Shown: piece after piece, positions 1 through 64,000 of the stretch
Layout of the letters: every line of letters begins with the position of its first letter
Position numbering within the stretch: the first letter of the stretch is position 1
The notes under the pieces: model-generated
What the model was told of the DNA's origin: nothing
Database searches by the model: none
What the model saw: only the letters and a program-made list of their open reading frames with translations
Translations under genes and position numbers: made by a program
DNA from: Prolixibacteraceae bacterium
GTDB lineage: Bacteria > Bacteroidota > Bacteroidia > Bacteroidales > Prolixibacteraceae
Assembly: GCA_028683385.1 (NCBI GenBank)
Contig: JAQUIJ010000009.1
Location: 62,001 to 126,000 of the forward strand
Reading direction: 5' to 3'
DNA: 64,000 nt

Positions 1-612
1 CCAGTGCCAATGGCTCAAATTGGCTTTGGATTGTTACCACACACGGATGTTATTGGAAGGTTCGTCCCAAAATTGAAATATGATAATAATGGTGATGAAA
101 TGAAAATTGGATTTTGGGGATTAGGAGTGAAGCATAATTTTAAGGAATGGATTCCGGTAATTAAATCGCTTCCTTTTGACGCCTCCGTTTTCGCAAGCTA
201 TTCTGAAATGAATGCACAAAGTGAAATTACGATTAGACCTGGTGACTTTAGTGATGGTGATGTTCGTCTTACCGCTGATAATGCAACAAATCAGATGCTG
301 AAATTTAATACAAAGACCAGTAAGTTTGGTCTCGTACTTTCCAAGAAGATTGGTATTTTAACTGTTTTTGGTGGAATTGGTCACAGTAAAAGTGAGACAG
401 CAATTAACCTGCTTGGTAAATATAGGGTTGAAACTTCGACTGGCGATCTGATATTTGATTTAACTGATCCGATTGACCTTACATTTGAATCCAAAAATAT
501 TTGCATGGATGCAGGTCTTCGATTAAAGTTTGCATTTTTTAGCCTTTTCGGATCTGTAAATAAAGCTGAATACACTTCGTATAATGCAGGTGTCAGTTTT
601 GGTTTTAGATAA
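1..612 (+). CDS. C-terminal part of an outer-membrane-like protein (DUF6588-like), truncated by the window edge
   Basis: The frame is open from base 1, so the gene begins before the window; a GTG at position 4 is only an internal codon. The visible 203 residues are rich in alternating hydrophobic/polar strands and Gly/aromatic residues, and end in FGFR, a typical aromatic-rich terminal strand of a beta-barrel or outer-membrane-associated protein. The segment with GFGLLPHTDVIGRFVPK resembles Bacteroidota proteins of the DUF6588 type, recognised from memory only. No enzymatic motif is seen. A strong hairpin terminator follows 22 bp after the stop, so this is the last gene of its transcript. The function is unknown. 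Confidence 0.6.
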   Translation, partial: PVPMAQIGFGLLPHTDVIGRFVPKLKYDNNGDEMKIGFWGLGVKHNFKEWIPVIKSLPFDASVFASYSEMNAQSEITIRPGDFSDGDVRLTADNATNQMLKFNTKTSKFGLVLSKKIGILTVFGGIGHSKSETAINLLGKYRVETSTGDLIFDLTDPIDLTFESKNICMDAGLRLKFAFFSLFGSVNKAEYTSYNAGVSFGFR

Positions 613-633
613 TCGCGCAAAAAAGTTTTTTAG

Positions 634-680
634 CCGGTCATATCATGTACAAATCCGGGACATGATATGACCGGTTTTAT
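634..680 (+). terminator. Rho-independent terminator after the first gene
   Basis: A perfect 15-bp inverted repeat (634-648 with 660-674, sequence CCGGTCATATCATGT and its complement) encloses an 11-nt loop and is followed by TTTTATTTT. It ends the transcript of the truncated first gene and insulates thrS. Confidence 0.85.
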
Positions 681-726
681 TTTAGCTTATTTTGAGTCAT
701 TTTTAGGTTTGAAAAACAGACAAATA

Positions 727-759
727 TTGATTAATGTCAGCTATTAATATTTATCTTTG
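727..759 (+). promoter_or_regulatory. Candidate Bacteroidota promoter of the thrS operon
   Basis: A TATCTTTG element at 752-759 matches the Bacteroidota -7 consensus TAnnTTTG, and a TTG lies at 727-729. The spacer of 22 nt is slightly longer than usual. The element sits 28 bp before the ATG at 788. It lies inside a longer in-frame extension that could begin at 734, which argues that 788 is the real start. Confidence 0.5.
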
Positions 760-787
760 CACCCTGTTTTTTAAAGCAAAATTATCA

Positions 788-2737
788 ATGATTAAAATTA
801 CTTTACCTGATAGTAGTGTCAGGGAATTCGAAAGTGGAGTTTCCGGATACGATATTGCCGAGTCAATTAGTACCAGGTTGGCCAAAGATGTTCTGTCGAT
901 TTCTGTCGATGGTGAAGTTTGGGATTTGTCCAGACCTATCGATAAAGATGCCAGCATAAAATTATTTCTTTGGGATGATCGGGAAGGGAAGGAGACCTTC
1001 TGGCATTCTTCGGCTCACTTGACAGCCGAAGCCATTGAATTTTTCTATCCGGGTACTCAATTCGGAATTGGACCTACTGTTGATAACGGATATTACTATG
1101 ATATTGATTTGCCTCAAGGTCAGCAATTAGTTGAAAAAGATCTGGAAAAGATTGAAAAGAAAATAATTGAACTGGCTCGTGAAAAACACGATATTGTTCG
1201 GAAAGAAATTTCGAAGAAGGATGCTTTGGAAATGTTTTCGGCAAAAGGCGATGCACTGAAAGAAGAATTGATTAGCGAATTGGAAGACGGAACGATTACC
1301 GTTTATAATCAGGGAAATTTCACTGATTTATGCCGCGGACCTCATTTGCCAAATACCGGATTTATCAAAGCTGTTAAATTGACTTCAATTGCAGGAGCTT
1401 ACTGGAGAGGCAACGAAAAAAATAAGATGTTGACCCGCGTTTACGGGATTACTTTCCCAAAACAAAAAATGCTGGAAGAATACCTGATTTTGGTTGAAGA
1501 AGCCAAAAAGCGTGACCATCGCAAGATTGGTAAGGAGATGGAATTATTTACTTTTTCGCAGAATGTGGGTCAGGGTTTGCCGATGTGGCTACCTAAAGGA
1601 GCATTATTACGTGAGCAATTGGAAAATTTCCTGAAACGCGTTCAGAAGAAATTCGGATATGAGCAGGTAATCACTCCGCATATCGGTGATATTAATCTTT
1701 ACAAAACTTCAGGACACTTCCAAAAGTATGGTGCCGATTCGTTTCAGACCATTAAAACTCCCGCCGAAGGTGAAGAATATATGCTGAAACCAATGAATTG
1801 CCCTCATCACTGTGAATTATACAAATTTAAACCACGTTCATACAAGGATCTTCCGGTTCGTTTTGCTGAATTTGGAACTGTGTATCGCTATGAACAAAGC
1901 GGAGAATTGCATGGTTTGACCCGTGTTCGCGGATTTACCCAGGATGACGCGCACTTATTCTGCCGCCCTGATCAAATTAAGGACGAATTCAAGAAAGTTA
2001 TCGATATCATTTTTATCATTTTCAAAGCTTTAAACTTCGAGAATTACTCGGCTCAGATCTCATTGCGTGATCCGAATAAACCTGAAAAATACATTGGTTC
2101 AACTGAGAACTGGGACAAGGCTGAGCAGGCCATTATAGAAGCCTCGGCAGAAAAAGGATTGAATACCGTAACCGTGCTAGGTGAGGCTGCTTTTTACGGT
2201 CCGAAACTTGATTTTATGGTGAAAGATGCCTTGGGACGCAGTTGGCAATTGGGAACCATTCAGGTTGATTACAACTTGCCGGAACGTTTCGAATTGGAAT
2301 ACATTGGTGCTGATGATAAACGTCACCGCCCAGTAATGATTCACCGTGCGCCATTTGGGTCGATGGAACGCTTTGTGGCAGTTTTGATTGAGCATACTGC
2401 CGGAAAATTTCCGCTTTGGTTAACACCCGAACAGGTTGTGGTGTTACCAATCAGTGAAAAGTTCAATGATTATGCAAAAAGTGTTTCAGAATTTCTAAAT
2501 AATTGCGATATTCGCACGCTAATTGACGACCGGAATGAGAAAATTGGTCGTAAAATTAGGGATAACGAATTGAAACGTATCCCTTATTTATTGATAGTTG
2601 GTGAACAAGAGTCTGAAAATCAAATGGTTTCAGTAAGAAAGCAAGGCGATGGTGACAAAGGAACAATGACTCATCAGGAGTTTGCTGACTTTATAAAAGC
2701 TGAAGTTAAAGAACAATTATCGTCGTTATACAACTAA
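788..2737 (+). CDS. thrS: Threonine--tRNA ligase
   Basis: Cytoplasmic class II synthetase that charges tRNA-Thr. The 649 residues match the family length (about 640-650). Order seen: N-terminal TGS domain (about 1-62); editing domain with the HxxxH motif at H73/H77; catalytic core with zinc ligands C338 (MNCPHH), H389 and H519; motif 2 around [12 protein letters not shown]; motif 3 [14 protein letters not shown]; and a C-terminal anticodon-binding domain (about 545-649). The start at 788 is chosen because the protein then begins MIKITLP, as expected for a TGS domain, and because a -7 promoter element lies at 752-759. It is the first gene of a thrS-infC-rpmI-rplT operon, a common arrangement in bacteria. 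Confidence 0.97.
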
Positions 2738-2769
2738 AGAATATAAACTAATAATAGGAGGAATTGGCC

Positions 2770-3324
2770 ATAGCAGTAAAAAGACCATACAATGGTGGAA
2801 GAGCAGAAGTTGCTCCTCAGCACAAAATAAATGAGAAAATTCGTGCACAACAAGTTCGTGTTGTAGGCGAGAACATCGAAAATCCTGGTGTTTTTTCGCT
2901 GTTTGAAGCTCTAAAAATGGCTGATGCACTTGAACTTGACCTTGTAGAAATCTCTCCAAATGCCGACCCGCCAGTTTGTAAGATAACTGATTACCAGAAG
3001 TTTCTTTATCAGCAAAAAAAGAAACAGAAGGAAATAAAAGCAAAGACGGTACAAGTTGTAGTTAAGGAAATCCGATTCGGTCCGAACACCGATGAACATG
3101 ATTTTCAATTCAAAATGCGCCACGCTGAAAAATTTCTACAGGAAGGCGCCAAGGTAAAGGCTTATGTGTTTTTCAAAGGCCGATCGATTTTATTTAAAGA
3201 GCAAGGTGAGATTTTATTATTAAAGTTTGCTCAGGAATTGGAGGAAGTTGGCAAAGTTGAACAGTTGCCACAACTCGAAGGGAAAAGAATGACCATGTTT
3301 ATTTCACCTAAAAAGAAGAAATAA
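2770..3324 (+). CDS. infC: Translation initiation factor IF-3, probable ATA start codon
   Basis: IF-3 binds the 30S subunit, checks the initiator tRNA-start codon pair and prevents subunit joining. The protein (184 residues from 2770) has the N-domain ([13 protein letters not shown], then [18 protein letters not shown]), the lysine-rich linker and the C-domain ([25 protein letters not shown]). There is no ATG near the N-terminus. A perfect Shine-Dalgarno AGGAGG at 2756-2761 lies 8 nt before an in-frame ATA (2770) and only 2 nt before an in-frame TTG (2764), so ATA is the better-placed start. Rare AUU/AUC/AUA starts are known for infC and allow IF-3 to repress its own translation. The gap to thrS is 26-32 nt, consistent with one operon. 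Confidence 0.95.
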
Positions 3325-3352
3325 ATTTCTTACATACATTAATTTTAGGAAG

Positions 3353-3547
3353 ATGCCAAAAATGAAGACCATCTCCGGAGCAAAAAAAAGGTTTAGATTA
3401 ACCGGCACCGGAAAGATTAAAAGAAAACATGCCTTCAAAAGTCACATTTTGACCAAGAAAAGCACCAAGCAAAAACGTAACCTGACTTATTGGGGAACCG
3501 TTCACAAAGCTGACATTCCAAACGTTAAAGCAATGTTGACTATCTAG
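3353..3547 (+). CDS. rpmI: 50S ribosomal protein bL35
   Basis: A 64-residue, strongly basic protein beginning [20 protein letters not shown], diagnostic for bL35. It is a structural protein of the large subunit. It lies between infC and rplT, its conserved position in most bacteria. The start is fixed by the family N-terminus; the stop is followed by a 98-nt spacer before rplT, longer than the other gaps in the operon. Confidence 0.97.
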
Positions 3548-3596
3548 TTTTGTTTTCTTTTTCAACGTAATTCAATTAAGTAATTAATCGAATGAA

Positions 3597-3626
3597 TTAG
3601 CTTGAAGATTCCGAAAGGAACGCTAA
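3597..3626 (+). promoter_or_regulatory. GAAA-tetraloop hairpin in the rpmI-rplT spacer
   Basis: TTAGC (3597-3601) pairs with GCTAA (3622-3626), and inside it TTCC (3609-3612) pairs with GGAA (3617-3620) around a GAAA tetraloop, leaving an asymmetric internal loop. It ends 19 nt before the rplT start. L20 operons are often controlled by L20 binding to an mRNA structure; whether this hairpin plays that role is inference. Confidence 0.3.
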
Positions 3627-3645
3627 CCATTCTAAAATCAGTTTT

Positions 3646-3990
3646 ATGCCAAGATCAGTAAATGCAGTAGCATCGCGGGCTCACAGAAAAAAAATCCTGA
3701 AGCTTACCAGAGGTAACTTCGGTGCCCGTAGAAATGTATGGACAGTTGCAAAAAATACCTGGGAAAAAGGTTTGCAATATGCCTACAGAGATAGAAAAGC
3801 AAAAAAGAGAAACTTCCGTGCTTTATGGATTCAGCGTATTAACGCTGCTGTTCGCGCTGAGGATTTATCTTATTCACAGTTCATCGGTTTGCTTAAAAAA
3901 GCAAATATCGAAATCAATCGTAAAGTTTTGGCTGATTTAGCAATGAATCATCCTGTTGCTTTCAAAGCAATTGTTGATAAGGTGAAATAG
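3646..3990 (+). CDS. rplT: 50S ribosomal protein bL20
   Basis: A 114-residue basic protein starting [20 protein letters not shown], with the family helix [14 protein letters not shown] and the C-terminal globular part [21 protein letters not shown]. It binds 23S rRNA early in assembly and in many bacteria represses its own operon. It is the last gene of the thrS operon and is followed by a clear terminator at 4022-4047. Confidence 0.97.
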
Positions 3991-4021
3991 GTCATCACCA
4001 ATTGGGTGAATAAACATACGA

Positions 4022-4047
4022 AACCTCGCTGAAAAGCGGGGTTTTTT
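4022..4047 (+). terminator. Terminator of the thrS-infC-rpmI-rplT operon
   Basis: A 9-bp stem (4022-4030 with 4035-4043, one wobble pair) capped by GAAA runs into a T tract ending at 4047. The 251 bp from here to the next gene show nothing else I can support. Confidence 0.85.
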
Positions 4048-4298
4048 GTTTGGCATCAGTTTGGTTGTTGATTATCTCTCTACTCTAAACAATGGGATCA
4101 CTCATGAAAAGTGACCTATATGTTGTTTTGTCTTTAGCCAGACAAAGTTCCTTTCATCGGAATAGGATTTTCTTATTTTGCTGCTGATACACTTCGTTGT
4201 TTGGATTATTGTTTATGTCGGATTTTTATCTGCAATATTTTGAATTTTGTAGCACTTTCGAGATTGGAACTGCGATAAAAGAACGCGTGGAGGATTGG

Positions 4299-4721
4299 TT
4301 ATAAAATCTGATTAAACTCTAATCGCTCACCGTCAGGTCCAAGGATATTGAAATACTTACACCCATTCGACCAGAAAGGAAGAAATACGGGCTGTTCCTC
4401 GATCACTTTAAACGAAGAACTTTTCAGCAGATTAAAAGTCAAGTCAATGTCATCAACATCGAAAGTGATATGATCAATGTGGCCATCCTTTCGTTCCCTG
4501 ATTTCTTTGAGTTTTTTATCAGGAAGTTGGTACAATTCAAGGATTAGGTTCTTGTTTTTTAACATGATGCAAGTGCCCGATTCTCCTTCTTCATCAAAGG
4601 TTGATTGCATGACTTTATTAAATCCCAATTGACTATAAAAAGCTTCTGAAACAGCAATATCTGAGACTGGAATGCCGATATGCTGCAAGTGGTTTATTAA
4701 ATCTTGTAATTGTTTTTCCAT
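4299..4721 (-). CDS. VOC-superfamily protein (glyoxalase/dioxygenase fold)
   Basis: 140 residues forming two beta-alpha-beta-beta-beta modules. Metal-ligand positions expected for the vicinal oxygen chelate fold are present: H14 (LQHIGIPV), E62 (LILELYQ), H84 (HIDHITFDV) and E135 (GERLEFNQ), as in glyoxalase I. The conserved GPDGERLEF near the C-terminus is typical of lactoylglutathione lyase and methylmalonyl-CoA epimerase relatives. The substrate cannot be assigned. It is a single gene on the minus strand between two plus-strand units, with no partner gene. It could also be a bleomycin-resistance-like binding protein. Confidence 0.8.
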   Translation of the reverse strand: MEKQLQDLINHLQHIGIPVSDIAVSEAFYSQLGFNKVMQSTFDEEGESGTCIMLKNKNLILELYQLPDKKLKEIRERKDGHIDHITFDVDDIDLTFNLLKSSSFKVIEEQPVFLPFWSNGCKYFNILGPDGERLEFNQIL

Positions 4722-4910
4722 TTCTTAATGTTTAAGTGTAGTAAAGGAGCGATTGGTGCTACTTTATTCGATAGCAAATTTCGACTAAATTAGGTCAAAA
4801 AACTATTGTTGGTGCTTGTTTTTGTAAGGCAACATTATAAATAGATTAATCTTGGATGACTTTGATATGCTTGTTTTTTTATCTTTACGAAACAAAAGAT
4901 TTTTCGCTTT

Positions 4911-6773
4911 ATGAACTTAAGTATTCGAATCAGTTTGAGGTTTGCTTTGTTGGTGGTTTTATTTCTGAACCTATTTAATGAAGCTGAGATATTTGGAACT
5001 GAACCTGACGGTAAATATGTTTTTAATCGAAGTAAAATACATATTGAGGGTTTAATGTCGCCATTTGAAGCAACTATTGACATCAAGGAACAAGGCCTCC
5101 AAAAATATATTCTGAATATTTACCTTCACTCTGCTTTTGCCGCTGCTCCGCCCTCGTTTAATCTATCGGTGAAATTTCCGAAAGATAAAATCAATCAAAT
5201 ATGGAATTCCAAAACATGGTCAAATAAATCCTATTTTACAATCCCTTCGTACGACAGGGCAGCCGCTAATTTTTCTATTATTTCAGGTCTTACAATAAAC
5301 GACCACAATCAGATTACAGTGACTTGCAAAGATGCCTATAAAGCCAAATTTGTGAGTTCAAACATCAAAGAAGAGGGCGATTCGATTGTGTTTAGTCTTG
5401 GATTTTTTGAAGACAATCCCCCTCTTTCCAATTTACAGGATTACCAAGCCGAAGTTTGGGTCGATTTTAGGAGTATTCATTTTTCAAAGGCAATCTATGA
5501 CGCATCATCCTGGTTTTTGGATGACGAATTTAAAAAGGGTGTTGCTACCGCCGATACCACAAATGTTCCTGTGTTTTCAACTTGGTATCCCATGCATCGA
5601 AATATTCCGCTCGAAAATATTACCAGAGATCTGGATTCGTTGAAGACCTTTAATTTTAAGTCCGTTTTAGTCGATGACGGATGGCAGAGTTTAGTTCAGA
5701 TGAAAATAGACACTGCTTACTCCTACGATGAGAATAGCTTCAAAACAATGAGTTTGTTTAAGAAGAAATGTTCTGATATGGGGCTTCCTTTATATTTGTG
5801 GTATTCCATCCCGTTTATTGGAGGTAATCCGGTTGTTTTAAAGAAGTTTGATGGCAAATACATCCGTTACAGAGCTCCTCGCCAGATGTATGTACTCGAT
5901 CCAAGGTATTCAGATGTAAGAAAATATTTGGTCAGTACTTATGCAAATTTTTTATCGACATGGAATTTTGATGGTTATTGGTTCGACTTTTTAAAGGGTT
6001 TTTATCCGAAAGAAGGAGCTGTTATTGATCCAGATAAAGGCCGCGATTTTGTTTCCATCGATTTAGCGGTCGATACATTATATGCCGACATGAAGACCAG
6101 GCTCAATGCCATAAAACCAAATTTTTTCATGGGGCAAATATTCTCGGTTGTTGGGCCAAATCTGGTTAGTTATCAAAATTTCCTGACTGGATTTGTCGGT
6201 GTTGAAAATACACAGGTTGTGCGCGAAAAGATGGTAAACAACCGCTTGCTTTATGGAAAGTTTACCCCATTTATGGAAGTCGTTGCAATTAATCCGAGAG
6301 AATCAGAGGAAGATATCGCACGTAAACTGCAATCGGTATTGTTTGGAAATCCTTACCTCTCATTCTACGCAACTACTCTTCCTGAAGCTTCAAAGCAAAC
6401 GATACGATTCTGGCTTGACTATTGGAAAAAGAACCATAAAGTTATTTTTGAAGGAAGCTTTGAGCCGATGCAGGTTTCGAGGTTTTATCCGGGAATTAAG
6501 GTTGAGAATGAGCAGAAAATTATATACATGGTGTACGAAGATTATACCATCAATTTGCCTGTTGTTCTGAATAAGCCTATGGATGTTATTCATTCAAAAA
6601 CTACAGGAAATATTCAGTTTTTAATGAATAAGGCTGATGCCCATTATAATTACGAAATATTCGATTGTAAAGGTGTGAGTACGGAGAAAGGGATCGTTAA
6701 ATGTAAGAACAAAAATGCAGTTGATTTTGTCGTTCCTACAGCAGGTTTTATTCGGATAACTCCAGCCCAGTAA
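4911..6773 (+). CDS. Secreted glycoside hydrolase, alpha-galactosidase-like (clan GH-D type)
   Basis: 620 residues with an N-terminal signal-like hydrophobic segment (about residues 8-25). A beta-sandwich-like N-domain is followed by a TIM-barrel region. The barrel shows VDDGWQS (around 254), LYLWYSIPF, and YWFDFLKGF with D359 in the position expected for the catalytic nucleophile of melibiase-type enzymes (GH27/GH36). This suggests hydrolysis of alpha-linked galactose or a related sugar in the periplasm; the exact family is uncertain. A TATCTTTA element at 4880-4887 may be its -7 promoter. It lies directly upstream of the sigma/anti-sigma pair and the SusC/D genes, so it probably belongs to the same glycan locus. 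Confidence 0.7.
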   Translation: MNLSIRISLRFALLVVLFLNLFNEAEIFGTEPDGKYVFNRSKIHIEGLMSPFEATIDIKEQGLQKYILNIYLHSAFAAAPPSFNLSVKFPKDKINQIWNSKTWSNKSYFTIPSYDRAAANFSIISGLTINDHNQITVTCKDAYKAKFVSSNIKEEGDSIVFSLGFFEDNPPLSNLQDYQAEVWVDFRSIHFSKAIYDASSWFLDDEFKKGVATADTTNVPVFSTWYPMHRNIPLENITRDLDSLKTFNFKSVLVDDGWQSLVQMKIDTAYSYDENSFKTMSLFKKKCSDMGLPLYLWYSIPFIGGNPVVLKKFDGKYIRYRAPRQMYVLDPRYSDVRKYLVSTYANFLSTWNFDGYWFDFLKGFYPKEGAVIDPDKGRDFVSIDLAVDTLYADMKTRLNAIKPNFFMGQIFSVVGPNLVSYQNFLTGFVGVENTQVVREKMVNNRLLYGKFTPFMEVVAINPRESEEDIARKLQSVLFGNPYLSFYATTLPEASKQTIRFWLDYWKKNHKVIFEGSFEPMQVSRFYPGIKVENEQKIIYMVYEDYTINLPVVLNKPMDVIHSKTTGNIQFLMNKADAHYNYEIFDCKGVSTEKGIVKCKNKNAVDFVVPTAGFIRITPAQ

Positions 6774-6859
6774 TCTAAGATCTTTAGGGTGGTGGGGAAT
6801 GGTTACTTAACCATAGGATTTTGGAAGTATTCAATATATGATATTCTCCTTCCTGAAAA

Positions 6860-7474
6860 ATGTTACTACATTTACCACCTATGACTCAGGAAAGGGAACA
6901 TATTCTTTTTACAGAAATCAGAAAAGGCAACGAAGAAGCTTTTAATAAAGCCTTTGATTTGTATTATTCCCGCCTTTGTTTTTTTTCCGATCAGATTCTT
7001 CACGATTTTGATTTATCCAGATCAATCGTACAGCAGGTATTTGTCGATCTTTGGATCAAGCGCGACCGACTGCTTGTAGCTTCTCTTCAGGCTTACCTTT
7101 ATAATTCAACTCGCAATGCTTCGCTGGATGTGCTTAAACACAAAAAAGTTGAATCGCGCTATCTGTCCTCACTTGAACAGAATGAAACAGTAGTTGACTC
7201 TGATTTGATGGAAGAAGCGGAACTTGCAGCGCGGATCAATTTGGCCATACAAAACCTTCCGGAGAAATGTCGTGAGATTTTTTTATTGTGCCGTTTTGAA
7301 GGCTTAAAATATGCCGAAATAGCCGATCAGTTAAATATTTCGGTTAAAACTGTTGAAATGCAGATTAGTATTGCCTTGAAAAAACTTCGAAAGGATTTGT
7401 CTGATTATCAGATGATACAGCTTTTAACTTTTTTTATTTCAAAAAAAACGCAACTTCCTTACAGGGTAATTTAG
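6860..7474 (+). CDS. ECF RNA polymerase sigma factor (Bacteroidota PUL type)
   Basis: 204 residues (197 if translation starts at the second ATG, 6881). Region 2 is at about 25-90 (EEAFNKAFDLYYSRL, VFVDLWIKRDRL) and region 4 at about 130-185 (LPEKCREIFLLCRFEGLKYAEIA with helix-turn-helix SVKTVEMQISIALKKLRK). It follows the FecI-like pattern. The FecR-type anti-sigma gene lies 46 bp downstream and is followed by a SusC with an STN domain, the classical trans-envelope switch in which ligand-loaded SusC releases the sigma factor. Expected targets are the SusC/D promoter and itself. Confidence 0.92.
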   Translation: MLLHLPPMTQEREHILFTEIRKGNEEAFNKAFDLYYSRLCFFSDQILHDFDLSRSIVQQVFVDLWIKRDRLLVASLQAYLYNSTRNASLDVLKHKKVESRYLSSLEQNETVVDSDLMEEAELAARINLAIQNLPEKCREIFLLCRFEGLKYAEIADQLNISVKTVEMQISIALKKLRKDLSDYQMIQLLTFFISKKTQLPYRVI

Positions 7475-7520
7475 CAGCTAATCGTCAAAGGGTTAAATAA
7501 ACGAATTCCCCAATTGACCG

Positions 7521-8516
7521 ATGCAAAACGAACACGATCAGATAGATCTCATTATAGCCAATTACCTCAGTGGTGAAGCAACTCCTGAAGAAGCCAATGA
7601 ATTGAATCATTGGATTGGAAAATCGCCAGCGAATAAACGGTTTTTCGATGAAGCTAAGCGCATTTGGGAAAAGAGTCATCCTTTTTTCTCTGCTTCAGAG
7701 ATTGTTTCCGACCGCGAAAAAATCAAAGATCAAATCATTCAGCAACTTTCTAAACCTGAAAAACGTGTTGGTTTATCGGTTTGGATATACCGTGTTGCTG
7801 CAATTTTGGCCTTGCCGGTTATGTTGGGTATTGGCTGGTATTTGGGTTCTGACCAAAATAGCGCAGAAACAGCCATGTGTGAAGTTACAGCACCAAAAGG
7901 GCAGATTTCAAAATGTGTACTTGCCGATGGAACTCAGATTTGGTTAAATGCTGGAACAACCATTAAGTACGATCCGAGTTTAAAAGGTAGTTTCCGCGAG
8001 GTGAAATTGGATGGCGAAGCTTATTTCAAAGTTTCGAAAAACAAGCATAAACCGTTCGTGGTAACAACCAAATATGCGCATATCAAAGTGTTGGGAACTG
8101 TTTTTAATCTGAAAGCCTATTCGGGAGATCGCAACGTTGAGACCACTTTGGAAGAAGGGAGTGTTGAATTTAGCCTGAATGGGAGTTCGGCTAAACCTGT
8201 TGAATTGAAGCCGGGAGAGCAGATCGTTTTTAATTCCTCTGAAAATAAGTTGACCATGAGTAAAGTAGACACTTACCTGCTCACGGCCTGGAAGGATGGA
8301 AAATATGTATTTAAAGATGCCGATTTAAAAACTATTATCACTGAATTAGAGCGTTTGTACGATGTGCGAATTCATTTACAGAACGATTCATTGATGCAGT
8401 TACACTTTAGGGGAATGTTTGAATACGAACAGAATATTTTTAGCGCACTGGAAACCCTTGAAAGAACAACTAACCTGAAATACCGGATGGATGGACGAGA
8501 TATCTGGTTGCAATAG
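7521..8516 (+). CDS. FecR-family anti-sigma factor
   Basis: 331 residues: cytoplasmic N-terminal sigma-binding region (about 1-90, IANYLSGEATPEEANELNHWI), one membrane segment (about 91-110, YRVAAILALPVMLGIGWYLG), a periplasmic FecR domain (about 120-220, LADGTQIWLNAGTTIKYDP, LDGEAYFKVSKN, HIKVLGTVFNLKAY) and a C-terminal DUF4974-like domain (about 255-331). It holds the adjacent ECF sigma factor inactive until the STN domain of the downstream SusC signals substrate uptake. Confidence 0.93.
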   Translation: MQNEHDQIDLIIANYLSGEATPEEANELNHWIGKSPANKRFFDEAKRIWEKSHPFFSASEIVSDREKIKDQIIQQLSKPEKRVGLSVWIYRVAAILALPVMLGIGWYLGSDQNSAETAMCEVTAPKGQISKCVLADGTQIWLNAGTTIKYDPSLKGSFREVKLDGEAYFKVSKNKHKPFVVTTKYAHIKVLGTVFNLKAYSGDRNVETTLEEGSVEFSLNGSSAKPVELKPGEQIVFNSSENKLTMSKVDTYLLTAWKDGKYVFKDADLKTIITELERLYDVRIHLQNDSLMQLHFRGMFEYEQNIFSALETLERTTNLKYRMDGRDIWLQ

Positions 8517-8788
8517 AGTTTCAAGTTTCAGGTTCAAAGTTTCGAGTTTCGCATTGTTCAGGATTAGTAAGATTTAATTTTTTACTCAGAAAGGGTAAAA
8601 TATCAATACCCTGGGGCTTCGGGGTGAGCTCAGTCGAACGGTAAATGGGGAACGAATGTAACCCCGGGACAGAAAGAAGATATTAAAGAATATAATAACT
8701 AACTAAATATAAACTTATAATTGAAATGTCTATGATGAAATAACTGCTTTGCCTTTTATTTCTGCAGTTCCGAACTTCCGGAATGAAA

Positions 8789-8817
8789 AACAGGAACAGC
8801 TGCGAACTGTCCCTGTT
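8789..8817 (+). repeat. Hairpin in the long SusC leader
   Basis: An 11-bp stem with one mismatch (8789-8799 with 8807-8817) lies 60 bp before the SusC start, inside a 360-bp non-coding stretch (8517-8876). It has no T tract and may be a leader RNA structure or an mRNA stability element. The same stretch begins with a TTTCAAGTTTCAGG motif (8519-8532) that recurs, inverted, before carB. Confidence 0.4.
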
Positions 8818-8876
8818 AAAAAACGCAGAATGCGAAAAAACGAAAATCATTTTTTTAATTTAAAACAACCAAATTT

Positions 8877-11800
8877 ATGAAAATTATTCGGCAATCGAAT
8901 GTGGGCTTCTTGCCTTCGTTCAAAAAAATCTGGTTAATTATGAAACTTAACTTTTTTCTGATTCTTCTGACTGTCCTTCAGGTCTCGGCCAGTGTCTCAG
9001 CACAGAATACGAGACTGGACTTGAAAATGAAGAACGCCACCATTTCACAGATCTTTGATGAAATTGAACGGCAATCGGAAGTGTATTTCTTTTACAACAA
9101 AAGTCAGATTGATGAAAACAGAACCATCAGTGTTGACTACAAAAACAAAACCATTGACGAAATTCTGAAAGCAATTGTGTCGGATTTAAACCTTACCTAT
9201 GAAATTGCAGGAAAAAATATCATTATAAAAGCGGTCAATCCAGCAGGTAATGGTTTTCAGCAATCCGGGGTCAAAGTAAAAGGGGCAGTTAAAAATGCTT
9301 CCGGCGAATCGTTGCCTGGAGTTACCGTATTGGTCAAAGGAACCACCAATGGCGCAATAACCGATGCTGATGGGGTTTATAATCTGACCAATGTTCCCGG
9401 AGATGCTACGCTTGTATTTTCGTTCGTGGGAATGAAAAAGATCGAAATTGGCGTTGGAGGTAAGAGCACTGTTGATGCTATTTTGGAAGATGAGACCATT
9501 GGTATTGAAGAGGTGGTAGCTATTGGTTATGGTACCGTGAAAAAGAGCGACCTTACAGGTGCTGTTGGCTCGGTAAAAGGTGAATCGATTACCGATCGCC
9601 AAACAACGCAATTATCACAAGCTCTTCAGGGTGCTGTGTCGGGTGTTATGGTAACCCGTTCAAACAATGCTCCGGGAGCGACTGCAAATATTCGTATTCG
9701 CGGGGTAACTACAATTGGTGATAGCAATCCGTTGATTATTGTAGATGGAGTACCTGTTGATAACATGAATGATATTAACCCGAACGATGTGCAGGATATG
9801 TCGGTATTGAAAGATGCTGCATCTGCATCAATTTATGGATCGCGTGCTGCTTCAGGTGTAATTTTGATCACCACTAAGCGGGCCAAGAGCGGAGAAGTGT
9901 CATTAAATTATAATGTTGAGTATGGATTTGAGAAACCTACAGGTTTGCCAGAATTTGTTGATGTTAAGCGATACATGCAGATGGCAAACGAATTGCGTTG
10001 GAATGACAACAACAATAATGCAAACGAAAATCCACTCTATCCAAAGGATATGATCGACAATTATACTGCATTAAATGCTGAAAATCCGAATAAATATCCG
10101 AATACAGATTGGGTGGGATTAATGCTGAACAGCAGTGCTCCCCGCCAGAGTCATGTTTTGAGTTTAACTGCCGGAACAAAAGCAATCCGAACCAAAGTAT
10201 CGTTGGCTTACGATAAAACAGATGCTCTATATGACGGAAGTTCTTATGAACGGATGACCGCACGTTTTAATAACGATGTAACGATTACCAAATATTTATC
10301 AGCAAGCATCGACTTTTCATTTAAACGGTCAATCTCTCTTCAGCCAAGCATGGATCCCATTTATATGACATTTATCTCAGCACCTGTTTATGCAGCTACC
10401 TGGGCCGATGGACGTATTGCTGAAGGTAAAACCGGAGCCAACATTTATGCTCAGATTAAAGACGGGGGTAATGTTGATAACCGCTACAATCAGGTTGGTG
10501 GCAAAATGTCTCTCGATTTTACACCGTTTAAAGGATTTAAACTCTCGGCTGTTTTATCTCCAACATTGGGTTTCGACAAGGGAAAAAACTTTCAGAAAAA
10601 AGTATCTTACTATTCAGCTGACGATCCTACTGTATATAATGGAACAACTCAATGGGGAGCTACAACTAAATTAACAGAAAGCAGAGCCGATTATTCACGT
10701 GTTACAACTCAGTTAATAGGTACTTATCTAAAGGATTTTGGTGCACATAGCCTCAACTTTATGGCTGGATACGAAAACTATTACGCCTTTAATGAAACCA
10801 TGGGAGCCTCTCGTGATAAATACGAATTAACTACTTTCCCTTATTTAAATCTGGGACCTCTTGAATTCCGCGACAACAGCGGAAGCGCATACGAAAATGC
10901 CTACCGTTCATATTTTGGACGTGCAATGTATAATTATAAGAACAAATATTTTTTACAAGGAAACATCCGTTACGACGGTTCTTCAAGGTTTCATGAAGAT
11001 TATCGCTGGGGCTCTTTCCCATCTTTTTCTGCTGGATGGGTACTTTCAGAAGAATCTTTCATGAAAAATATTCCTGCTCTATCTTTTCTGAAATTGCGCG
11101 GTTCGTGGGGAACATTGGGAAATGAACGAATTGGAAACTATCCTTATCAGGCGACAATTGCCTTTACAAATGCTTTGTTTTTTCAAGGGAGCAATGTTGC
11201 AGCAGCTCAAACAGCAGCACAAACTAAATATGTGATTCAGGATATTTCATGGGAAACCACAGAGTCAATAGACTTTGGAGTTGATGCCAATTTTTTGAAT
11301 AATCGATTGAGATTTACCGGCGACTATTATCAAAAAACAACAAAGGACATGCTACTTGCTCTTGAAATTCCGGATTATATTGGATTTGACAACCCTGATC
11401 AGAATACGGGAAAGATGGATACCAAAGGATGGGAAGCTGAGATCGGTTGGAACGATAAAATAGGAAATCTGGGTTATTCCGTTTCCGCAAATATTTCTGA
11501 TTTTAAATCGATTATGGGTGATTTGGGTGGAACCGAATTTTTGGGCGACCAGATTAAGAAAAAAGGCAGCGAATTCAATGAATGGTATGGCTATGTTTCT
11601 GATGGACTATTTCAGACAGAAGCCGATTTAGCAGCTTCTCCCAAATTAAACACCGCCATGAAAGTTGGTGATGTGAAATACAGGGATATTAGCGGACCCA
11701 ATGGAGTCCCTGACGGGAAAATTTCTCCTGAATATGATCGTAAATTATTAGGTGGGTCATTACCACGCTACATGTATGGAGCAAACATTAAGTTGGACTA

Positions 11801-12248
11801 TAAGAACTTTGATTTCTCGTTAATCTTACAAGGTGTAGGTAAAGTTACCACACGACTTGAAGGCTTAATGGTTCAGCCATTGATGGAAAACTGGGGATCT
11901 GTACCAAAAATATTGGATGGCACAAGCTGGAGTAAATACAATACAGAAGCACAGAATCTTGCAGCTAAATACCCAAGACTAACTCAGAATAACCGTGGCA
12001 GCAACTATCTTATGTCTGACTATTGGCTGTTTGATGGTGCTTATCTGCGTTTGAAGAATATTACACTGGGATACAATTTACCACAAGTTTGGGCTCAGAA
12101 GGTAAGTCTTCAGAAAGTCAGAGTATATGCTAGCGCATCGGATATCTTAACCTTCAACAAATACCCCAAAGGGTGGGACCCTGAAGTTTCTTCAAGTGGA
12201 TACCCAATTACTGCGTCTTATGTCTTTGGTTTATCAGTCACATTTTAA
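8877..12248 (+). CDS. SusC/RagA-family TonB-dependent receptor with STN signalling domain
   Basis: 1123 residues. The N-terminus is a signal region with a second hydrophobic start typical of this class (about 20-43, MKLNFFLILLTVLQVSASVSA). Then comes an STN domain (about 48-118, MKNATISQIFDEIERQSEVYFFYN is its core), a carboxypeptidase-regulatory-like beta domain (about 130-200), the plug (about 205-335, EEVVAIGYGTVKKSDLTGAV, with NPLIIVDGVPVDN and KDAASASIYGSRAASGVILITTK), and a 22-strand barrel ending in SYVFGLSVTF. It imports oligosaccharides through the outer membrane using TonB energy. The STN domain links it to the FecR/ECF pair upstream. It is paired with SusD 12 bp downstream. Confidence 0.95.
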   Translation: MKIIRQSNVGFLPSFKKIWLIMKLNFFLILLTVLQVSASVSAQNTRLDLKMKNATISQIFDEIERQSEVYFFYNKSQIDENRTISVDYKNKTIDEILKAIVSDLNLTYEIAGKNIIIKAVNPAGNGFQQSGVKVKGAVKNASGESLPGVTVLVKGTTNGAITDADGVYNLTNVPGDATLVFSFVGMKKIEIGVGGKSTVDAILEDETIGIEEVVAIGYGTVKKSDLTGAVGSVKGESITDRQTTQLSQALQGAVSGVMVTRSNNAPGATANIRIRGVTTIGDSNPLIIVDGVPVDNMNDINPNDVQDMSVLKDAASASIYGSRAASGVILITTKRAKSGEVSLNYNVEYGFEKPTGLPEFVDVKRYMQMANELRWNDNNNNANENPLYPKDMIDNYTALNAENPNKYPNTDWVGLMLNSSAPRQSHVLSLTAGTKAIRTKVSLAYDKTDALYDGSSYERMTARFNNDVTITKYLSASIDFSFKRSISLQPSMDPIYMTFISAPVYAATWADGRIAEGKTGANIYAQIKDGGNVDNRYNQVGGKMSLDFTPFKGFKLSAVLSPTLGFDKGKNFQKKVSYYSADDPTVYNGTTQWGATTKLTESRADYSRVTTQLIGTYLKDFGAHSLNFMAGYENYYAFNETMGASRDKYELTTFPYLNLGPLEFRDNSGSAYENAYRSYFGRAMYNYKNKYFLQGNIRYDGSSRFHEDYRWGSFPSFSAGWVLSEESFMKNIPALSFLKLRGSWGTLGNERIGNYPYQATIAFTNALFFQGSNVAAAQTAAQTKYVIQDISWETTESIDFGVDANFLNNRLRFTGDYYQKTTKDMLLALEIPDYIGFDNPDQNTGKMDTKGWEAEIGWNDKIGNLGYSVSANISDFKSIMGDLGGTEFLGDQIKKKGSEFNEWYGYVSDGLFQTEADLAASPKLNTAMKVGDVKYRDISGPNGVPDGKISPEYDRKLLGGSLPRYMYGANIKLDYKNFDFSLILQGVGKVTTRLEGLMVQPLMENWGSVPKILDGTSWSKYNTEAQNLAAKYPRLTQNNRGSNYLMSDYWLFDGAYLRLKNITLGYNLPQVWAQKVSLQKVRVYASASDILTFNKYPKGWDPEVSSSGYPITASYVFGLSVTF

Positions 12249-12260
12249 AACTACGGTATC

Positions 12261-13958
12261 ATGAAAAATAAAATATTACAACTGCTGTTTCTTACAGGAT
12301 TTATCTTCATTTCGTCATGTACTGATTTAAATTTAAATCCTTTATCTGAAGGTTCGAGTGAAACCTGGTATTCCAACGAAAGTGAGGTTACCATGGCTCT
12401 GAATGATTTATATCGTGAGGTTTTTTGGCCACGAGATGGTGATGACTGGAGTGATGATTGGACTCAAAGAGATCAAACCACTGCTATAACAAATGGTACT
12501 CTCAATGGCGAGGATGGAACAATAAACACTTGGTGGACAAATTCATATAAGTGCATTGCACGAGCTAATACCATTCTACTTAATCTTGAAAAATCAAAAG
12601 ATAAATTTCCTCAGGCGACTATCGATAAATTTGCCGGAGAAGCAAGGTTTGTAAGGGCTGCCCAATATGCCATGTTGATTTCTCATTATGGCGACGTGGT
12701 TTATTTCACCGGCATTCTGAATCTGGAAGAGTCATTTACTCTATCAAAAACCGATCAGAAAACAATCCTGAAGGCAATTTACGATGACTATGATTTTGCG
12801 GCTTCTAAATTGCCAACTACCTATGGTAGTAGCCAAAACTTACATCCGACTAAAGGTGCTGCATTAGCGATGAAAGCTCGCATTGCGCTTTTCTATAAAG
12901 ATTTTGCCATTGCCCGCGACGCAGCCAAAGCTTGTATGGATTTGAATGCGTATGATCTATTTGCAGATTATTCAACGCTGTTTTTATCGAAAACAAAGAA
13001 CCCGAAAGAATTAATTTTCGGGCTTCCCCGGTCGGCTGTTTTGAATGTTACCATAGGCGATACTAAAAACTGGATCTCACGTTTGTCAGGAGGCTGGGGG
13101 GGCGTTTGTGCACCTTCATGGGAATTATTCTGCTCTTATCTTTGTACTGATGGACTGCCCATTGATGAGTCACCTCTATTCGATCCGCGTCTTCCTTTCA
13201 AAAATCGCGACCCTCGCTGTACTGCATCCATTGTTGAATTTCAAACTCCATGGTTAGGATTTATGTATCAACCGCATCCTGATTCATTGAAGGTAACCAA
13301 TTTTAAGACTGGGTTAAAGGTCACCAACAATGATACACGTTCGAATGCTGCATTTGCCTCATTCAACGGGTTGATGATGAAAAAGGCAATTGATGAAGAC
13401 TGGATTGATGATTATAAGGCTGAAAATGAAATTTTTCTGATGCGATATGCTGATGTATTGTTGATGTATGCTGAGGCAAAAATCGAATTGAATGAAATTG
13501 ATCAGGCTATGGTTGACGCAACAATTAATAGGGTTCGTGCCCGTGCCTATAAAGTGGCTGTAACCGATAAAACTAAATATCCAGCCGTTAATGTTACCGA
13601 TCAAACTAAACTGCGCAAAGCTTTACGTATTGAACGACGCATGGAATTTGCATTCGAAAATCGTCGGTACGAGGATATTATTCGTTGGAAGTTGGCTGAA
13701 AAAGTGCTGAACCGAAATATATACGGAATGCTCGATGTTGCTGACTTGAGACTAAAGGTAATCAAGCCTGGATTGTGGTTTTTCCCGCAAACGCCTGAAA
13801 TTGATGACGATGGTGCCGCGATTTTTGAACCGATCTATAATGCTGGCTTGATTAAACGACTTGCAATACGTAATTATCCCGCGAAACAGTACGTTTGGCC
13901 AATCCCATCCAAGGAAATTTTGATCAATTCAAACCTGAAACAAAATTCAGGATACTAA
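12261..13958 (+). CDS. SusD/RagB-family glycan-binding lipoprotein
   Basis: 565 residues. Lipoprotein signal with lipobox cysteine C20 (FIFISSC). The SusD N-terminal pattern LNLNPLSEGSSETWYSNESE, TPR-like helices (KGAALAMKARIALFYKDF) and the C-terminal RagB region (FLMRYADVLLMYAEAKIELNE, RIERRMEFAFENRRYEDIIRWK) are all present. It sits on the cell surface as a lid on SusC and captures the glycan. It is co-transcribed with SusC. The transcript probably ends at 13973-14079. Confidence 0.95.
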   Translation: MKNKILQLLFLTGFIFISSCTDLNLNPLSEGSSETWYSNESEVTMALNDLYREVFWPRDGDDWSDDWTQRDQTTAITNGTLNGEDGTINTWWTNSYKCIARANTILLNLEKSKDKFPQATIDKFAGEARFVRAAQYAMLISHYGDVVYFTGILNLEESFTLSKTDQKTILKAIYDDYDFAASKLPTTYGSSQNLHPTKGAALAMKARIALFYKDFAIARDAAKACMDLNAYDLFADYSTLFLSKTKNPKELIFGLPRSAVLNVTIGDTKNWISRLSGGWGGVCAPSWELFCSYLCTDGLPIDESPLFDPRLPFKNRDPRCTASIVEFQTPWLGFMYQPHPDSLKVTNFKTGLKVTNNDTRSNAAFASFNGLMMKKAIDEDWIDDYKAENEIFLMRYADVLLMYAEAKIELNEIDQAMVDATINRVRARAYKVAVTDKTKYPAVNVTDQTKLRKALRIERRMEFAFENRRYEDIIRWKLAEKVLNRNIYGMLDVADLRLKVIKPGLWFFPQTPEIDDDGAAIFEPIYNAGLIKRLAIRNYPAKQYVWPIPSKEILINSNLKQNSGY

Positions 13959-13972
13959 AAAGTATATTTTCT

Positions 13973-14005
13973 ATTGAGGGGATGACTTTATTTCGCCCCC
14001 TCAAT
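13973..14005 (+). repeat. Hairpin just after SusD
   Basis: ATTGAGGGG (13973-13981) pairs perfectly with CCCCTCAAT (13997-14005). There is no T tract, so it is more likely an mRNA 3'-end or processing structure than a terminator by itself. The true terminator follows at 14051-14079. Confidence 0.5.
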
Positions 14006-14050
14006 ATTCACCAACATATACCAATTGAACCCACTAACCATGAGTTTCCA

Positions 14051-14079
14051 AAAAAGGGTGGCTTTGAGTCACCCTTTTT
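14051..14079 (+). terminator. Terminator between SusD and the following lipoprotein gene
   Basis: A perfect 10-bp stem AAAAAGGGTG (14051-14060) with CACCCTTTTT (14070-14079), the right arm supplying the T tract. It is symmetric enough to act in both directions. It separates SusC/D (high expression) from the enzyme genes, which may be reached by read-through or by their own promoter. Confidence 0.8.
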
Positions 14080-14104
14080 AATAACCAATTCAAATTTAAT
14101 GATC

Positions 14105-16612
14105 ATGCGAAAATCTAATAGAATAAGTAAGCGCAGCTGGATGATTGTTTTAGTAACACTGTTTTTTGCCGCCTGTGCCGTTCAGGAAAAAAAGCAACAA
14201 ACAGCAAAATCGTTTAGCGGAATCTATCCACAACTGGCATATTACAACAATGAAGGTGAATGTGGTACTGGTGCTGTAGTTCCTTGGGCCGACAAGCTTT
14301 GGGTAATTACTTATGGGCCGCATCTTCCGTTGGGGTCTTCTGATAAACTTTATGAAATTACCCCTGATTTGCAGAAAATCGTTCGTCCGGAAAGCATCGG
14401 CGGAACACCTGCCAACCGCATGATTCATAAAGAAAGTAACCAGCTTTTTATTGGTCCTTATGCCATCGATGCAACAGGAAGAGTGAACGCGATTCCATAC
14501 TCGGTTATGCAGGGACGACATACCGGAAATGCCCGCCATTTAACCGATCCGGCTGGAAAAATTTACTACGGAACCATGGAAGAAGGTTTTTACGAAGTGG
14601 ATGTGAAAACCCTTCAGCCGACTCAACTATACAAAGATGGTAATAATGCAAAGGGAAGTATAATTACGCACAACGATACCGATGTGAATCCTCAGAGCGC
14701 CACTTTGCCGGGAGCGCACGGAAAGGGTTTATATTCCGGACAGGGTGTAATGGTTTTCTCGAATAATGGAGAAGCCAATCCGCTTGCATTGAAACAATTC
14801 GATATCGAATCCGGAGTTTTGGCCGAATGGAACGGTAAAGACTGGAAAGTGGTTCGCCGCAACCAGTTTGTAGAAGTGACTGGTCCGGGCGGAATTTACG
14901 GCAATGCCAATCCGGCAACCGATCCGATTTGGGCTACCGGTTGGGATTATAAATCGGTTTTGGTTGGCGTTCGCAATCCTGAAACGGGTTGGAGTTTTTA
15001 CCGTTTACCAAAAGCCAGTCACAGTTACGACGGCGCCCACGGCTGGAACACCGAATGGCCCCGCATCCGCGACATTGGCACTGCTGCAAAACCCGATTAC
15101 CTGATGACTATGCACGGCATGTTCTGGCGGTTCCCTGGATCATTTTCTTCCGGAAATTCGGCTGGTATTCGCCCACGTTCGGCCTACCTAAAAGTAATTG
15201 GAGACTTCACCCGATGGAACGATCAGCTCGTTTTCGGGTGTGACGATTCTGCACAAAAAGAATTTCTTAACAAGCGTAAAGTGAAAGGTAACATTGAAGG
15301 TCCCGGGCAGTCTAATTCAAACCTTTGGTTTACTTCTCCTGAGAAACCTGATCAATTAGGTCCGAATACTGCGGAAGGTGCAGTTTGGATTTCTGAAGAT
15401 GTTAAAGCCGGTGATGTTTCTGAACCTTTCCTTTTTTCGGGTTGGGATGTTCGGTCGGCTTGGCTTAAAAATGAAGGCAAACAGTCCGTTTCGTATACAT
15501 TTGAAGTGGATGAAAAAGGTAATAATGTATGGAAAACATTGAAAACTGTTTTGTTGAACCCTGATGAGGCTAACGATGTTCCTTTTGTTGCTGCCGAAGC
15601 AGGAGAATGGGTTCGCGTAAAGGTTGATAAGGCAACTAAAACTACGGTTCAGTTTTCATACGCACAAAAAGACAGGCGTAACTTGTTTGCTGATCCTATT
15701 TTTGCCGGAGTGGCCAATGTCTCGACTTCCGAAACCAGTGCCGGATTACTTTGGGGTTTGGGAAATAACCGTCGCAAATTGGGTATTCTGGCCGGAACTG
15801 TATCTGATCGATCGTTTACTGAATCAGGATATTATGAACTCGATTCGCTGATGAACCTGGTGAAGGTTGATGATCCTAAAACCGCATCCTTTATTCGCGA
15901 GAAATTTACCATTCCAAACAATGTAATTACCATCGACGATGCGTCTGTTCTTATTACCGACGAATCGGGACGTCGTTGGAGACTTCCAAAAGGCAATCCG
16001 AAATATGCCGATCTGACCGAAAATTCCGTATTGCGCATTTGTCGTGAAGTGGCCACCGAACGCGATTTGTTGAATTGTTCAGGAACTTTTTACGAACTAC
16101 CGGCTGAAAATGCCGATGGATTTGCAAAGGTTCGTCCGATTGCTTCGCATAACTTCCGGATTTTTGATTACGCATCATATCGTGGAATGTTGATTTTAAC
16201 AGGACTGGATGCATCGGCTTCAGAAGGGAATCCACATGTAATCACCTCAGAAGATGGAAAAGCTGCTGTTTGGGCGGGTGTAATCGACGATTTGTGGCGA
16301 ATGGGAAAACCGGTTGGTGAAGGCGGTCCGTGGAAAAACTCGGCAGTAAAAGCTGGTGTGGCTTCTGATCCATATTTGATTGGATTTTACGACAAACGTA
16401 GCCTGAAACTTTCGCACGATTCGAAAGAAACAGTTACATTCAAAATCGAAGTTGAGCCCATTGGTCATGGTCCGTGGATGACTTATCAAACGGTATTGGT
16501 AAAATCGGGCGAAAGTTTCGAATACAGTTTCCCTGAGACCTTCCAGTCGCGCTGGATTCGCTTTGCAGCCGACAAGGATTGCTCGGCAACTGCCTGGTTG
16601 AAATACGAATAA
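14105..16612 (+). CDS. Large uncharacterised lipoprotein with a beta-propeller-like N-half and a duplicated beta-sandwich module
   Basis: 835 residues from the ATG at 14105 (a second ATG lies at 14099). The frame extends upstream to 13895, but that would cross the SusD stop and the terminator at 14051-14079. The start at 14105 gives a clean lipoprotein signal with lipobox FFAAC (C24). Residues about 40-430 contain repeated short strands (YEITPDLQKI, LFIGPYAID, KIYYGTMEEGFYEVD) suggesting a beta-propeller. Two segments, about 438-520 and 754-835, align with each other (S-E/D-P-F/Y-L, D-x-RS, FEVD/IEVE, W-x-T, TVL, W-V/I-R, DK). No catalytic motif is recognised and no named family is known to me. 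Its position after SusD suggests a surface glycan-binding protein or unusual enzyme of the locus. Confidence 0.7.
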   Translation: MRKSNRISKRSWMIVLVTLFFAACAVQEKKQQTAKSFSGIYPQLAYYNNEGECGTGAVVPWADKLWVITYGPHLPLGSSDKLYEITPDLQKIVRPESIGGTPANRMIHKESNQLFIGPYAIDATGRVNAIPYSVMQGRHTGNARHLTDPAGKIYYGTMEEGFYEVDVKTLQPTQLYKDGNNAKGSIITHNDTDVNPQSATLPGAHGKGLYSGQGVMVFSNNGEANPLALKQFDIESGVLAEWNGKDWKVVRRNQFVEVTGPGGIYGNANPATDPIWATGWDYKSVLVGVRNPETGWSFYRLPKASHSYDGAHGWNTEWPRIRDIGTAAKPDYLMTMHGMFWRFPGSFSSGNSAGIRPRSAYLKVIGDFTRWNDQLVFGCDDSAQKEFLNKRKVKGNIEGPGQSNSNLWFTSPEKPDQLGPNTAEGAVWISEDVKAGDVSEPFLFSGWDVRSAWLKNEGKQSVSYTFEVDEKGNNVWKTLKTVLLNPDEANDVPFVAAEAGEWVRVKVDKATKTTVQFSYAQKDRRNLFADPIFAGVANVSTSETSAGLLWGLGNNRRKLGILAGTVSDRSFTESGYYELDSLMNLVKVDDPKTASFIREKFTIPNNVITIDDASVLITDESGRRWRLPKGNPKYADLTENSVLRICREVATERDLLNCSGTFYELPAENADGFAKVRPIASHNFRIFDYASYRGMLILTGLDASASEGNPHVITSEDGKAAVWAGVIDDLWRMGKPVGEGGPWKNSAVKAGVASDPYLIGFYDKRSLKLSHDSKETVTFKIEVEPIGHGPWMTYQTVLVKSGESFEYSFPETFQSRWIRFAADKDCSATAWLKYE

Positions 16613-16628
16613 TTAGTTTGTAAAAGGT

Positions 16629-18113
16629 ATGAACTGCAAGATCCTTTTCTTTCTGTTTGGTTGGCTCTTCCTTTGCTACAATTCGCTTGCGGCAAAGGAA
16701 AAGTCAACGGTTGAAGATTCGCCTAAACGGTTTACCATTATGGGAATTGGCGATTCGATTACGGAAGGTGGAGCGAATTTTCAGTCATACCTTTTCCCGT
16801 TGTTGGAGCGGCTTTTTACAGCCGGTTATCAGTTCGACCTTGTTGGTCCGAGGGCAGCGAAATGTCGGATTGGGACACTGAATCATGGCGGTTTTAGCGG
16901 AAAGAATGCTGAATTTTTAGATGCACATATCGACAGTACTTACCGGCAATATCCGGCTGATGTAGTTTTACTTCATGCCGGGCACAACCATTTTGATACA
17001 GAGAAACCGGTGACTGGAATTGTCCGGGCTCAGGAATCCATCATCCGAAAAATACAGGCCATAAACCCCGATGTTAAAATCCTTGTGGCGCAGGTAATCC
17101 CGAGTGGAAAACTACCCAAATATTCATACATTCAGGAGTTAAATAAAGGCATAGCCAATGCAATTGAAAAAATGCACAATCCGAATGTAATTTTGGTAAA
17201 TCAGGCTAAAGGGTTTGACTGGCAGAAGCATACTATCAACGACAGGGTTCACCCCAATGAGGCAGGTGCTGAGCAAATGGCTGAGGTATGGTTTCAGGCT
17301 CTGCAGCAAATTTTACCAAAGCCGGTTCAATCGTTCAATCCTGAAATAATCCGATATAAACGGGCCAGTCAGGGCGATTTAAACCTCCATATTTTTAAGC
17401 CTGAAAAGCTGAAGAAAGGCGAAAAACGGCCGGCAATTATTTTCTTTTTTGGAGGTGGCTGGACATTGGGCACTCCGTTGCAGTTTTATCGCGAATGTTC
17501 ATATTATGCCTCAAAAGGAATGGTGGCCATATCGGCCGAATACCGGATTTCGTACCTTCACCAGACCAGCGCCTTCGAAAGTTTGGAAGATGCCCGCGAC
17601 GCCATTTGCTGGCTTCGGGAACATGCCACCGAACTAAATCTGGATACTGCACGGATTGCAGCGGCCGGAGCATCTGCTGGCGGACATCTGGCTGCAGCAA
17701 CCGGAATCATTCACCGGAATGAAACTTGTTCTCAGGCACGCCCCAATTTGCTGGTGCTTTATTATCCGGTAATCGACATTGGTCCTGAAGGATATGGTTC
17801 TGCTGAATTGAAAAGCCGATATACTGAAATTTCGCCGTTGCATAATATTGACCACACATCGCCGCCCGCTTTGTTTATATTGGGAACAAAAGATGCGCTG
17901 ATACCTGTAAAAACGGCTGAAGCATTTCAGAAACGAATGAATGAAAATGGGGTGGAGTGTGAGCTTCGTTTGATCGAAGGAGCGGGACATCCGATTTTTT
18001 ACTATGCAAAAACGCTGACACCCGATTTTTACACCATCAGGCAGTTAACCGACAATTTTTTAGTCAGGCACGGTTACCTGGAGAAAAATGAAAAGATTAA
18101 CCTAAAAGAATAA
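16629..18113 (+). CDS. Two-domain esterase: SGNH hydrolase fused to an alpha/beta hydrolase
   Basis: 494 residues with a signal peptide (about 1-22, FLFGWLFLCYNSLAA). The N-half (about 35-230) is an SGNH/GDSL esterase: block I GIGDSITEG (S43), the GHN triplet in HAGHNHFD, and block V DRVHPN giving the Asp/His pair. The C-half (about 250-494) is an esterase of the HGGG class: oxyanion motif present as FGGGW (around 274-278, the usual His replaced by Phe), nucleophile elbow GASAGG (S349), D422 (GTKDALIP) and H454 (GAGHPIF). Both triads look complete. The protein probably removes acyl groups (acetyl, methyl or aromatic) from the glycan in the periplasm. It lies 16 bp after the lipoprotein gene and 3 bp before the FAD enzyme, so it is in one operon with them. 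Confidence 0.85.
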   Translation: MNCKILFFLFGWLFLCYNSLAAKEKSTVEDSPKRFTIMGIGDSITEGGANFQSYLFPLLERLFTAGYQFDLVGPRAAKCRIGTLNHGGFSGKNAEFLDAHIDSTYRQYPADVVLLHAGHNHFDTEKPVTGIVRAQESIIRKIQAINPDVKILVAQVIPSGKLPKYSYIQELNKGIANAIEKMHNPNVILVNQAKGFDWQKHTINDRVHPNEAGAEQMAEVWFQALQQILPKPVQSFNPEIIRYKRASQGDLNLHIFKPEKLKKGEKRPAIIFFFGGGWTLGTPLQFYRECSYYASKGMVAISAEYRISYLHQTSAFESLEDARDAICWLREHATELNLDTARIAAAGASAGGHLAAATGIIHRNETCSQARPNLLVLYYPVIDIGPEGYGSAELKSRYTEISPLHNIDHTSPPALFILGTKDALIPVKTAEAFQKRMNENGVECELRLIEGAGHPIFYYAKTLTPDFYTIRQLTDNFLVRHGYLEKNEKINLKE

Positions 18114-18116
18114 ACC

Positions 18117-19949
18117 ATGAAAAGAGTTTTAATTGCGCTCCTGATGCTGATTTCAGGATATGTTTTTGCTCAAAACAATTCAGTTTTGATCGAAGCCGAA
18201 AGTTTTGCCAGCAAAGGTGGTTGGGTGGTCGATCCACAATTTGTTGAACAAATGGGATCGCCTTACCTATTGGCGCACGGAATGGGAAAGCCGGTAAAAG
18301 ATGCCGAAACGAATATTTCAATTAAGAAAGCCGGAAAGTATCATGTTTGGGCTCGTACAAAAAACTGGGCTCCCGGAAACTGGGAAGCTCCCGGCCGCTT
18401 TTATGTTGCTATTGACGGGAAAAAACTGGAACGGGAGTTAGGGAAAAATCCAGGCTGGAACTGGGAATATGCAGGGAATATGGATCTTTCGAAAGGGGAT
18501 AAAAAGCTTTCGCTTAAAGATTTGACCGGTTTCGAAGGTCGTTGCGATGCTATTTATCTGACCCAATCGGAAAATGAAAAGTTGCCAACCGAAAATGAAG
18601 TGCTGAAAAAGTGGCGATTAGCACAATCCGGACTAACTATTGCTCCTCAACAGGTGGCTAATTATGATTTGGTGGTGGTTGGCGGAGGAATTGCCGGTTG
18701 TGCTGCTTCCATTGCAGCTGCAGAGCAAGGCCTGAAAGTTGCGCTTGTGCACGATCGGCCTGTTTTAGGTGGAAATGCCAGTGGTGAAATACGGGTTCAT
18801 ACACTCGGTATTTACGGGAAGTTTGAACGCATCCTGAAAATGCTGGATACCGAACATTATCCCAATGGGTCAGCAGATGCTTTAAAAGAGGACCAAAAGC
18901 GTATGACGAATGTGGAAAAATACAAGAATATCGATCTGTTTCTCAACTTCAGGGCGTACGGCGCCAATGCTACAGATGGAAAAATTACTTCGGTCGATGC
19001 ACGGCAAACCTCAACCGGGGAGTCTGTTCGTTTTGAAGCGCCATTGTTTATAGACTGTACCGGCGACGGCTGGATTGGCTACTGGGCTGGCGCCGAATAT
19101 AATTATGGAAGGGAAGCTTCGTCGAAATACAACGAAAGCTGGGATGAGCACGGATTATTGTGGAGTCCGGAAACCGCAGACAACTTTGTAATGGGTTCTT
19201 CTGTTTTATGGGGATCAGAAAATGCTGGGAAACGGGTCGAATTTCCGGAGGTTCCTTGGGCGATGGATGTGGCTAAAAAATATGCCGAGAAAAACGGCGA
19301 GTGGCAATGGGAATTTTCGCAAAATGACCTGAGCCAGATTGAAGATGCCGAAACCATTCGCGATCACATGTTCCGTGCAATTTATGGTTCGTTTTACAAT
19401 TATAAGCACCCAACTCAGGACACGCAACTGTCGGATAAAGCCAAAATGGCGACTGTGGATATGAGTAAGCGGCAGGCAAAAGTTGACAGCTTACAGCTGA
19501 AATGGGTTTCATATCTGCTTGGAAAACGTGAATCGAGGCGACTGGTTGGCGACTACATTTACACGTTTAACGACGAGCGAAATGCCACAAAGTTTGAAGA
19601 TGCCGTGGTGTTCGAGAAGCGCGAGGTTGATGTGCATTACCAGGTAAACCTACTCGACGACGAAAAACCCAATTTTCTGTCGGAAGCCATGTTTTACAAA
19701 ACCGATCAGTATAGCATTCCATATCGCTGTTTCTACTCGAAAAATATCAGCAACCTGTTTATGGCTGGGCGAGATTTTAGTTGTTCACATGTTGGACTGG
19801 GCGGACCGCGGGTGATGCGTACCACCGGACAAATGGGAGCTGCTGTTGGATTTGCGGCGTCGCTTTGCAAAAAATACAATGTCGATCCGCGCGATATTTA
19901 CCTGTCGCATTTAAAAGAGTACCTCAATTTGATTGAATCTCAAAAATAA
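18117..19949 (+). CDS. Exported FAD-dependent oxidoreductase with N-terminal carbohydrate-binding-like domain
   Basis: 610 residues. Signal peptide about 1-18 (LIALLMLISGYVFAQ). Residues about 22-155 form a beta-sandwich-like module (EAESFASKGGWVVDPQF, KAGKYHVWARTKNW, GRFYVAIDGKK, DLTGFEGRCDAIYL) resembling carbohydrate-binding domains attached to such enzymes. The dinucleotide-binding motif VVVGGGIAGCAAS starts near residue 184, and the fold is of the FAD_oxidored (PF12831) type, with the C-terminal flavin contact AGRDFSCSHVGLGGPRVMRT. The enzyme probably oxidises a sugar or sugar derivative in the periplasm. It sits between the two-headed esterase (3 bp upstream) and the flavinylation-motif protein (4 bp downstream), implying translational coupling. 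The substrate is unknown. Confidence 0.85.
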   Translation: MKRVLIALLMLISGYVFAQNNSVLIEAESFASKGGWVVDPQFVEQMGSPYLLAHGMGKPVKDAETNISIKKAGKYHVWARTKNWAPGNWEAPGRFYVAIDGKKLERELGKNPGWNWEYAGNMDLSKGDKKLSLKDLTGFEGRCDAIYLTQSENEKLPTENEVLKKWRLAQSGLTIAPQQVANYDLVVVGGGIAGCAASIAAAEQGLKVALVHDRPVLGGNASGEIRVHTLGIYGKFERILKMLDTEHYPNGSADALKEDQKRMTNVEKYKNIDLFLNFRAYGANATDGKITSVDARQTSTGESVRFEAPLFIDCTGDGWIGYWAGAEYNYGREASSKYNESWDEHGLLWSPETADNFVMGSSVLWGSENAGKRVEFPEVPWAMDVAKKYAEKNGEWQWEFSQNDLSQIEDAETIRDHMFRAIYGSFYNYKHPTQDTQLSDKAKMATVDMSKRQAKVDSLQLKWVSYLLGKRESRRLVGDYIYTFNDERNATKFEDAVVFEKREVDVHYQVNLLDDEKPNFLSEAMFYKTDQYSIPYRCFYSKNISNLFMAGRDFSCSHVGLGGPRVMRTTGQMGAAVGFAASLCKKYNVDPRDIYLSHLKEYLNLIESQK

Positions 19950-19953
19950 GCAG

Positions 19954-20904
19954 ATGCGATTAACTGGCATTGCCCTGATCATCTTAAGTTTTTCGCTGCA
20001 CGCAATTAGCGCAGTTTCAAGCTCTCCGGATAGTTTAAAAACTTGCCGAAAGGCATTTTTGTTTAAAACTGATGATTATGCAGTTGCCAATGCGATTGAC
20101 ATATGCCGCAATGCCGCGCAAGTTCCGGTGGGTTACGAAACTGCACTAAACATGGCAGTTTGTGACGATAAACTATGTGCCAATGTGGTCCTGAAAGTAT
20201 GCTGGGATTTGGCCGGAAATTATGTGCGCTTTGATACAATCGCGGGTAAGCCTCTGACCAAATTTGATCACAAGCGGTTTAGTGATGCCGACTATAAAAA
20301 GCTGGATCAGATTTTAAAAGACCGGAATAGTATGCTTCGGGTTTTGGAAAAGAGCGATCTTGTGGATAAAAGCATCAAGCTAAAAGCTACCACAGTTGAT
20401 GCAGTTAGCGGAGCAACTCCGGCAACGATAAAAAATGCTGTTGTCGAAGGGGCTGTTTATTCGTCGCATACCTTGTGGCATTTGGTTAACGGACAGATCA
20501 AAGATAGTATCCGCGCTTTTACCCTCAGGAATTATTCTGAACAAATAGCTTTACAGATGTTGGGCTCTGATAATTTTGAAACTCAGTTGTTCGCTTTAAA
20601 GCAAATTCCACAGGAACAATACGAAAGTCGTTTTGAATCGCTTTTTCAAGTCATTCGGAAAAGTAGCCCTTTGATCCGAGCATACATCATAAACAGGGCG
20701 CCTTTGCCATTTCGTGATCAGGAGAAAAACAGGAAACTTGCGTTGCAGTTTCCTGATCTTGACGGATACAGCAAAAGTATATTCATGAACCGAATATTGA
20801 ATGACTCAGAAATACTAAATGTATTTGCACCATTGATGTTGAACGTCTTAAATATATTAAGTGCAGAGCAAGCAAAAACAATTAAAGAGGCGATTCGGAA
20901 ATGA
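19954..20904 (+). CDS. Exported protein with ApbE-type covalent FMN attachment motif
   Basis: 316 residues from the ATG at 19954 (4 nt after the previous stop); a longer in-frame form from 19933 would lose the signal peptide position. Signal segment about 1-20 (LTGIALIILSFSLHAISA). Several cysteines occur at 31, 51, 70, 75 and 83. Residues 149-155 read D-A-V-S-G-A-T, an exact match to the D-x-x-(S/T)-G-A-T sequence in which ApbE links FMN to the Thr (T155), known from NqrC/RnfG FMN-binding domains. The C-terminal third (about 190-316) is helical and HEAT-like. No named family is recognised. It is flanked by two exported FAD oxidoreductases, so it may be their electron carrier. FMN attachment is inference from the motif. 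Confidence 0.7.
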   Translation: MRLTGIALIILSFSLHAISAVSSSPDSLKTCRKAFLFKTDDYAVANAIDICRNAAQVPVGYETALNMAVCDDKLCANVVLKVCWDLAGNYVRFDTIAGKPLTKFDHKRFSDADYKKLDQILKDRNSMLRVLEKSDLVDKSIKLKATTVDAVSGATPATIKNAVVEGAVYSSHTLWHLVNGQIKDSIRAFTLRNYSEQIALQMLGSDNFETQLFALKQIPQEQYESRFESLFQVIRKSSPLIRAYIINRAPLPFRDQEKNRKLALQFPDLDGYSKSIFMNRILNDSEILNVFAPLMLNVLNILSAEQAKTIKEAIRK

Positions 20905-21089
20905 TCTTCCATTCTTTGTGATAAATAAATATAAAAAACGAAATGATGCATATTTCATTTTAAAGGAATAAAGATTCTATCCTTTATAAATACATTAATT
21001 GAATAGTTCTTATTACTTAATCGTCTATTTGTCTTGTGAAATATATTTTCAGGAGTTATATTGTCAAATTAATAATCAAAATATTGGAA

Positions 21090-22754
21090 ATGGGCTATAC
21101 TTTAAAATTAATTAATCTGCTAACAATAATCTTTTGCATATTGTTTACAATAACTTCTTGTAGTCGAGGTGATGAAAACAACTATTCCGCAGATATCATT
21201 ATTTATGGCGGAACATCAGCGGCAATTACCGCGGCAGTAGAAGCCGTTCAGTCTGGCAAAACAGTTTTGGTTGTTTCTCCTGATAAACATTTGGGTGGAC
21301 TTTCTTCCGGCGGATTGGGCTTTACAGATACTGGTGACAAATCGACCATTGGTGGACTTTCCCGCGAGTTTTATCACCGGGTTTGGTTGCATTACAACGA
21401 TTCAGCAGCATGGAAATGGCAGAAACACTCGGAATTTGGCAACAAAGGTCAGGGAACCGTTGCTATGGACGGCGAAAACCGGACCATGTGGATTTTCGAA
21501 CCTCACGTGGCAGAACAGGTTTTCGAAGACTTTATTGCTGAAAATAAAATCACCGTTTTGCGCAACGAATGGCTTGACAGAACCAACGGATTGGTAAAAG
21601 AGAATGGCAAAATTGTATCATTCAAGACGCTTTCGGGAAAAACATTCTCCGGCAAAATGTTTATCGATGCCACTTACGAAGGCGATTTGATGGCGGCTGC
21701 CGGCGTAACTTATCATGTTGGCCGCGAAGCTTGCTCGGTTTACAACGAAACATGGAATGGCGTCCAGGCTGAAGTATTTCAACATGGTCATCATTTCAAA
21801 GATCAGATTGATCCGTACAAAATCCCAGGGAAACCTGAAAGTGGCTTGCTGTATGGTATTTCGCCCGAACCGATTGCACCAAACTGCTCTGGTGATAACA
21901 AAATTCAGGCCTATTGTTTTCGCTTGTGTATGAGTAGTAATCCCGATAATTTAGTGCCTTTCCCGAAACCTGAAAATTACGATCCCGCCAACTACGAATT
22001 GCTTGGTCGCGTGTTTGATGCCGGTTGGAGAGAGTGGTTTGATAAGTTTGACCTGATTCCAAACCGCAAGACTGACACCAATAACCACGGTCCGTTCAGC
22101 AGCGATTTTATCGGTATGAATTACGATTATCCTGAAGCTTCGTACGAGCGACGCAAGGAAATTATTCAGGAGCATGAAAATTACCAAAAAGGTTTACTTT
22201 ATTATGTGGCCAACGATCCGCGTGTTCCGAAGGAAATTCACGAGGAAATGCAAAAGTGGGGATTGGCAAAAGATGAATTTACGGAGAATGGAAACTGGTC
22301 GCGACAGTTGTACATTCGCGAAGCACGGCGAATGATTGGCGTTTATGTGACTACAGAAAATGATGTTTTGGCTAAACGCGAAGTCCCTCAACCGGTTGGA
22401 ATGGGGTCGTATGCGATGGATTCGCACAATGCACAGCGATATGTAACTTCCGAAGGATTTGTACAGGATGAAGGCGATATCGGTGTTTCGCCCGAAGCTC
22501 CGTACTCTATTTCTTATGGCTCCATAATCCCAAAGAAAGAAGAATGTACCAATTTGCTTGTTCCGGTTTGTGTTTCGTCGAGTCACATTGCCTATGGATC
22601 GATTCGCATGGAACCTGTTTTTTTGATATTGGGTCAGTCAGCGGCAGTGGCAGCTTGCAATGCAATTGATGGCGGAATTGGAGTTCAGGACGTTGATTAC
22701 AATGTGCTTAAGGAAATGCTGAAGAAAAAGAATCAGGTGCTTAAACTGCAGTAA
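21090..22754 (+). CDS. FAD-dependent oxidoreductase, lipoprotein form
   Basis: 554 residues from the ATG at 21090; the frame extends to a GTG at 21036, but the ATG gives a correct lipoprotein signal with ITSC (C24). Directly after it comes the FAD motif DIIIYGGTSAAITAAVEA (about 35-52), typical of the FAD_oxidored (PF12831) family where the last Gly of GxGxxG is replaced by Ala. Conserved downstream parts are GGLSSGGLGFTDTGD, FIDATYEGDLMAAAGV, LYIREARRMIG and SSHIAYGSIRMEPVFLILGQSAAVAA. It is predicted to be anchored in an envelope membrane facing the periplasm. It is the second flavoenzyme of the cluster; a 185-bp gap separates it from the flavinylation-motif gene. The substrate is unknown. 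Confidence 0.85.
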   Translation: MGYTLKLINLLTIIFCILFTITSCSRGDENNYSADIIIYGGTSAAITAAVEAVQSGKTVLVVSPDKHLGGLSSGGLGFTDTGDKSTIGGLSREFYHRVWLHYNDSAAWKWQKHSEFGNKGQGTVAMDGENRTMWIFEPHVAEQVFEDFIAENKITVLRNEWLDRTNGLVKENGKIVSFKTLSGKTFSGKMFIDATYEGDLMAAAGVTYHVGREACSVYNETWNGVQAEVFQHGHHFKDQIDPYKIPGKPESGLLYGISPEPIAPNCSGDNKIQAYCFRLCMSSNPDNLVPFPKPENYDPANYELLGRVFDAGWREWFDKFDLIPNRKTDTNNHGPFSSDFIGMNYDYPEASYERRKEIIQEHENYQKGLLYYVANDPRVPKEIHEEMQKWGLAKDEFTENGNWSRQLYIREARRMIGVYVTTENDVLAKREVPQPVGMGSYAMDSHNAQRYVTSEGFVQDEGDIGVSPEAPYSISYGSIIPKKEECTNLLVPVCVSSSHIAYGSIRMEPVFLILGQSAAVAACNAIDGGIGVQDVDYNVLKEMLKKKNQVLKLQ

Positions 22755-22800
22755 AAATCTGTATTTTAGCGAATGAAGATAATTACTTAAACTAGCTAAC

Positions 22801-24252
22801 ATGATTACCTTTTTTGTTTCGATTGTGGCTTTGGTATTGGGTTATATTTTCTACGGAAAGTTGATGGAGAAGATATTTGGTGTCGACGAAAACCGTGAAA
22901 CACCAGCCATGAGTATGAACGATGGAGTGGATTACATGCCATTGCCCAAGTGGAAAACTTTTCTGATTCAATTTCTGAATATTGCCGGTCTCGGTCCTAT
23001 TTTTGGAGCTGTAGCAGGTGCCATGTGGGGTCCAGTCGCTTTTCTCTGGATTGTTCTGGGGTCGATATTTGCCGGAGCTGTTCACGATTATTTCTCCGGA
23101 ATGTTATCAGTCAAACACAAAGGTTTGAGTATTCCCGAAATTGTTGGTATTTATCTGGGAGTTGGTACCAAACAGTTTATGCGCGGTTTTACAGTCGTTT
23201 TAATGGTGATTGTGGGTGCAGTCTTCATTATGGGGCCGGCTAAAATTCTTGAGAGTTTAACTCCTGAAACACTAACAATGAATTTCTGGGTTTGGGTAGT
23301 CTTTATTTATTATGTCTTGGCTACTATGTTGCCCATCGATAAAATCATAGGAAAGATTTATCCTGTTTTTGGTTTTGCACTGTTGTTTATGGCTGTTGGA
23401 TTAACGGTTGCCCTTTTTGTCGAAGGTTATCGTATTCCTGAATTGACTTTAAGCAATCTGACAAACTTTCACAATCAACCCGAAAAGTTTCCAATTTTCC
23501 CGATGATGTTCATCACCATTGCCTGTGGCGCCATCTCCGGATTTCATTCAACGCAGGCTCCATTGATGGCTCGTTGCATTACCAACGAAAAGCAGGGCAG
23601 GGGAGTGTTTTATGGAGCCATGATTACTGAAGGAATTGTTGCGCTGATTTGGGCGGCCATCGGCATGGCTTTTTACAATGGAGTAGGTCCGCTCAACGAT
23701 GTAATGGTTGCCAATAAAGGAAATGCTGCTTTTGTTGTGAACGAAATTTCGAATTCGCTATTGGGCAAATTGGGTGGAGCGCTTGCCTTATTGGGCGTTG
23801 TTGCTGCGCCAATTACGTCGGGCGACACAGCCTTCCGTAGTGCCCGTTTAATTGTGGCCGATTTCCTGAGTTATAAACAAGGACCAATCAAAAATAGGCT
23901 ACTAATCAGCGTTCCGTTGTTTGCTGTTGGTTATGGTTTAACCTTGATCGATTTTGCTGTGATCTGGCGTTATTTCGCTTGGTCGAACCAAACGCTGGCC
24001 ATGGTTGTACTTTGGGCCATAACAGTTTACCTGGCTCAGGAAAAGAAATTCTACTGGATCACGCTTATTCCGGCTGTGTTTATGACTGTCGTTATTACCA
24101 GCTACTTGTTATTTGCTCCAGAAGGTTTTGGGCTGTCGTACATGGTTTCCTTATCGGTTGGTCTTGTAATTGCTTTGGGTGCGGCGGTCTGGTTTTTCTT
24201 GTACATTGATAAGAGGAATAAATTTATTGTATCTCAGGTAGTTCCAGACTAG
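22801..24252 (+). CDS. cstA: CstA-family carbon starvation protein / transporter
   Basis: 483 residues, almost entirely hydrophobic, with more than ten predicted membrane helices. CstA hallmarks are seen: LNIAGLGPIFGAVAGAMWGP near residue 60, VHDYFSGMLSVKHKGLSIPE, GFHSTQAPLMARC and ITSGDTAFRSARL. It is of the short class (about 480 residues, against about 700 for E. coli CstA). Relatives take up pyruvate or peptides. In a glycan locus it may import a small acid or sugar product. It begins 46 bp after the second FAD oxidoreductase gene and is probably co-transcribed. Confidence 0.9.
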   Translation: MITFFVSIVALVLGYIFYGKLMEKIFGVDENRETPAMSMNDGVDYMPLPKWKTFLIQFLNIAGLGPIFGAVAGAMWGPVAFLWIVLGSIFAGAVHDYFSGMLSVKHKGLSIPEIVGIYLGVGTKQFMRGFTVVLMVIVGAVFIMGPAKILESLTPETLTMNFWVWVVFIYYVLATMLPIDKIIGKIYPVFGFALLFMAVGLTVALFVEGYRIPELTLSNLTNFHNQPEKFPIFPMMFITIACGAISGFHSTQAPLMARCITNEKQGRGVFYGAMITEGIVALIWAAIGMAFYNGVGPLNDVMVANKGNAAFVVNEISNSLLGKLGGALALLGVVAAPITSGDTAFRSARLIVADFLSYKQGPIKNRLLISVPLFAVGYGLTLIDFAVIWRYFAWSNQTLAMVVLWAITVYLAQEKKFYWITLIPAVFMTVVITSYLLFAPEGFGLSYMVSLSVGLVIALGAAVWFFLYIDKRNKFIVSQVVPD

Positions 24253-24271
24253 TGTTGGATTTCTGGCCATA

Positions 24272-24302
24272 CTTGAAATATAATTCTAAAATTTTATCTT
24301 TA
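24272..24302 (+). promoter_or_regulatory. Candidate promoter of the GH105-like gene
   Basis: TTG at 24273-24275, a 19-nt spacer, then TATCTTTA at 24295-24302, fitting the Bacteroidota -33/-7 layout (TTTG, 19-21 nt, TAnnTTTG) with one mismatch in the -7 box. It lies 21 bp before the ATG at 24324, so the hydrolase may be transcribed separately from the upstream genes. Confidence 0.45.
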
Positions 24303-24323
24303 TGTGACTTAAACCTATAACCT

Positions 24324-25451
24324 ATGAAGAAATCACTTTTACTTGTTTTGTTACTATTTGTCGTTTTTGGACTGAATGCCAAATCCAAGGAATATGACTT
24401 AAAACATTGGCCTAACGGTAAATCGCCTTTAGAAATTGGCACCCGAATAGCCGAAAAGTTTCTGAAAACTGCTCATTCCAAATACGGAAACACGCATCCG
24501 GAAACGCCTCCAACACAAATTACTTATCCTGATGTTTGTACCTGGCTGGGCGGGATGTGGTTTGCCGAAGTGACCAAAAATGATGCACTTTTTAATCGTT
24601 TTGAAAGTCGTTTTACTCCGCTGTTCGATAAGGAAGCAAATCTTCTACCCAAACCAAATCATGTTGATAACAATGTGTTTGGATCGGTTCCACTTGAATT
24701 ATATCTAAAGACCAAACAACAGAAATATCTTGATCTGGGTTTGAAATATGCCGACACACAATGGACATTGCCTGAAGATGCGAAGTCAGAACAAAAAGAT
24801 TTTGCTTCGCAAGGGTATTCGTGGCAAACGCGAATCTGGATTGATGATATGTTCATGATTACAGCCGTTCAGGCACAGGCATACCGGGCAACCGGCGACC
24901 TCAAATACATCGATCGGGCTGCCAGAGAAATGGTACTTTACCTCGATAAAATACAATTGGCAAACGGATTGTTTTACCATTCGCCGGATGCCCATTTCAG
25001 CTGGGGCCGTGGAAATGGTTGGATGGCAGTTGGCATGGCTGAAATCCTTCGAATATTGCCCAATGACAATCCAAACCGAAACCGCATCATGGAAGGCTAC
25101 CATAAAATGATGGCCGCCTTATTAAAATATCAGGAAACAGATGGTATGTGGCGACAAATTATTGATGATCCGGAAGCCTGGAAAGAAACTTCAGGAACGG
25201 CCATGTTTACCTATGCCATGATTACTGGAGTGAAAAATGGCTGGCTCGACCAGAAAACGTATGGAGCAGCGGCGCGAAAAGGTTGGTTGGCATTGACCAA
25301 TTACATTAATGCCAACGATGAACTGACTGAAGTGTGTGAGGGAACCAACATTCAAAACGATAGAAATCATTACATGCAACGCAAGCGCATTGTTGGTGAC
25401 CTTCATGGACAAGCTCCTCTTTTGTGGTGTGCCACTGCACTTTTAAGGTAA
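24324..25451 (+). CDS. Glycoside hydrolase family 88/105: unsaturated glycuronyl (rhamnogalacturonyl) hydrolase
   Basis: 375 residues with a signal peptide (about 1-20, LLLVLLLFVVFGLNAK). It is an (alpha/alpha)6 barrel. The motif RIWIDDMFMI (D174/D175) carries the conserved Asp of YteR/YesR-type enzymes, and SWGRGNGWMAVGM (around 226-238) is diagnostic. The family hydrates the 4,5-double bond of unsaturated uronic acids left by polysaccharide lyases, releasing a keto sugar. This implies that the locus targets a uronic-acid-containing glycan (pectin, ulvan or similar), although no lyase lies in the window. A 14-bp-stem terminator follows. Confidence 0.88.
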   Translation: MKKSLLLVLLLFVVFGLNAKSKEYDLKHWPNGKSPLEIGTRIAEKFLKTAHSKYGNTHPETPPTQITYPDVCTWLGGMWFAEVTKNDALFNRFESRFTPLFDKEANLLPKPNHVDNNVFGSVPLELYLKTKQQKYLDLGLKYADTQWTLPEDAKSEQKDFASQGYSWQTRIWIDDMFMITAVQAQAYRATGDLKYIDRAAREMVLYLDKIQLANGLFYHSPDAHFSWGRGNGWMAVGMAEILRILPNDNPNRNRIMEGYHKMMAALLKYQETDGMWRQIIDDPEAWKETSGTAMFTYAMITGVKNGWLDQKTYGAAARKGWLALTNYINANDELTEVCEGTNIQNDRNHYMQRKRIVGDLHGQAPLLWCATALLR

Positions 25452-25493
25452 TTATACTCTAAAAAGATTTCAATAATCGATTAGGATAAAAAT

Positions 25494-25530
25494 AAAACCT
25501 CTCAAATCATTGAATTTGAGAGGTTTTTAT
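25494..25530. terminator. Bidirectional terminator between the PUL and tRNA-Pro
   Basis: A perfect 14-bp stem (25494-25507 with 25514-25527), a 6-nt loop, A tract on the left and T tract on the right. It serves the plus-strand hydrolase and the minus-strand tRNA gene. Confidence 0.88.
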
Positions 25531-25546
25531 TTTGAACTTTATTTTG

Positions 25547-25620
25547 TCGGGGTAGCCGGATTTGAACCGACGACCTCGTCGTCCCGAACGACGCGCGCTA
25601 CCAAGCTGCGCTACACCCCG
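25547..25620 (-). tRNA. tRNA-Pro, anticodon CGG
   Basis: The reverse complement folds as a 74-nt cloverleaf: acceptor CGGGGTG/TACCCCG with discriminator A, D-stem GCGC/GCGC, anticodon stem CGTCG/CGACG with loop TTCGGGA (anticodon CGG, reading CCG), variable AGGTC, and T-stem GTCGG/CCGGC with loop TTCAAAT. The CCA end is not encoded. Confidence 0.96.
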
Positions 25621-26086
25621 AGTAACAGATCATACAGAATGATTCAGTTGTGAACTTAAAATTGGATTTCAAATCTATAATTTTATGCGCAAAAACAGAT
25701 CGTTTATACGTCAAAAATTAGATCGATAAACTATTTTTTTTGCAAGGAAGTTAAGAATTGTATTCCTTATAAAAGAAGAAGCCGTTTCGAGCAAATACTT
25801 GAAACGGCTCTCCTAATCTACACAATCAATCCACACTAAAAAACCAATCACCACTAAATTGCGCTTAAAAATTTATTCCAACATAACCTGAAATTATAAA
25901 TTACAGAGGTCAACTTAATCAGTCATTTGCCTACAAAATCCAAATGATTTATTGATTGAATTGCAAATGTATAAACGAAAATAAGCAGAAAAGGTTCTGA
26001 ATTCTACTGACTCGTTTTCAGTCGCGATCTTAAATGTTGTAAATGCGTTTTTAAGTGATTTTTGATAAAGGAAAACAAATTCATGC
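25621..26086. other. Gene-free gap between tRNA-Pro and argB
   Basis: About 470 bp of AT-rich sequence with no supportable ORF. The one structure seen is a 9-bp inverted repeat, AGCCGTTTC at 25780-25788 with GAAACGGCT at 25801-25809, possibly a terminator-like or processed RNA element. It probably also contains the tRNA promoter, which I cannot place. Confidence 0.4.
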
Positions 26087-26120
26087 AAAAAAAATCCGAC
26101 TCAATGTTGAGCCGGATTTT
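26087..26120 (-). terminator. Terminator of the arginine/proline operon
   Basis: A 13-bp stem (26091-26103 with 26108-26120, one mismatch that is a G-U wobble in the minus-strand RNA) with an 8-T tract on the minus strand, 20 bp after the argB stop. Confidence 0.85.
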
Positions 26121-26140
26121 TCAATATGCAGTATGGTTAT

Positions 26141-26920
26141 TTAATCTTCTTTAAGGCTTAACCGGGTACCCCGAGCCATCGAAATCAGATTAGGATTGGT
26201 AATTAAAACCTGACTGACTCCGTTTCGCATGGCATTAAATCCGTTGTCAAGTTTCGGGATCATTCCTTCTTTAATCACCCCTTCTTCCTGAAGCAGTTTA
26301 AAACGGTCAAAACTCAATTCTGAGATCACTGAATTTTCGTCTTCTGCATCAAGCAATACGCCTTTCTTCTCGAAGCAGTAAAAAAGATTTACCGTGAAGT
26401 AATTCGATAACTCGATAGCGAGATCGGCAGCTATGGTATCCGCATTTGTATTTAGAAGTTGCCCGTGACAGTCGTGTGTAATAGGAGCCATAACCGGCAC
26501 CACTTCTTCATTCAGGAGTAACCTTAGTTCTGAAGTATTTACGCCTAAAATATCTCCAACAAAACCATAATCAATGTCTTTTACCGGACGTTTCTTTGCA
26601 CGGATAACATTCAGATCGGCACCAGTAAGTCCGATAGAATTACATCCTTTGGCCTGCAAGCCTGCAACTATATTTTTATTCACCAATCCGGCATAAACCA
26701 TTGTTACGACCTCAAGAGTAGCTTCATCAGTGATGCGGCGACCTTCAACCATCTGGGTTTCAATTCCCAGTTTTTCAGCAAGTGTGGTAGCCAGTCTTCC
26801 GCCACCGTGCACCAAAATCCGCTTTCCCCTGATTTGAGCAAACTGATTCAGCAACAAATCCAGTGATTCTTTTTCTTCTACTACTTTTCCACCAACTTTT
26901 ACAATGGTTAATCTTTCCAT
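26141..26920 (-). CDS. argB: N-acyl-L-glutamate kinase (ArgB), probably acting on N-succinylglutamate
   Basis: 259 residues of the amino acid kinase fold: TIVKVGGKVVEE at the N-terminus, the glycine-rich ILVHGGGRLATTLAEKLG (about 35-52), then GRRITDEATLEVVTMVYAG, and NADTIAADLAIEL for nucleotide and substrate binding. It phosphorylates the gamma-carboxyl of N-acylglutamate, the second step of arginine synthesis. The usual substrate is N-acetylglutamate; because the neighbouring transcarbamylase has the succinylornithine signature, an N-succinyl substrate is likely here. It is the last gene of the minus-strand operon, followed by a terminator. Confidence 0.93.
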   Translation of the reverse strand: MERLTIVKVGGKVVEEKESLDLLLNQFAQIRGKRILVHGGGRLATTLAEKLGIETQMVEGRRITDEATLEVVTMVYAGLVNKNIVAGLQAKGCNSIGLTGADLNVIRAKKRPVKDIDYGFVGDILGVNTSELRLLLNEEVVPVMAPITHDCHGQLLNTNADTIAADLAIELSNYFTVNLFYCFEKKGVLLDAEDENSVISELSFDRFKLLQEEGVIKEGMIPKLDNGFNAMRNGVSQVLITNPNLISMARGTRLSLKED

Positions 26921-26929
26921 AAATAAGTG

Positions 26930-27018
26930 CCTAAAGTTATGAGTTCGGAGTGCCTAAAGTTATCGGTACCTGAAGTTTTAACTTCAAACTCTAGGCACTC
27001 TAGGCACTCCGAACTTCT
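26930..27018. repeat. Imperfect palindromic repeat in the argF'-argB gap
   Basis: GTGCCTAAAGTT occurs twice (about 26936 and 26951), and on the other side CTAGGCACT occurs twice followed by CCGAACTTC, complementary to the opening GAGTTCGGAGTGCC. The sequence can form a long imperfect hairpin. It lies within the operon and may be an mRNA-stabilising or dispersed repeat. Confidence 0.5.
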
Positions 27019-27969
27019 TTATTTTATTTCGTCTAAAATCATTTTTAATACTGCCTGTGCCGAGAATAAACGGTTTTCAGCTTCCTGAATGACAATTGAA
27101 TTTGGACCGTCAATTACCTCGTCGGTAACAATCATGTTGCGGCGAACCGGCAGGCAATGCATAAATTTGGCATTATTGGTCACGGACATTTGGCGTTCCG
27201 AAACAGTCCAGGAACGGTCTTTCGACAGAATCTGTCCATATTCGCCATAAGCAGCCCAGTTCTTGGCATAGATGAAATCGGCGCCTTCAAAAGCTTTCAT
27301 TTGGTCGTATTCAGGTTTCAGGTCGCCCATAAATTCAGGTGCAAGCTCGTAGCCTTCCGGATGTGTAACCACCAATTCGTAATCAGTTTGGCGCATCCAC
27401 TCCACAAATGAGTTGGGAACTGCCTGAGGCAAAGCCCGTGGATGCGGGGCCCAGCTTAAAACCACTTTCGGGCGCGCTTTTGTTTTGAATTCTTCGATGG
27501 TTAAATGGTCGGCAAACGATTGAAGCGGATGGCGCGTTGCAGCTTCCATGCTTACAACCGGAACTTCTGAATAATCAACAAATTGCTGGATTATTTTTTC
27601 TTCGTAATCATCTTCTTTATTTTCGAATTTGGCGAATGAGCGTACTCCGATAATGTCGCAATACCGACCAATTACGGGTACAGCTTCGCGGATATGTTCA
27701 GGTTTGTCGCCATCCATAATCACACCCAGTTCGGTTTCCAGTTTCCAGCCTCCTTCGTTAATGTCGAAAACAATCACGTTCATTCCCAGATTTAATCCGG
27801 CTTTTTGTGTGCTTAAACGCGTGCGAAGACTTGAGTTGAAGAAAACGAGCAAAAGTGTTTTGTTTTTACCCAGCTCCTGATATTTGTATGGTGATTTTTT
27901 AAGTTCAAATGCAAGTTTTAAAGCTTCATCCAGATTTTCGAGATCATGGACTGATGTAAAATGTCTCAT
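27019..27969 (-). CDS. argF': N-succinyl-L-ornithine carbamoyltransferase (ArgF')
   Basis: 316 residues. The carbamoyl-phosphate motif SSLRTR (46-51) is present, but the usual ornithine site is replaced by features of the N-acylornithine group: long similarity to the Bacteroides fragilis enzyme (NKTLL-FFNSSLRTRLSTQKA, MDGDKPEH, MEAATRHPLQSFAD, MHCLPVRRNMIVTD). Residue 90 is Pro (DGDKPEH); in Xanthomonas acetylornithine transcarbamylase this position region carries Glu92, while the B. fragilis succinylornithine enzyme has Pro90. The enzyme forms N-succinylcitrulline from N-succinylornithine and carbamoyl phosphate. The assignment rests on remembered family knowledge and this residue. Confidence 0.93.
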   Translation of the reverse strand: MRHFTSVHDLENLDEALKLAFELKKSPYKYQELGKNKTLLLVFFNSSLRTRLSTQKAGLNLGMNVIVFDINEGGWKLETELGVIMDGDKPEHIREAVPVIGRYCDIIGVRSFAKFENKEDDYEEKIIQQFVDYSEVPVVSMEAATRHPLQSFADHLTIEEFKTKARPKVVLSWAPHPRALPQAVPNSFVEWMRQTDYELVVTHPEGYELAPEFMGDLKPEYDQMKAFEGADFIYAKNWAAYGEYGQILSKDRSWTVSERQMSVTNNAKFMHCLPVRRNMIVTDEVIDGPNSIVIQEAENRLFSAQAVLKMILDEIK

Positions 27970-28252
27970 TATGTGTTGATTTATTGGCTTAATTTATTGT
28001 GCTTTAGTGCTTTATTCGGATATGTGTTATTGGATAAAGATACAGCAATTTTCAATTCTGAAAAGGATTTTTTATTCATTTTAGAGGATGAACCTAGTTT
28101 CGTCAGAAAAGAGGCTATTGCTTTTTACAACTTAGCGTCACGGACGATTTTTCTTCTTGATTCTCCTTATCTATAAATATTTCACTCTTCTTGATTTATT
28201 TTTTACAGACAAGCAATCGTCTTTTCTATTGACTAACGACTTTTTTCTGATC

Positions 28253-29503
28253 TTATTTCGGCCTGATCTGCCCATCGCCATCAATAATCCATTTATAGCT
28301 GGTCAGCTCTTCAAGTGCCATTGGTCCACGGGCATGGAGTTTTTGAGTTGAAATGCCTATTTCTGCCCCTAGTCCAAACTGAGCACCATCGGTAAAAGCC
28401 GTTGAAACATTGCAATAAACGGCTGCGGCATCGACTGATTTCCGGAATATCTCTAGTGCGTCCTGATCTTCAGAAACAATTGCTTCTGAGTGTTTTGAGC
28501 TAAATGTTGCAATGTGTTCCAGTGCTTCGTCCAGATCAGCAACAGTTTTGATAGCCATTTTGTACGAAAGAAATTCTGTTCCAAACGATTCCTCCGTAGC
28601 ATGTTCGAGCAGTTCCGATGGATATTTACCGTTGAGTTTTTGAAATGCTTTTTCGTCGGCATAAATAACAACCTGGCTTTGTGGAAGAAGCTCAGTAAGC
28701 AATGGTAAATCATTCAACCGGTTTTCATGAACAATCAGGCAATCGAGTGTATTACAAACGCTCGGGCGACGTGTTTTTGCATTGTAAACAATCTCTTTAC
28801 CCTTTGAAACATCTCCGGATTTGTCAAAATAAGTATGGCAAATCCCTGCGCCGGTTTCAATTACCGGAATTGATGAATTTTCGCGTACAAAATTGATTAG
28901 GCTTTGCGAACCACGAGGAATAATCAGGTCAACCAAACCATGGGCATGTAAAAGTTCGGCTGTTGATTCGCGGTCGATTGGAAGTAGTGCGAGACTGTTT
29001 TCATCCAAATCATGTTTCCGGAGTACTTCCTGAATGACTTTTACAATGGCCACATTCGAATCATTGGCATCGCTTCCTCCCTTCAGAACGCAAGCATTTC
29101 CCGATTTCAGGCACAGCGAAAATACATCGAAAGTTACGTTCGGACGAGCTTCGAAAATGATACCTATTACACCAAAAGGCACGCTTATTTTTGTGATTTG
29201 CAGTCCGTTTGGACGAATTGTTTCGCTTAAAATACGGCCAATAGGTGAGGGGAGCGAGGCTACATTACTGATGTCTGATGCAATTCCTTTGATTCGGTCG
29301 GCAGTTAACATCAAGCGGTCATACTTCGGATCGCTTGGATCCATCCGACTCAGATCTTTTGCATTTTCCTGCAGAATGAATGCGGTGTTTCCAATTGCAG
29401 CTTCAGCCACATCCAGTAAAACCTTATTTATTTTCTCTTCTGAAACTAAGTTCAGTTTTCGACTGGCTTTTACAACCAGCGTGAGTTGTTCTTTTACTTG
29501 CAT
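28253..29503 (-). CDS. proA: Gamma-glutamyl phosphate reductase
   Basis: 416 residues of the aldehyde-dehydrogenase fold. Landmarks: [14 protein letters not shown] (NADPH-binding region), [30 protein letters not shown], the catalytic cysteine in [16 protein letters not shown], and the C-terminal [16 protein letters not shown] diagnostic of ProA. It reduces gamma-glutamyl phosphate to glutamate semialdehyde, the second step of proline synthesis. It lies between proB (240-bp gap) and argF' (283-bp gap) in the minus-strand operon. The gap before argF' holds nothing I can support. Confidence 0.96.
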
Positions 29504-29743
29504 CGTTAGTTTTCTATTACTGACTCACCTTGCCACATCTTCGATATTCTGAAGTCCAACCATTTGGTGTGGAGTGAGTTTTCGTTTTATTAAAATCGTC
29601 CCCAGAGGTAAAAAATCCCCCTTCCTAGAGGGGAGGAAGAGGGAATATAACTCAGGAATCGTTTGCCATTGAGGCGTTAATTAAGGGGTCTATGAAAAGG
29701 GTATCAGTACACAAATCCCGAGTCGATATTATTATTATTATTA
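29504..29743. other. 240-bp proB-proA gap
   Basis: It contains no gene. It includes a C-rich hairpin-like stretch around 29610-29640 (CCCCTTCCTAGAGGGGAGG) and, at its end, an (ATT)7 microsatellite at 29728-29748 that overlaps the proB stop codon. Confidence 0.4.
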
Positions 29744-30880
29744 TTATTCCATGATGTACAAATAGTCATAATGGACCACTGCTTTTTTGTTTTTATTGCC
29801 TTTGAATTTTTCAGCTTTCTCCGAATTGTACTCTGATTTGCCAATTCCGATCAACTTTCCATCTTCATCTTTGATTTTCACCAAATCACCTTTTTCAAAT
29901 GTGCCTTCTATTGAAACAACTCCAACAGGTAACAGACTGGTGGCCTGGCTCGAAAGGAGTGCGTTGCTTGCTCCTTGATTCACAACTAATTCACCTTTAG
30001 CAAAACTCTCTGAATATGAAATCCATTTTTTTACATTCGATGATTTCTTTATTTCAGACAAGAATGAAGTGTGAACAAAATCCTCCATTGGATTCATAAT
30101 CTTCAGGAGCGTATTCTCTTTCATTCCGTTGCCAATGTGAACGTTAATGCCGCCCTTAGCTACTTTCTTGGCAATGTGGTATTTGGTCAACATTCCTCCA
30201 CGACCGAAACTCGATTTGCTGGTTGAAATGGCCTCGTTCAGCGGTTTGCTTTTTGAGGTAATCTCGCGAATTACTTTCGATTCAGGTAATTCGGGCGAAC
30301 CATCGAAAATTCCGTCAATGTTGCTCAGTATAATCAAAGCTTCAGAATCTTCCATTGAGGCAATTAATCCTGAAAGTTCGTCATTGTCAGTAAACATCAG
30401 TTCGGTAACCGAAATGGTATCGTTCTCGTTCACAATCGGAATAACCTTGTTTTCAATCAGGGTCGAAATGCAGTTTTTCATGTTCAAATAATGAACACGA
30501 TCACTGAAATTTTCTTTGGTGGTTAGAACCTGGGCGCACACAATACCATATTGGTTGAACGCCTCAGCCCACTTATTGATCATTTTTACCTGACCAACAG
30601 CCGACCACAATTGCCGCGCCGAAACCGTATCCAGTTTTCGGCCATTGCCAATTTCGCCACGACCTGCTGCAACTGCTCCGGAAGATACCAGAACAATTTC
30701 AACACCTTCCTGATGCAAAAAAGCAATCTGGTCAACCAAATGCGAAATATTGGCATCATTCAATGTTCCATCAGACTTGGTTAGAACGTTACTGCCAACT
30801 TTGACAGTTATTTTTTTATAGCGTAAAAGTGTCTTCAAAACAGTTTTGTTAGCCTTTTTCAATTTTGTTGAAAGAGGCAA
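29744..30880 (-). CDS. proB: Glutamate 5-kinase with C-terminal PUA domain
   Basis: 378 residues at most. Kinase domain: KKITVKVGSNVLTKSDG (about 22-38), EIVLVSSGAVAAGRGEIG, IVNENDTIS, FTDNDELSGLIAS, KSSFGRGGMLTKYHIA; then a PUA domain (about 285-378, KGELVVNQGASNALLSSQAT). It phosphorylates glutamate for proline synthesis and is usually feedback-inhibited by proline. No ATG is available: the longest frame starts at a TTG at 30880, 32 nt inside proC, and two further in-frame TTG codons lie at 30862 and 30838. The last would give the family-like N-terminus MKTLLRYKKITVKVG, so the start is uncertain. The gene ends in six consecutive in-frame TAA codons. Confidence 0.93.
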   Translation of the reverse strand: MPLSTKLKKANKTVLKTLLRYKKITVKVGSNVLTKSDGTLNDANISHLVDQIAFLHQEGVEIVLVSSGAVAAGRGEIGNGRKLDTVSARQLWSAVGQVKMINKWAEAFNQYGIVCAQVLTTKENFSDRVHYLNMKNCISTLIENKVIPIVNENDTISVTELMFTDNDELSGLIASMEDSEALIILSNIDGIFDGSPELPESKVIREITSKSKPLNEAISTSKSSFGRGGMLTKYHIAKKVAKGGINVHIGNGMKENTLLKIMNPMEDFVHTSFLSEIKKSSNVKKWISYSESFAKGELVVNQGASNALLSSQATSLLPVGVVSIEGTFEKGDLVKIKDEDGKLIGIGKSEYNSEKAEKFKGNKNKKAVVHYDYLYIME

Positions 30881-31646
30881 TTAACCCTTGAATCAGCGAT
30901 GAACTAAAGCCTTTGTGTTCCATCTCATTCAGCCCGGTAATGGTGATTCCGCGAGGAGTGGTCACTTTATCGATTTCCTGCTCCGGATGACGGCCCGAAT
31001 CAAGGATTAATCCAGTTGCACCTTTTACTGTTTGAGCTGTAATAAACTGAGCCATTTCAGCGCCGAACCCGATTTCGATACCGCCCTGCATGGCAGCCCG
31101 CATGTAGCGAAGTGCAAAAGCAATTCCACACGATGCCAGAACTGTTGCCGCAGCCATCAAATCTTCAGTTATTATTGTTGTTTGACCAAGCTGGTTAAAA
31201 ATGTGCAAAACCAAATTGCGTAATTCTTCCGATTTTACATTGGTTGAAATCAAGGTCATCGATTCCTGAATGGCAATAGCTGTGTTTGGCATTGCCCTGA
31301 AAATCTGAACATCAGAACCCGCAACTTCTTCCAATTTCTGGAGCCCAACTCCTGCTACGAGCGAAATGAGAATTTGATTCGAATTTAGAACAGGTTTAAT
31401 TTCCTGAATGATTTCAAGAACCTGATACGGCTTGATAGCGAGAATAATAATATCTGCATTTTTCGATGCTTCAACATTGTCGCTGGTAATTTTTACCCCT
31501 TGCTCCTGAAGTTTTTCAAGCAGAGTTAACCGACGACGGGTGACTGTAATTGCTGAAGGCTGAATTTGTTTCGATTTAATTAAACCGAAAGCAATTGCCC
31601 CACCTAAATTTCCTCCACCTATAATCGTAATTTTCTGGTCAATCAT
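30849..31646 (-). CDS. proC: Pyrroline-5-carboxylate reductase
   Basis: 265 residues. N-terminal Rossmann motif ITIIGGGNLGGAIAFGL (about 5-21), then ADIIILAIKPYQV, RAMPNTAIAIQESMT and the C-terminal dimerisation region AQTVKGATGLILDSGRHPEQEIDKVTTPRGITITGLNEME, diagnostic of ProC. It makes proline from pyrroline-5-carboxylate with NAD(P)H. It may overlap the start of proB by 32 nt if the first TTG of proB is used, and lies 14 bp after argD, implying translational coupling. Confidence 0.96.
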   Translation of the reverse strand: MIDQKITIIGGGNLGGAIAFGLIKSKQIQPSAITVTRRRLTLLEKLQEQGVKITSDNVEASKNADIIILAIKPYQVLEIIQEIKPVLNSNQILISLVAGVGLQKLEEVAGSDVQIFRAMPNTAIAIQESMTLISTNVKSEELRNLVLHIFNQLGQTTIITEDLMAAATVLASCGIAFALRYMRAAMQGGIEIGFGAEMAQFITAQTVKGATGLILDSGRHPEQEIDKVTTPRGITITGLNEMEHKGFSSSLIQGLIASFNKIEKG

Positions 31647-31660
31647 TTTATAAAATTTAG

Positions 31661-32785
31661 TTATCCAAGCGTTTCAGTCAATGCTTCAACGAAGACATCG
31701 GCTTGTTCCTTGGTCAAAGTTAGCGGTGAAAGTAGTCTTATTGTATTTGCTCCACTTACGCCGGTAAAAATATGATGTTTTTTTAATAAAACATGACGAA
31801 TGTCATTAATTTGTTGATCAAATTCGAGCCCAATCATCAAACCAAGTCCCCGAACTTCTTTAATTCCTGAAAAGGATTTAAGCTTATTGATCAGATATTC
31901 ACCAACTTCTGCTGCATTTTCGACCAGTTTTTCGGTCTCCATAATTTCCAAAACGGCCAGACTTGCAGCACAGGCCAGGTAATTTCCGCCGAAAGTAGTT
32001 CCCAGCATGCCGTACCAAGGCTTGATTTCAGGAGCGATCAACAGACCACCTACCGGAAATCCGTTGCCCATTCCTTTGGCTACAGTGATTAAATCGGGTT
32101 TTACTGTGGTGTACTGGTGTGCGAAAAATTTCCCGCTACGACCATATCCCGATTGTATTTCGTCCAGAATCAGCAATGCTCCGTATTGTTTGCACAGTTT
32201 TTCGGCCTGAACTAAAAAGCCTTCAGCAGGAACGTGAATTCCACCAATTCCCTGAATACCCTCGATAATTACGCCGGCAATTTCATTGGTTTTTAGCTGT
32301 TCTTCCAGTAATTCCAAATTATTGAATGGAATAATAACGGCATTGGAAGATTCGTTGATCGGAGCTACCAGTTTAGGATTGTCGGTTACAGCCACAGCCG
32401 CCGAAGTACGCCCGTGGAATCCTTTTTTGAAGCTCACTATCTTTTTGCGTCCAGTTACAAATGACGCCAGTTTTAGTGCATTTTCGTTGGCTTCGGCTCC
32501 TGAGTTGACCAGAAATAATTGGTAATCGGGATAACCCGAAACTTGCCCCAGTTTTTCGGCCAGCTCTTTTTGCTGTGGAACCTGAACTGAATTGGAATAA
32601 AAGCCAATCTCATTGAGTTGACTGGTTAATCTTTTAATGTAATGTGGATGTGAATGGCCAACTGAAATAACAGCATGACCACCATATAAATCAAGGTATT
32701 TGATTCCGTTTTCGTCCCACATGTAGCAACCTTCTCCTTTAATCGGAGTGATGTCTTGTAATGGATATACGTCGAATAGATTCAT
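31661..32785 (-). CDS. argD: Acetyl-/succinylornithine aminotransferase
   Basis: 374 residues of class III PLP aminotransferase fold: GGHAVISVGHSHPHYI, LFLVNSGAEANENALKLA, FKKGFHGRTSAAVAVT, LLILDEIQSGYGRSGKFFAH, and the PLP lysine in ITVAKGMGNGFPVGGLL; C-terminal TFGGNYLACAASLAVLE. It transfers an amino group from glutamate to N-acylglutamate semialdehyde. It is followed within 14 bp by proC. As with ArgB, the succinylated substrate is inferred from the transcarbamylase type. Confidence 0.94.
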   Translation of the reverse strand: MNLFDVYPLQDITPIKGEGCYMWDENGIKYLDLYGGHAVISVGHSHPHYIKRLTSQLNEIGFYSNSVQVPQQKELAEKLGQVSGYPDYQLFLVNSGAEANENALKLASFVTGRKKIVSFKKGFHGRTSAAVAVTDNPKLVAPINESSNAVIIPFNNLELLEEQLKTNEIAGVIIEGIQGIGGIHVPAEGFLVQAEKLCKQYGALLILDEIQSGYGRSGKFFAHQYTTVKPDLITVAKGMGNGFPVGGLLIAPEIKPWYGMLGTTFGGNYLACAASLAVLEIMETEKLVENAAEVGEYLINKLKSFSGIKEVRGLGLMIGLEFDQQINDIRHVLLKKHHIFTGVSGANTIRLLSPLTLTKEQADVFVEALTETLG

Positions 32786-32811
32786 AATAAAAATGTTACG
32801 AGTTATGGGTT

Positions 32812-32859
32812 GCGAGTTTCGTGTTGGGATTTACTAGTAACCTGCAACACGTAACTCGC
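32812..32859. repeat. Inverted repeat in the argC-argD gap
   Basis: GCGAGTTTCGTGTTG (32812-32826) pairs with CAACACGTAACTCGC (32845-32859) with one mismatch in 15 bp. It is inside the operon and has no T tract on the minus strand. The motif type (GAGTTNCG, repeated upstream as GAGTTATGGGTTGCGAG) looks like a dispersed intergenic repeat. Confidence 0.6.
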
Positions 32860-32869
32860 ATCAATTATT

Positions 32870-33838
32870 CTAAAATGCCACAGCTTTCAAATTTAAGCCT
32901 AGCGTTTCTTCCAGACCAAAAATCAGGTTCATGTTCTGAATGGCCTGTCCGGAGGCACCTTTCAGCAGATTATCGGTTACCGAAAGGATCATCAGTTTAT
33001 TTCCATGTTTTTCGAGGTAAACTATCGCTTTGTTGGTGTTTACCACTTGTTTCAAATCAGGATTGGTCTGGCTCACAAATACAAATGGATGAGCCGCATA
33101 ATAATCCTGATATAGCTTGATGGCTTCTTCTAAAGAACCGTCAAATTTGGTATAAACAGAGGCAAAGATGCCTCGGGTATGATTTCCCCGGACGGGAATA
33201 AAATTGATGTCGAAGTTAAAATTCGGTTGAAGTTGTTTGAAACTTTGGCCAATTTCGCCCAAATGTTGGTGCTCGAACGCTTTATAAACCGATACATTGT
33301 TGTTTCTCCAACTGAAATGCGAGGTTTGGCTTGGAGCTTGTCCTGCTCCGGTTGAACCGGTTATGGCATTCACATGCAGTTCATCGTTAATTAAACCAGC
33401 GGCAGCCAAAGGCAGAATGGCCAGTTGAATTCCGGTTGCAAAACATCCCGGGTTGGCAATGCGGTCCGATTTCCGGATTAGTTCACGGTTCAATTCGGGC
33501 AAGCCATAAACGAATTCGTTTCCTTCGCGCTTTAACCTGAAATCGTGACTCAAGTCAATGATTTTTACATTTTCAGGAATTGTATTTTTCTGGAGAAATT
33601 CCTTCGATTTTCCATGCCCCATGCAGAAAAAAGCTACATCGATCAGCGAAAAATCTGCTTCGGCTACAAATTTTAATTCGGTGTCACCCAGCAAATCGGT
33701 ATGAACGTCTGACAGTAAATTGCCTCCATTGCTGCCGCTTTGAACAAAAGTCAACTCAGCCTGCGGATGGTTCAGCAAAATCCTGATCAATTCACCGGCT
33801 GTATATCCGGCGCCACCTATAATTCCAACTTTTATCAT
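32870..33838 (-). CDS. argC: N-acyl-gamma-glutamyl-phosphate reductase
   Basis: 322 residues. N-terminal IKVGIIGGAGYTAGELIRILLNH (NADPH motif plus substrate loop), CMGHGKSKEFL, IDLSHDFRL, VYGLPELNRE, and the catalytic cysteine in ANPGCFATGIQLA; later NFIPVRGNHTRGIFASVYTK and DNLLKGASGQAIQNMN. It reduces N-acylglutamyl phosphate to the semialdehyde. It lies downstream of the metallo-beta-lactamase-fold gene (19 bp) in the same operon. Confidence 0.95.
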   Translation of the reverse strand: MIKVGIIGGAGYTAGELIRILLNHPQAELTFVQSGSNGGNLLSDVHTDLLGDTELKFVAEADFSLIDVAFFCMGHGKSKEFLQKNTIPENVKIIDLSHDFRLKREGNEFVYGLPELNRELIRKSDRIANPGCFATGIQLAILPLAAAGLINDELHVNAITGSTGAGQAPSQTSHFSWRNNNVSVYKAFEHQHLGEIGQSFKQLQPNFNFDINFIPVRGNHTRGIFASVYTKFDGSLEEAIKLYQDYYAAHPFVFVSQTNPDLKQVVNTNKAIVYLEKHGNKLMILSVTDNLLKGASGQAIQNMNLIFGLEETLGLNLKAVAF

Positions 33839-33857
33839 TTGATCTGTTTTTCAATGA

Positions 33858-34766
33858 TTAATAAGCATTCACTGGCGTTGCAACGAATGCATCACCTTTC
33901 TTTTCAAGTCTTACCATTACAGGTAAATGTGCTCCGGCAAGGACGATATGAGCCTTTGCAGCGCGTTGGAAAAAGTCGATTCGTGAAGCAATCGCCATTT
34001 GACCGCTACTGTCGAAGTTGATGCCAACTAATGGATGTTCGAACTGTACTGCTCCAAAATGGATTAAATCGCCAATGCACCAAAGTTCTTTTCCTTTCGA
34101 TGTGAAAGAATAAACAGTATGTCCGGGAGTATGTCCGTTTGCAGCTATTGCCTTAATACCTTCACCGAGATTTTCATCAGGAAGAAATGGGAGGTACGAT
34201 TTTGTTGAAACGTAAGGAGCCAGAATAGATTTAATTTTTGCCGCCCGTTCACGCAGATTTTCGGGTATCAACGAAGCGTCGCGCATCCAGAAATCGTTCT
34301 CAGCTTTCGATACACGGACAATCGCGTTGGGGAATAACTTTTTCCCTTCAGGAGATGTTAATCCGCCGATGTGATCAAAATGGAAATGAGTGAGGAGGAT
34401 CAGATCAACTTTGGCCGGATCAATTCCTGCATCATTTAATCGTTCCATCAGATGCCCGGAATCTTCTCCCGGATATTTTCCAGCCCCTGTATCAACAAGT
34501 ATTATACGATTTGGTGTCTGCACTAAAAAGGCATTTACCGGAGTCAACACAGAGTCGGTGCCTCCAGTCAATTTCTTTGCTTCATTCGCTTCGATTCCAG
34601 TCAGGTACGAGTTCTGTAGGTAAATTTGAGCATCCTGAAGCACACGAACTTTTAGCTCTCCAACCGCCAAAACAGGATTCGCAGTATTCGTTTGCCCCAC
34701 TGTTACCAAGGAGAATTGGAATGTGATAATAACAGCTAGAAAAACAGATTGAAGAGCCAGTTTCAT
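33858..34766 (-). CDS. Exported metallo-beta-lactamase-fold hydrolase inside the arginine operon
   Basis: 302 residues with a signal peptide (about 1-24, VFLAVIITFQFSLVTVG). The binuclear zinc motif HFHFDH (H127, H129, D131, H132) is intact, followed by GHTPGHTV, a further zinc ligand (about H212), and a C-terminal His in GAHLPV. The overall form is like secreted MBL-fold hydrolases such as lactonase-like enzymes. Its substrate is unknown. It lies between argG and argC on the same strand, 19 bp from argC, and has no known role in arginine synthesis. The 117-bp gap to argG includes a hairpin. Confidence 0.85.
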   Translation of the reverse strand: MKLALQSVFLAVIITFQFSLVTVGQTNTANPVLAVGELKVRVLQDAQIYLQNSYLTGIEANEAKKLTGGTDSVLTPVNAFLVQTPNRIILVDTGAGKYPGEDSGHLMERLNDAGIDPAKVDLILLTHFHFDHIGGLTSPEGKKLFPNAIVRVSKAENDFWMRDASLIPENLRERAAKIKSILAPYVSTKSYLPFLPDENLGEGIKAIAANGHTPGHTVYSFTSKGKELWCIGDLIHFGAVQFEHPLVGINFDSSGQMAIASRIDFFQRAAKAHIVLAGAHLPVMVRLEKKGDAFVATPVNAY

Positions 34767-34816
34767 ATGATGTTAATTTACAATTAAACGATTTACTATT
34801 CAGTCTCTAATTGAAT

Positions 34817-34847
34817 GCTCCCTTCGACTGCTTCGCGCTCAGGGAGC
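34817..34847. repeat. Hairpin repeat in the gap between argG and the MBL-fold gene
   Basis: GCTCCCT (34817-34823) pairs with AGGGAGC (34841-34847) around a CG-rich loop, followed by a tandem CTTCGGAC/TTCCGTCTTCGG stretch to 34880. It looks like a dispersed intergenic repeat. Confidence 0.5.
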
Positions 34848-34883
34848 GGATCTCCCGTCTTCGGACTTCCGTCTTCGGTCCTC

Positions 34884-36077
34884 TTAGAATGTTTTATTTA
34901 CCGAATTGTGGATTTTCAGCGAAGTAGAAAGCACTTTGGTAAAGCCTTTCACATCTTCGGCAGTCCATGCAGAGTTTTTCTCGCCATATTCACCAAATTC
35001 AGAGCGCATTAAATCGTGATCTGATTCAACACCAACCAGAACGAAGTTGTATGGTTTAAGTTTCACAATTACTTTACCAGTAACCGTTTGCTGTGAATTT
35101 TCGAGGAATTTCTCGATGTCGCGCATCACAGGTTCAAAATAAAGCGCTTCGTGCAGGAACATTCCGTACCAGTTGCCCAGTTGTTCTTTCCAGTATTGCT
35201 GCCATTTGGTGAGCGTGTGCTTTTCGAGCATCTGGTGTGCCTTAATCGCGATGATTGGTGCAGCGGCTTCAAAACCTACACGTCCTTTAATGCCAATAAT
35301 GGTGTCGCCAATGTGCATGTCGCGGCCAACAGCGTAAGGAGATGCTACAGCTTCCAAGGCACGAATTGCATTTACCGGATTTTCGAAAATCTCACCATTC
35401 ACACCTTTTAATTCACCTGCAATAAAATCGAGCGTGATTTCTTTTTCTTCAGTTTCTGTAAGTTGCGACGGATAAGCTTCTTCAGGAAGAGTTTTGTTCG
35501 ATTTCAAAGTTTCTTTTCCGCCGATACTGGTTCCCCAAAGTCCTTTGTTGATGGAATAGTCCATCTTTTTCCAGTCGGCTTCAACGCCGTGCGCTTTCAG
35601 GTAATCAATTTCTTCCTGACGGCTGAGTTCGAGGTCGCGGGTAGGGGTGAGGATACCAATTTCAGGAGCAAGGATCTGGAACGTTAAATCGAAACGAACC
35701 TGGTCATTTCCGGCGCCGGTACTTCCGTGGGCTACATATTTAGCGCCAATCTGCTTTGCATATTCAATAATGGCAATGGCCTGAAATACACGCTCTGAAC
35801 TTACAGATATAGGATAAGTATTGTTTCGGAGAACATTTCCGAAAACCATGTATTTGATACTTTTTTCGTAATAGGTGTCGGTGACATCTAAAGCAACATG
35901 TTTGACTGCCCCAAGATTGTAGGCTTTTTTCTCAACGGCATCCAGTTCTGCCTGACTGAATCCGCCCGTATTGGCAATGGCTGTGTAAACTTCCAGATTT
36001 TTCTCTACCGACAGGTATTTGGCGCAATACGAAGTGTCTAAACCTCCGCTAAATGCTAAAACTACTTTATCTTTCAT
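34884..36077 (-). CDS. argG: Argininosuccinate synthase
   Basis: 397 residues. The ATP pyrophosphatase motif VLAFSGGLDTSYCAKYL opens the protein; YVAHGSTGAGNDQVRFDL, SINKGLWGTSIGGKE, and GRDMHIGDTIIGIKGRVGFEAA follow. It ligates citrulline and aspartate. In the succinylated route the free citrulline comes from a desuccinylase that is not encoded in this window, and argH is absent too. It lies 72 bp after the GNAT gene. Confidence 0.95.
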   Translation of the reverse strand: MKDKVVLAFSGGLDTSYCAKYLSVEKNLEVYTAIANTGGFSQAELDAVEKKAYNLGAVKHVALDVTDTYYEKSIKYMVFGNVLRNNTYPISVSSERVFQAIAIIEYAKQIGAKYVAHGSTGAGNDQVRFDLTFQILAPEIGILTPTRDLELSRQEEIDYLKAHGVEADWKKMDYSINKGLWGTSIGGKETLKSNKTLPEEAYPSQLTETEEKEITLDFIAGELKGVNGEIFENPVNAIRALEAVASPYAVGRDMHIGDTIIGIKGRVGFEAAAPIIAIKAHQMLEKHTLTKWQQYWKEQLGNWYGMFLHEALYFEPVMRDIEKFLENSQQTVTGKVIVKLKPYNFVLVGVESDHDLMRSEFGEYGEKNSAWTAEDVKGFTKVLSTSLKIHNSVNKTF

Positions 36078-36149
36078 GATTGTTATATTTTAACCACACT
36101 GACACATTGATAATCATTTCCCATTGTGTTTTCGATGTGTTTTTATAAT

Positions 36150-36833
36150 TTAAAAAATGAAGAATCTCCGACCTTCTTTAGGTTGAGTTCCGCTCTTATT
36201 TGGTTTTAATTTATTGATGATATCGAGCAAAGTTCCTTTGATTGCCCAGCCACCATTCTGTTTTTTTTCTTCGGGTTTCTTAGCCTGTTCCCATGCCGGA
36301 TCGAATAGCATTCCGGTACAAAGACATTTGCTTCTGCCTGTGCGTTCCAGAATATCATGATTCACGCAACTTTTGCATCCATTCCAGAAAACATCATCGT
36401 CTGTCAATTCCGAAAAAGTAACCGGACGGTAGCCCAATTCATGATTGATTTTCATTACGGCCAAGCCGGTAGTCAAACCAAAGATTTTGGAATTGGGGTA
36501 TAACTTTCTTGAAAGAGAAAATGCTTTACGTTTGATCTCAGTTGCAAGTCCGATTCCTCGGAATTCTTTCACGACGATCAACCCGGAGTTGGCCACAAAG
36601 CTTTTGGCGCCCCAGGTTTCTACGTAACAGAATCCGGCAAAAGTTTCGCCGTTTTCGAGAGCAATAATCGCCTTGCCCTGAAGCATTTTGTCGGCAATGT
36701 ATTCGTGTGTACGACGGGCAATACCGGTTCCGCGCTCTTTTGAAGCAATGTCGATGGCATCGTTCACCTCATCAACATATTTTAGGTGCTCTTCAGTAGC
36801 CACGAAAATTTGAATATTTTTTAAATCTTTCAT
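36150..36833 (-). CDS. GNAT-family N-acyltransferase, probable N-acylglutamate (succinyl) synthase
   Basis: 227 residues. The GNAT core shows KAIIALENGETFAGFCYVE, the acyl-CoA motif A VVKEFRGIGLATEIKRKAF and FGLTTGLAVMKINHELGY. A Cys-rich tail, GCKSCVNHDILERTGRSKCLCTGM, may bind a metal. The characteristic ERGTGIARRTHEYIADKM matches what I remember of Bacteroides proteins located beside argG and shown by genetics to supply the first step of arginine synthesis. It would transfer succinyl (or acetyl) from CoA to glutamate. No classical argA or argJ is in the window, which supports this role. Confidence 0.8.
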   Translation of the reverse strand: MKDLKNIQIFVATEEHLKYVDEVNDAIDIASKERGTGIARRTHEYIADKMLQGKAIIALENGETFAGFCYVETWGAKSFVANSGLIVVKEFRGIGLATEIKRKAFSLSRKLYPNSKIFGLTTGLAVMKINHELGYRPVTFSELTDDDVFWNGCKSCVNHDILERTGRSKCLCTGMLFDPAWEQAKKPEEKKQNGGWAIKGTLLDIINKLKPNKSGTQPKEGRRFFIF

Positions 36834-36937
36834 TTTTAATTAATCTCTTTTGATCGTTATTTCATTTCCGTCCGAAATCCAACTGTCACTCTTATTCTCG
36901 CTTTCTTGCGGACGGCTTTTCTTTTTTGTTTTCATGA

Positions 36938-36958
36938 CCGTCTGCTAAAGCCAGACGG
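36938..36958. repeat. Hairpin in the gap between argR and the GNAT gene
   Basis: CCGTCTG (36938-36944) pairs with CAGACGG (36952-36958) within a 191-bp gap (36834-37024) that otherwise shows no gene. There is no T tract on the minus strand, so read-through into the arg genes is expected. Confidence 0.4.
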
Positions 36959-37024
36959 CAAAGGATATTGTCTCATTTCAAAATTGCAATCTGTTTGCCA
37001 ACTGAGACTGAATACTGATCACTT

Positions 37025-37507
37025 TTATCCCAGTTTATCTTCCAGTTTTGGCATAATCAATATCAGACTGTTGATCATGTCGCTTTGCGTAACTCCTTCG
37101 CGCATGATGAGCAGTATGGTATCATCGCCGGCAATGGTTCCTATGATTTCGTATGGCTCGGCATTGTCAATAACAACAGCAATACTACTAGCGTAACCAG
37201 GCATTGTTTTTATTACCGCCATATTTCCTGAGAACTGTATATCACGAAACCCGTCGGCCAAAAAATTCATGCGCGAATTTTCACGTTGATTTTCGGTATT
37301 TGCACCTTCTGGAATAACATATACATAACCCAAAGCTTGATCGGAAACTTTTGCAACTTTCAAAATTTTTAAATCACGCGATAAGGTTGCCTGTGTCAAT
37401 TCATAACCCTGATCTTTCATGATGTGCAAAAGCTCATCCTGACTGCTAATCCGGCCACCGAGAATTGCCTGTTTAATGGCAAGCTGTCTTTTTGTGCGAT
37501 TCTTCAT
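37025..37507 (-). CDS. argR: Arginine repressor ArgR
   Basis: 160 residues. N-terminal winged helix (about 1-70: AIKQAILGGRISSQDELLHIM, TQATLSRDLKILKVAK, the latter with the recognition SR pair) and C-terminal arginine-binding/oligomerisation domain (about 85-160: GYASSIAVVIDNAEPYEIIG, TIAGDDTILLIMREG). With arginine it binds ARG boxes and represses. It is the first gene of the minus-strand operon and is divergent from carA, so it can control both sides of the 243-bp gap. Confidence 0.94.
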   Translation of the reverse strand: MKNRTKRQLAIKQAILGGRISSQDELLHIMKDQGYELTQATLSRDLKILKVAKVSDQALGYVYVIPEGANTENQRENSRMNFLADGFRDIQFSGNMAVIKTMPGYASSIAVVIDNAEPYEIIGTIAGDDTILLIMREGVTQSDMINSLILIMPKLEDKLG

Positions 37508-37530
37508 TTTGAATATTTATACATTTCTGG

Positions 37531-37550
37531 TGCAAAAATATGCAAAAATA
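37531..37550. promoter_or_regulatory. Tandem 10-bp repeat, candidate ArgR operator
   Basis: TGCAAAAATA occurs twice without a gap (37531-37540, 37541-37550), 24 bp upstream of the argR start and followed by TTAATTGCAA. Read on the minus strand it gives TTTTTGCATATTTTTGCA, similar in length and base pattern to ARG boxes. Autoregulation of argR and control of carAB are inferred. Confidence 0.45.
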
Positions 37551-37584
37551 TTAATTGCAAGCTTTTTTTTCAGAAAATAATATC

Positions 37585-37592
37585 TATTTTTG
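37585..37592 (+). promoter_or_regulatory. Candidate -7 element of carAB
   Basis: TATTTTTG matches the Bacteroidota -7 consensus TAnnTTTG. A properly spaced -33 TTG is not evident. If used, it gives a leader of about 150 nt that includes the hairpin terminator at 37692-37731. Confidence 0.35.
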
Positions 37593-37691
37593 TGGCAGAA
37601 TTAAAACACACAAACGAATTGAAACTTGAAAAGTATCGGGTTGAAAATCCGAAGATACATAGGAAAGAAGTTTGTTTACAAAATAACAACC

Positions 37692-37731
37692 ATGCGTTTG
37701 CCCTACAGCCGTAGCCAAACGCATTTTTTTT
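37692..37731 (+). terminator. Intrinsic terminator in the carA leader (candidate attenuator)
   Basis: Nine perfect pairs (37692-37700 with 37716-37724) and four inner pairs (37703-37706 with 37711-37714) around an AGCC loop, followed by eight T (37724-37731). It sits only 19 bp before carA with no upstream gene on this strand, which is the position of a transcription attenuator. Confidence 0.7.
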
Positions 37732-37733
37732 AA
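37692..37733 (+). CDS. Candidate 13-codon leader peptide overlapping the carA terminator
   Basis: ATG-CGT-TTG-CCC-TAC-AGC-CGT-AGC-CAA-ACG-CAT-TTT-TTT-TAA reads MRLPYSRSQTHFF. The ORF spans the whole terminator hairpin and its T tract, and includes two Arg codons. No Shine-Dalgarno is seen, but the upstream region is A-rich, as is common in this phylum. Translation through it would open the terminator. It may also be chance. Confidence 0.25.
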   Translation: MRLPYSRSQTHFF

Positions 37734-37750
37734 TATTTAGCATTGCAACG

Positions 37751-38842
37751 ATGACACAACTTAGAAAAGTCAGATTGATTCTTGAAGACGGGACAACTTT
37801 TGAAGGAAAGTCGTTCGGATATGAAAAGTCAGTAGCCGGAGAAGTCGTTTTTTACACCGCTATGACCGGTTATCCGGAAAGTTTAACAGATCCTTCATAT
37901 ACGGGCCAGATCCTTGTCTCAACCTTCCCGTTGATTGGAAATTATGGTGTGCCAAGTGACTCGAAAGACGAAAATATGTACGAATTTTATGAATCGGACA
38001 AGATTCACATTACGGGTTTAATTGTTTCGGATTATTCGTTTGAATATAGCCACTGGAACGCCATTAAGAGTCTGGGCGATTGGCTGAAAGAGCAAAAAGT
38101 GCCTGGATTATTTGGAATTGATACCCGTGCGTTGACCAAAATTATCCGTGTAAAAGGTTCATTGCTTGGTAAAATTGAGTTCGACGATGAGGTGATCGAT
38201 TTTTATGATCCGAATCAGGAAAACCTTGTTGCCATTGCCAGCACCGATAAAGTTGAAGTATTTGGAAATGGAGAACACAGAATCGTTTTAGTTGACTGCG
38301 GTGTAAAATACAATATCATTCGCTGTTTGATCAAGCGAAATGCAACTGTAATCGTTGTGCCTTGGGATTACGATTTCAACAACGAAGATTTTGACGGTAT
38401 CTTTCTTTCGAATGGCCCTGGCGACCCGGCTTTGTGCGATGCAACGGTTGCAAACATTCGTAAAACGATGGATGCCGAAAAGCCAATCATGGGAATTTGT
38501 TTAGGAAATCAATTGCTGGCACGTGCTGCCGGAGCTGAAACTTATAAACTTAAATTTGGTCACCGAAGCCACAACCAACCGGTATTGTTGCAGGGAACCG
38601 ACCGTTGTTTTATCACTTCGCAGAATCATGGTTTCGCGGTCGATACCAAAACTTTGCCTGAAGATTGGGAACCCTTGTTTACCAACGTAAACGACCAAAC
38701 CAATGAAGGGATACGCCACAAAACCAAACCATTCTTCTCGACTCAGTTCCACCCCGAAGCTGCCAGCGGACCGGTTGATACAGAGTTTTTGTTCGACGAT
38801 TTCATGAATAATGTGATCGAATATAAAAAGACGAAGAAGTAA
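37751..38842 (+). CDS. carA: Carbamoyl-phosphate synthase small subunit (glutamine amidotransferase)
   Basis: 363 residues. The N-terminal CPSase small-chain domain (LILEDGTTFEGKSFGYEKSVAGEVVFYT, MTGYPESLTDPSYTGQILV) is followed by a class I amidotransferase domain with catalytic C250 (GICLGNQLLA), KFGHRSHNQPV and the His/Glu pair in TQFHPEAASGP. It supplies ammonia from glutamine to CarB for arginine and pyrimidine synthesis. It is divergent from argR and lies 82 bp upstream of carB. Confidence 0.97.
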   Translation: MTQLRKVRLILEDGTTFEGKSFGYEKSVAGEVVFYTAMTGYPESLTDPSYTGQILVSTFPLIGNYGVPSDSKDENMYEFYESDKIHITGLIVSDYSFEYSHWNAIKSLGDWLKEQKVPGLFGIDTRALTKIIRVKGSLLGKIEFDDEVIDFYDPNQENLVAIASTDKVEVFGNGEHRIVLVDCGVKYNIIRCLIKRNATVIVVPWDYDFNNEDFDGIFLSNGPGDPALCDATVANIRKTMDAEKPIMGICLGNQLLARAAGAETYKLKFGHRSHNQPVLLQGTDRCFITSQNHGFAVDTKTLPEDWEPLFTNVNDQTNEGIRHKTKPFFSTQFHPEAASGPVDTEFLFDDFMNNVIEYKKTKK

Positions 38843-38923
38843 AAAAGTAGGAAGTCCGGAGTCCGAAGACTGGAGACCGGATAACCTGAAACTTGAAATT
38901 TGGAACTTGAAACTTTTCGAAAC
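38843..38923. repeat. Repeat-like carA-carB spacer
   Basis: It contains tandem related words (GGAGTCCGAAGACTGGAGACC, and CCTGAAACTTGAAA followed by GGAACTTGAAACTT). The 14-nt CCTGAAACTTGAAA (38885-38898) recurs exactly, inverted, at 8519-8532 before SusC, so this is a dispersed intergenic repeat family. Confidence 0.5.
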
Positions 38924-41900
38924 ATGATAAATAAAGACATTAAAAAAGTAATCGTACTGGGTTCTGGGGCGCTGAAAATTGGTGAGGCTGGTGAGTTCGA
39001 CTATTCCGGGTCTCAGGCACTGAAAGCACTGAAAGAAGAAGGTGTAGAGACCATCCTGATCAATCCGAATATTGCGACCATCCAGACTTCGGAAGACATT
39101 GCCGACCGGATTTATTTCCTTCCGGTGACCCCATTCTTTGTGGAACAGGTTATTGTAAAAGAAAAACCTGACGGTATTCTGCTGGCTTTTGGTGGACAAA
39201 CTGCGCTGAATTGCGGCGTCGCACTTTTTAAAGGTGGAATTCTGGAAAAATACAATGTGAAGGTGGTAGGAACTCCGGTGCAATCGATTATTGATACCGA
39301 AGACCGTGAAATTTTTGCCGGAAAACTTGCTGAAATAGACGTAAAAACTCCGCGAAGCATTGCTTGTGTCAACATGCAGGAAGCTTACGAAGCGGTTAAG
39401 ACGGTAGGTTATCCAATTATTATCCGCGCTGCATATACATTGGGCGGATTGGGTAGCGGATTCTGTGCCAACGACGAAGAACTGGAAGCGCTGGCATCCA
39501 AAGCCTTCACTTATTCGCCACAGATATTGGTCGAAGAATCGATCAAAGGATGGAAAGAGGTTGAATACGAAGTGGTTCGCGACCGTTTCAACAACTGTAT
39601 CACTGTTTGTAACATGGAAAACTTCGATCCGCTTGGAATTCACACTGGCGAAAGTATCGTGGTTGCCCCATCGCAAACACTTTCAAACTCTGAATATCAC
39701 AAACTGCGTGCATTGGCCATCAAGATTATCCGTCACATCGGAATTGTGGGCGAGTGTAACGTACAATACGCACTCGATCCGAATTCGGAAGATTACCGCG
39801 TAATCGAGGTAAATGCCCGTCTGTCGCGCTCTTCTGCGTTGGCATCAAAAGCAACCGGTTATCCGTTGGCTTTTGTGGCTGCCAAATTGGGTCTGGGCTA
39901 CGGATTACACCAATTGAACAATCAGGTAACCAAAGTGACTACGGCCGCTTTCGAACCTGCACTCGATTATATCGTTTGTAAAATCCCCCGCTGGGATTTG
40001 AATAAATTCTCAGGAGTATCGAAAAATCTGGGAAGCTCGATGAAATCAGTTGGCGAAATTATGTCGATTGGCCGTTCGTTCGAAGAAGCCATCCAGAAAG
40101 GCATCCGCATGGTTGGAATTGGAATGCACGGTTTTGTTGCTAATAAAGAAGAAATCACCATCGAGCAGATTGATGAAGAATTGAGCAACCCAACCGACCG
40201 ACGCATTTTTGCAATTGCCGAGGCTTTCAATAAAGGGTATTCGGTGGATGATATTTATGAGAAAACCAAGATCGACCGTTGGTTCCTGCAAAAATTACAG
40301 AACATTCATGTCACAAAAAATAAACTTGAAGCGGTAAATTCACTTCCATCGTTGGACGATTCGCTGTTGCTTCAGGCTAAAAAAGAAGGATATTCCGATT
40401 TCCAGATTGCCCGTTTGGTGCTGAAGTCATCGAACAAAGCCATTAACGAGGATTTGCTTACGGTACGCGACTGGCGTAAAAGCAAAAACATTCTGCCTTC
40501 TGTTAAACAGATTGATACACTTGCAGGTGAATATCCGGCACAAACCAATTACCTGTACCTGACTTACAACGGCAACGAACACGATGTGGAGTTTCAGCAC
40601 GACGACAAATCGGTGATCGTTTTGGGTTCTGGGGCATATCGCATCGGAAGTTCGGTTGAGTTTGACTGGTGTAGCGTGAATGCGATTACAACCATTCACA
40701 AGGAAGGCTACCGTTCAATCATGATCAACTACAATCCGGAGACTGTAAGTACCGATTACGATACCTGCGACCGACTGTATTTTGATGAGCTTACTTTTGA
40801 ACGTGTAATGGATATTGTTGATCTGGAAGCGCCAAAAGGTTTGGTTCTCTCGATGGGGGGTCAGATTCCGAATAACCTGGCCATGAAATTGCATCGGCAA
40901 AATGTGCCAATTTTGGGAACTTCTCCTTTAAATATCGACCGTGCCGAAGATCGCCAGAAGTTTAGTTCTTTATGCGATAAAATTGGCATCGATCAGCCGC
41001 GCTGGTCGGAATTAACGAGCATCGAAGACATCTATAAGTTTGTTGATGAAGTAGGTTTCCCGGTTCTGATTCGTCCATCGTATGTGCTTTCAGGAGCAGC
41101 TATGAACGTGGTGTCGAATAAAGATCAGTTGCAGCATTTTCTGACTTTGGCAGCTAATGTATCGAAAGAACATCCGGTGGTTGTTTCTGAATTTATTGAA
41201 CAAGCGAAGGAAATAGAGATTGACGCGGTTGCTAAAAATGGAGAAGTGGTAGCTTATGCGATTTCGGAGCACGTTGAGTTTGCCGGGGTTCACTCGGGTG
41301 ATGCAACAATCGTTTTCCCTCCACAGAAATTGTATGTTGAAACTATCCGCCGGATTAAGAAGATTGCTCGTCAAATTGCGAAAGAACTCAATATTACCGG
41401 GCCTTTCAATATGCAGTTGCTGGCAAAGGATAACGACATTAAAGTGATTGAATGTAACCTTCGGGCATCGCGTAGTTTCCCGTTTGTGTCGAAGGTAATG
41501 AAATACAACCTGATTGAAATTGCGACTCAGGTGATGCTTGACGCTCCGTTTCAGTCTCCGGATAAATCGTTGTTCGAACTGGACTATGTCGGCGTGAAAG
41601 CTGCTCAGTTCTCGTTTGCCCGTTTGCTGAATGCCGACCCGGTTCTGGGTGTTGACATGTCATCAACTGGCGAAGTGGGCTGTATAGGCGAAAACTTCTA
41701 CGAAGCCATCCTGAAATCGATGCTTTCGGTGGGATATTCTATTCCGAAGAAAAATATCTTGATTTCTTCCGGCGAAACCCGCTCGAAAATCGAATTGTTG
41801 AGCAGCGCCAGAATGCTGTCTGAACGTGGTTTTAACCTTTATGCGACCGGTGGAACACAGCAGTTTTTGGCTGATAACGGTGTTGCATCAACCCGTTTGT

Positions 41901-42157
41901 ACTGGCCCGATGAAACCGACAAACATCCGAATACGCTGGAATACATCAAGGAAAAGAAGATTGATTTGGTCATCAATATTCCGAAAGATCATACTACCCG
42001 TGAAATTACCAACGGATATACCATTCGCCGCAGTGCGATTGATTACAGCATTCCACTGATCACCAATGCCCGTGTTGCCAGCGCGTTTATTTATGCTTTC
42101 TGCAAATACGGAATTGAAGATTTGACCATCAAAAGCTGGGACGAATACAAAGATTAA
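38924..42157 (+). CDS. carB: Carbamoyl-phosphate synthase large subunit
   Basis: 1077 residues from the ATG at 38924, the usual length. The frame extends to a TTG at 38900 inside the repeat spacer, which is rejected. Two homologous synthetase halves start with KKVIVLGSGALKIGEAGEFD (residue about 5) and KSVIVLGSGAYRIGSSVEFD (about 560); ATP-grasp motifs include LLAFGGQTALNCGV, EVNARLSRSSALASKATGYP and ECNLRASRSFPFVSK. The C-terminal MGS-like allosteric domain (about 945-1077) has LYATGGTQQFL. It makes carbamoyl phosphate used by ArgF' and by pyrimidine synthesis. Confidence 0.97.
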   Translation: MINKDIKKVIVLGSGALKIGEAGEFDYSGSQALKALKEEGVETILINPNIATIQTSEDIADRIYFLPVTPFFVEQVIVKEKPDGILLAFGGQTALNCGVALFKGGILEKYNVKVVGTPVQSIIDTEDREIFAGKLAEIDVKTPRSIACVNMQEAYEAVKTVGYPIIIRAAYTLGGLGSGFCANDEELEALASKAFTYSPQILVEESIKGWKEVEYEVVRDRFNNCITVCNMENFDPLGIHTGESIVVAPSQTLSNSEYHKLRALAIKIIRHIGIVGECNVQYALDPNSEDYRVIEVNARLSRSSALASKATGYPLAFVAAKLGLGYGLHQLNNQVTKVTTAAFEPALDYIVCKIPRWDLNKFSGVSKNLGSSMKSVGEIMSIGRSFEEAIQKGIRMVGIGMHGFVANKEEITIEQIDEELSNPTDRRIFAIAEAFNKGYSVDDIYEKTKIDRWFLQKLQNIHVTKNKLEAVNSLPSLDDSLLLQAKKEGYSDFQIARLVLKSSNKAINEDLLTVRDWRKSKNILPSVKQIDTLAGEYPAQTNYLYLTYNGNEHDVEFQHDDKSVIVLGSGAYRIGSSVEFDWCSVNAITTIHKEGYRSIMINYNPETVSTDYDTCDRLYFDELTFERVMDIVDLEAPKGLVLSMGGQIPNNLAMKLHRQNVPILGTSPLNIDRAEDRQKFSSLCDKIGIDQPRWSELTSIEDIYKFVDEVGFPVLIRPSYVLSGAAMNVVSNKDQLQHFLTLAANVSKEHPVVVSEFIEQAKEIEIDAVAKNGEVVAYAISEHVEFAGVHSGDATIVFPPQKLYVETIRRIKKIARQIAKELNITGPFNMQLLAKDNDIKVIECNLRASRSFPFVSKVMKYNLIEIATQVMLDAPFQSPDKSLFELDYVGVKAAQFSFARLLNADPVLGVDMSSTGEVGCIGENFYEAILKSMLSVGYSIPKKNILISSGETRSKIELLSSARMLSERGFNLYATGGTQQFLADNGVASTRLYWPDETDKHPNTLEYIKEKKIDLVINIPKDHTTREITNGYTIRRSAIDYSIPLITNARVASAFIYAFCKYGIEDLTIKSWDEYKD

Positions 42158-42162
42158 TCATT

Positions 42163-42190
42163 GTATAGACGCGATGCATCGCGTCTATAC
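42163..42190. repeat. Perfect 28-bp palindrome after carB
   Basis: GTATAGACGCGATG (42163-42176) is immediately followed by its exact reverse complement (42177-42190). A degenerate relative (GTAGAGACATTGC, then GCAATGCCTATGT) lies at 46487-46513. Both stand directly upstream of a GTCATCCTGAA-type hairpin. Confidence 0.7.
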
Positions 42191-42201
42191 CCAACAAATA
42201 C

Positions 42202-42236
42202 AAAGGTCATCCTGAAAATTCGGGATGACCTTTTTT
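42202..42236 (+). terminator. Terminator of carAB, GTCATCCTGAA-type
   Basis: GGTCATCCTGAA (42205-42216) pairs with TTCGGGATGACC (42219-42230; one wobble) around an AA loop, followed by six T. Related hairpins occur at 44889-44921, 46521-46560 and inside 56803-56937. Confidence 0.85.
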
Positions 42237-42337
42237 CTTTTCACTACCGAAATTAAAAATAGCCTACTGATCACTTGAACTTAAAACTTAAATTATTGTT
42301 TCGTTTAAATCTCTGTGATGACGTTTATTCTATTTTC

Positions 42338-43432
42338 ATGGCCATGGATAAGATTCCCTTTCATATGGTAAATGAGCAGGATAGAGCTTTAATGATGAAA
42401 CTCTATCATGAAGTGAACGAAAAAATTAATTCATTGCCAGAATCACGTTTATTATATTTAAAAATCAAGATTTTTATTTTACCGGTAATATACCTTTCAT
42501 TGTATTTGTCGGCATTAATGCAGAGAGAAAATGTGGTGTTCTTTTATTTTTTGTATGCATTAATGGGATTGATGGTAGTAGTAATTTTCATCAATATAAT
42601 ACACGAGGCTTGTCATGGCAATCTCTTTAAATCCCCCGGATTAAATTCCATAGTCTATTATCTGTTTGATTTTTTAGGTGCTAATAGTTATGTTTGGAGG
42701 CAAAGGCATTTGCTTTTGCATCATCGTTTTCCGAATACCAGCGGCTGGGATGCTGATATAGAGCAAAGAGGTCTTGTGTCGATAAGTTCCAATGATGAAA
42801 CTAGTTATTACCATCGCTTTCAGCATATATATGTATTTCTGATTTATCCCTTATTTTTAATCAACTGGCTCTTTGTTCGTGATTTTCGCGATTTCTTTTC
42901 AGACAAACGAATTATTCGAAAAGTAATTCATATTCCTTTTGTTGAATTTATTAAGTTATTTTTCTTCAAATTATTGTTTCTCTTTATGTTGGTTGGTATT
43001 CCTTGGCTTGTGATAGGTTTTACTTTACTTCAGTCACTCTTTGGAATGGTAATTTTTACCATATCAGGAAGTTTGCTGGCCTTACTGGTGCTATTGACTT
43101 CTCATATTAATGCTACGAATTATTTTCCTGTACCAGAGCCTTCAGGTGAAATTCCATTTTCTTGGTTTCACCTTCAGTTCATTACTACCAATGATATTGA
43201 AAACTCTAATTGGTTTACTCGTAATGTTATGGGCAATTTTAACTTTCACCTGGCCCACCATCTTTTCCCGCGAATAAGTAGTGTATATGCTCCTGAAGTT
43301 ACCAAAGTGGTAAAGGAATTTGCTTTGATCAATCAAATACCTTATCGGTCGTTTCCACTTTCAGTGGCTTTAAAGAAACATTACGAGCTAATCCGCTCAA
43401 AAGCTCTGCAAATTGATGATATTGAACTTTAA
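42338..43432 (+). CDS. Membrane fatty acid desaturase
   Basis: 364 residues from the ATG at 42338 (the open frame begins at a TTG at 42275; ATG 42344 is another option). Three histidine boxes for the di-iron centre are present: HEACH (H89-H93), HLLLHH (H124-H129) and HLAHH (H304-H308). Four hydrophobic segments flank them (about 45-65, 70-88, 190-200 and 220-260). The layout matches acyl-lipid/linoleoyl-CoA-type desaturases, which use oxygen to introduce a double bond in membrane acyl chains. The oxygen requirement suggests that the organism is at least oxygen-tolerant. It is followed by a dipeptidase-like gene 12 bp downstream. Confidence 0.87.
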   Translation: MAMDKIPFHMVNEQDRALMMKLYHEVNEKINSLPESRLLYLKIKIFILPVIYLSLYLSALMQRENVVFFYFLYALMGLMVVVIFINIIHEACHGNLFKSPGLNSIVYYLFDFLGANSYVWRQRHLLLHHRFPNTSGWDADIEQRGLVSISSNDETSYYHRFQHIYVFLIYPLFLINWLFVRDFRDFFSDKRIIRKVIHIPFVEFIKLFFFKLLFLFMLVGIPWLVIGFTLLQSLFGMVIFTISGSLLALLVLLTSHINATNYFPVPEPSGEIPFSWFHLQFITTNDIENSNWFTRNVMGNFNFHLAHHLFPRISSVYAPEVTKVVKEFALINQIPYRSFPLSVALKKHYELIRSKALQIDDIEL

Positions 43433-43444
43433 GCAATATCTCTC

Positions 43445-44851
43445 ATGAAAAATAATTTTGAATTTGCCGACTTACACTGCCATCCAAATCTGAAAACTTA
43501 TGGGCATTCCTTCGATAAATGCAATAACAGTGAAAAATGCAATGTTTGGTATTACCAGCCTCCGGGCTTTTTCTCCAAACTATTAAGCACCTTAGCTGGA
43601 GTGACCCGATTTTCACAAGCCGATTTTACAACACTTCACAAAGGTGGGGCTAAGGTGATTTTTGCATCGCTTTATCCGTTTGAAAAAGGATTTTTTATAA
43701 ATGCTGCAGGAAGCGATAATTTGTCGGCCTGGTTGTCAGATTTAGTTACAGGAATCGGGTTTAAGAGGGTTCGAAATATACAACAGCACACCAATTATTT
43801 TGATGATCTGGAAAAAGAATATCTGTTTTTAAAGCAGAGCCAAAAGTCAAAAATTATCAACCGACAAGCATATTCATGGACATTGACGCGGTCGTGGAAA
43901 GAAGTTGAAGAAAGCCTAAAAACGGATAATGAAATTGCTGTCATATTAACTATTGAAGGAACTCATGTTTTTAACTCCGGACTAAAAGAATTTGGCAAAC
44001 CCGTTCATGAAGAGGAGGTACTCGAAAATATCAGGAGAATTAAACAATGGGAATTTCCGCCACTGTTTATGACTTTTGCCCACAACTTTAATAACGATTT
44101 TTGTGGTCATGCCAGCAGCCTTGACCCGATTAGTATATTTGTGGATCAGAGTGACGGTTTAAATGCTGGCTTTACCATATTGGGGAAAAAAGTACTGCAA
44201 ACACTTCTTTCTACTGAGAATGGAAGGCCAATTTATATTGATATTAAACACATGAGCTTTGCTGCCCGAAAAGAATATTTTGAAATGCTGGAAACAGATT
44301 TTCCCAATAAAAGGTATCCAACAATAGTTAGTCATGGTGCGGTTAATGGGTTAAAATGGTCAAATTTAGATACTCATTCATCTTCAGTTTTCCATCCTGC
44401 TGATATAAATTTCTACGACGAGGAAATTGTTCATATTGCCAAAAACGACGGATTATTTGCCATTCAGTTCGATGCAAGGCGAATTGCCCGTAAAGAGCTT
44501 GTGAAGAAAAAATTGTCGTCATTATTCAAGAAAGAAGACCCCGTTTTGGCTGCTCAAATGATCTGGTACCAGATAAAGCATATAGCCGAAGTTCTTGACG
44601 ATGCTGGCTATTTTGGTTGGGGAGTTGCATGTATTGGAAGTGATTACGATGGAACCATTGATCCTTTACCCGGAGTTTGGACTGCTGAATATTTCCCTTT
44701 TATTTGCGAACCAATTCTGCAATTGGCGAAAGATTATCTTCGAAATGAAAATTCGTTGAGCTTACCTGAAAACAAAAAAATCTCTGCAGAAGATATTGTC
44801 GAAAATTTCTTTTTAAAAAATTCAACCCGATTTTTGAAGCAGTACTTCTAA
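43445..44851 (+). CDS. Membrane dipeptidase-like (peptidase M19 / amidohydrolase fold) protein
   Basis: 468 residues, cytoplasmic by lack of signal peptide. Metal-site motifs of the TIM-barrel hydrolase are present in order: FADLHCHPN (HxH), VILTIEGTHVF (bridging Glu), MTFAHNFNNDFCGH, IVSHGAVNG and the M19-type IGSDYDGTIDP. This indicates a di-zinc dipeptidase, possibly with a different amide substrate. It is longer than typical M19 enzymes (about 320-400). Its tight spacing to the desaturase gene suggests joint transcription. Confidence 0.75.
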   Translation: MKNNFEFADLHCHPNLKTYGHSFDKCNNSEKCNVWYYQPPGFFSKLLSTLAGVTRFSQADFTTLHKGGAKVIFASLYPFEKGFFINAAGSDNLSAWLSDLVTGIGFKRVRNIQQHTNYFDDLEKEYLFLKQSQKSKIINRQAYSWTLTRSWKEVEESLKTDNEIAVILTIEGTHVFNSGLKEFGKPVHEEEVLENIRRIKQWEFPPLFMTFAHNFNNDFCGHASSLDPISIFVDQSDGLNAGFTILGKKVLQTLLSTENGRPIYIDIKHMSFAARKEYFEMLETDFPNKRYPTIVSHGAVNGLKWSNLDTHSSSVFHPADINFYDEEIVHIAKNDGLFAIQFDARRIARKELVKKKLSSLFKKEDPVLAAQMIWYQIKHIAEVLDDAGYFGWGVACIGSDYDGTIDPLPGVWTAEYFPFICEPILQLAKDYLRNENSLSLPENKKISAEDIVENFFLKNSTRFLKQYF

Positions 44852-44888
44852 ATGTCGATTTACAGCTGATTTATATTGGTCAAAGAGT

Positions 44889-44921
44889 TGGTCATCCTGA
44901 AAAATCGAGATGGTCTTTTTT
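44889..44921 (+). terminator. Degenerate GTCATCCTGAA-type terminator
   Basis: GGTCATCCTGA pairs with TCGAGATGGTC through wobble pairs and one mismatch, followed by TTTTTTC. The rest of the 433-bp gap up to 45284 shows no supportable gene; a 46-codon ORF at 45063-45203 lacks support. Confidence 0.6.
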
Positions 44922-45284
44922 CTTTTATTGATTTTTCGGATTGCCACAAATTTCTATATTTCAGCGTCTTGTAAACTATTTGTTATTGTCATTGTTATCT
45001 AATTTAGTAAAAGGTCAGATCAATCTAACTGCAAAGAATATTAGTTTTTTTGTCAAATAGTTATGATTTTGAAATCTGGCAATTCAACTACTTCTGCAAA
45101 TCAGTTGGATTTTCTGAATGGGTTTTCAAACCTCACGAAAGCGAATTCCAAATTGATTCAGTACCGTCTGATAAACGGTAGATTCTCCAAAAATCTTCAA
45201 TAATTCTGCGAAATTATTCAATCCTGTCAACACAGAAATCTACATGATGTATTTCAATTTATTAAAACCAAAGGAGAAAATTGT

Positions 45285-46478
45285 ATGAAAACAAAAAGGA
45301 TTTTAGCAATTGTTATTTTTTTTATGGGTTTTTTATTTGTTTTAAATGCACAGCCGATGGCTGACAAGGGCAAGGCCGAAAATGAAGCTTTGGCTCAAAA
45401 GCTGGTCAACCAGTGTGCGAATATTCACGAAGGTGAATTTGTCCTGGTATCAGGGGGAGTGCGCGATTTGGAATTGTTGGAAGATATTGCGATTAATGTT
45501 GGAAAGAAAGGTGCTTATCCGATTTTGACCATTGGAAGTGACCGTTTAACCCGAAGGTGGGTAACGGAAGTACCTGAAAAATATGATACGCGTACACCTG
45601 AAGTTGATTTAAAACTATTCGGATTTATAACGGCAGTAATTAGCGTTGATTATGGAGAAACGATTGGATTGCTGTCGGATATTCCGGCTGAACGTTTTGT
45701 AGCAAGGGGCAAAGCTTATGAGCCAGTGAATGATCTGGTGACCAAACGAAATGTAAAAGGAGTGAATTTGGGGAACGGACTTTACCCGACCGAGTCAAGT
45801 GCCAAGCAGTTTGGATTGACACTAAAAGAGTTGTCTGATTTGTTCTGGAACGGTGTAAATGTTGATTATACCAAACTGGAGGCATCTGGAAAAGCTATTC
45901 AGTCATTGCTTGCATCTGGAAAAGAAGTTACTCTGACCAACCCGAACGGAACCAATCTGAAAATGCTCATCGAAAAGCGCCCGGTAATTGTTAGTGACGG
46001 TGTATTATCGGCTGAAGACCTGAAAAAAGGTTATGCGACTTCTCAAGCCTATCTCCCTGCCGGAGAGGCCTATGTATCACCGGTACCAGGCACTGCCGAA
46101 GGAACAGTTGTGGTTGATCGGCAATTTTTTCAGGACAAAGAAGTTCTTGGTCTTACCCTAACATTTAAAGCCGGAAAACTAACTTCAATGACGGCTAAAT
46201 CAGGACTTGAGCCACTCAAAAAAATGTACGATGCTGCCGGATCAGGTAAGGAAGAATTTGCATTTGTTGATTTAGGGATTAACCCAAATGTTACCGTAAA
46301 ACCTGGAAGTAAACTGGTAGCCTGGATGCCCGCAGGCATGGTTACCATTGGAATTGGTAACAATGTTTGGGCAGGTGGCCAAAATAAATCTCCGTATTCA
46401 ATGGCTTCTTTTTTACCCGGGAGTACGCTGAAAGTTGATGGTAAGGTTTTGGTTGAAAATGGTGTACTGAAAAATTAA
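45285..46478 (+). CDS. Exported aminopeptidase M29-like protein lacking most metal ligands
   Basis: 397 residues with a signal peptide (about 1-22, LAIVIFFMGFLFVLNAQ) and a good Shine-Dalgarno (AAAGGAG). It resembles thermophilic aminopeptidase T (M29): N-domain AQKLVNQCANIHEGEFVLVSG, and the metal-site start LPAGEAYVSPVPGTAEGTVV (E261). However, the segments that should hold the His, His and Asp ligands read VTIGIGNNVWAGG (T354 where His is expected) and SPYSMASFLPGS (no His or Asp). The M29 group is normally cytoplasmic, so export is also unusual. It may be a non-catalytic peptide-binding protein, or use other ligands. Confidence 0.7.
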   Translation: MKTKRILAIVIFFMGFLFVLNAQPMADKGKAENEALAQKLVNQCANIHEGEFVLVSGGVRDLELLEDIAINVGKKGAYPILTIGSDRLTRRWVTEVPEKYDTRTPEVDLKLFGFITAVISVDYGETIGLLSDIPAERFVARGKAYEPVNDLVTKRNVKGVNLGNGLYPTESSAKQFGLTLKELSDLFWNGVNVDYTKLEASGKAIQSLLASGKEVTLTNPNGTNLKMLIEKRPVIVSDGVLSAEDLKKGYATSQAYLPAGEAYVSPVPGTAEGTVVVDRQFFQDKEVLGLTLTFKAGKLTSMTAKSGLEPLKKMYDAAGSGKEEFAFVDLGINPNVTVKPGSKLVAWMPAGMVTIGIGNNVWAGGQNKSPYSMASFLPGSTLKVDGKVLVENGVLKN

Positions 46479-46486
46479 TCAGATTG

Positions 46487-46513
46487 TAGAGACATTGCAG
46501 GCAATGCCTATGT
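46487..46513. repeat. Second, degenerate copy of the carB-type palindrome
   Basis: GTAGAGACATTGC, AG, GCAATGCCTATGT is related to the perfect palindrome at 42163-42190 in its outer GTA(G/T)AGAC and inner TGC(A) parts. It is followed after 7 nt by the hairpin 46521-46560, the same module order as at carB. Confidence 0.55.
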
Positions 46514-46520
46514 AATATAA

Positions 46521-46560
46521 ATACAAATATCATCCTGAAATTTCAGGGTGATATTTGTAT
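46521..46560. terminator. Bidirectional hairpin terminator, GTCATCCTGAA-type
   Basis: Twenty nucleotides (46521-46540) are followed without a loop by their reverse complement (46541-46560) with one wobble; the centre is CATCCTGAAATTTCAGGGTG. It lies between two convergent genes and can serve both. Confidence 0.75.
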
Positions 46561-46609
46561 TTTGTTTAAGGCAAGAATCGGCGATAAATTTGCATTTAGG
46601 TTTTATGTT

Positions 46610-47866
46610 TTACTCAAACTTCCTTTTGATGAACCATTTGTCCCAAAGGTTAAAGCTGCAATTCAGTTTTATATAATCTTCTTTAACCAGATGTGCTGCT
46701 GTTGTTCCGCGCGTTCCCAGCTCAACTGAGAAATTTGCATAGCTTCGGTCTTTCCGGATTGGTATTCCAACACCAAATGTAATAGCTTGCTCATGAATCT
46801 GGTTGTTGTAAAGTTTCAGGTATCCGGTTTCGTAACGATATCCCATACGGTATTTAGTGGTTTGTCGGAAAGAACGCTGATCGTCTTTAGGCGAAAACTC
46901 CAAACCAGCCCGATAGCTGTTATTTGTTGTTAGCTTATTCGGATTATAATCTATCGTAGCATTTTTCCAGTTACTTTGCTTTACGTCAATCGTTGCAACC
47001 CATTTCGATCCATATAAATAGGAAATACCTCCACCAATATCCAACGGAAGTTTCATCGAATTGGTAGATTTTACATCGCTTGAAACAATTTCAGATGTGC
47101 TGCTGTACGTTTTTGTAATGGTTGTTGAAGTTTCTGCATTTAACTTACTGCTAATGCCTGCAATACCTCCCAATATAATACTCGATTTTGAATTTATGGG
47201 AATACTGATTTGTGTTCCTAGCGTAAAATAACCTCCTGAATAGTGAGTTTGATCTTCCTGAGCCAGTTCGTATGTGGTTGACGAAACTCCAATACTTTGG
47301 TTCATGGTTTGGGTAACATTACCCCAAATGAAGCCGGTTTTGGCACCAAACGATATGTTTTTTGAAAGCTTCCAGGCCATTAATGCTGCGGCTTCACTTA
47401 ATCCGCCGGTGCCTTCATAAATTGACGGATACTTGATTGAAGTTCCTTCAATTGTTTTCGCGGAGTATATGCTGTAGCCAACGCTGCTTTTCGGGTTTAA
47501 ACTAAATCCGCCAAATAATTTTTTGGTGATGGGGAAGCCTATTTGAACCCAGCTTATATTGCCATCAGTAACATTTACACTTTTGGTGGAGTTTTCCAGT
47601 TTGGTATATTTTAAATTGAAACCCATGTCAAGTAAAAAACTTTGAGGTTCGATAGTTGTAAGTGATGCTGGGTTTGCAGTATTCAGAAATAGGCTCGAAC
47701 GTGTAGCAATTCCGGTTTGGCCCATGGCAGCGTTTCTTCCTCCGGATGACATTTCGAGTTCGCCGATCCCAAATCCGGAGTAGGGCGAACTGGTACTATT
47801 TTGAGCCAACAGCGTAATTCCAGGAAGTGCTATCAGGAATAGGAATAATATTATTTTGAATTTCAT
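46610..47866 (-). CDS. Outer membrane beta-barrel protein, FadL/OmpP1-like
   Basis: 418 residues with a signal peptide (about 1-21, FLFLIALPGITLLAQ). The opening SPYSGFGIGELEMSSGGRNAAMGQTGIA is common to many Bacteroidota transport barrels; NTANPASLTTIEPQSFLLDMGF is the FadL-like hatch pattern. The remainder alternates strands with aromatic girdles (GFSLNPKSSVGYSIYS, KYRMGYRYETGYLKL). It may transport hydrophobic substrates or serve in envelope assembly. It is 11 bp downstream of the DUF4270 lipoprotein gene, so co-transcribed with it. Confidence 0.8.
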   Translation of the reverse strand: MKFKIILFLFLIALPGITLLAQNSTSSPYSGFGIGELEMSSGGRNAAMGQTGIATRSSLFLNTANPASLTTIEPQSFLLDMGFNLKYTKLENSTKSVNVTDGNISWVQIGFPITKKLFGGFSLNPKSSVGYSIYSAKTIEGTSIKYPSIYEGTGGLSEAAALMAWKLSKNISFGAKTGFIWGNVTQTMNQSIGVSSTTYELAQEDQTHYSGGYFTLGTQISIPINSKSSIILGGIAGISSKLNAETSTTITKTYSSTSEIVSSDVKSTNSMKLPLDIGGGISYLYGSKWVATIDVKQSNWKNATIDYNPNKLTTNNSYRAGLEFSPKDDQRSFRQTTKYRMGYRYETGYLKLYNNQIHEQAITFGVGIPIRKDRSYANFSVELGTRGTTAAHLVKEDYIKLNCSFNLWDKWFIKRKFE

Positions 47867-47877
47867 TTCGGGTGTTT

Positions 47878-49245
47878 TTAGTTGTGATAGTAGTAAACAT
47901 TAAGCTTTGGCGAATATTTCCCGGAATTTGAACCTCCCAGTATAACATGTTCCGCTGTTTTCTTTGCAGCCGACGATCCATAACCGATCATCAGCGAAAG
48001 GTTAGTTTCCAGCTCTTGCTTCAGTTCAGACTCAATAAAACCGCTGACATCAATTTCGTAGAAAACTGTCTCTTCCACATCTTTCTGTATCGTTAAATAG
48101 GCATATGCATAATCTGTGGAACTGCCGGGTAACGTAATTTGGTTGATCAGCTTGTTTCGATGATCGGCGCTATACACATACATCGTATCAGGTAATAGGC
48201 TGGTGCTGCTGTATGTTCCTTTTATTGGATATAAACGCAATGTGGCTCCTACTAATGCCGAGTTCTTACCAATCTTTAATAAATTATCGATGTACGGAAT
48301 TTTCAGTTTTGTAAAAACTTGAATGCCTGATTGTAACAGGGTGTAATTGTTGGTCAGTTTCGAACTGCGTTCATTGTTTGTTGCCGAAATGCCATCAAGC
48401 AAACTGTTTGTGGGATCACCCGAGATTTGATTGAAGTAAATACCATCAGTTACAAATGAAAATTTGTAATATAAGTCATGTACATCGTTGGGATTTGGGT
48501 ATTTATGATAGTACAACCTGATTTCAGGCTTTGTCTCGATGGTGCTTTTTGTAGTGCTTGTTTCATCTGTAGTTCCGGAGTCTGAAGTCCTGAACCCAAC
48601 TATTGCTCCTTTTACATTCGATTCGGATTTGATTGCCAATCCATTAAAGAATTTGATAAATAAATCCTGATTGGTAATCGTATCTTTTTTTTCTTTAATC
48701 ATTTGCGCAAGTCGATTACCTAATTTGTTGGGCAGTTTTATGCTGACTTCCTGGTGTGAATTGGGTTTTGGTTTCAGGTTAATGGTAGCCAATGGCGTTG
48801 GATCGCATTTAAAATTGCTGGTTGTGTACAGATAAGTGTCAGTAAGTTCCATCTGTTCCTGAAGTTGATACACACTTAATGTTTGAGTAACTGTTGTATC
48901 TCCTGCATAATACGTGTTGTAATTCAATACAAGCCCTAATGAATCGAAGACAAACTCGGTATCATCAATGGTATCATCAAACTTCATAGTCAAGAAGGAG
49001 TTTGAATTTTTGTATCCGGAAAAATAATTGTAATTACTCCCGACAAGAAAGCTACCTGAAGAATTAGAGATGATAGAATCGTATTTGATTGACGAACTTT
49101 GGATGGTTAGTGTATCGATCATCACAACTCCTGTTTGGTCTTTAATGAAGTTATCGCCCACCACAAAGTCTTCAACAGACGAAATAGAGCACGACACCGA
49201 CAAAAACAGTATCAGCATTAAACTTAGAATTTGAATTGTTTTCAT
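47878..49245 (-). CDS. DUF4270-family lipoprotein
   Basis: 455 residues with lipobox C19 (LILFLSVSC). The motif SSVEDFVVGDNFIKDQTGVVMIDTLTIQ and later DSIISNSSGSFLVGSNY fit DUF4270 (PF14092), a Bacteroidota surface or periplasmic lipoprotein family of unknown role with repeated beta-strand blocks (VFDSLGLVLNYNTYYAGD, TLRLYPIKGTYS). It is followed by the FadL-like barrel and divergent from the Kelch lipoprotein. The 402-bp divergent gap (49246-49647) shows no gene and no promoter I can place. Confidence 0.82.
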   Translation of the reverse strand: MKTIQILSLMLILFLSVSCSISSVEDFVVGDNFIKDQTGVVMIDTLTIQSSSIKYDSIISNSSGSFLVGSNYNYFSGYKNSNSFLTMKFDDTIDDTEFVFDSLGLVLNYNTYYAGDTTVTQTLSVYQLQEQMELTDTYLYTTSNFKCDPTPLATINLKPKPNSHQEVSIKLPNKLGNRLAQMIKEKKDTITNQDLFIKFFNGLAIKSESNVKGAIVGFRTSDSGTTDETSTTKSTIETKPEIRLYYHKYPNPNDVHDLYYKFSFVTDGIYFNQISGDPTNSLLDGISATNNERSSKLTNNYTLLQSGIQVFTKLKIPYIDNLLKIGKNSALVGATLRLYPIKGTYSSTSLLPDTMYVYSADHRNKLINQITLPGSSTDYAYAYLTIQKDVEETVFYEIDVSGFIESELKQELETNLSLMIGYGSSAAKKTAEHVILGGSNSGKYSPKLNVYYYHN

Positions 49246-49647
49246 TCTGTTTTCCTAATTAATTTATAAATGGAAGGATGAAGCTGGGCAGTTTCTGATG
49301 TGATGTCTCATAATTGTCCCATGGAACGACATTCATCCCAGCTCATGGCTTTCTAATTTTCAGCGAATGTAACCGGGAAACTTAATTTTCAGAATTAAAA
49401 TATACCGACTCCCCCATTTGGTCGATATAAACTTATTAGGAATTTTGGTGTGGTGTTGTAATGTGTTGATAGATAAGTTGTAATGTAGATTTTAGCTGTT
49501 CTGTTGCATTTAATTTGTTCGACGAATCGGTTTTGTAGATAAAAAAGGCCTATCCGTCGATTCATCGATTGCGTTTGAATGATTTTTCTTTTAATCCACT
49601 TCAGGGGGATTTAGTTTTGAGCTTGAAATTTGTAAAACAGAAAAACT

Positions 49648-50646
49648 ATGAAAACGTTTTGGACAATAGTATTAGGATTGTTCCTGTTGGTTGGATGTAA
49701 CAACAGTGATGATGATCCACTGGGAAACTGGGTCAAAAAATCGGATTTTGAAGGACATCCCCGGGGAAACTCCGTTAGTTTTGTGATTGGCGATAAAGCT
49801 TATGTTGGATTGGGTTACAATGATGATGACGATACCAATAATGGGTATTTGAAAGACTTTTGGGAATATAATGCTTCAACTGATAAGTGGAATGCAATAG
49901 CTTCTTTTCCAGGCAAAGGACGTATTTCTTCTGTTGGGTTTTCGATTAACGGCAAGGGTTATATTGGAACAGGTTATGATGGAGATAACAAGTTAAAAGA
50001 CGTTTGGGAATATGATCCAACTACAAATGTTTGGACTCAGAAAGACGATTTTATAGGTGGTGCACGTTACAAAGCGGTTGGTTTTGCACTTGATAAATAT
50101 GGATACATTGGTACTGGTTATGGTGATGATGCCGTTGATAAAAATGACTTCTATCGTTTTGATCCGGCAGCAGCAAGCGGTAGCCAATGGTTAAAGGTGC
50201 AAAGTATTAGTGGATCGAAAAGACGTGGTGCTACTGCATTTACCTATAGTGGTAAAGCTTATGTTTGTACCGGAGTGAATAACGGTGTTGCTCTGACTGA
50301 TATGTACGAATATGACCCGACAGCCGATACCTGGACCAAGAAAATTGATTTGGACGATGATTCAGATTGGACAATTGTTCGTCAAAATGCTTCCTCATTT
50401 GTATTGGACGATAAAGCGTATGTTTTTTTAGGCGAGAACTCCAGTACCCTGGGTACTGTTTGGCAATACGATTTTGCAAAAGATACCTGGGTTGAGATGT
50501 CAGATTTTGAAGGATCAGCCAGAACCAATGCGGTTGCTTTTACTGTAGGTACTAAAGCAATTGTGGCAACAGGTCAATCGGGTAGTTATTATCTCGATGA
50601 TGTTTGGGAATGGAGGCCATACGAAGAATCGGATACTGATGACTAA
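49648..50646 (+). CDS. Kelch-repeat lipoprotein
   Basis: 332 residues with lipobox C17 (LGLFLLVGC). At least five Kelch units of about 50 residues are seen: GYIGTGYDGDNKLKDVWEYD, then GYIGTGYGDDAVDK, AYVCTGVNNGVALTDMYEYD, AYVFLGENSSTLGTVWQYD, and a final ATGQSGSYYLDDVWEWRPY, giving a six-bladed propeller. The tail is acidic (EESDTDD). It is probably exposed at the cell surface, where the propeller binds a protein or glycan. It lies between DUF4270 (divergent) and a LytS/LytTR pair, a grouping I recall from other Bacteroidota, and ends in a clear terminator. Confidence 0.88.
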   Translation: MKTFWTIVLGLFLLVGCNNSDDDPLGNWVKKSDFEGHPRGNSVSFVIGDKAYVGLGYNDDDDTNNGYLKDFWEYNASTDKWNAIASFPGKGRISSVGFSINGKGYIGTGYDGDNKLKDVWEYDPTTNVWTQKDDFIGGARYKAVGFALDKYGYIGTGYGDDAVDKNDFYRFDPAAASGSQWLKVQSISGSKRRGATAFTYSGKAYVCTGVNNGVALTDMYEYDPTADTWTKKIDLDDDSDWTIVRQNASSFVLDDKAYVFLGENSSTLGTVWQYDFAKDTWVEMSDFEGSARTNAVAFTVGTKAIVATGQSGSYYLDDVWEWRPYEESDTDD

Positions 50647-50704
50647 TCGAATATGAATACCCAAAGGATTAAAACCTGTTTTTTAATCATACTTTCTAGA
50701 ATTG

Positions 50705-50735
50705 AACTGTTCCTCAAAAGGGAACAGTTTTTTAT
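50705..50735 (+). terminator. Terminator of the Kelch lipoprotein gene
   Basis: AACTGTTCC (50705-50713) pairs with GGAACAGTT (50721-50729), followed by a T-rich run. The 340 bp to the kinase gene show no gene; GCGACATTTGTCGG near 50884 is a short inverted repeat that may be an operator. Confidence 0.85.
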
Positions 50736-51075
50736 TTTCTTTTTCTGAAGGTTAAAGCAACCTCTGCCAATTTAGTTGCATCTTTTTACAAACGACAACT
50801 TATCCTTTCCAAACCTTAAAACTGAATTATTCTTATTTAACCTTTTTAAGTATGAATTAACTAACAATTTTGCAGCTCAATAGCGACATTTGTCGGTATT
50901 GAAAGTGAATGATTAAAACACAGTTAGCTTGACAAAAAATTATGTGCCGACAGACAAGGTATGCTGGAATTTGAAAGAATTTTTAATTTTTCAAGCTACA
51001 AGTTGTATGGTAAAACAAACTTTCTGCGGATTTAATTTTAAAGATTTTATCGTTACCGTTGTTTAGGGGATAAAT

Positions 51076-52209
51076 ATGAAGAAAATCTACAAGTCGTTAC
51101 AATTCATTAAAAATATCAGGCAAGAGCAGTGGGTTCTCTTTTTTGTGCACCTGTCGATCTGGCTGATGCTGTTTGTGGCTTTTTCAATATTCTCGCTTCG
51201 CCGGAATGAAAGTATGCCTGTGTTTATGGTTCTACTTTATTTCTATGGATTTCTACTTTTTTACCTGAATTATTTTTTTCTAACGCCCCGTTTTTTATTG
51301 CCAAAAAAGTATTTAGCCTTTTCGCTTTCAATTTTGGTAATTGCCTTGTTTTCTTTATTGGTGATCGATCCTTTGATTCATCAATTGTCGGTCAATGATT
51401 TTGTACGAAATGTACCACCCGAATTTAAAACGCTGCCACCTTTTGATAAATTCCCAGGCAAAGGGCCGAGAGATAATCGACTTTTTTCACCGATGATGTC
51501 GCCGGGAATGTTTTTCTTATTATTTACATTCCTGACATTCTCATCCTCGGTGCGTATTTTTCAGAAATTAAAGAGGGAAGAAGACATCAATCAACGTTAT
51601 CAGCATGAAAAGTTGAATGCCGAATTGATGATGTTGAGACAACAAGTTAATCCTCATTTTTTGTTTAACTCATTGAATAACATTCATTCACTGGCTAATC
51701 GTAAGTCAGATTTGACCTCAGAAGCCATTATGAAACTTTCGGCAATATTGCGTTATATGTTGAGCGAAAGTCCGAGTAGCGAGATTCCAGTCACCCGGGA
51801 GATTGTTATGATTGAAAACTACATTGACCTTCAGAAGTTATGGATGAAAAATTCGATTGATGTTGATTTTGTTGTAGATAATGTGAAGGAGAACTATTAT
51901 ATCGAGCCTTTCATATTAAATCCGTTGGTCGAAAATGCTTTTAAATATGGATCGTTACCCGGTACAGAATCAGGTATTTCTATTCAACTGAAAATGATTG
52001 ATGATTGGTTACATGTTAAAATAAGTAATCCGGTTTTACGTGAAAAGCTGAGCCAGGCCGGAAGTATGGGCATCGGTGTAAACAATGTAATCCGACGATT
52101 GGAGTTGTGTTATCCGGGTAATTTCAAAATGGAAAACAACCGATTAGGAGATATATATCAGATCAATCTATCCATGAAACTCAAGAAAAATGAACTGTAT
52201 AGCAATTGA
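51076..52209 (+). CDS. Sensor histidine kinase, LytS/YehU type
   Basis: 377 residues. Four membrane helices (about 22-41, 49-69, 80-98, 142-158) are followed by a coiled-coil linker and the His_kinase domain (PF06580). Phospho-acceptor H194 lies in QQVNPHFLFNSLNN; the ATP-binding part includes NPLVENAFKYG (N-box) and SMGIGVNNVIRRLELCYPG (G-box). There is a proline-rich insertion between the last two helices (about 113-140), probably the periplasmic sensor loop. A strong AGGGG ribosome site precedes the start. It overlaps the next gene by 20 nt. Confidence 0.93.
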   Translation: MKKIYKSLQFIKNIRQEQWVLFFVHLSIWLMLFVAFSIFSLRRNESMPVFMVLLYFYGFLLFYLNYFFLTPRFLLPKKYLAFSLSILVIALFSLLVIDPLIHQLSVNDFVRNVPPEFKTLPPFDKFPGKGPRDNRLFSPMMSPGMFFLLFTFLTFSSSVRIFQKLKREEDINQRYQHEKLNAELMMLRQQVNPHFLFNSLNNIHSLANRKSDLTSEAIMKLSAILRYMLSESPSSEIPVTREIVMIENYIDLQKLWMKNSIDVDFVVDNVKENYYIEPFILNPLVENAFKYGSLPGTESGISIQLKMIDDWLHVKISNPVLREKLSQAGSMGIGVNNVIRRLELCYPGNFKMENNRLGDIYQINLSMKLKKNELYSN

Positions 52210-52912
52210 TGACGAGCCTTTGGCGCTCGACCTTTTAAAAGATTACATCGAAAAAATTCCATTTCTGGAATTGGAACGAACATTTACCAATCCGATTGAA
52301 GCTTTGGGTTTCCTTCAGGAGAATAAGGTTGATCTGGTCTTTCTGGATGTTGAACTTCCATATTTGAGTGGAATTGAGTTTGTAAAATGCCTGCAATCGA
52401 AGCCACTTATTATATTTACTACAGCCTACGAGAAATACGCTCTGGCTGGATATGACCTCGAAATTACTGATTATCTGGTGAAACCAATAGTGTTCGATCG
52501 TTTTTTGCGTGCCGTTAATAAAGCCTACAGCATCAACAAGCAGAGCAAAAAAGGAAATGAACGAATTGCAGCCATTCCTGAAAAAGAAGCGCAATCCGAT
52601 TTCATCATGGTTAAAACCGGTTATAGTACAATAAACATTAATCTGAACGACATTCTGTATGTTGAAGGATTAAAAGATTATATCAAGATTCACCTGACCG
52701 GAAGAACAGTTTTAACGCTGAACAGCTTGAAAAAACTCCAGGAAATGTTACCCGAATCACGTTTTGTAAGGGTTCACCGTTCGTTTATTGTGTCATTGCC
52801 AAAGATTGATTCCATACAACGCAGCCGCATTGTAATCGGGAAAACGTTTGTTCCGGTTGGCGAAAACTACAAAAATGCCTTTAAAGATATGATCGCCTCA
52901 ATTAATCTTTAA
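52190..52912 (+). CDS. LytTR-family response regulator
   Basis: 240 residues. Receiver domain (about 1-115) with acidic pocket D7/D8, phospho-acceptor D53 (LVFLDVELP), T77/T78 and K99 (DYLVKPI); LytTR DNA-binding domain (about 135-240: ILYVEGLKDYIKIHLTGR, LNSLKKLQEMLP, SRFVRVHRSFIVSL). It pairs with the overlapping kinase gene. Likely targets are the Kelch and DUF4270/FadL-like transcripts next to it; this is inference from position. Confidence 0.94.
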   Translation: MNCIAIDDEPLALDLLKDYIEKIPFLELERTFTNPIEALGFLQENKVDLVFLDVELPYLSGIEFVKCLQSKPLIIFTTAYEKYALAGYDLEITDYLVKPIVFDRFLRAVNKAYSINKQSKKGNERIAAIPEKEAQSDFIMVKTGYSTININLNDILYVEGLKDYIKIHLTGRTVLTLNSLKKLQEMLPESRFVRVHRSFIVSLPKIDSIQRSRIVIGKTFVPVGENYKNAFKDMIASINL

Positions 52913-53329
52913 GATTCACTAAAAGACTTTTAAGGTATGTTAGTGGAAAATTACTCTATCCTCGGGTACTTCTTCAAGAAGATCGATATAAAAAATTGTC
53001 GTGAAATCGTTTCACTGATTTTAAACGAATGAGTTCATTTTTCTTAACCTGCGTATATTCAAAAAATAAAAATATTCAGTTCTGATAAATTTCTTCTAAA
53101 CTTGTTATTAGTTTATTATTACCGAATTTTGTAAATTTATAGTAGCGGATGCGGATCTTCTTTTTGACTCTACCACCCAATTGGGCATTAGCACCCAATT
53201 GCCTGATTGTCGCATGATGAGCGGCAAACTTCTCTAAAGGGCATAACTTATTCTTATGAAATTATCTAATTTCTTCCGGTCAGGATTTGGACTACTTAAC
53301 TGTTAATTGAACTTTCATTAAAAGATCAG

Positions 53330-53464
53330 ATGACGAATTCCAATGAAAACAAATGGATATTTCTGATTGCAATGATAAGTGCTGTTTGCCAACCTAAAAA
53401 ACAACCTGTTGATTCCTTGGTTGCAAAAGTTGGAATAAATGATTTGTATGGCCCCTCGATTTAG
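53330..53464 (+). pseudogene. Probable N-terminal remnant of an exported peptidyl-prolyl isomerase-like lipoprotein
   Basis: The 44-codon frame reads MTNSNENKWIFLIAMISAVC then QPKKQPVDSLVAKVGINDLY, and stops at TAG. It has a lipoprotein-like signal ending in Cys (C20) and the DSLVAKVG...LY pattern that opens SurA/PpiC-type lipoproteins. No continuation is seen in any downstream frame, so it looks like a truncated gene fragment. The identification is tentative. Confidence 0.35.
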
Positions 53465-53758
53465 ATCTTTGTAATGCAAAAATGCAAATTCTCTGACTTC
53501 AATATTGATCGGATTCGTATGAATCCGATGGTAATTTAGCCATTTTCTGTAAATCCGTGCTCCAAAATTACGTGACGCATAATTAGCCATCTAGTTGAAG
53601 CGGTCTATGACATGAAATTCGATTTAAAAGCCTGAATTTAATTCTTTAAAGCGAAGATATTACCAAATTAAATAAAGGATTAGAGTAATAGTCTTGAGTA
53701 TAAACTTCCTCAAATTTTTGATAATGAACACTTGTTATTTCACTAAACGATAAAAAAC

Positions 53759-53884
53759 ATGAAAAAGATAATTATCTCGTTAGTAGTTATAATAGTTCTG
53801 GTTCTGGCTATAGATATGATAAATCCAATGATATTACCATACTTGGGAATGGGAATCCTTACTGCAATTCTATTTAAATCATGA
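53759..53884 (+). CDS. Small hydrophobic protein, 41 residues
   Basis: The frame begins MKKIIISLVVIIVLVLAIDM and ends LTAILFKS. It has a positively charged start, one long hydrophobic segment (about 4-19) and a second short one (about 23-38), as in small membrane proteins. It has no recognisable family. It starts after GATAAAAAAC with no strong Shine-Dalgarno. It could be a small membrane protein or chance. Confidence 0.4.
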   Translation: MKKIIISLVVIIVLVLAIDMINPMILPYLGMGILTAILFKS

Positions 53885-53999
53885 TTGTTTTATAAAAATT
53901 GCATTTTATAAAACTTCTTGGTATGCAATCCTTGAATTAGGATCAGAATTCGAAACGGAAAGAAGAAACATTTCTTTTATTCTATAATTTCAAATTATT

Positions 54000-54485
54000 A
54001 TGAAACCAAATTCCGGTAATGAATCAATTTGTTGTCCTGAATTTGACCCAATTCCCTGGGATGATCAATTCGTTGAGTGGAAGGATAAGCGATTCATCAA
54101 AGACCAAGTTTGTACTCTCTTTTATATGCCAATGAATTTTGGTATAGTGATGAAACGGCTTGATCGTAAAATTAAAGCTACCGGAGCCACAATGGCTGAC
54201 TGGGTTTGCCTTTCGGATCATACTTCAAAATGGAACATGGATCTTTATCTTGCTGTTGATAAGGTCGTTCCTGATGCTGTAAACATTACGATGTCAGGTA
54301 AATATTACAGCAAAGTTTATGAAGGACCGTTTCGTGATACAGAAAAATGGTGTAAGGATTTTGATAATGTGGCCAAAATCAAAGGTTATACCATCAACAA
54401 ATGTTATTTGTGGTACACTACCTGTCCGAAATGTGCCAAAAAGTATGGCAAAAATTATGTTGTGATTGTGGGGCAGGTTGAATAA
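54000..54485 (+). CDS. Uncharacterised conserved protein with paired cysteines
   Basis: 161 residues without signal peptide or membrane segment. It has a CC pair near the N-terminus (CCPEFDPIPWDDQ), Cys in VCTLFYMPMNFG and WVCLSD, and a CPKC motif near the C-terminus (TTCPKCAKKYGKNYVVIVGQ) that could form part of a metal site or redox pair. I remember similar proteins in other bacteria named only as 'hydrolase', without evidence. No catalytic triad is visible. It is a single gene; a 12-bp hairpin follows at 54538-54565. Confidence 0.75.
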   Translation: MKPNSGNESICCPEFDPIPWDDQFVEWKDKRFIKDQVCTLFYMPMNFGIVMKRLDRKIKATGATMADWVCLSDHTSKWNMDLYLAVDKVVPDAVNITMSGKYYSKVYEGPFRDTEKWCKDFDNVAKIKGYTINKCYLWYTTCPKCAKKYGKNYVVIVGQVE

Positions 54486-54537
54486 ATTCTAAATTTCTAT
54501 TTCTAATTAAAAGTCAAAGATTAATTTATCAGTTGTT

Positions 54538-54565
54538 TTCAAGGATAGAATTTTCTATCCTTGAA
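54538..54565. repeat. Perfect 12-bp-stem hairpin downstream of the CPKC protein gene
   Basis: TTCAAGGATAGA (54538-54549) and TCTATCCTTGAA (54554-54565) with an ATTT loop. It is flanked by TTTT and AAATAA, so it is a weak terminator candidate. Confidence 0.55.
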
Positions 54566-54661
54566 ATAAATCTTCATCAACATGTAATTCAGGCATGAAC
54601 TTCTTGTCATATTATCTGTTCGTCAAAACAATTTATCAGTCTTCATTTTAAACAGTAAGTT

Positions 54662-56791
54662 ATGAAAAATGTCTTGCTATTATCCAGTTTGTTTTTAATT
54701 ACTATGAATTTACACGCACAATTTCAGAAAGCAAAAGCGCCTATTGCCGATAAAAAAGAACATTGGCGAAATATCCACGATGAGAAAGTTTTGGATGATT
54801 ATTATTGGATGTACGATTATTTCGGCAAAGGACCAGATAGTACTAAAGTGGTTGATTACCTGAAAGCTGAAAATGCTTATTTGGATGCGACAATGAGTGA
54901 GACAAAAGCTTTTCAGGCTGATTTGTTTACTGAAATGAAGGCCAGAATTAAAGAGAAGGATGAGAGCGTTCCGGTTTTTAAGAATGGCTATTACTATTAC
55001 AGTCGGACTGAAGATGGCAAACAATACTACAAATACTGCCGAAAGAAGGGAACGCTTGATGCGAAAGAAGAAATTTTACTTGATGTAGATCAGATGGCCG
55101 AAGGTCATTCTTATTTTGCGGCTACTGGTTTTGATGTAAGTGAAGATAATAAGTTGTTGGCTTACGGAGTCGATTTAGTGAGCCGCAGACAATATTCAAT
55201 TCATGTAAAAAACCTGGAGACGGGCGAAATTCTAAGCGATGTGATTACGAATACAGAAGGAGATCCTTGTTGGGCTGCCGACAATAAAACGATTTTTTAT
55301 ACCTCGAAAAATCCGGTAACCCTCTTGTCCGAGAAGATTCAACGCCATACGCTCGGGACTGATCCCGCCAAGGATGTTTTGGTTTATGAGGAAAAAGACA
55401 AGAGCAATTACATCGGGGTTGGCAAGAGCAAAAACAACAAATATATTTTCATTGTTTCCAATGCAACCATGTCGTCGGAGTGGAGAATGATTGAAGCAAG
55501 CAAACCCAACGATTCGTTTCATGTATTTCAACCTCGAATGAAAGATGTTTTGTACGATGTAATTCCATTGTCAGATAAATTTTTGATTCGAACCAACAAA
55601 GACGACGCAAAGAATTTTAAACTCATGGAATGCCCGTTGGGAAAAACCGAAGCTTCAAATTGGAAAGAAGTTATTCCTGTTCGTAACGGTGTACTGCTTC
55701 AGGGTGTCGAAGAATTTAAAGATTTTATTGTGATTAACGAGCGCAAAGATGGTTTGGTAAAATTGCGTATCAGGAGTTTGAAAGATCATACAGAGCATTA
55801 CCTCGATTTTGGAGAACCTGCTTATTCTGCCAACTTTGGAGCTAATCCGGAGTACAATAGCAGTAATTTACGTTATGGCTATACCTCGTTAACGACTCCA
55901 TATTCAACATTCGATTATAACATGGCTACTAAAGTCAAGACGTTGAAAAAACAGCAGGAAGTACTTGGTGGCTACAATTCAACCGATTACGTAACCGAAC
56001 GATTGTATGCAACGGCCAAAGACGGGACTAAAGTTCCTATTTCGCTGGTTTATAAAAAAGGATTCAAAAAAGATGGCAATGCGCCATTGTTACTTTACGG
56101 ATATGGAAGTTATGGGGCCAGTATGGATGCCAGCTTTACCAGTACACGACTGAGTTTACTCAACAGAGGTTTTGTTTATGCCATTGCTCACATCCGGGGT
56201 GGTCAGGAAATGGGGCGCCAATGGTACGAAAACGGTAAATTGATGAAAAAGATTAACACGTTTACTGATTTTATCGACTGTGGTAAGTTTTTGGTTGCCG
56301 AGAAATATACATCCCCAAAACATCTTTATGCGATGGGTGGTAGTGCCGGTGGTCTTCTAATGGGTGCAGTTGTTAACATGGCGCCAGACTTATGGCATGG
56401 AATTATTGCGCAGGTTCCTTTTGTTGATGTGGTTAATACCATGCTGGACGAAAGTATTCCTTTGACTACAAACGAGTTCGACGAATGGGGTAACCCAAAA
56501 GAAAAGGATGCTTATTTTTACATGAAAAGTTATAGTCCCTACGAAAACGTTGAAAAGAAAAACTATCCAAATATGCTGGTCACTACAGGCTTGCACGATA
56601 GTCAGGTACAATATTTCGAACCGGCTAAATGGGTGGCTAAACTGCGGGACATGAAAACAGATCAGAATGTCTTACTGTTGCACACCAACATGGAATTTGG
56701 TCATGGTGGCGCCAGCGGACGATTCGATTATTTGAAAGATGTTGCTCTGAATTTTGCCTTCTTGTTTACTTTGGAAGGAATATCCAAATAA
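54662..56791 (+). CDS. Exported prolyl oligopeptidase-family serine peptidase (S9)
   Basis: 709 residues with a signal peptide (about 1-20, LLLSSLFLITMNLHAQ). The N-terminal region (about 25-440) forms the seven-bladed propeller; the alpha/beta hydrolase domain (about 440-709) has the catalytic triad S561 (MGGSAGGLL), D646 (TGLHDSQVQYFEP) and H681 (EFGHGGASGRF). Fold features AIAHIRGGQEMGRQWYENGK and NTFTDFIDCGKFLV match oligopeptidase B/prolyl oligopeptidase. It cleaves short peptides in the periplasm. It ends 11 bp before the palindromic repeat element. Confidence 0.93.
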   Translation: MKNVLLLSSLFLITMNLHAQFQKAKAPIADKKEHWRNIHDEKVLDDYYWMYDYFGKGPDSTKVVDYLKAENAYLDATMSETKAFQADLFTEMKARIKEKDESVPVFKNGYYYYSRTEDGKQYYKYCRKKGTLDAKEEILLDVDQMAEGHSYFAATGFDVSEDNKLLAYGVDLVSRRQYSIHVKNLETGEILSDVITNTEGDPCWAADNKTIFYTSKNPVTLLSEKIQRHTLGTDPAKDVLVYEEKDKSNYIGVGKSKNNKYIFIVSNATMSSEWRMIEASKPNDSFHVFQPRMKDVLYDVIPLSDKFLIRTNKDDAKNFKLMECPLGKTEASNWKEVIPVRNGVLLQGVEEFKDFIVINERKDGLVKLRIRSLKDHTEHYLDFGEPAYSANFGANPEYNSSNLRYGYTSLTTPYSTFDYNMATKVKTLKKQQEVLGGYNSTDYVTERLYATAKDGTKVPISLVYKKGFKKDGNAPLLLYGYGSYGASMDASFTSTRLSLLNRGFVYAIAHIRGGQEMGRQWYENGKLMKKINTFTDFIDCGKFLVAEKYTSPKHLYAMGGSAGGLLMGAVVNMAPDLWHGIIAQVPFVDVVNTMLDESIPLTTNEFDEWGNPKEKDAYFYMKSYSPYENVEKKNYPNMLVTTGLHDSQVQYFEPAKWVAKLRDMKTDQNVLLLHTNMEFGHGGASGRFDYLKDVALNFAFLFTLEGISK

Positions 56792-56802
56792 GGGAATTCT
56801 TT

Positions 56803-56937
56803 GTGAGGCTGTCTCAAAAGTCATTAAACACGTCATCCTGAACTTGTTTCAGGATCTAAACATGTTGCACATCAGATCCCGAAATAAATTCGGGATGACG
56901 CGCTCCACTATCATCATGACTTTTTAGACAGCCTCAC
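56803..56937. mobile_element. MITE-like palindromic repeat with nested hairpins
   Basis: The 22-bp ends GTGAGGCTGTCTCAAAAGTCAT (56803-56824) and 56916-56937 are inverted repeats with one mismatch. Inside, CGTCATCC...GGATGACG forms a second stem enclosing two short hairpins (CCTGAA...TTCAGG and CCCGAA...TTCGGG), a cloverleaf shape. No ORF is present. GAGGCTGTCTCAAAA resembles insertion-sequence termini, from memory. No clear target duplication is seen. It lies between two convergent stop codons and may double as a terminator. Confidence 0.75.
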
Positions 56938-56939
56938 GT

Positions 56940-59870
56940 TTATACATTATTTTTCAATACCGCATCCCACAATACTTCCACAGGATGCACCACTTCCCGG
57001 CCTGTTCCATCCTCGATATGGTGGCGGCACGAAGTTCCGGGAGCTGTAATAATTTCTTCCGAGAGTGAGTTTCTTACTGCCGGAAATAAATCCAGTTCGC
57101 CGATTTGCATACTCAATTCGTAATGCTCCTTTTCGTAACCGAACGAACCGGCCATTCCACAGCACCCGCTTTTGATTTCCTGAACGATATAATTAGATGG
57201 TAATCCGAGCATTTTGTGGGTAGGTAGGGTAGAGGCAACCGCTTTTTGTTGGCAATGCCCATGAAGTTTAATGGTTTTTGTCTCGTTTGTAAATTGCTCG
57301 CTTCGGATGTTTCCTTTTTCCATTTCCTGAACCAGAAATTCTTCCAGCATTAATGCGTTTTTTGCCAACGTTCTCGCCTTTTCCTGAAGTGGCGCATCAA
57401 CCAATTCAGGATATTCGTCCCTGAAAGTTAAAATAGTTGATGGCTCAATCCCAATCAATGGTGTTTCTTCTGAAATTATTCCGGAGAGTTGATTCACATT
57501 AAAGTTGGCGATTTGCCTGGCTTTCCGCAGCAATCCTTTCGAAAGGAAGGTTCTTCCGCTTTCCTGATGTTTTGGTATAACAACTTCGTAGCCTAATTTA
57601 TTCAGCAGTAAAATGGCTTTGATACCGATGTGACTTTCGTTGAAATTGGTAAACTCGTCGGCAAACAGGTAGACTTTCCCAATTTTGTCTTGACCCGGTA
57701 AAATCGGTTTCCGATACCATTTCCGGAGACTTAGTTTCGACAACTCGGGTATATTCCTTTCCTGAGCAAAACCAATCGCTTTTTTAAACAGTTTGGCGCT
57801 TGTAATCAGATTGGTTAATGGCCGGAATGCCATTCCCAATTGGTTGATTTTAGGCAAATATGCAATTAGCAGCGATCGCATCGGGAATCCGTGCTGATCG
57901 TAGTATTGCTGCAAAAATTCGGTTTTGAATTTGGCCATATCAATGTTCGACGGGCATTCCGATTTGCAGGCTTTGCACGACAAACACAAATCCAGTACCT
58001 GCATCACTTCTTCCGAATCGAAAATATTTGCTTTTTGTGGACGGGTGAGGTATTCGCGCAGCACGTTGGCCCGGGCCCGGGTCGATTTATCCTCGTCGCG
58101 GGTAGCCATGTAGCTTGGGCACATCGTTCCTCCAATCAGGTTGCTTTTGCGGCAGTCGCCCGATCCGTTACACATTTCAACCGAGCGCAGCAAATCGCCG
58201 TGCGGCGCGTAATCAAACAGCGTATTTGCTTTAAATGATGGTTGTCCCATCAATATTCGCAGGTCATCGGTAATCGATGGAGTGTCCACAATTTTGCCTG
58301 GATTCAGGATGTTTTGCGGATCCCAGGTGTATTTTAGCTTCCGAATCAGTTCGTAGTTGTGCTGGCCAAGCATCAACGGGATAAACTCGCCACGCAATCG
58401 GCCATCGCCATGCTCGCCACTGAGCGAACCCCTGAATTTTTTAACCAGTTCAGCAACTTCTTTTGCCAGAGAATGGTAAATCTTCACATCTTCCGGATCT
58501 TTCAGGTTCAGCAAGGGGCGCAGATGCAATTCGCCGGTGGCAATATGCCCGTAATACACGCAGGTCAGTCCATATTTGGCAATAATTAGGTCAAATTCAC
58601 GAATGTATTCCGGTAAATAATCGGGCGCAATGGCTGTGTCTTCTATTACGGTTACATTACGCTTATCACCCGGAATGTTCGAAAGCAAGCCCAGACCGGC
58701 TTTCCGGAGTTCCCATATTTTTTTGATGCTTTCTTTGTCGGTAAACAAAGGAAAATGGTAGCCATAGCCTTCTTTTCGGAGATCTTCTTCCAATTTTCGG
58801 GCCTTCTCCTGAATTTCTTCTTCTGAATTGGCTGAAAATTCTATGGTCAGAATCGCTTTGGGGTTGCCTTGAATGAAGAATCGGTTTTTACGCTGTTCAA
58901 TGTTTTCAAGGGTACAGTTCAGAATAATATCGTCGGTCAGTTCAATGGCATCTGGATGGTGCCGTAAGGCAACAATATTGCCGTAGAACGAATCTTCAAG
59001 CGTTTTGAAATGTGCACAAACCAGTCCCTGATACTTGGGAGGGAGCGGAACAATATTCAGCTTGATTTTAGTAACAAATACAAGCGTTCCTTCCGATCCG
59101 GCCAACAGTTTGCAGAAATTAAACGACTTCCCATTATTGGTAAAAGGATCGGTTTCCAATAGCACATCCAAAGCGTAGCCATTGTTACGGCGAGTAACTT
59201 TGGGGTCAGGAAATTCATTCCGGATTTCTTGTTGGTTGAATTTATCGGTAAGAGTCTCCTGGATATTCCGATAAATTTTGGTTTCCAGCAATTCCGAATT
59301 TCCCGAACATTTTGCCTGAAATTCTTCCGTTCGGAGTGATTTGAAAATAACATCAGATCCGTCAGACAGGATTCCTTCTACTTCCAGAATGTGTTCGCGT
59401 GTGCTGCCATAAATCAGCGAATGGAGCCCGCACGAGTTATTTCCGAGCATTCCGCCAATGCAGCAGCGATTGGCTGTAGAGGTTTCAGGGGCAAATTGAA
59501 AACCTTGTTTTGCCAGATGCTGATTCAATTCAGCCAAAATCACACCGGGTTCAACTTCAATCCATCGTTCTTCAATATTTAGTTCCCCAATTTTATTCAG
59601 GTATTTCGAAATGTCAACTACGATTCCGGAGCCAACAACTTGTCCGGCCAGAGATGTTCCCCCGGCACGTGGAATCACCGAAGTCGCTGTTTCCCTTGCA
59701 AAAGCGATAATTTTTCGGATGTCTTCTTTGCTCTTTGGTCGTGTGACAGCCTGCGGAATCTCGCGATACGATGAAGCGTCAGTGGCGTAAATTACCTTTT
59801 GTACCTGATCGGTAAACACATCGCCATCGAGTGACTGTTTGAGCGAGAAGAAAGGATCTGTTGGCTTCAT
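56940..59870 (-). CDS. FAD-linked oxidase fused to a 4Fe-4S/CCG-domain subunit (D-lactate/glycolate dehydrogenase-like)
   Basis: 976 residues from the ATG at 59870 (the frame extends to 59924, giving an unlikely N-terminal addition). The FAD_binding_4 domain (about 40-220: PRAGGTSLAGQVVGSGIVVDISKYLN, GGMLGNNSCGLHSLIYG) and FAD-oxidase C domain (SGEHGDGRLRGEFIPLM) are followed by a ferredoxin-like segment (CLSCKACKSECP) and a C-terminal CCG domain (HGHCQQKAV, IKSGCCGMAGSFGYEKEHYE). Such single-chain GlcD/GlpC-type fusions oxidise 2-hydroxy acids and pass electrons to the quinone pool. It is on its own, divergent from pta. Confidence 0.92.
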   Translation of the reverse strand: MKPTDPFFSLKQSLDGDVFTDQVQKVIYATDASSYREIPQAVTRPKSKEDIRKIIAFARETATSVIPRAGGTSLAGQVVGSGIVVDISKYLNKIGELNIEERWIEVEPGVILAELNQHLAKQGFQFAPETSTANRCCIGGMLGNNSCGLHSLIYGSTREHILEVEGILSDGSDVIFKSLRTEEFQAKCSGNSELLETKIYRNIQETLTDKFNQQEIRNEFPDPKVTRRNNGYALDVLLETDPFTNNGKSFNFCKLLAGSEGTLVFVTKIKLNIVPLPPKYQGLVCAHFKTLEDSFYGNIVALRHHPDAIELTDDIILNCTLENIEQRKNRFFIQGNPKAILTIEFSANSEEEIQEKARKLEEDLRKEGYGYHFPLFTDKESIKKIWELRKAGLGLLSNIPGDKRNVTVIEDTAIAPDYLPEYIREFDLIIAKYGLTCVYYGHIATGELHLRPLLNLKDPEDVKIYHSLAKEVAELVKKFRGSLSGEHGDGRLRGEFIPLMLGQHNYELIRKLKYTWDPQNILNPGKIVDTPSITDDLRILMGQPSFKANTLFDYAPHGDLLRSVEMCNGSGDCRKSNLIGGTMCPSYMATRDEDKSTRARANVLREYLTRPQKANIFDSEEVMQVLDLCLSCKACKSECPSNIDMAKFKTEFLQQYYDQHGFPMRSLLIAYLPKINQLGMAFRPLTNLITSAKLFKKAIGFAQERNIPELSKLSLRKWYRKPILPGQDKIGKVYLFADEFTNFNESHIGIKAILLLNKLGYEVVIPKHQESGRTFLSKGLLRKARQIANFNVNQLSGIISEETPLIGIEPSTILTFRDEYPELVDAPLQEKARTLAKNALMLEEFLVQEMEKGNIRSEQFTNETKTIKLHGHCQQKAVASTLPTHKMLGLPSNYIVQEIKSGCCGMAGSFGYEKEHYELSMQIGELDLFPAVRNSLSEEIITAPGTSCRHHIEDGTGREVVHPVEVLWDAVLKNNV

Positions 59871-60035
59871 GAGAAAAGTTTTTCCAAAAATAGGTAAATT
59901 AACTTTCATAGAAAGGTTGTGCAATCGATTGTTTTATAATTCTTAAGGTGTATAAGTAAGTCATTTCGTATATGAGTTTTGTCAATTTAGCCAATAATTT
60001 TTGCTCACTGAAGATACACCGCTGCATATTTTAAG

Positions 60036-60043
60036 TACTTTTG
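60036..60043 (+). promoter_or_regulatory. Candidate -7 element of pta
   Basis: TACTTTTG fits TAnnTTTG, 41 bp before the ATG at 60085. It supports 60085 as start, since a longer frame from 60001 would cross it. No spaced -33 box is seen. Confidence 0.35.
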
Positions 60044-60084
60044 ACTCGAATTTTTTACTCCAAAGTTTAAACTTTAAATTACCG

Positions 60085-61089
60085 ATGGAAATCTTAAAAC
60101 GTGTATTTCAAAACGCTCAAAAATATCAGAAAAGGATAGTGTTACCTGAAGGAACAGAACCACGGACTTTACGTGCTACTGAAATTATCTTAAATCAGAA
60201 ACTTGCCCGGCTTATTCTTTTGGGAAATCCGGAAGAAATACATCAGGTAGCAAATGAGATTGGGGTTAATATTGAGGGAGCAACAATTGTTGATCCGAAG
60301 TCAGATTCAAGAAGGGGGCAGTATGCTGATTTAATGGTTGAAATCCGTAAATCAAAAGGGCTAACAAAAGAATCAGCACTCGAATTGTTAAACGATCCGC
60401 TTTATTTTGCGCCTTTAATGATTAAAAGTGGTGATGCTGACGGCGAGTTGGCTGGAGCGATAAATGCTACAGGTGATGTACTTCGTCCAGCCTTACAGTA
60501 TGTTAAAACGATGCCGGGCGTAAGTGTTGTTTCAGGCGCATTTCTGATGTTTGTGAACGATCCTCATTTTGGTCACGAAGGTATTTTAGTATTTGCCGAT
60601 TGTGCCGTAATGCCTGATCCGAATGAACAACAACTTGCTGAAATAGCCGTAACTACAGCTAGAACAGCTAAAGCCATTGTTGGTATGGATCCCCGAGTGG
60701 CTATGCTTAGTTTTTCTACAATGGGTAGTGCACAGCATCCGTTAGTTGATAAAATGAGGAATGCTACCCGAATTGCCCGGGAAATGGATCCTGAATTGAA
60801 GATTGATGGAGAAATGCAGCTCGACGCCGCATTGATTGCTGAAGTTGGACGTTTAAAAGCTCCGAACAGTGAAGTTGCGGGTCGCGCCAATATATTGGTA
60901 TTTCCAGGTCTTGAATCTGCCAATATCGGTTATAAGTTGGTTCAGCGTTTGGGTAAAGCCGAAGCTGTTGGTCCGGTACTTCAGGGAATGGCCGCCCCAA
61001 TTAACGATCTTTCGAGAGGATGTTCGGTGAGCGATATTGTTAATATGGTAGCCATTACAGCAAATCAGGCTGCTGCACTTTTTGAATAA
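60085..61089 (+). CDS. pta: Phosphate acetyltransferase
   Basis: 334 residues, the length of the short Pta type without N-terminal regulatory domains. Starts MEILKRVFQNAQKYQKRIVLPEG; GDADGELAGAINATGDVLRPALQ, MPDPNEQQLAEIAVTTARTAK and VAMLSFSTMGSAQHP are diagnostic. It converts acetyl-CoA and phosphate to acetyl phosphate. It lies 21 bp before the hydroxyacyl-CoA dehydrogenase gene and near ackA. Confidence 0.95.
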   Translation: MEILKRVFQNAQKYQKRIVLPEGTEPRTLRATEIILNQKLARLILLGNPEEIHQVANEIGVNIEGATIVDPKSDSRRGQYADLMVEIRKSKGLTKESALELLNDPLYFAPLMIKSGDADGELAGAINATGDVLRPALQYVKTMPGVSVVSGAFLMFVNDPHFGHEGILVFADCAVMPDPNEQQLAEIAVTTARTAKAIVGMDPRVAMLSFSTMGSAQHPLVDKMRNATRIAREMDPELKIDGEMQLDAALIAEVGRLKAPNSEVAGRANILVFPGLESANIGYKLVQRLGKAEAVGPVLQGMAAPINDLSRGCSVSDIVNMVAITANQAAALFE

Positions 61090-61110
61090 ATAAAATCAAT
61101 ACAAATAATT

Positions 61111-62085
61111 ATGCCGAGTGAAGTTATTTACGAACCGATTGAAGAGTTCGGTTTAAGTAAAAAAAGCATAAGCAAAACACTTTTTTCCAAAATTGGGGTA
61201 GTTGGTTGCGGTCTTGTTGGCCAAAACATAGCACGTGTTGCCAGTTTCTACGGAATTGAAGTTGTTTTTATTGAAGTTAGTGAGGATAAAATTCGCGAAG
61301 CCTACAAAAATATTGAAAAGGTTTTGGATGAACGAATTGAGCATTGGGGAATTACTCAAGGTGAGAAACGTGCTATTCTTTCGCGGATAAAGGGAACTTT
61401 GGATTACAAAGACCTGAAAGGATGCGATTTTGTGATCGAGGCCATCAGGGCTATTGATCGTGGAGGAAAGATCAAAGAACGGAAAGAAATTTTCCGCAAA
61501 ATAGAAGAAGTTGTTGAGCCTGATTGTATCATTGCTACTCATTCTACAACAATTGTAATAACAGAACTTTCATCTGACTTGCAGTATCGCGACCGTTGCA
61601 TTAGTCTTCATTTCTTTGTCAACCATCAGGAAGCCAGAGTTATTGAAGTAGTGCGTGGTTTGTACACCACTGACGAATCGTATCAGAAAGTTTGCAAGTT
61701 TGTTGCATTGATCAACCGCAAGATTGTTCCTGTTCTGGAATCAGCTGGCCTGGTTAGCGTTAGGTTATTTGTTGTGTTGCTCAATGAAGCATGTGAGGTA
61801 TTAATGGAGGGCATTTCGAACATTGAGGATGTTGATCAGCTTATGAGAATAGGTTTTGGTATGCGCCTAGGTCCATTCGAATTGGCTGATAAAATGGGGC
61901 TTGATAAAGTTTTACGTTGGATGGATAACATATACAACGAATTTGGAGACATCCGGTATAAGCCAAATCCTTATCTCCGTAAATTGGTTCGCGCCAAGCA
62001 TTTCGGAATTGAATCCGGCGATGGTTTTTACAAATACGATGAGAATGGGAACCGAGTAATACAACCGAATAATCAACGGTGTTAA
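61111..62085 (+). CDS. 3-hydroxyacyl-CoA dehydrogenase family protein, divergent
   Basis: 324 residues. NAD-binding Rossmann fold (about 28-75: IGVVGCGLVGQNIARVASFYG) and C-terminal HCDH domain (about 210-310: GFGMRLGPFELADKMGLD). The catalytic His is in the SLHFFVNHQ position, but the usual N/P-V after HFF is V-N-H-Q; the SNTSS segment reads ATHSTTIVITEL; and the substrate-site Asn of GFIVNR is replaced (AGLVSVRLF). It therefore may act on a different or non-CoA hydroxy acid. It is placed between pta and ackA, an uncommon position. Confidence 0.85.
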   Translation: MPSEVIYEPIEEFGLSKKSISKTLFSKIGVVGCGLVGQNIARVASFYGIEVVFIEVSEDKIREAYKNIEKVLDERIEHWGITQGEKRAILSRIKGTLDYKDLKGCDFVIEAIRAIDRGGKIKERKEIFRKIEEVVEPDCIIATHSTTIVITELSSDLQYRDRCISLHFFVNHQEARVIEVVRGLYTTDESYQKVCKFVALINRKIVPVLESAGLVSVRLFVVLLNEACEVLMEGISNIEDVDQLMRIGFGMRLGPFELADKMGLDKVLRWMDNIYNEFGDIRYKPNPYLRKLVRAKHFGIESGDGFYKYDENGNRVIQPNNQRC

Positions 62086-62211
62086 TTCTCAATGGATTGA
62101 AAAATAAATAGAAATAGAATGAAACAAGTCATGCATAAATAGCTCATAGGTAAGAGTATGGATATGCCTTGACGAGTTTAATCTGGCAAGTAAAAAACAA
62201 ATTAGATACAC
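62086..62211. other. Spacer before ackA
   Basis: 126 bp with no gene or structure I can support; a weak ribosome site only. The genes on both sides are probably in one transcript. Confidence 0.3.
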
Positions 62212-63420
62212 ATGAAGATTCTGGTTTTAAACTGCGGAAGTAGTTCAATCAAATATCAGCTATTCTCAATGACCGACCGGGTGGTAATCGCCAAAGGTGG
62301 TGTTGAAAAACTGGGGATGAAAGGCAGCTTTTTGAAGCATGTCCGTCAGGATGGTCAGGTAGTCGTTTTCGAAGGTGAAATTTTAGATCACAAAATAGGT
62401 GTTGAGTATATATTAGGGATTTTAACCAGCGAAAAACACGGTTGTTTGAAAAGCCTTGAAGAATTGGATGCTGTTGGTCATCGTGTCGTTCATGGTGGCG
62501 AGCTTTTTAATTCGAGCGTTCTTTTAACCGACGACGTACTTGCAGAAGTAACCAAATGCATCGATATCGCACCGCTTCATAATCCGCCCAACCTGAAAGG
62601 CATCAAGGCGATGGAAGAGTTGATCCCCGGAATTCCACAGGTTGGAGTTTTCGATACCGCTTTCCACCAGACTATGGAGCCCAAAGCATATATGTATGGA
62701 ATTCCTTATCCACTCTACAAAAAATATGGGATTCGTCGTTATGGATTCCACGGAACAAGTCACCGTTATGTAACTAAACGTGCTTGCGAATTGCTTGGAG
62801 TTGATTACAATACCCAGAAAATTATTTCATGCCATTTAGGCAACGGAGCTTCTGTTGCTGCAATAAAGAATGGGAAATCGATTGATACGTCGATGGGATT
62901 TACGCCAGTCGAAGGTTTGGTAATGGGAACCCGTAGCGGAGATTTAGATGTTGGTGTTGTGCTTTACATCATGGAAAAAGAGGAAATCGGAATAAAATCG
63001 GCCAATACTTTGTTTAATAAACATGCGGGGATGCTTGGTGTCACCGGAATTTCGTCGGATATGCGCGAAATTGAAATGGCAAGAGACAAGGGAGATGAAA
63101 GAGCAGCTCTTGCACTCGAAATGTACGATTACAAGGTGAAAAAATACATTGGCTCATATATTGCAGCCATGGGAGGACTTGATATTTTGATTATGACCGG
63201 AGGAATTGGCGAAAATGCTGATACAACCCGCGAAGGTGTGTTGAGTGATCTGGATTTTTTGGGGATTTCTTTGGATCATCAGAAAAACAAAGGTTTCAGG
63301 AAAGAAGGGGTTATAAGTACTCCTGAATCAAAAGTAAAGGTTATCGTTGTACCTACCGATGAAGAATTGATGATTGCTTTAGATACTGAACAAATTGTTG
63401 TAAGTCGAAATAAATTGTAA
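62212..63420 (+). CDS. ackA: Acetate kinase
   Basis: 402 residues. Starts MKILVLNCGSSSIKYQLF (adenosine/phosphate motif), then GHRVVHGGELF, VFDTAFHQTMEPKAYMYGIPY, RYGFHGTSHRYVTKRAC, CHLGNGASVAAIKNGKSIDTS, and GGIGENADTTREG. This is the acetate and not the butyrate kinase subfamily (the latter about 355 residues). It makes ATP from acetyl phosphate produced by Pta. Confidence 0.95.
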   Translation: MKILVLNCGSSSIKYQLFSMTDRVVIAKGGVEKLGMKGSFLKHVRQDGQVVVFEGEILDHKIGVEYILGILTSEKHGCLKSLEELDAVGHRVVHGGELFNSSVLLTDDVLAEVTKCIDIAPLHNPPNLKGIKAMEELIPGIPQVGVFDTAFHQTMEPKAYMYGIPYPLYKKYGIRRYGFHGTSHRYVTKRACELLGVDYNTQKIISCHLGNGASVAAIKNGKSIDTSMGFTPVEGLVMGTRSGDLDVGVVLYIMEKEEIGIKSANTLFNKHAGMLGVTGISSDMREIEMARDKGDERAALALEMYDYKVKKYIGSYIAAMGGLDILIMTGGIGENADTTREGVLSDLDFLGISLDHQKNKGFRKEGVISTPESKVKVIVVPTDEELMIALDTEQIVVSRNKL

Positions 63421-63480
63421 GCAATATAGACAGCCTGAAGTAAAGATTATAAGTTGGCTTCTTTTCTTATGAAGATATTG

Positions 63481-63518
63481 AAACGTCCGGTGTTAAATAA
63501 CATCGGACGTTTTATTTT
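63481..63518 (+). terminator. Terminator after ackA
   Basis: AAACGTCCGGTGTT (63481-63494) pairs with AACATCGGACGTTT (63499-63512; one wobble) around AAAT, followed by TATTTT. Confidence 0.88.
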
Positions 63519-63700
63519 ACAGCGGTTTAAAAACATTTTAGTTGATGATGTTTGTTACGTATTAATCAGGCCCGAAATGATAATTTTGTGTTTATAAATT
63601 ACTTCGGATGAAATGAGCATGATTCATGGAAATATAAACAGAAATGAATATTTTCTATCATGCGAATTACATTCGACAATTAAAAACAAATAATATACGA

Positions 63701-64000
63701 ATGAAACTTGAACGCTTAGCTGATTTATTCGTTTATACTAAATCGCTCCGGAAACGGACTCTGGTTGCTGTAAATGCAGTTGATTTACATACACTTGAGG
63801 CCATTTCTGAAGCCATTAAACTTGGAATTGTTTCGGGCGTGGTAACCGGGAACCGTGACGAGATTATCAAATTATGTAATGCACATGAGATTGATCACCA
63901 ATCATTCCAAATCATTCATGCCGAAACCGAAGAAGATGCAGCAATGCTTGCGATTAATCAGGTGAAGCAGATTTCAGGTAGTATTTTAATGAAAGGCTTA
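63701..64000 (+). CDS. ptb: Phosphate acyl (butyryl)transferase-like gene, 5' part
   Basis: The first 100 codons are visible; the gene continues past the window. Starts MKLERLADLFVYTKSLRKRTLVAVNAVDLHTLEAISEAIKL (first 41 residues in part), with GIVSGVVTGNRDEIIKLC and EEDAAMLAINQVKQISGSILMKGL. The pattern fits the phosphate butyryltransferase family (VTGN, then MKG). It would make an acyl phosphate from an acyl-CoA. It lies 188 bp after the ackA terminator, with a short A-rich leader. Whether a butyrate kinase follows is not visible. Confidence 0.7.
   Translation, partial: MKLERLADLFVYTKSLRKRTLVAVNAVDLHTLEAISEAIKLGIVSGVVTGNRDEIIKLCNAHEIDHQSFQIIHAETEEDAAMLAINQVKQISGSILMKGL

Follow-up and report, generated by a model that had tools for sequence, protein, structure and literature searches.

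A candidate ApbE substrate encoded between two FAD-dependent oxidoreductase genes in a SusC/SusD-type locus of a Prolixibacteraceae bacterium

INTRODUCTION

Proteins with an FMN_bind domain, NqrC and RnfG among them, are known substrates of ApbE. In the periplasmic glucoside 3-dehydrogenase systems, an FAD enzyme acting on sugars has a cytochrome subunit as its dedicated electron carrier. The flavinylation motif of ApbE is given as D-x-x-[S/T]-G-A-[S/T] in section 8 of PMC12052999, and these seven residues are the shortest motif that ApbE is reported there to recognize. According to section 16 of PMC8238504, FMN-binding domains occur in or beside enzymes of the PF00890 family, and that source also describes DUF2271 and DUF3570, domains other than FMN_bind that carry [S/T]GA[S/T], as having been shown to be flavinylated. 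Searches of open-licence PubMed Central, which give weak evidence of absence, found nothing that ties flavinylation or ApbE to polysaccharide utilization loci or SusD, or PF12831 to polysaccharide; a combined five-term 3-keto search of the same collection likewise found nothing, and an FAD-dependent oxidoreductase is mentioned there with polysaccharide utilization loci and sulfatase only in passing.

Here we analyze a window of 64,000 nucleotides (the whole stretch of DNA) from a Prolixibacteraceae bacterium. A sequence-only reading had singled out one of its genes as encoding an exported, candidate covalently flavinylated protein that belongs to a redox module inside a SusC/D locus.

RESULTS

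Setting of the locus. All genes described here lie on the plus strand. Profile matches identified an ECF-type sigma factor (Sigma70_r4_2; 6860..7474), a FecR anti-sigma-type protein (7521..8516), a SusC-type TonB-dependent receptor (Plug, CarbopepD_reg_2, and STN; 8877..12248), and a SusD-family protein (SusD_RagB and SusD-like_3; 12261..13958). They are followed by a protein with no Pfam match, whose family was seen in 12 loci and whose true start is probably downstream of the listed TTG (13895..16612), and by a two-domain esterase-like protein that combines a GDSL lipase with BD-FAE/Abhydrolase_3 (16629..18113; profile match). Further downstream, profile matches indicate a CstA-like membrane transporter (PF02554; 22801..24252) and a Glyco_hydro_88 family protein (PF07470; 24324..25451). 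The SusC/D setting proposed from sequence is thus real, with a TonB receptor Plug and SusD_RagB in the window, and the presence of a SusC/SusD pair, Glyco_hydro_88, and esterase-like genes in one block marks the region as a polysaccharide utilization locus.

The two FAD-dependent oxidoreductases. The gene of interest was said to be sandwiched between two FAD-dependent oxidoreductase genes, and we found PF12831 (FAD_oxidored) on both sides (18117..19949 and 21036..22754), the first being separated from it by only 4 bp. Both products match all 416 of the 416 profile positions over the cut-off (E = 5.9e-67 and 8.1e-109, respectively). The first, of 610 aa, has a signal-like N-terminus and an N-terminal domain of about 165 residues; the carbohydrate-binding-like character once ascribed to this domain survives as a weak hint, two of 20 relatives giving a Golvesin_C match, with E = 0.0081 at best. 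Among solved structures, those closest to it in sequence belong to flavocytochrome c fumarate reductases, with a likeness confined to an FAD-binding stretch of about 47 to 66 residues. The second probably starts later than the listed GTG and, by reading, appears to have a lipoprotein-like N-terminus; it had no match among solved structures.

The 316-residue protein and its motif. Re-reading the sequence returned the gene at 19954..20904 and the 316-residue length given before. Its product, the candidate ApbE substrate, reads D-A-V-S-G-A-T at residues 149 to 155 (codons at 20398..20418), in agreement with the published D-x-x-[S/T]-G-A-[S/T], with T155 as the proposed FMN acceptor. Judged by eye, its N-terminus is signal-like, consistent with the predicted export. 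The "several cysteines" noted earlier are five in number, but only C70 and C75 are conserved. Likewise, the HEAT-like C-half finds indirect support by homology: HEAT_2 matched 4 of the 34 aligned members, the window protein itself giving no match. Pfam and NCBIfam scans of this protein gave nothing significant, and a solved-structure search gave weak matches only, chiefly to helical-repeat chains; one of its matches was to 8p2b_A, a covalent-FMN domain (E = 0.15, profile positions 133 to 168). AlphaFold2, supplied with one relative, produced models too poor for use from the whole protein and from residues 25 to 194 (mean pLDDT of 38.4 and 35.1, respectively).

A search against FMN_bind (PF04205), which the sequence-only reading had proposed as a check, gave no match over the curated cut-off for the window protein. 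Among the aligned relatives, 3 of 34 matched it weakly (best E = 0.048), and in the bacterium's own genome, two other genes alone scored over the cut-off. An hhalign comparison of the family profile with FMN_bind gave an E value of 3.2e-5 over 28 columns, which rose to 0.89 when the motif was masked, with a reversed control at 0.061. Since the similarity vanishes once the motif is masked, FMN_bind membership is not supported; Pfam, NCBIfam, and profile-profile comparison with masked and reversed controls revealed no homology beyond the motif.

Conservation of the family. Relatives were collected with three queries, namely, the window protein, A1, and A3, and come from match lists, mostly as the best match per genome, so that they are not a random sample. 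Within the bacterium's own taxonomic family, there were 64 places, of which 3 were left out, and two fragments shorter than 150 aa were dropped; the other taxonomic families were sampled by 20 regions each for f8 and f13 and by 40 for f7. Eight of the 12 matches of the A1 search were taken, the omitted ones being the own gene and three weak matches to the C-half only. No relative was found in the viral contigs searched.

Among the 151 aligned members, the motif's acceptor position is always T/S (151 of 151), and its D and its A are each retained in 150; two fragments lack these columns. C70 and C75 are likewise each kept in 150 of 151, and they belong to a signature of the family's own, C70-x4-C75, W84, K103, F109, and W175, although identity to the window protein is only 20 to 29% for most distant members. 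Alanine replaces the inner S/T in 22 of 151 members, nearly all ApbE-linked f13 members among them, and another residue stands in for the G in 30 of 151. The strict motif is found in 97 of 151 members. It occurs in only 4 of the 1,369 other proteins longer than 150 aa in the loci read, 3 of these 4 coming from own-genome loci chosen for known flavinylation genes and one of the own-genome proteins being a PF04205 match. Because of this difference, DAVSGAT is more than a chance occurrence. No CXXCH was found in the labeled family members, and a heme role of the family protein itself was rejected on that ground.

Linkage to FAD_oxidored. An adjacent FAD_oxidored gene on the same strand was found for 117 of the 151 members, the gap having a median of 3.5 bp; either gene may come first, and the pairing extends over four taxonomic families. 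It is more pronounced outside the bacterium's own taxonomic family (89 of 92 members) than inside it (28 of 59). Neighbor labels are based on local profiles; for FAD_oxidored, PF12831 was confirmed in 20 of 20 neighbors scanned and at four loci, and among low-scoring adjacent genes in 9 of 10, the tenth (L088) being a 116-aa fragment. No fusion of the proposed carrier with the FAD enzyme was found among the ORFs read. As to the glycan setting, SusC-like and SusD-like genes lie within three genes of 32 and 33 of the 151 members, respectively, and 40 members have a CstA-like gene on the same strand no more than three genes away.

Only 2 of the 151 members have genes resembling 3-keto-disaccharide hydrolases within three genes; a 3-keto-sugar pathway is therefore not claimed.

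The remaining 34 of 151 members have no adjacent FAD_oxidored, four of them being at a contig or locus edge. Some adjoin peptidase or heme-protein genes, and one branch of 11 loci is found with di-heme oxidoreductase, imelysin, and CXXCH proteins. Conversely, among the best 74 of 97 FAD_oxidored places in the own taxonomic family, 53 had no carrier-family member within 1.5 kb, several places being near contig ends; the 23 omitted matches are weaker and partial, and at least one of them (G061:C14) adjoins a family member. The 140 genomes of this family comprise 39 with both partners, 12 with the carrier family only, 16 with the FAD enzyme only, and 73 with neither, so that no carrier-family member was found in 16 of the 55 enzyme-bearing genomes. 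These FAD_oxidored counts are lower bounds, since at most 9 candidates per genome were scored. The co-occurrence survey suggested by the sequence-only reading thus supports its link between the 316-residue protein and the FAD oxidoreductase through the 117 adjacent pairs, and ApbE joins the cluster in 12 loci, but the FAD enzyme often occurs without the carrier.

ApbE. Thirteen members at 12 loci, in two other taxonomic families, have an ApbE gene within three same-strand genes, and PF02424 was confirmed for the clustered ApbE at 12 of 12 loci. These loci are related and hence not independent, the ApbE label changing 6 times on the tree. The bacterium's own genome encodes one ApbE; none was found close to the window gene or at any of the 59 loci read in its taxonomic family. 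In the own taxonomic family, ApbE is present in 49 of 51 carrier-family-positive genomes and 136 of 140 genomes overall; its presence in a genome is uninformative because nearly all carry one. Taken with the near-invariant motif, the 12 relatives' loci and the single ApbE of the own genome lend good support to the proposal that the protein may be covalently flavinylated.

DISCUSSION

Our best reading is that the 316-residue protein represents a new class of ApbE substrate: in SusC/SusD-type loci, it would carry electrons on covalent FMN for an exported FAD enzyme. To its core, that a flavinylated carrier and the FAD enzyme work together irrespective of electron direction, we assign a probability of about 0.7. 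Judged from sequence, the protein is very probably flavinylated, and a redox partnership in which it exchanges electrons with the FAD enzyme is probable. That the enzyme oxidizes a carbohydrate is a tentative proposal as to both substrate and direction, falling slightly short of an even chance.

Under this reading, the protein would be exported to the periplasm, and the cell's ApbE would place FMN on T155 of DAVSGAT through a phosphoester bond. The flavinylated protein would serve as the electron carrier for the FAD_oxidored encoded 4 bp upstream, the pair being analogous, as two separate proteins, to the extracytosolic fumarate- and urocanate-type reductases, which combine an FMN-binding domain with an FAD enzyme. 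Most likely, the FAD enzyme would oxidize a compound that the SusC/SusD locus handles, either a sugar or something derived from one, and electrons would pass from the enzyme to the FMN protein and on to a membrane chain. Both the existence of such a chain and a glycan as redox substrate are inferences only.

The same two partners might instead run in reverse, with electrons flowing from the membrane chain through FMN to FAD and the enzyme reducing a compound derived from sugar, like the flavinylated fumarate and urocanate reductases. This possibility, which is nested in the core claim and disputes its direction only, draws on the fumarate reductase flavocytochromes nearest to the first FAD enzyme and on the known FMN-binding PF00890 systems named in PMC8238504 (section 16) being reductases. 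However, the former likeness covers the short FAD-binding stretch only, and no feature of the locus shows the substrate; we regard the reverse direction as rather unlikely. A flavinylated carrier with a general periplasmic redox role, for example toward heme proteins or iron, would account for the 34 members without an adjacent FAD_oxidored, for the di-heme/imelysin branch, and for the many FAD_oxidored genes without a carrier, their proximity elsewhere entailing no direct electron exchange. The prevalence of adjacency, with very short gaps in both gene orders and across four taxonomic families, makes this improbable.

Equally, the FAD enzyme may be redox neutral or use another acceptor, with the flavin protein merely resetting or priming it in some lineages. 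Twenty of the 53 carrier-free places were read, and among their ORFs of at least 80 aa, none encoded a family member, ApbE, a strict-motif protein, or a CXXCH protein; the 16 genomes with the enzyme and no carrier found point the same way. Against this stand the genome co-occurrence of both partners and the very short gaps where they are paired, and we give it a low chance. Less probable still is that DxxSGAT is conserved for a structural reason, without flavinylation. The domain is unrecognizable as FMN_bind outside the motif, and many members deviate at its two inner positions, but the acceptor T/S is invariant, ApbE is encoded in the cluster at 12 loci, and the seven residues equal the minimal length reported for ApbE recognition (PMC12052999).

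If the carrier reading is true, it adds an unrecognized class of ApbE substrate, gives many PF12831 enzymes in glycan loci a partner, and means that extracytoplasmic sugar degradation in Bacteroidota can couple to electron transport. It also makes a testable prediction, as the proposed site comprises seven residues and has a one-residue control. The unnamed exported family, often found in glycan-degradation clusters of Bacteroidota, suggests an overlooked electron route during extracytoplasmic sugar breakdown. In a bolder and more doubtful form, the CxxxxC and DxxSGAT proteins might be covalent flavoproteins of a new fold class and the dedicated electron carrier for a widespread family of exported, glycan-active FAD oxidoreductases of Bacteroidota. 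Part of polysaccharide degradation in these bacteria would then be respiratory redox chemistry, linked to the membrane through flavinylation.

Of the described systems, glucoside 3-dehydrogenase belongs to a different FAD family and has a heme carrier, unlike the present pair. The FMN_bind proteins (PF04205), such as NqrC and RnfG, share DxxSGAT at the FMN-accepting Thr, but the present family resembles them in the motif only, having its own C70-x4-C75 signature and, in some members, a HEAT-like C-half. The DUF2271 and DUF3570 substrates of ApbE are other proteins with other partners. The PF00890 fumarate and urocanate reductase-like enzymes, as presented in PMC8238504, share the coupling of an extracytosolic FAD enzyme to a covalent-FMN part, whereas here the two would be separate proteins, with a PF12831 enzyme, a glycan locus, and a carrier that is not recognized as FMN_bind.

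A protein family with a near-invariant ApbE site

The 316-aa protein encoded at 19954-20904 (+ strand) has a hydrophobic N-terminus, and its translation bears out the DAVSGAT sequence claimed for residues 149-155. We found relatives in 51 of 140 Prolixibacteraceae genomes, in 41/397 (one a weak broken match), 20/199, and 50/150 genomes of three other families, and in 10 genomes from an even draw of 395 across the phylum, 8 of them convincing with the genome of the window included. Ten residues were invariant in 34 diverse members: C70, C75, G88, K103, F109, L121, D149, A154, T155, and W175. Across 151 members, the first motif position was D in 150 and E in 1, the alanine was kept in 150 (S in 1), the acceptor was T in 150 and S in 1, and C70 and C75 were each kept in 150. 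The S/T position held S or T in 129 and A in 22, and the glycine was kept in 121 and replaced in 30. According to a published review, the flavinylation motif is D-x-x-[S/T]-G-A-[S/T], changing its glycine to alanine lowers flavinylation to about half, and changing its aspartate has minor effects (PMC12052999). This strict motif occurred in 4 of 1369 non-family proteins of the loci read. The family of this putative electron carrier (below, the carrier) is real, widespread, and unnamed, with a near-invariant ApbE site.

The match to FMN_bind (PF04205) proposed as a check was not obtained, the best row of the Pfam search having an E value of only 0.16, and the NCBIfam search gave zero matches. 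Aligned by hhalign with FMN_bind proteins of relatives, the carrier N-domain gave an E value of 3.2e-5 in a match of 28 columns located at the motif; masking the motif raised E to 0.89, and the control against a reversed profile gave 0.061. Judged from these alignments, common descent with FMN_bind may be possible. Two structure models of the carrier were of too low a quality to read the fold. The genome of the window also encodes a small PF04205 protein with DAISGAT (L145:7999-8559) beside a protein 25% identical to a porin-like neighbor cluster, a separate flavinylation module.

The putative carrier is usually paired with a FAD enzyme

The SusC/D setting described by the sequence-only reading was recovered. 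The locus, all on the + strand, encodes an ECF sigma factor (6860-7474), a FecR-type protein (7521-8516), a SusC-type receptor (8877-12248), SusD (12261-13958), an unnamed protein at 13895-16612, an esterase-like protein of two domains (16629-18113), the carrier between two FAD_oxidored enzymes (18117-19949 and 21036-22754), a transporter resembling CstA (22801-24252), and a protein of the Glyco_hydro_88 family (24324-25451), with a tRNA downstream on the opposite strand (25547-25620). This genome had 11 PF12831 rows, with whole-profile coverage only in the two window genes. The unnamed protein belongs to a family of ~826 aa without a Pfam match, which is present in 12 of the loci read and, by eye, also adjoins lone FAD_oxidored genes at L233, L235, and L238.

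The neighborhood survey supported the proposed co-occurrence, with 117 of the 151 members directly neighbored by a FAD_oxidored gene in the same orientation, a count that includes a 116-aa fragment (L088); when ten low-scoring adjacent neighbors were scanned, nine were PF12831 and the tenth was this fragment. By sample, adjacency was 28/59 in the Prolixibacteraceae, 40/41, 21/22, and 21/21 in families f7, f8, and f13, and 7/8 in the phylum draw. The gap had a median of 3.5 bp (longest-ORF starts) and was ≤50 bp at 105 of 124 junctions, with the enzyme mostly preceding the carrier and, in f13, mostly following it. Mapped onto a quick tree, adjacency required 13 changes versus a shuffle mean of 31, and 0 of 500 shuffles were as low. 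Among 140 Prolixibacteraceae genomes, 39 had both, 12 only the carrier family, 16 only the FAD enzyme, and 73 neither (Fisher P = 1.2e-11, kinship ignored).

Of the 151 members, 40 had a CstA-like gene, 35 a sulfatase gene, 32 SusC, and 33 SusD no more than three genes away. CstA relatives are pyruvate or peptide transporters, and this recurring neighbor might hint at a keto-acid product.

A family member lay within 1.5 kb at 21 of the 74 FAD_oxidored places used and was absent at 53, and no member was found in 16 of 55 enzyme-bearing genomes, some of the 16 being incomplete; the enzyme may therefore work without the carrier, with a carrier in trans, or with another acceptor. At the 20 of these 53 places that were read, ORFs of at least 80 aa included zero family members, ApbE, strict-motif, or CXXCH proteins, and SusC- and SusD-like genes were present at 5.

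Possible other partners and linkage to ApbE

Ten Prolixibacteraceae loci (L052, L065, L070, L078, L084, L085, L087, L089, L090, and L091) and L185 of f7 had no FAD_oxidored gene and carried imelysin-like and di-heme-oxidoreductase-like genes, with Pfam identities scanned for representatives, and one to four CXXCH proteins each. Their members (175-326 aa) keep T or S as the acceptor. This branch, perhaps an iron or heme redox module, fits an electron carrier able to serve different partners. Separately, members with DAVSSAT (L042, L044, L047, and L050) adjoin or lie near DPP IV-type peptidase and efflux-type genes, not glycan loci.

ApbE was encoded on the same strand, at most three genes away, for 13 members from 12 loci (L136, 10 of the 20 f13 loci, and L141 of f7), all 12 confirmed as PF02424, and near none in the Prolixibacteraceae loci read. 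At L141, FAD_oxidored is followed by ApbE and then, after 6 bp, by the carrier gene. The genome of the window has a single ApbE, its N-terminus lipoprotein-like by eye. ApbE was present in 49 of 51 family-positive genomes, which says little because 136 of all 140 have it.

Our search of open-licence PubMed Central papers found no literature joining flavinylation or ApbE with polysaccharide utilization loci. A 2021 flavinylation survey took ApbE, FMN-binding, DUF3570, and DUF2271 genes as anchors and gathered the five genes flanking each of them on either side (PMC8238504), a sampling by gene neighborhood that would catch the carrier family only near such genes. The family is usually paired with the FAD enzyme and often sited in glycan loci, and it is a candidate ApbE-type flavinylated electron carrier, a kind already known.
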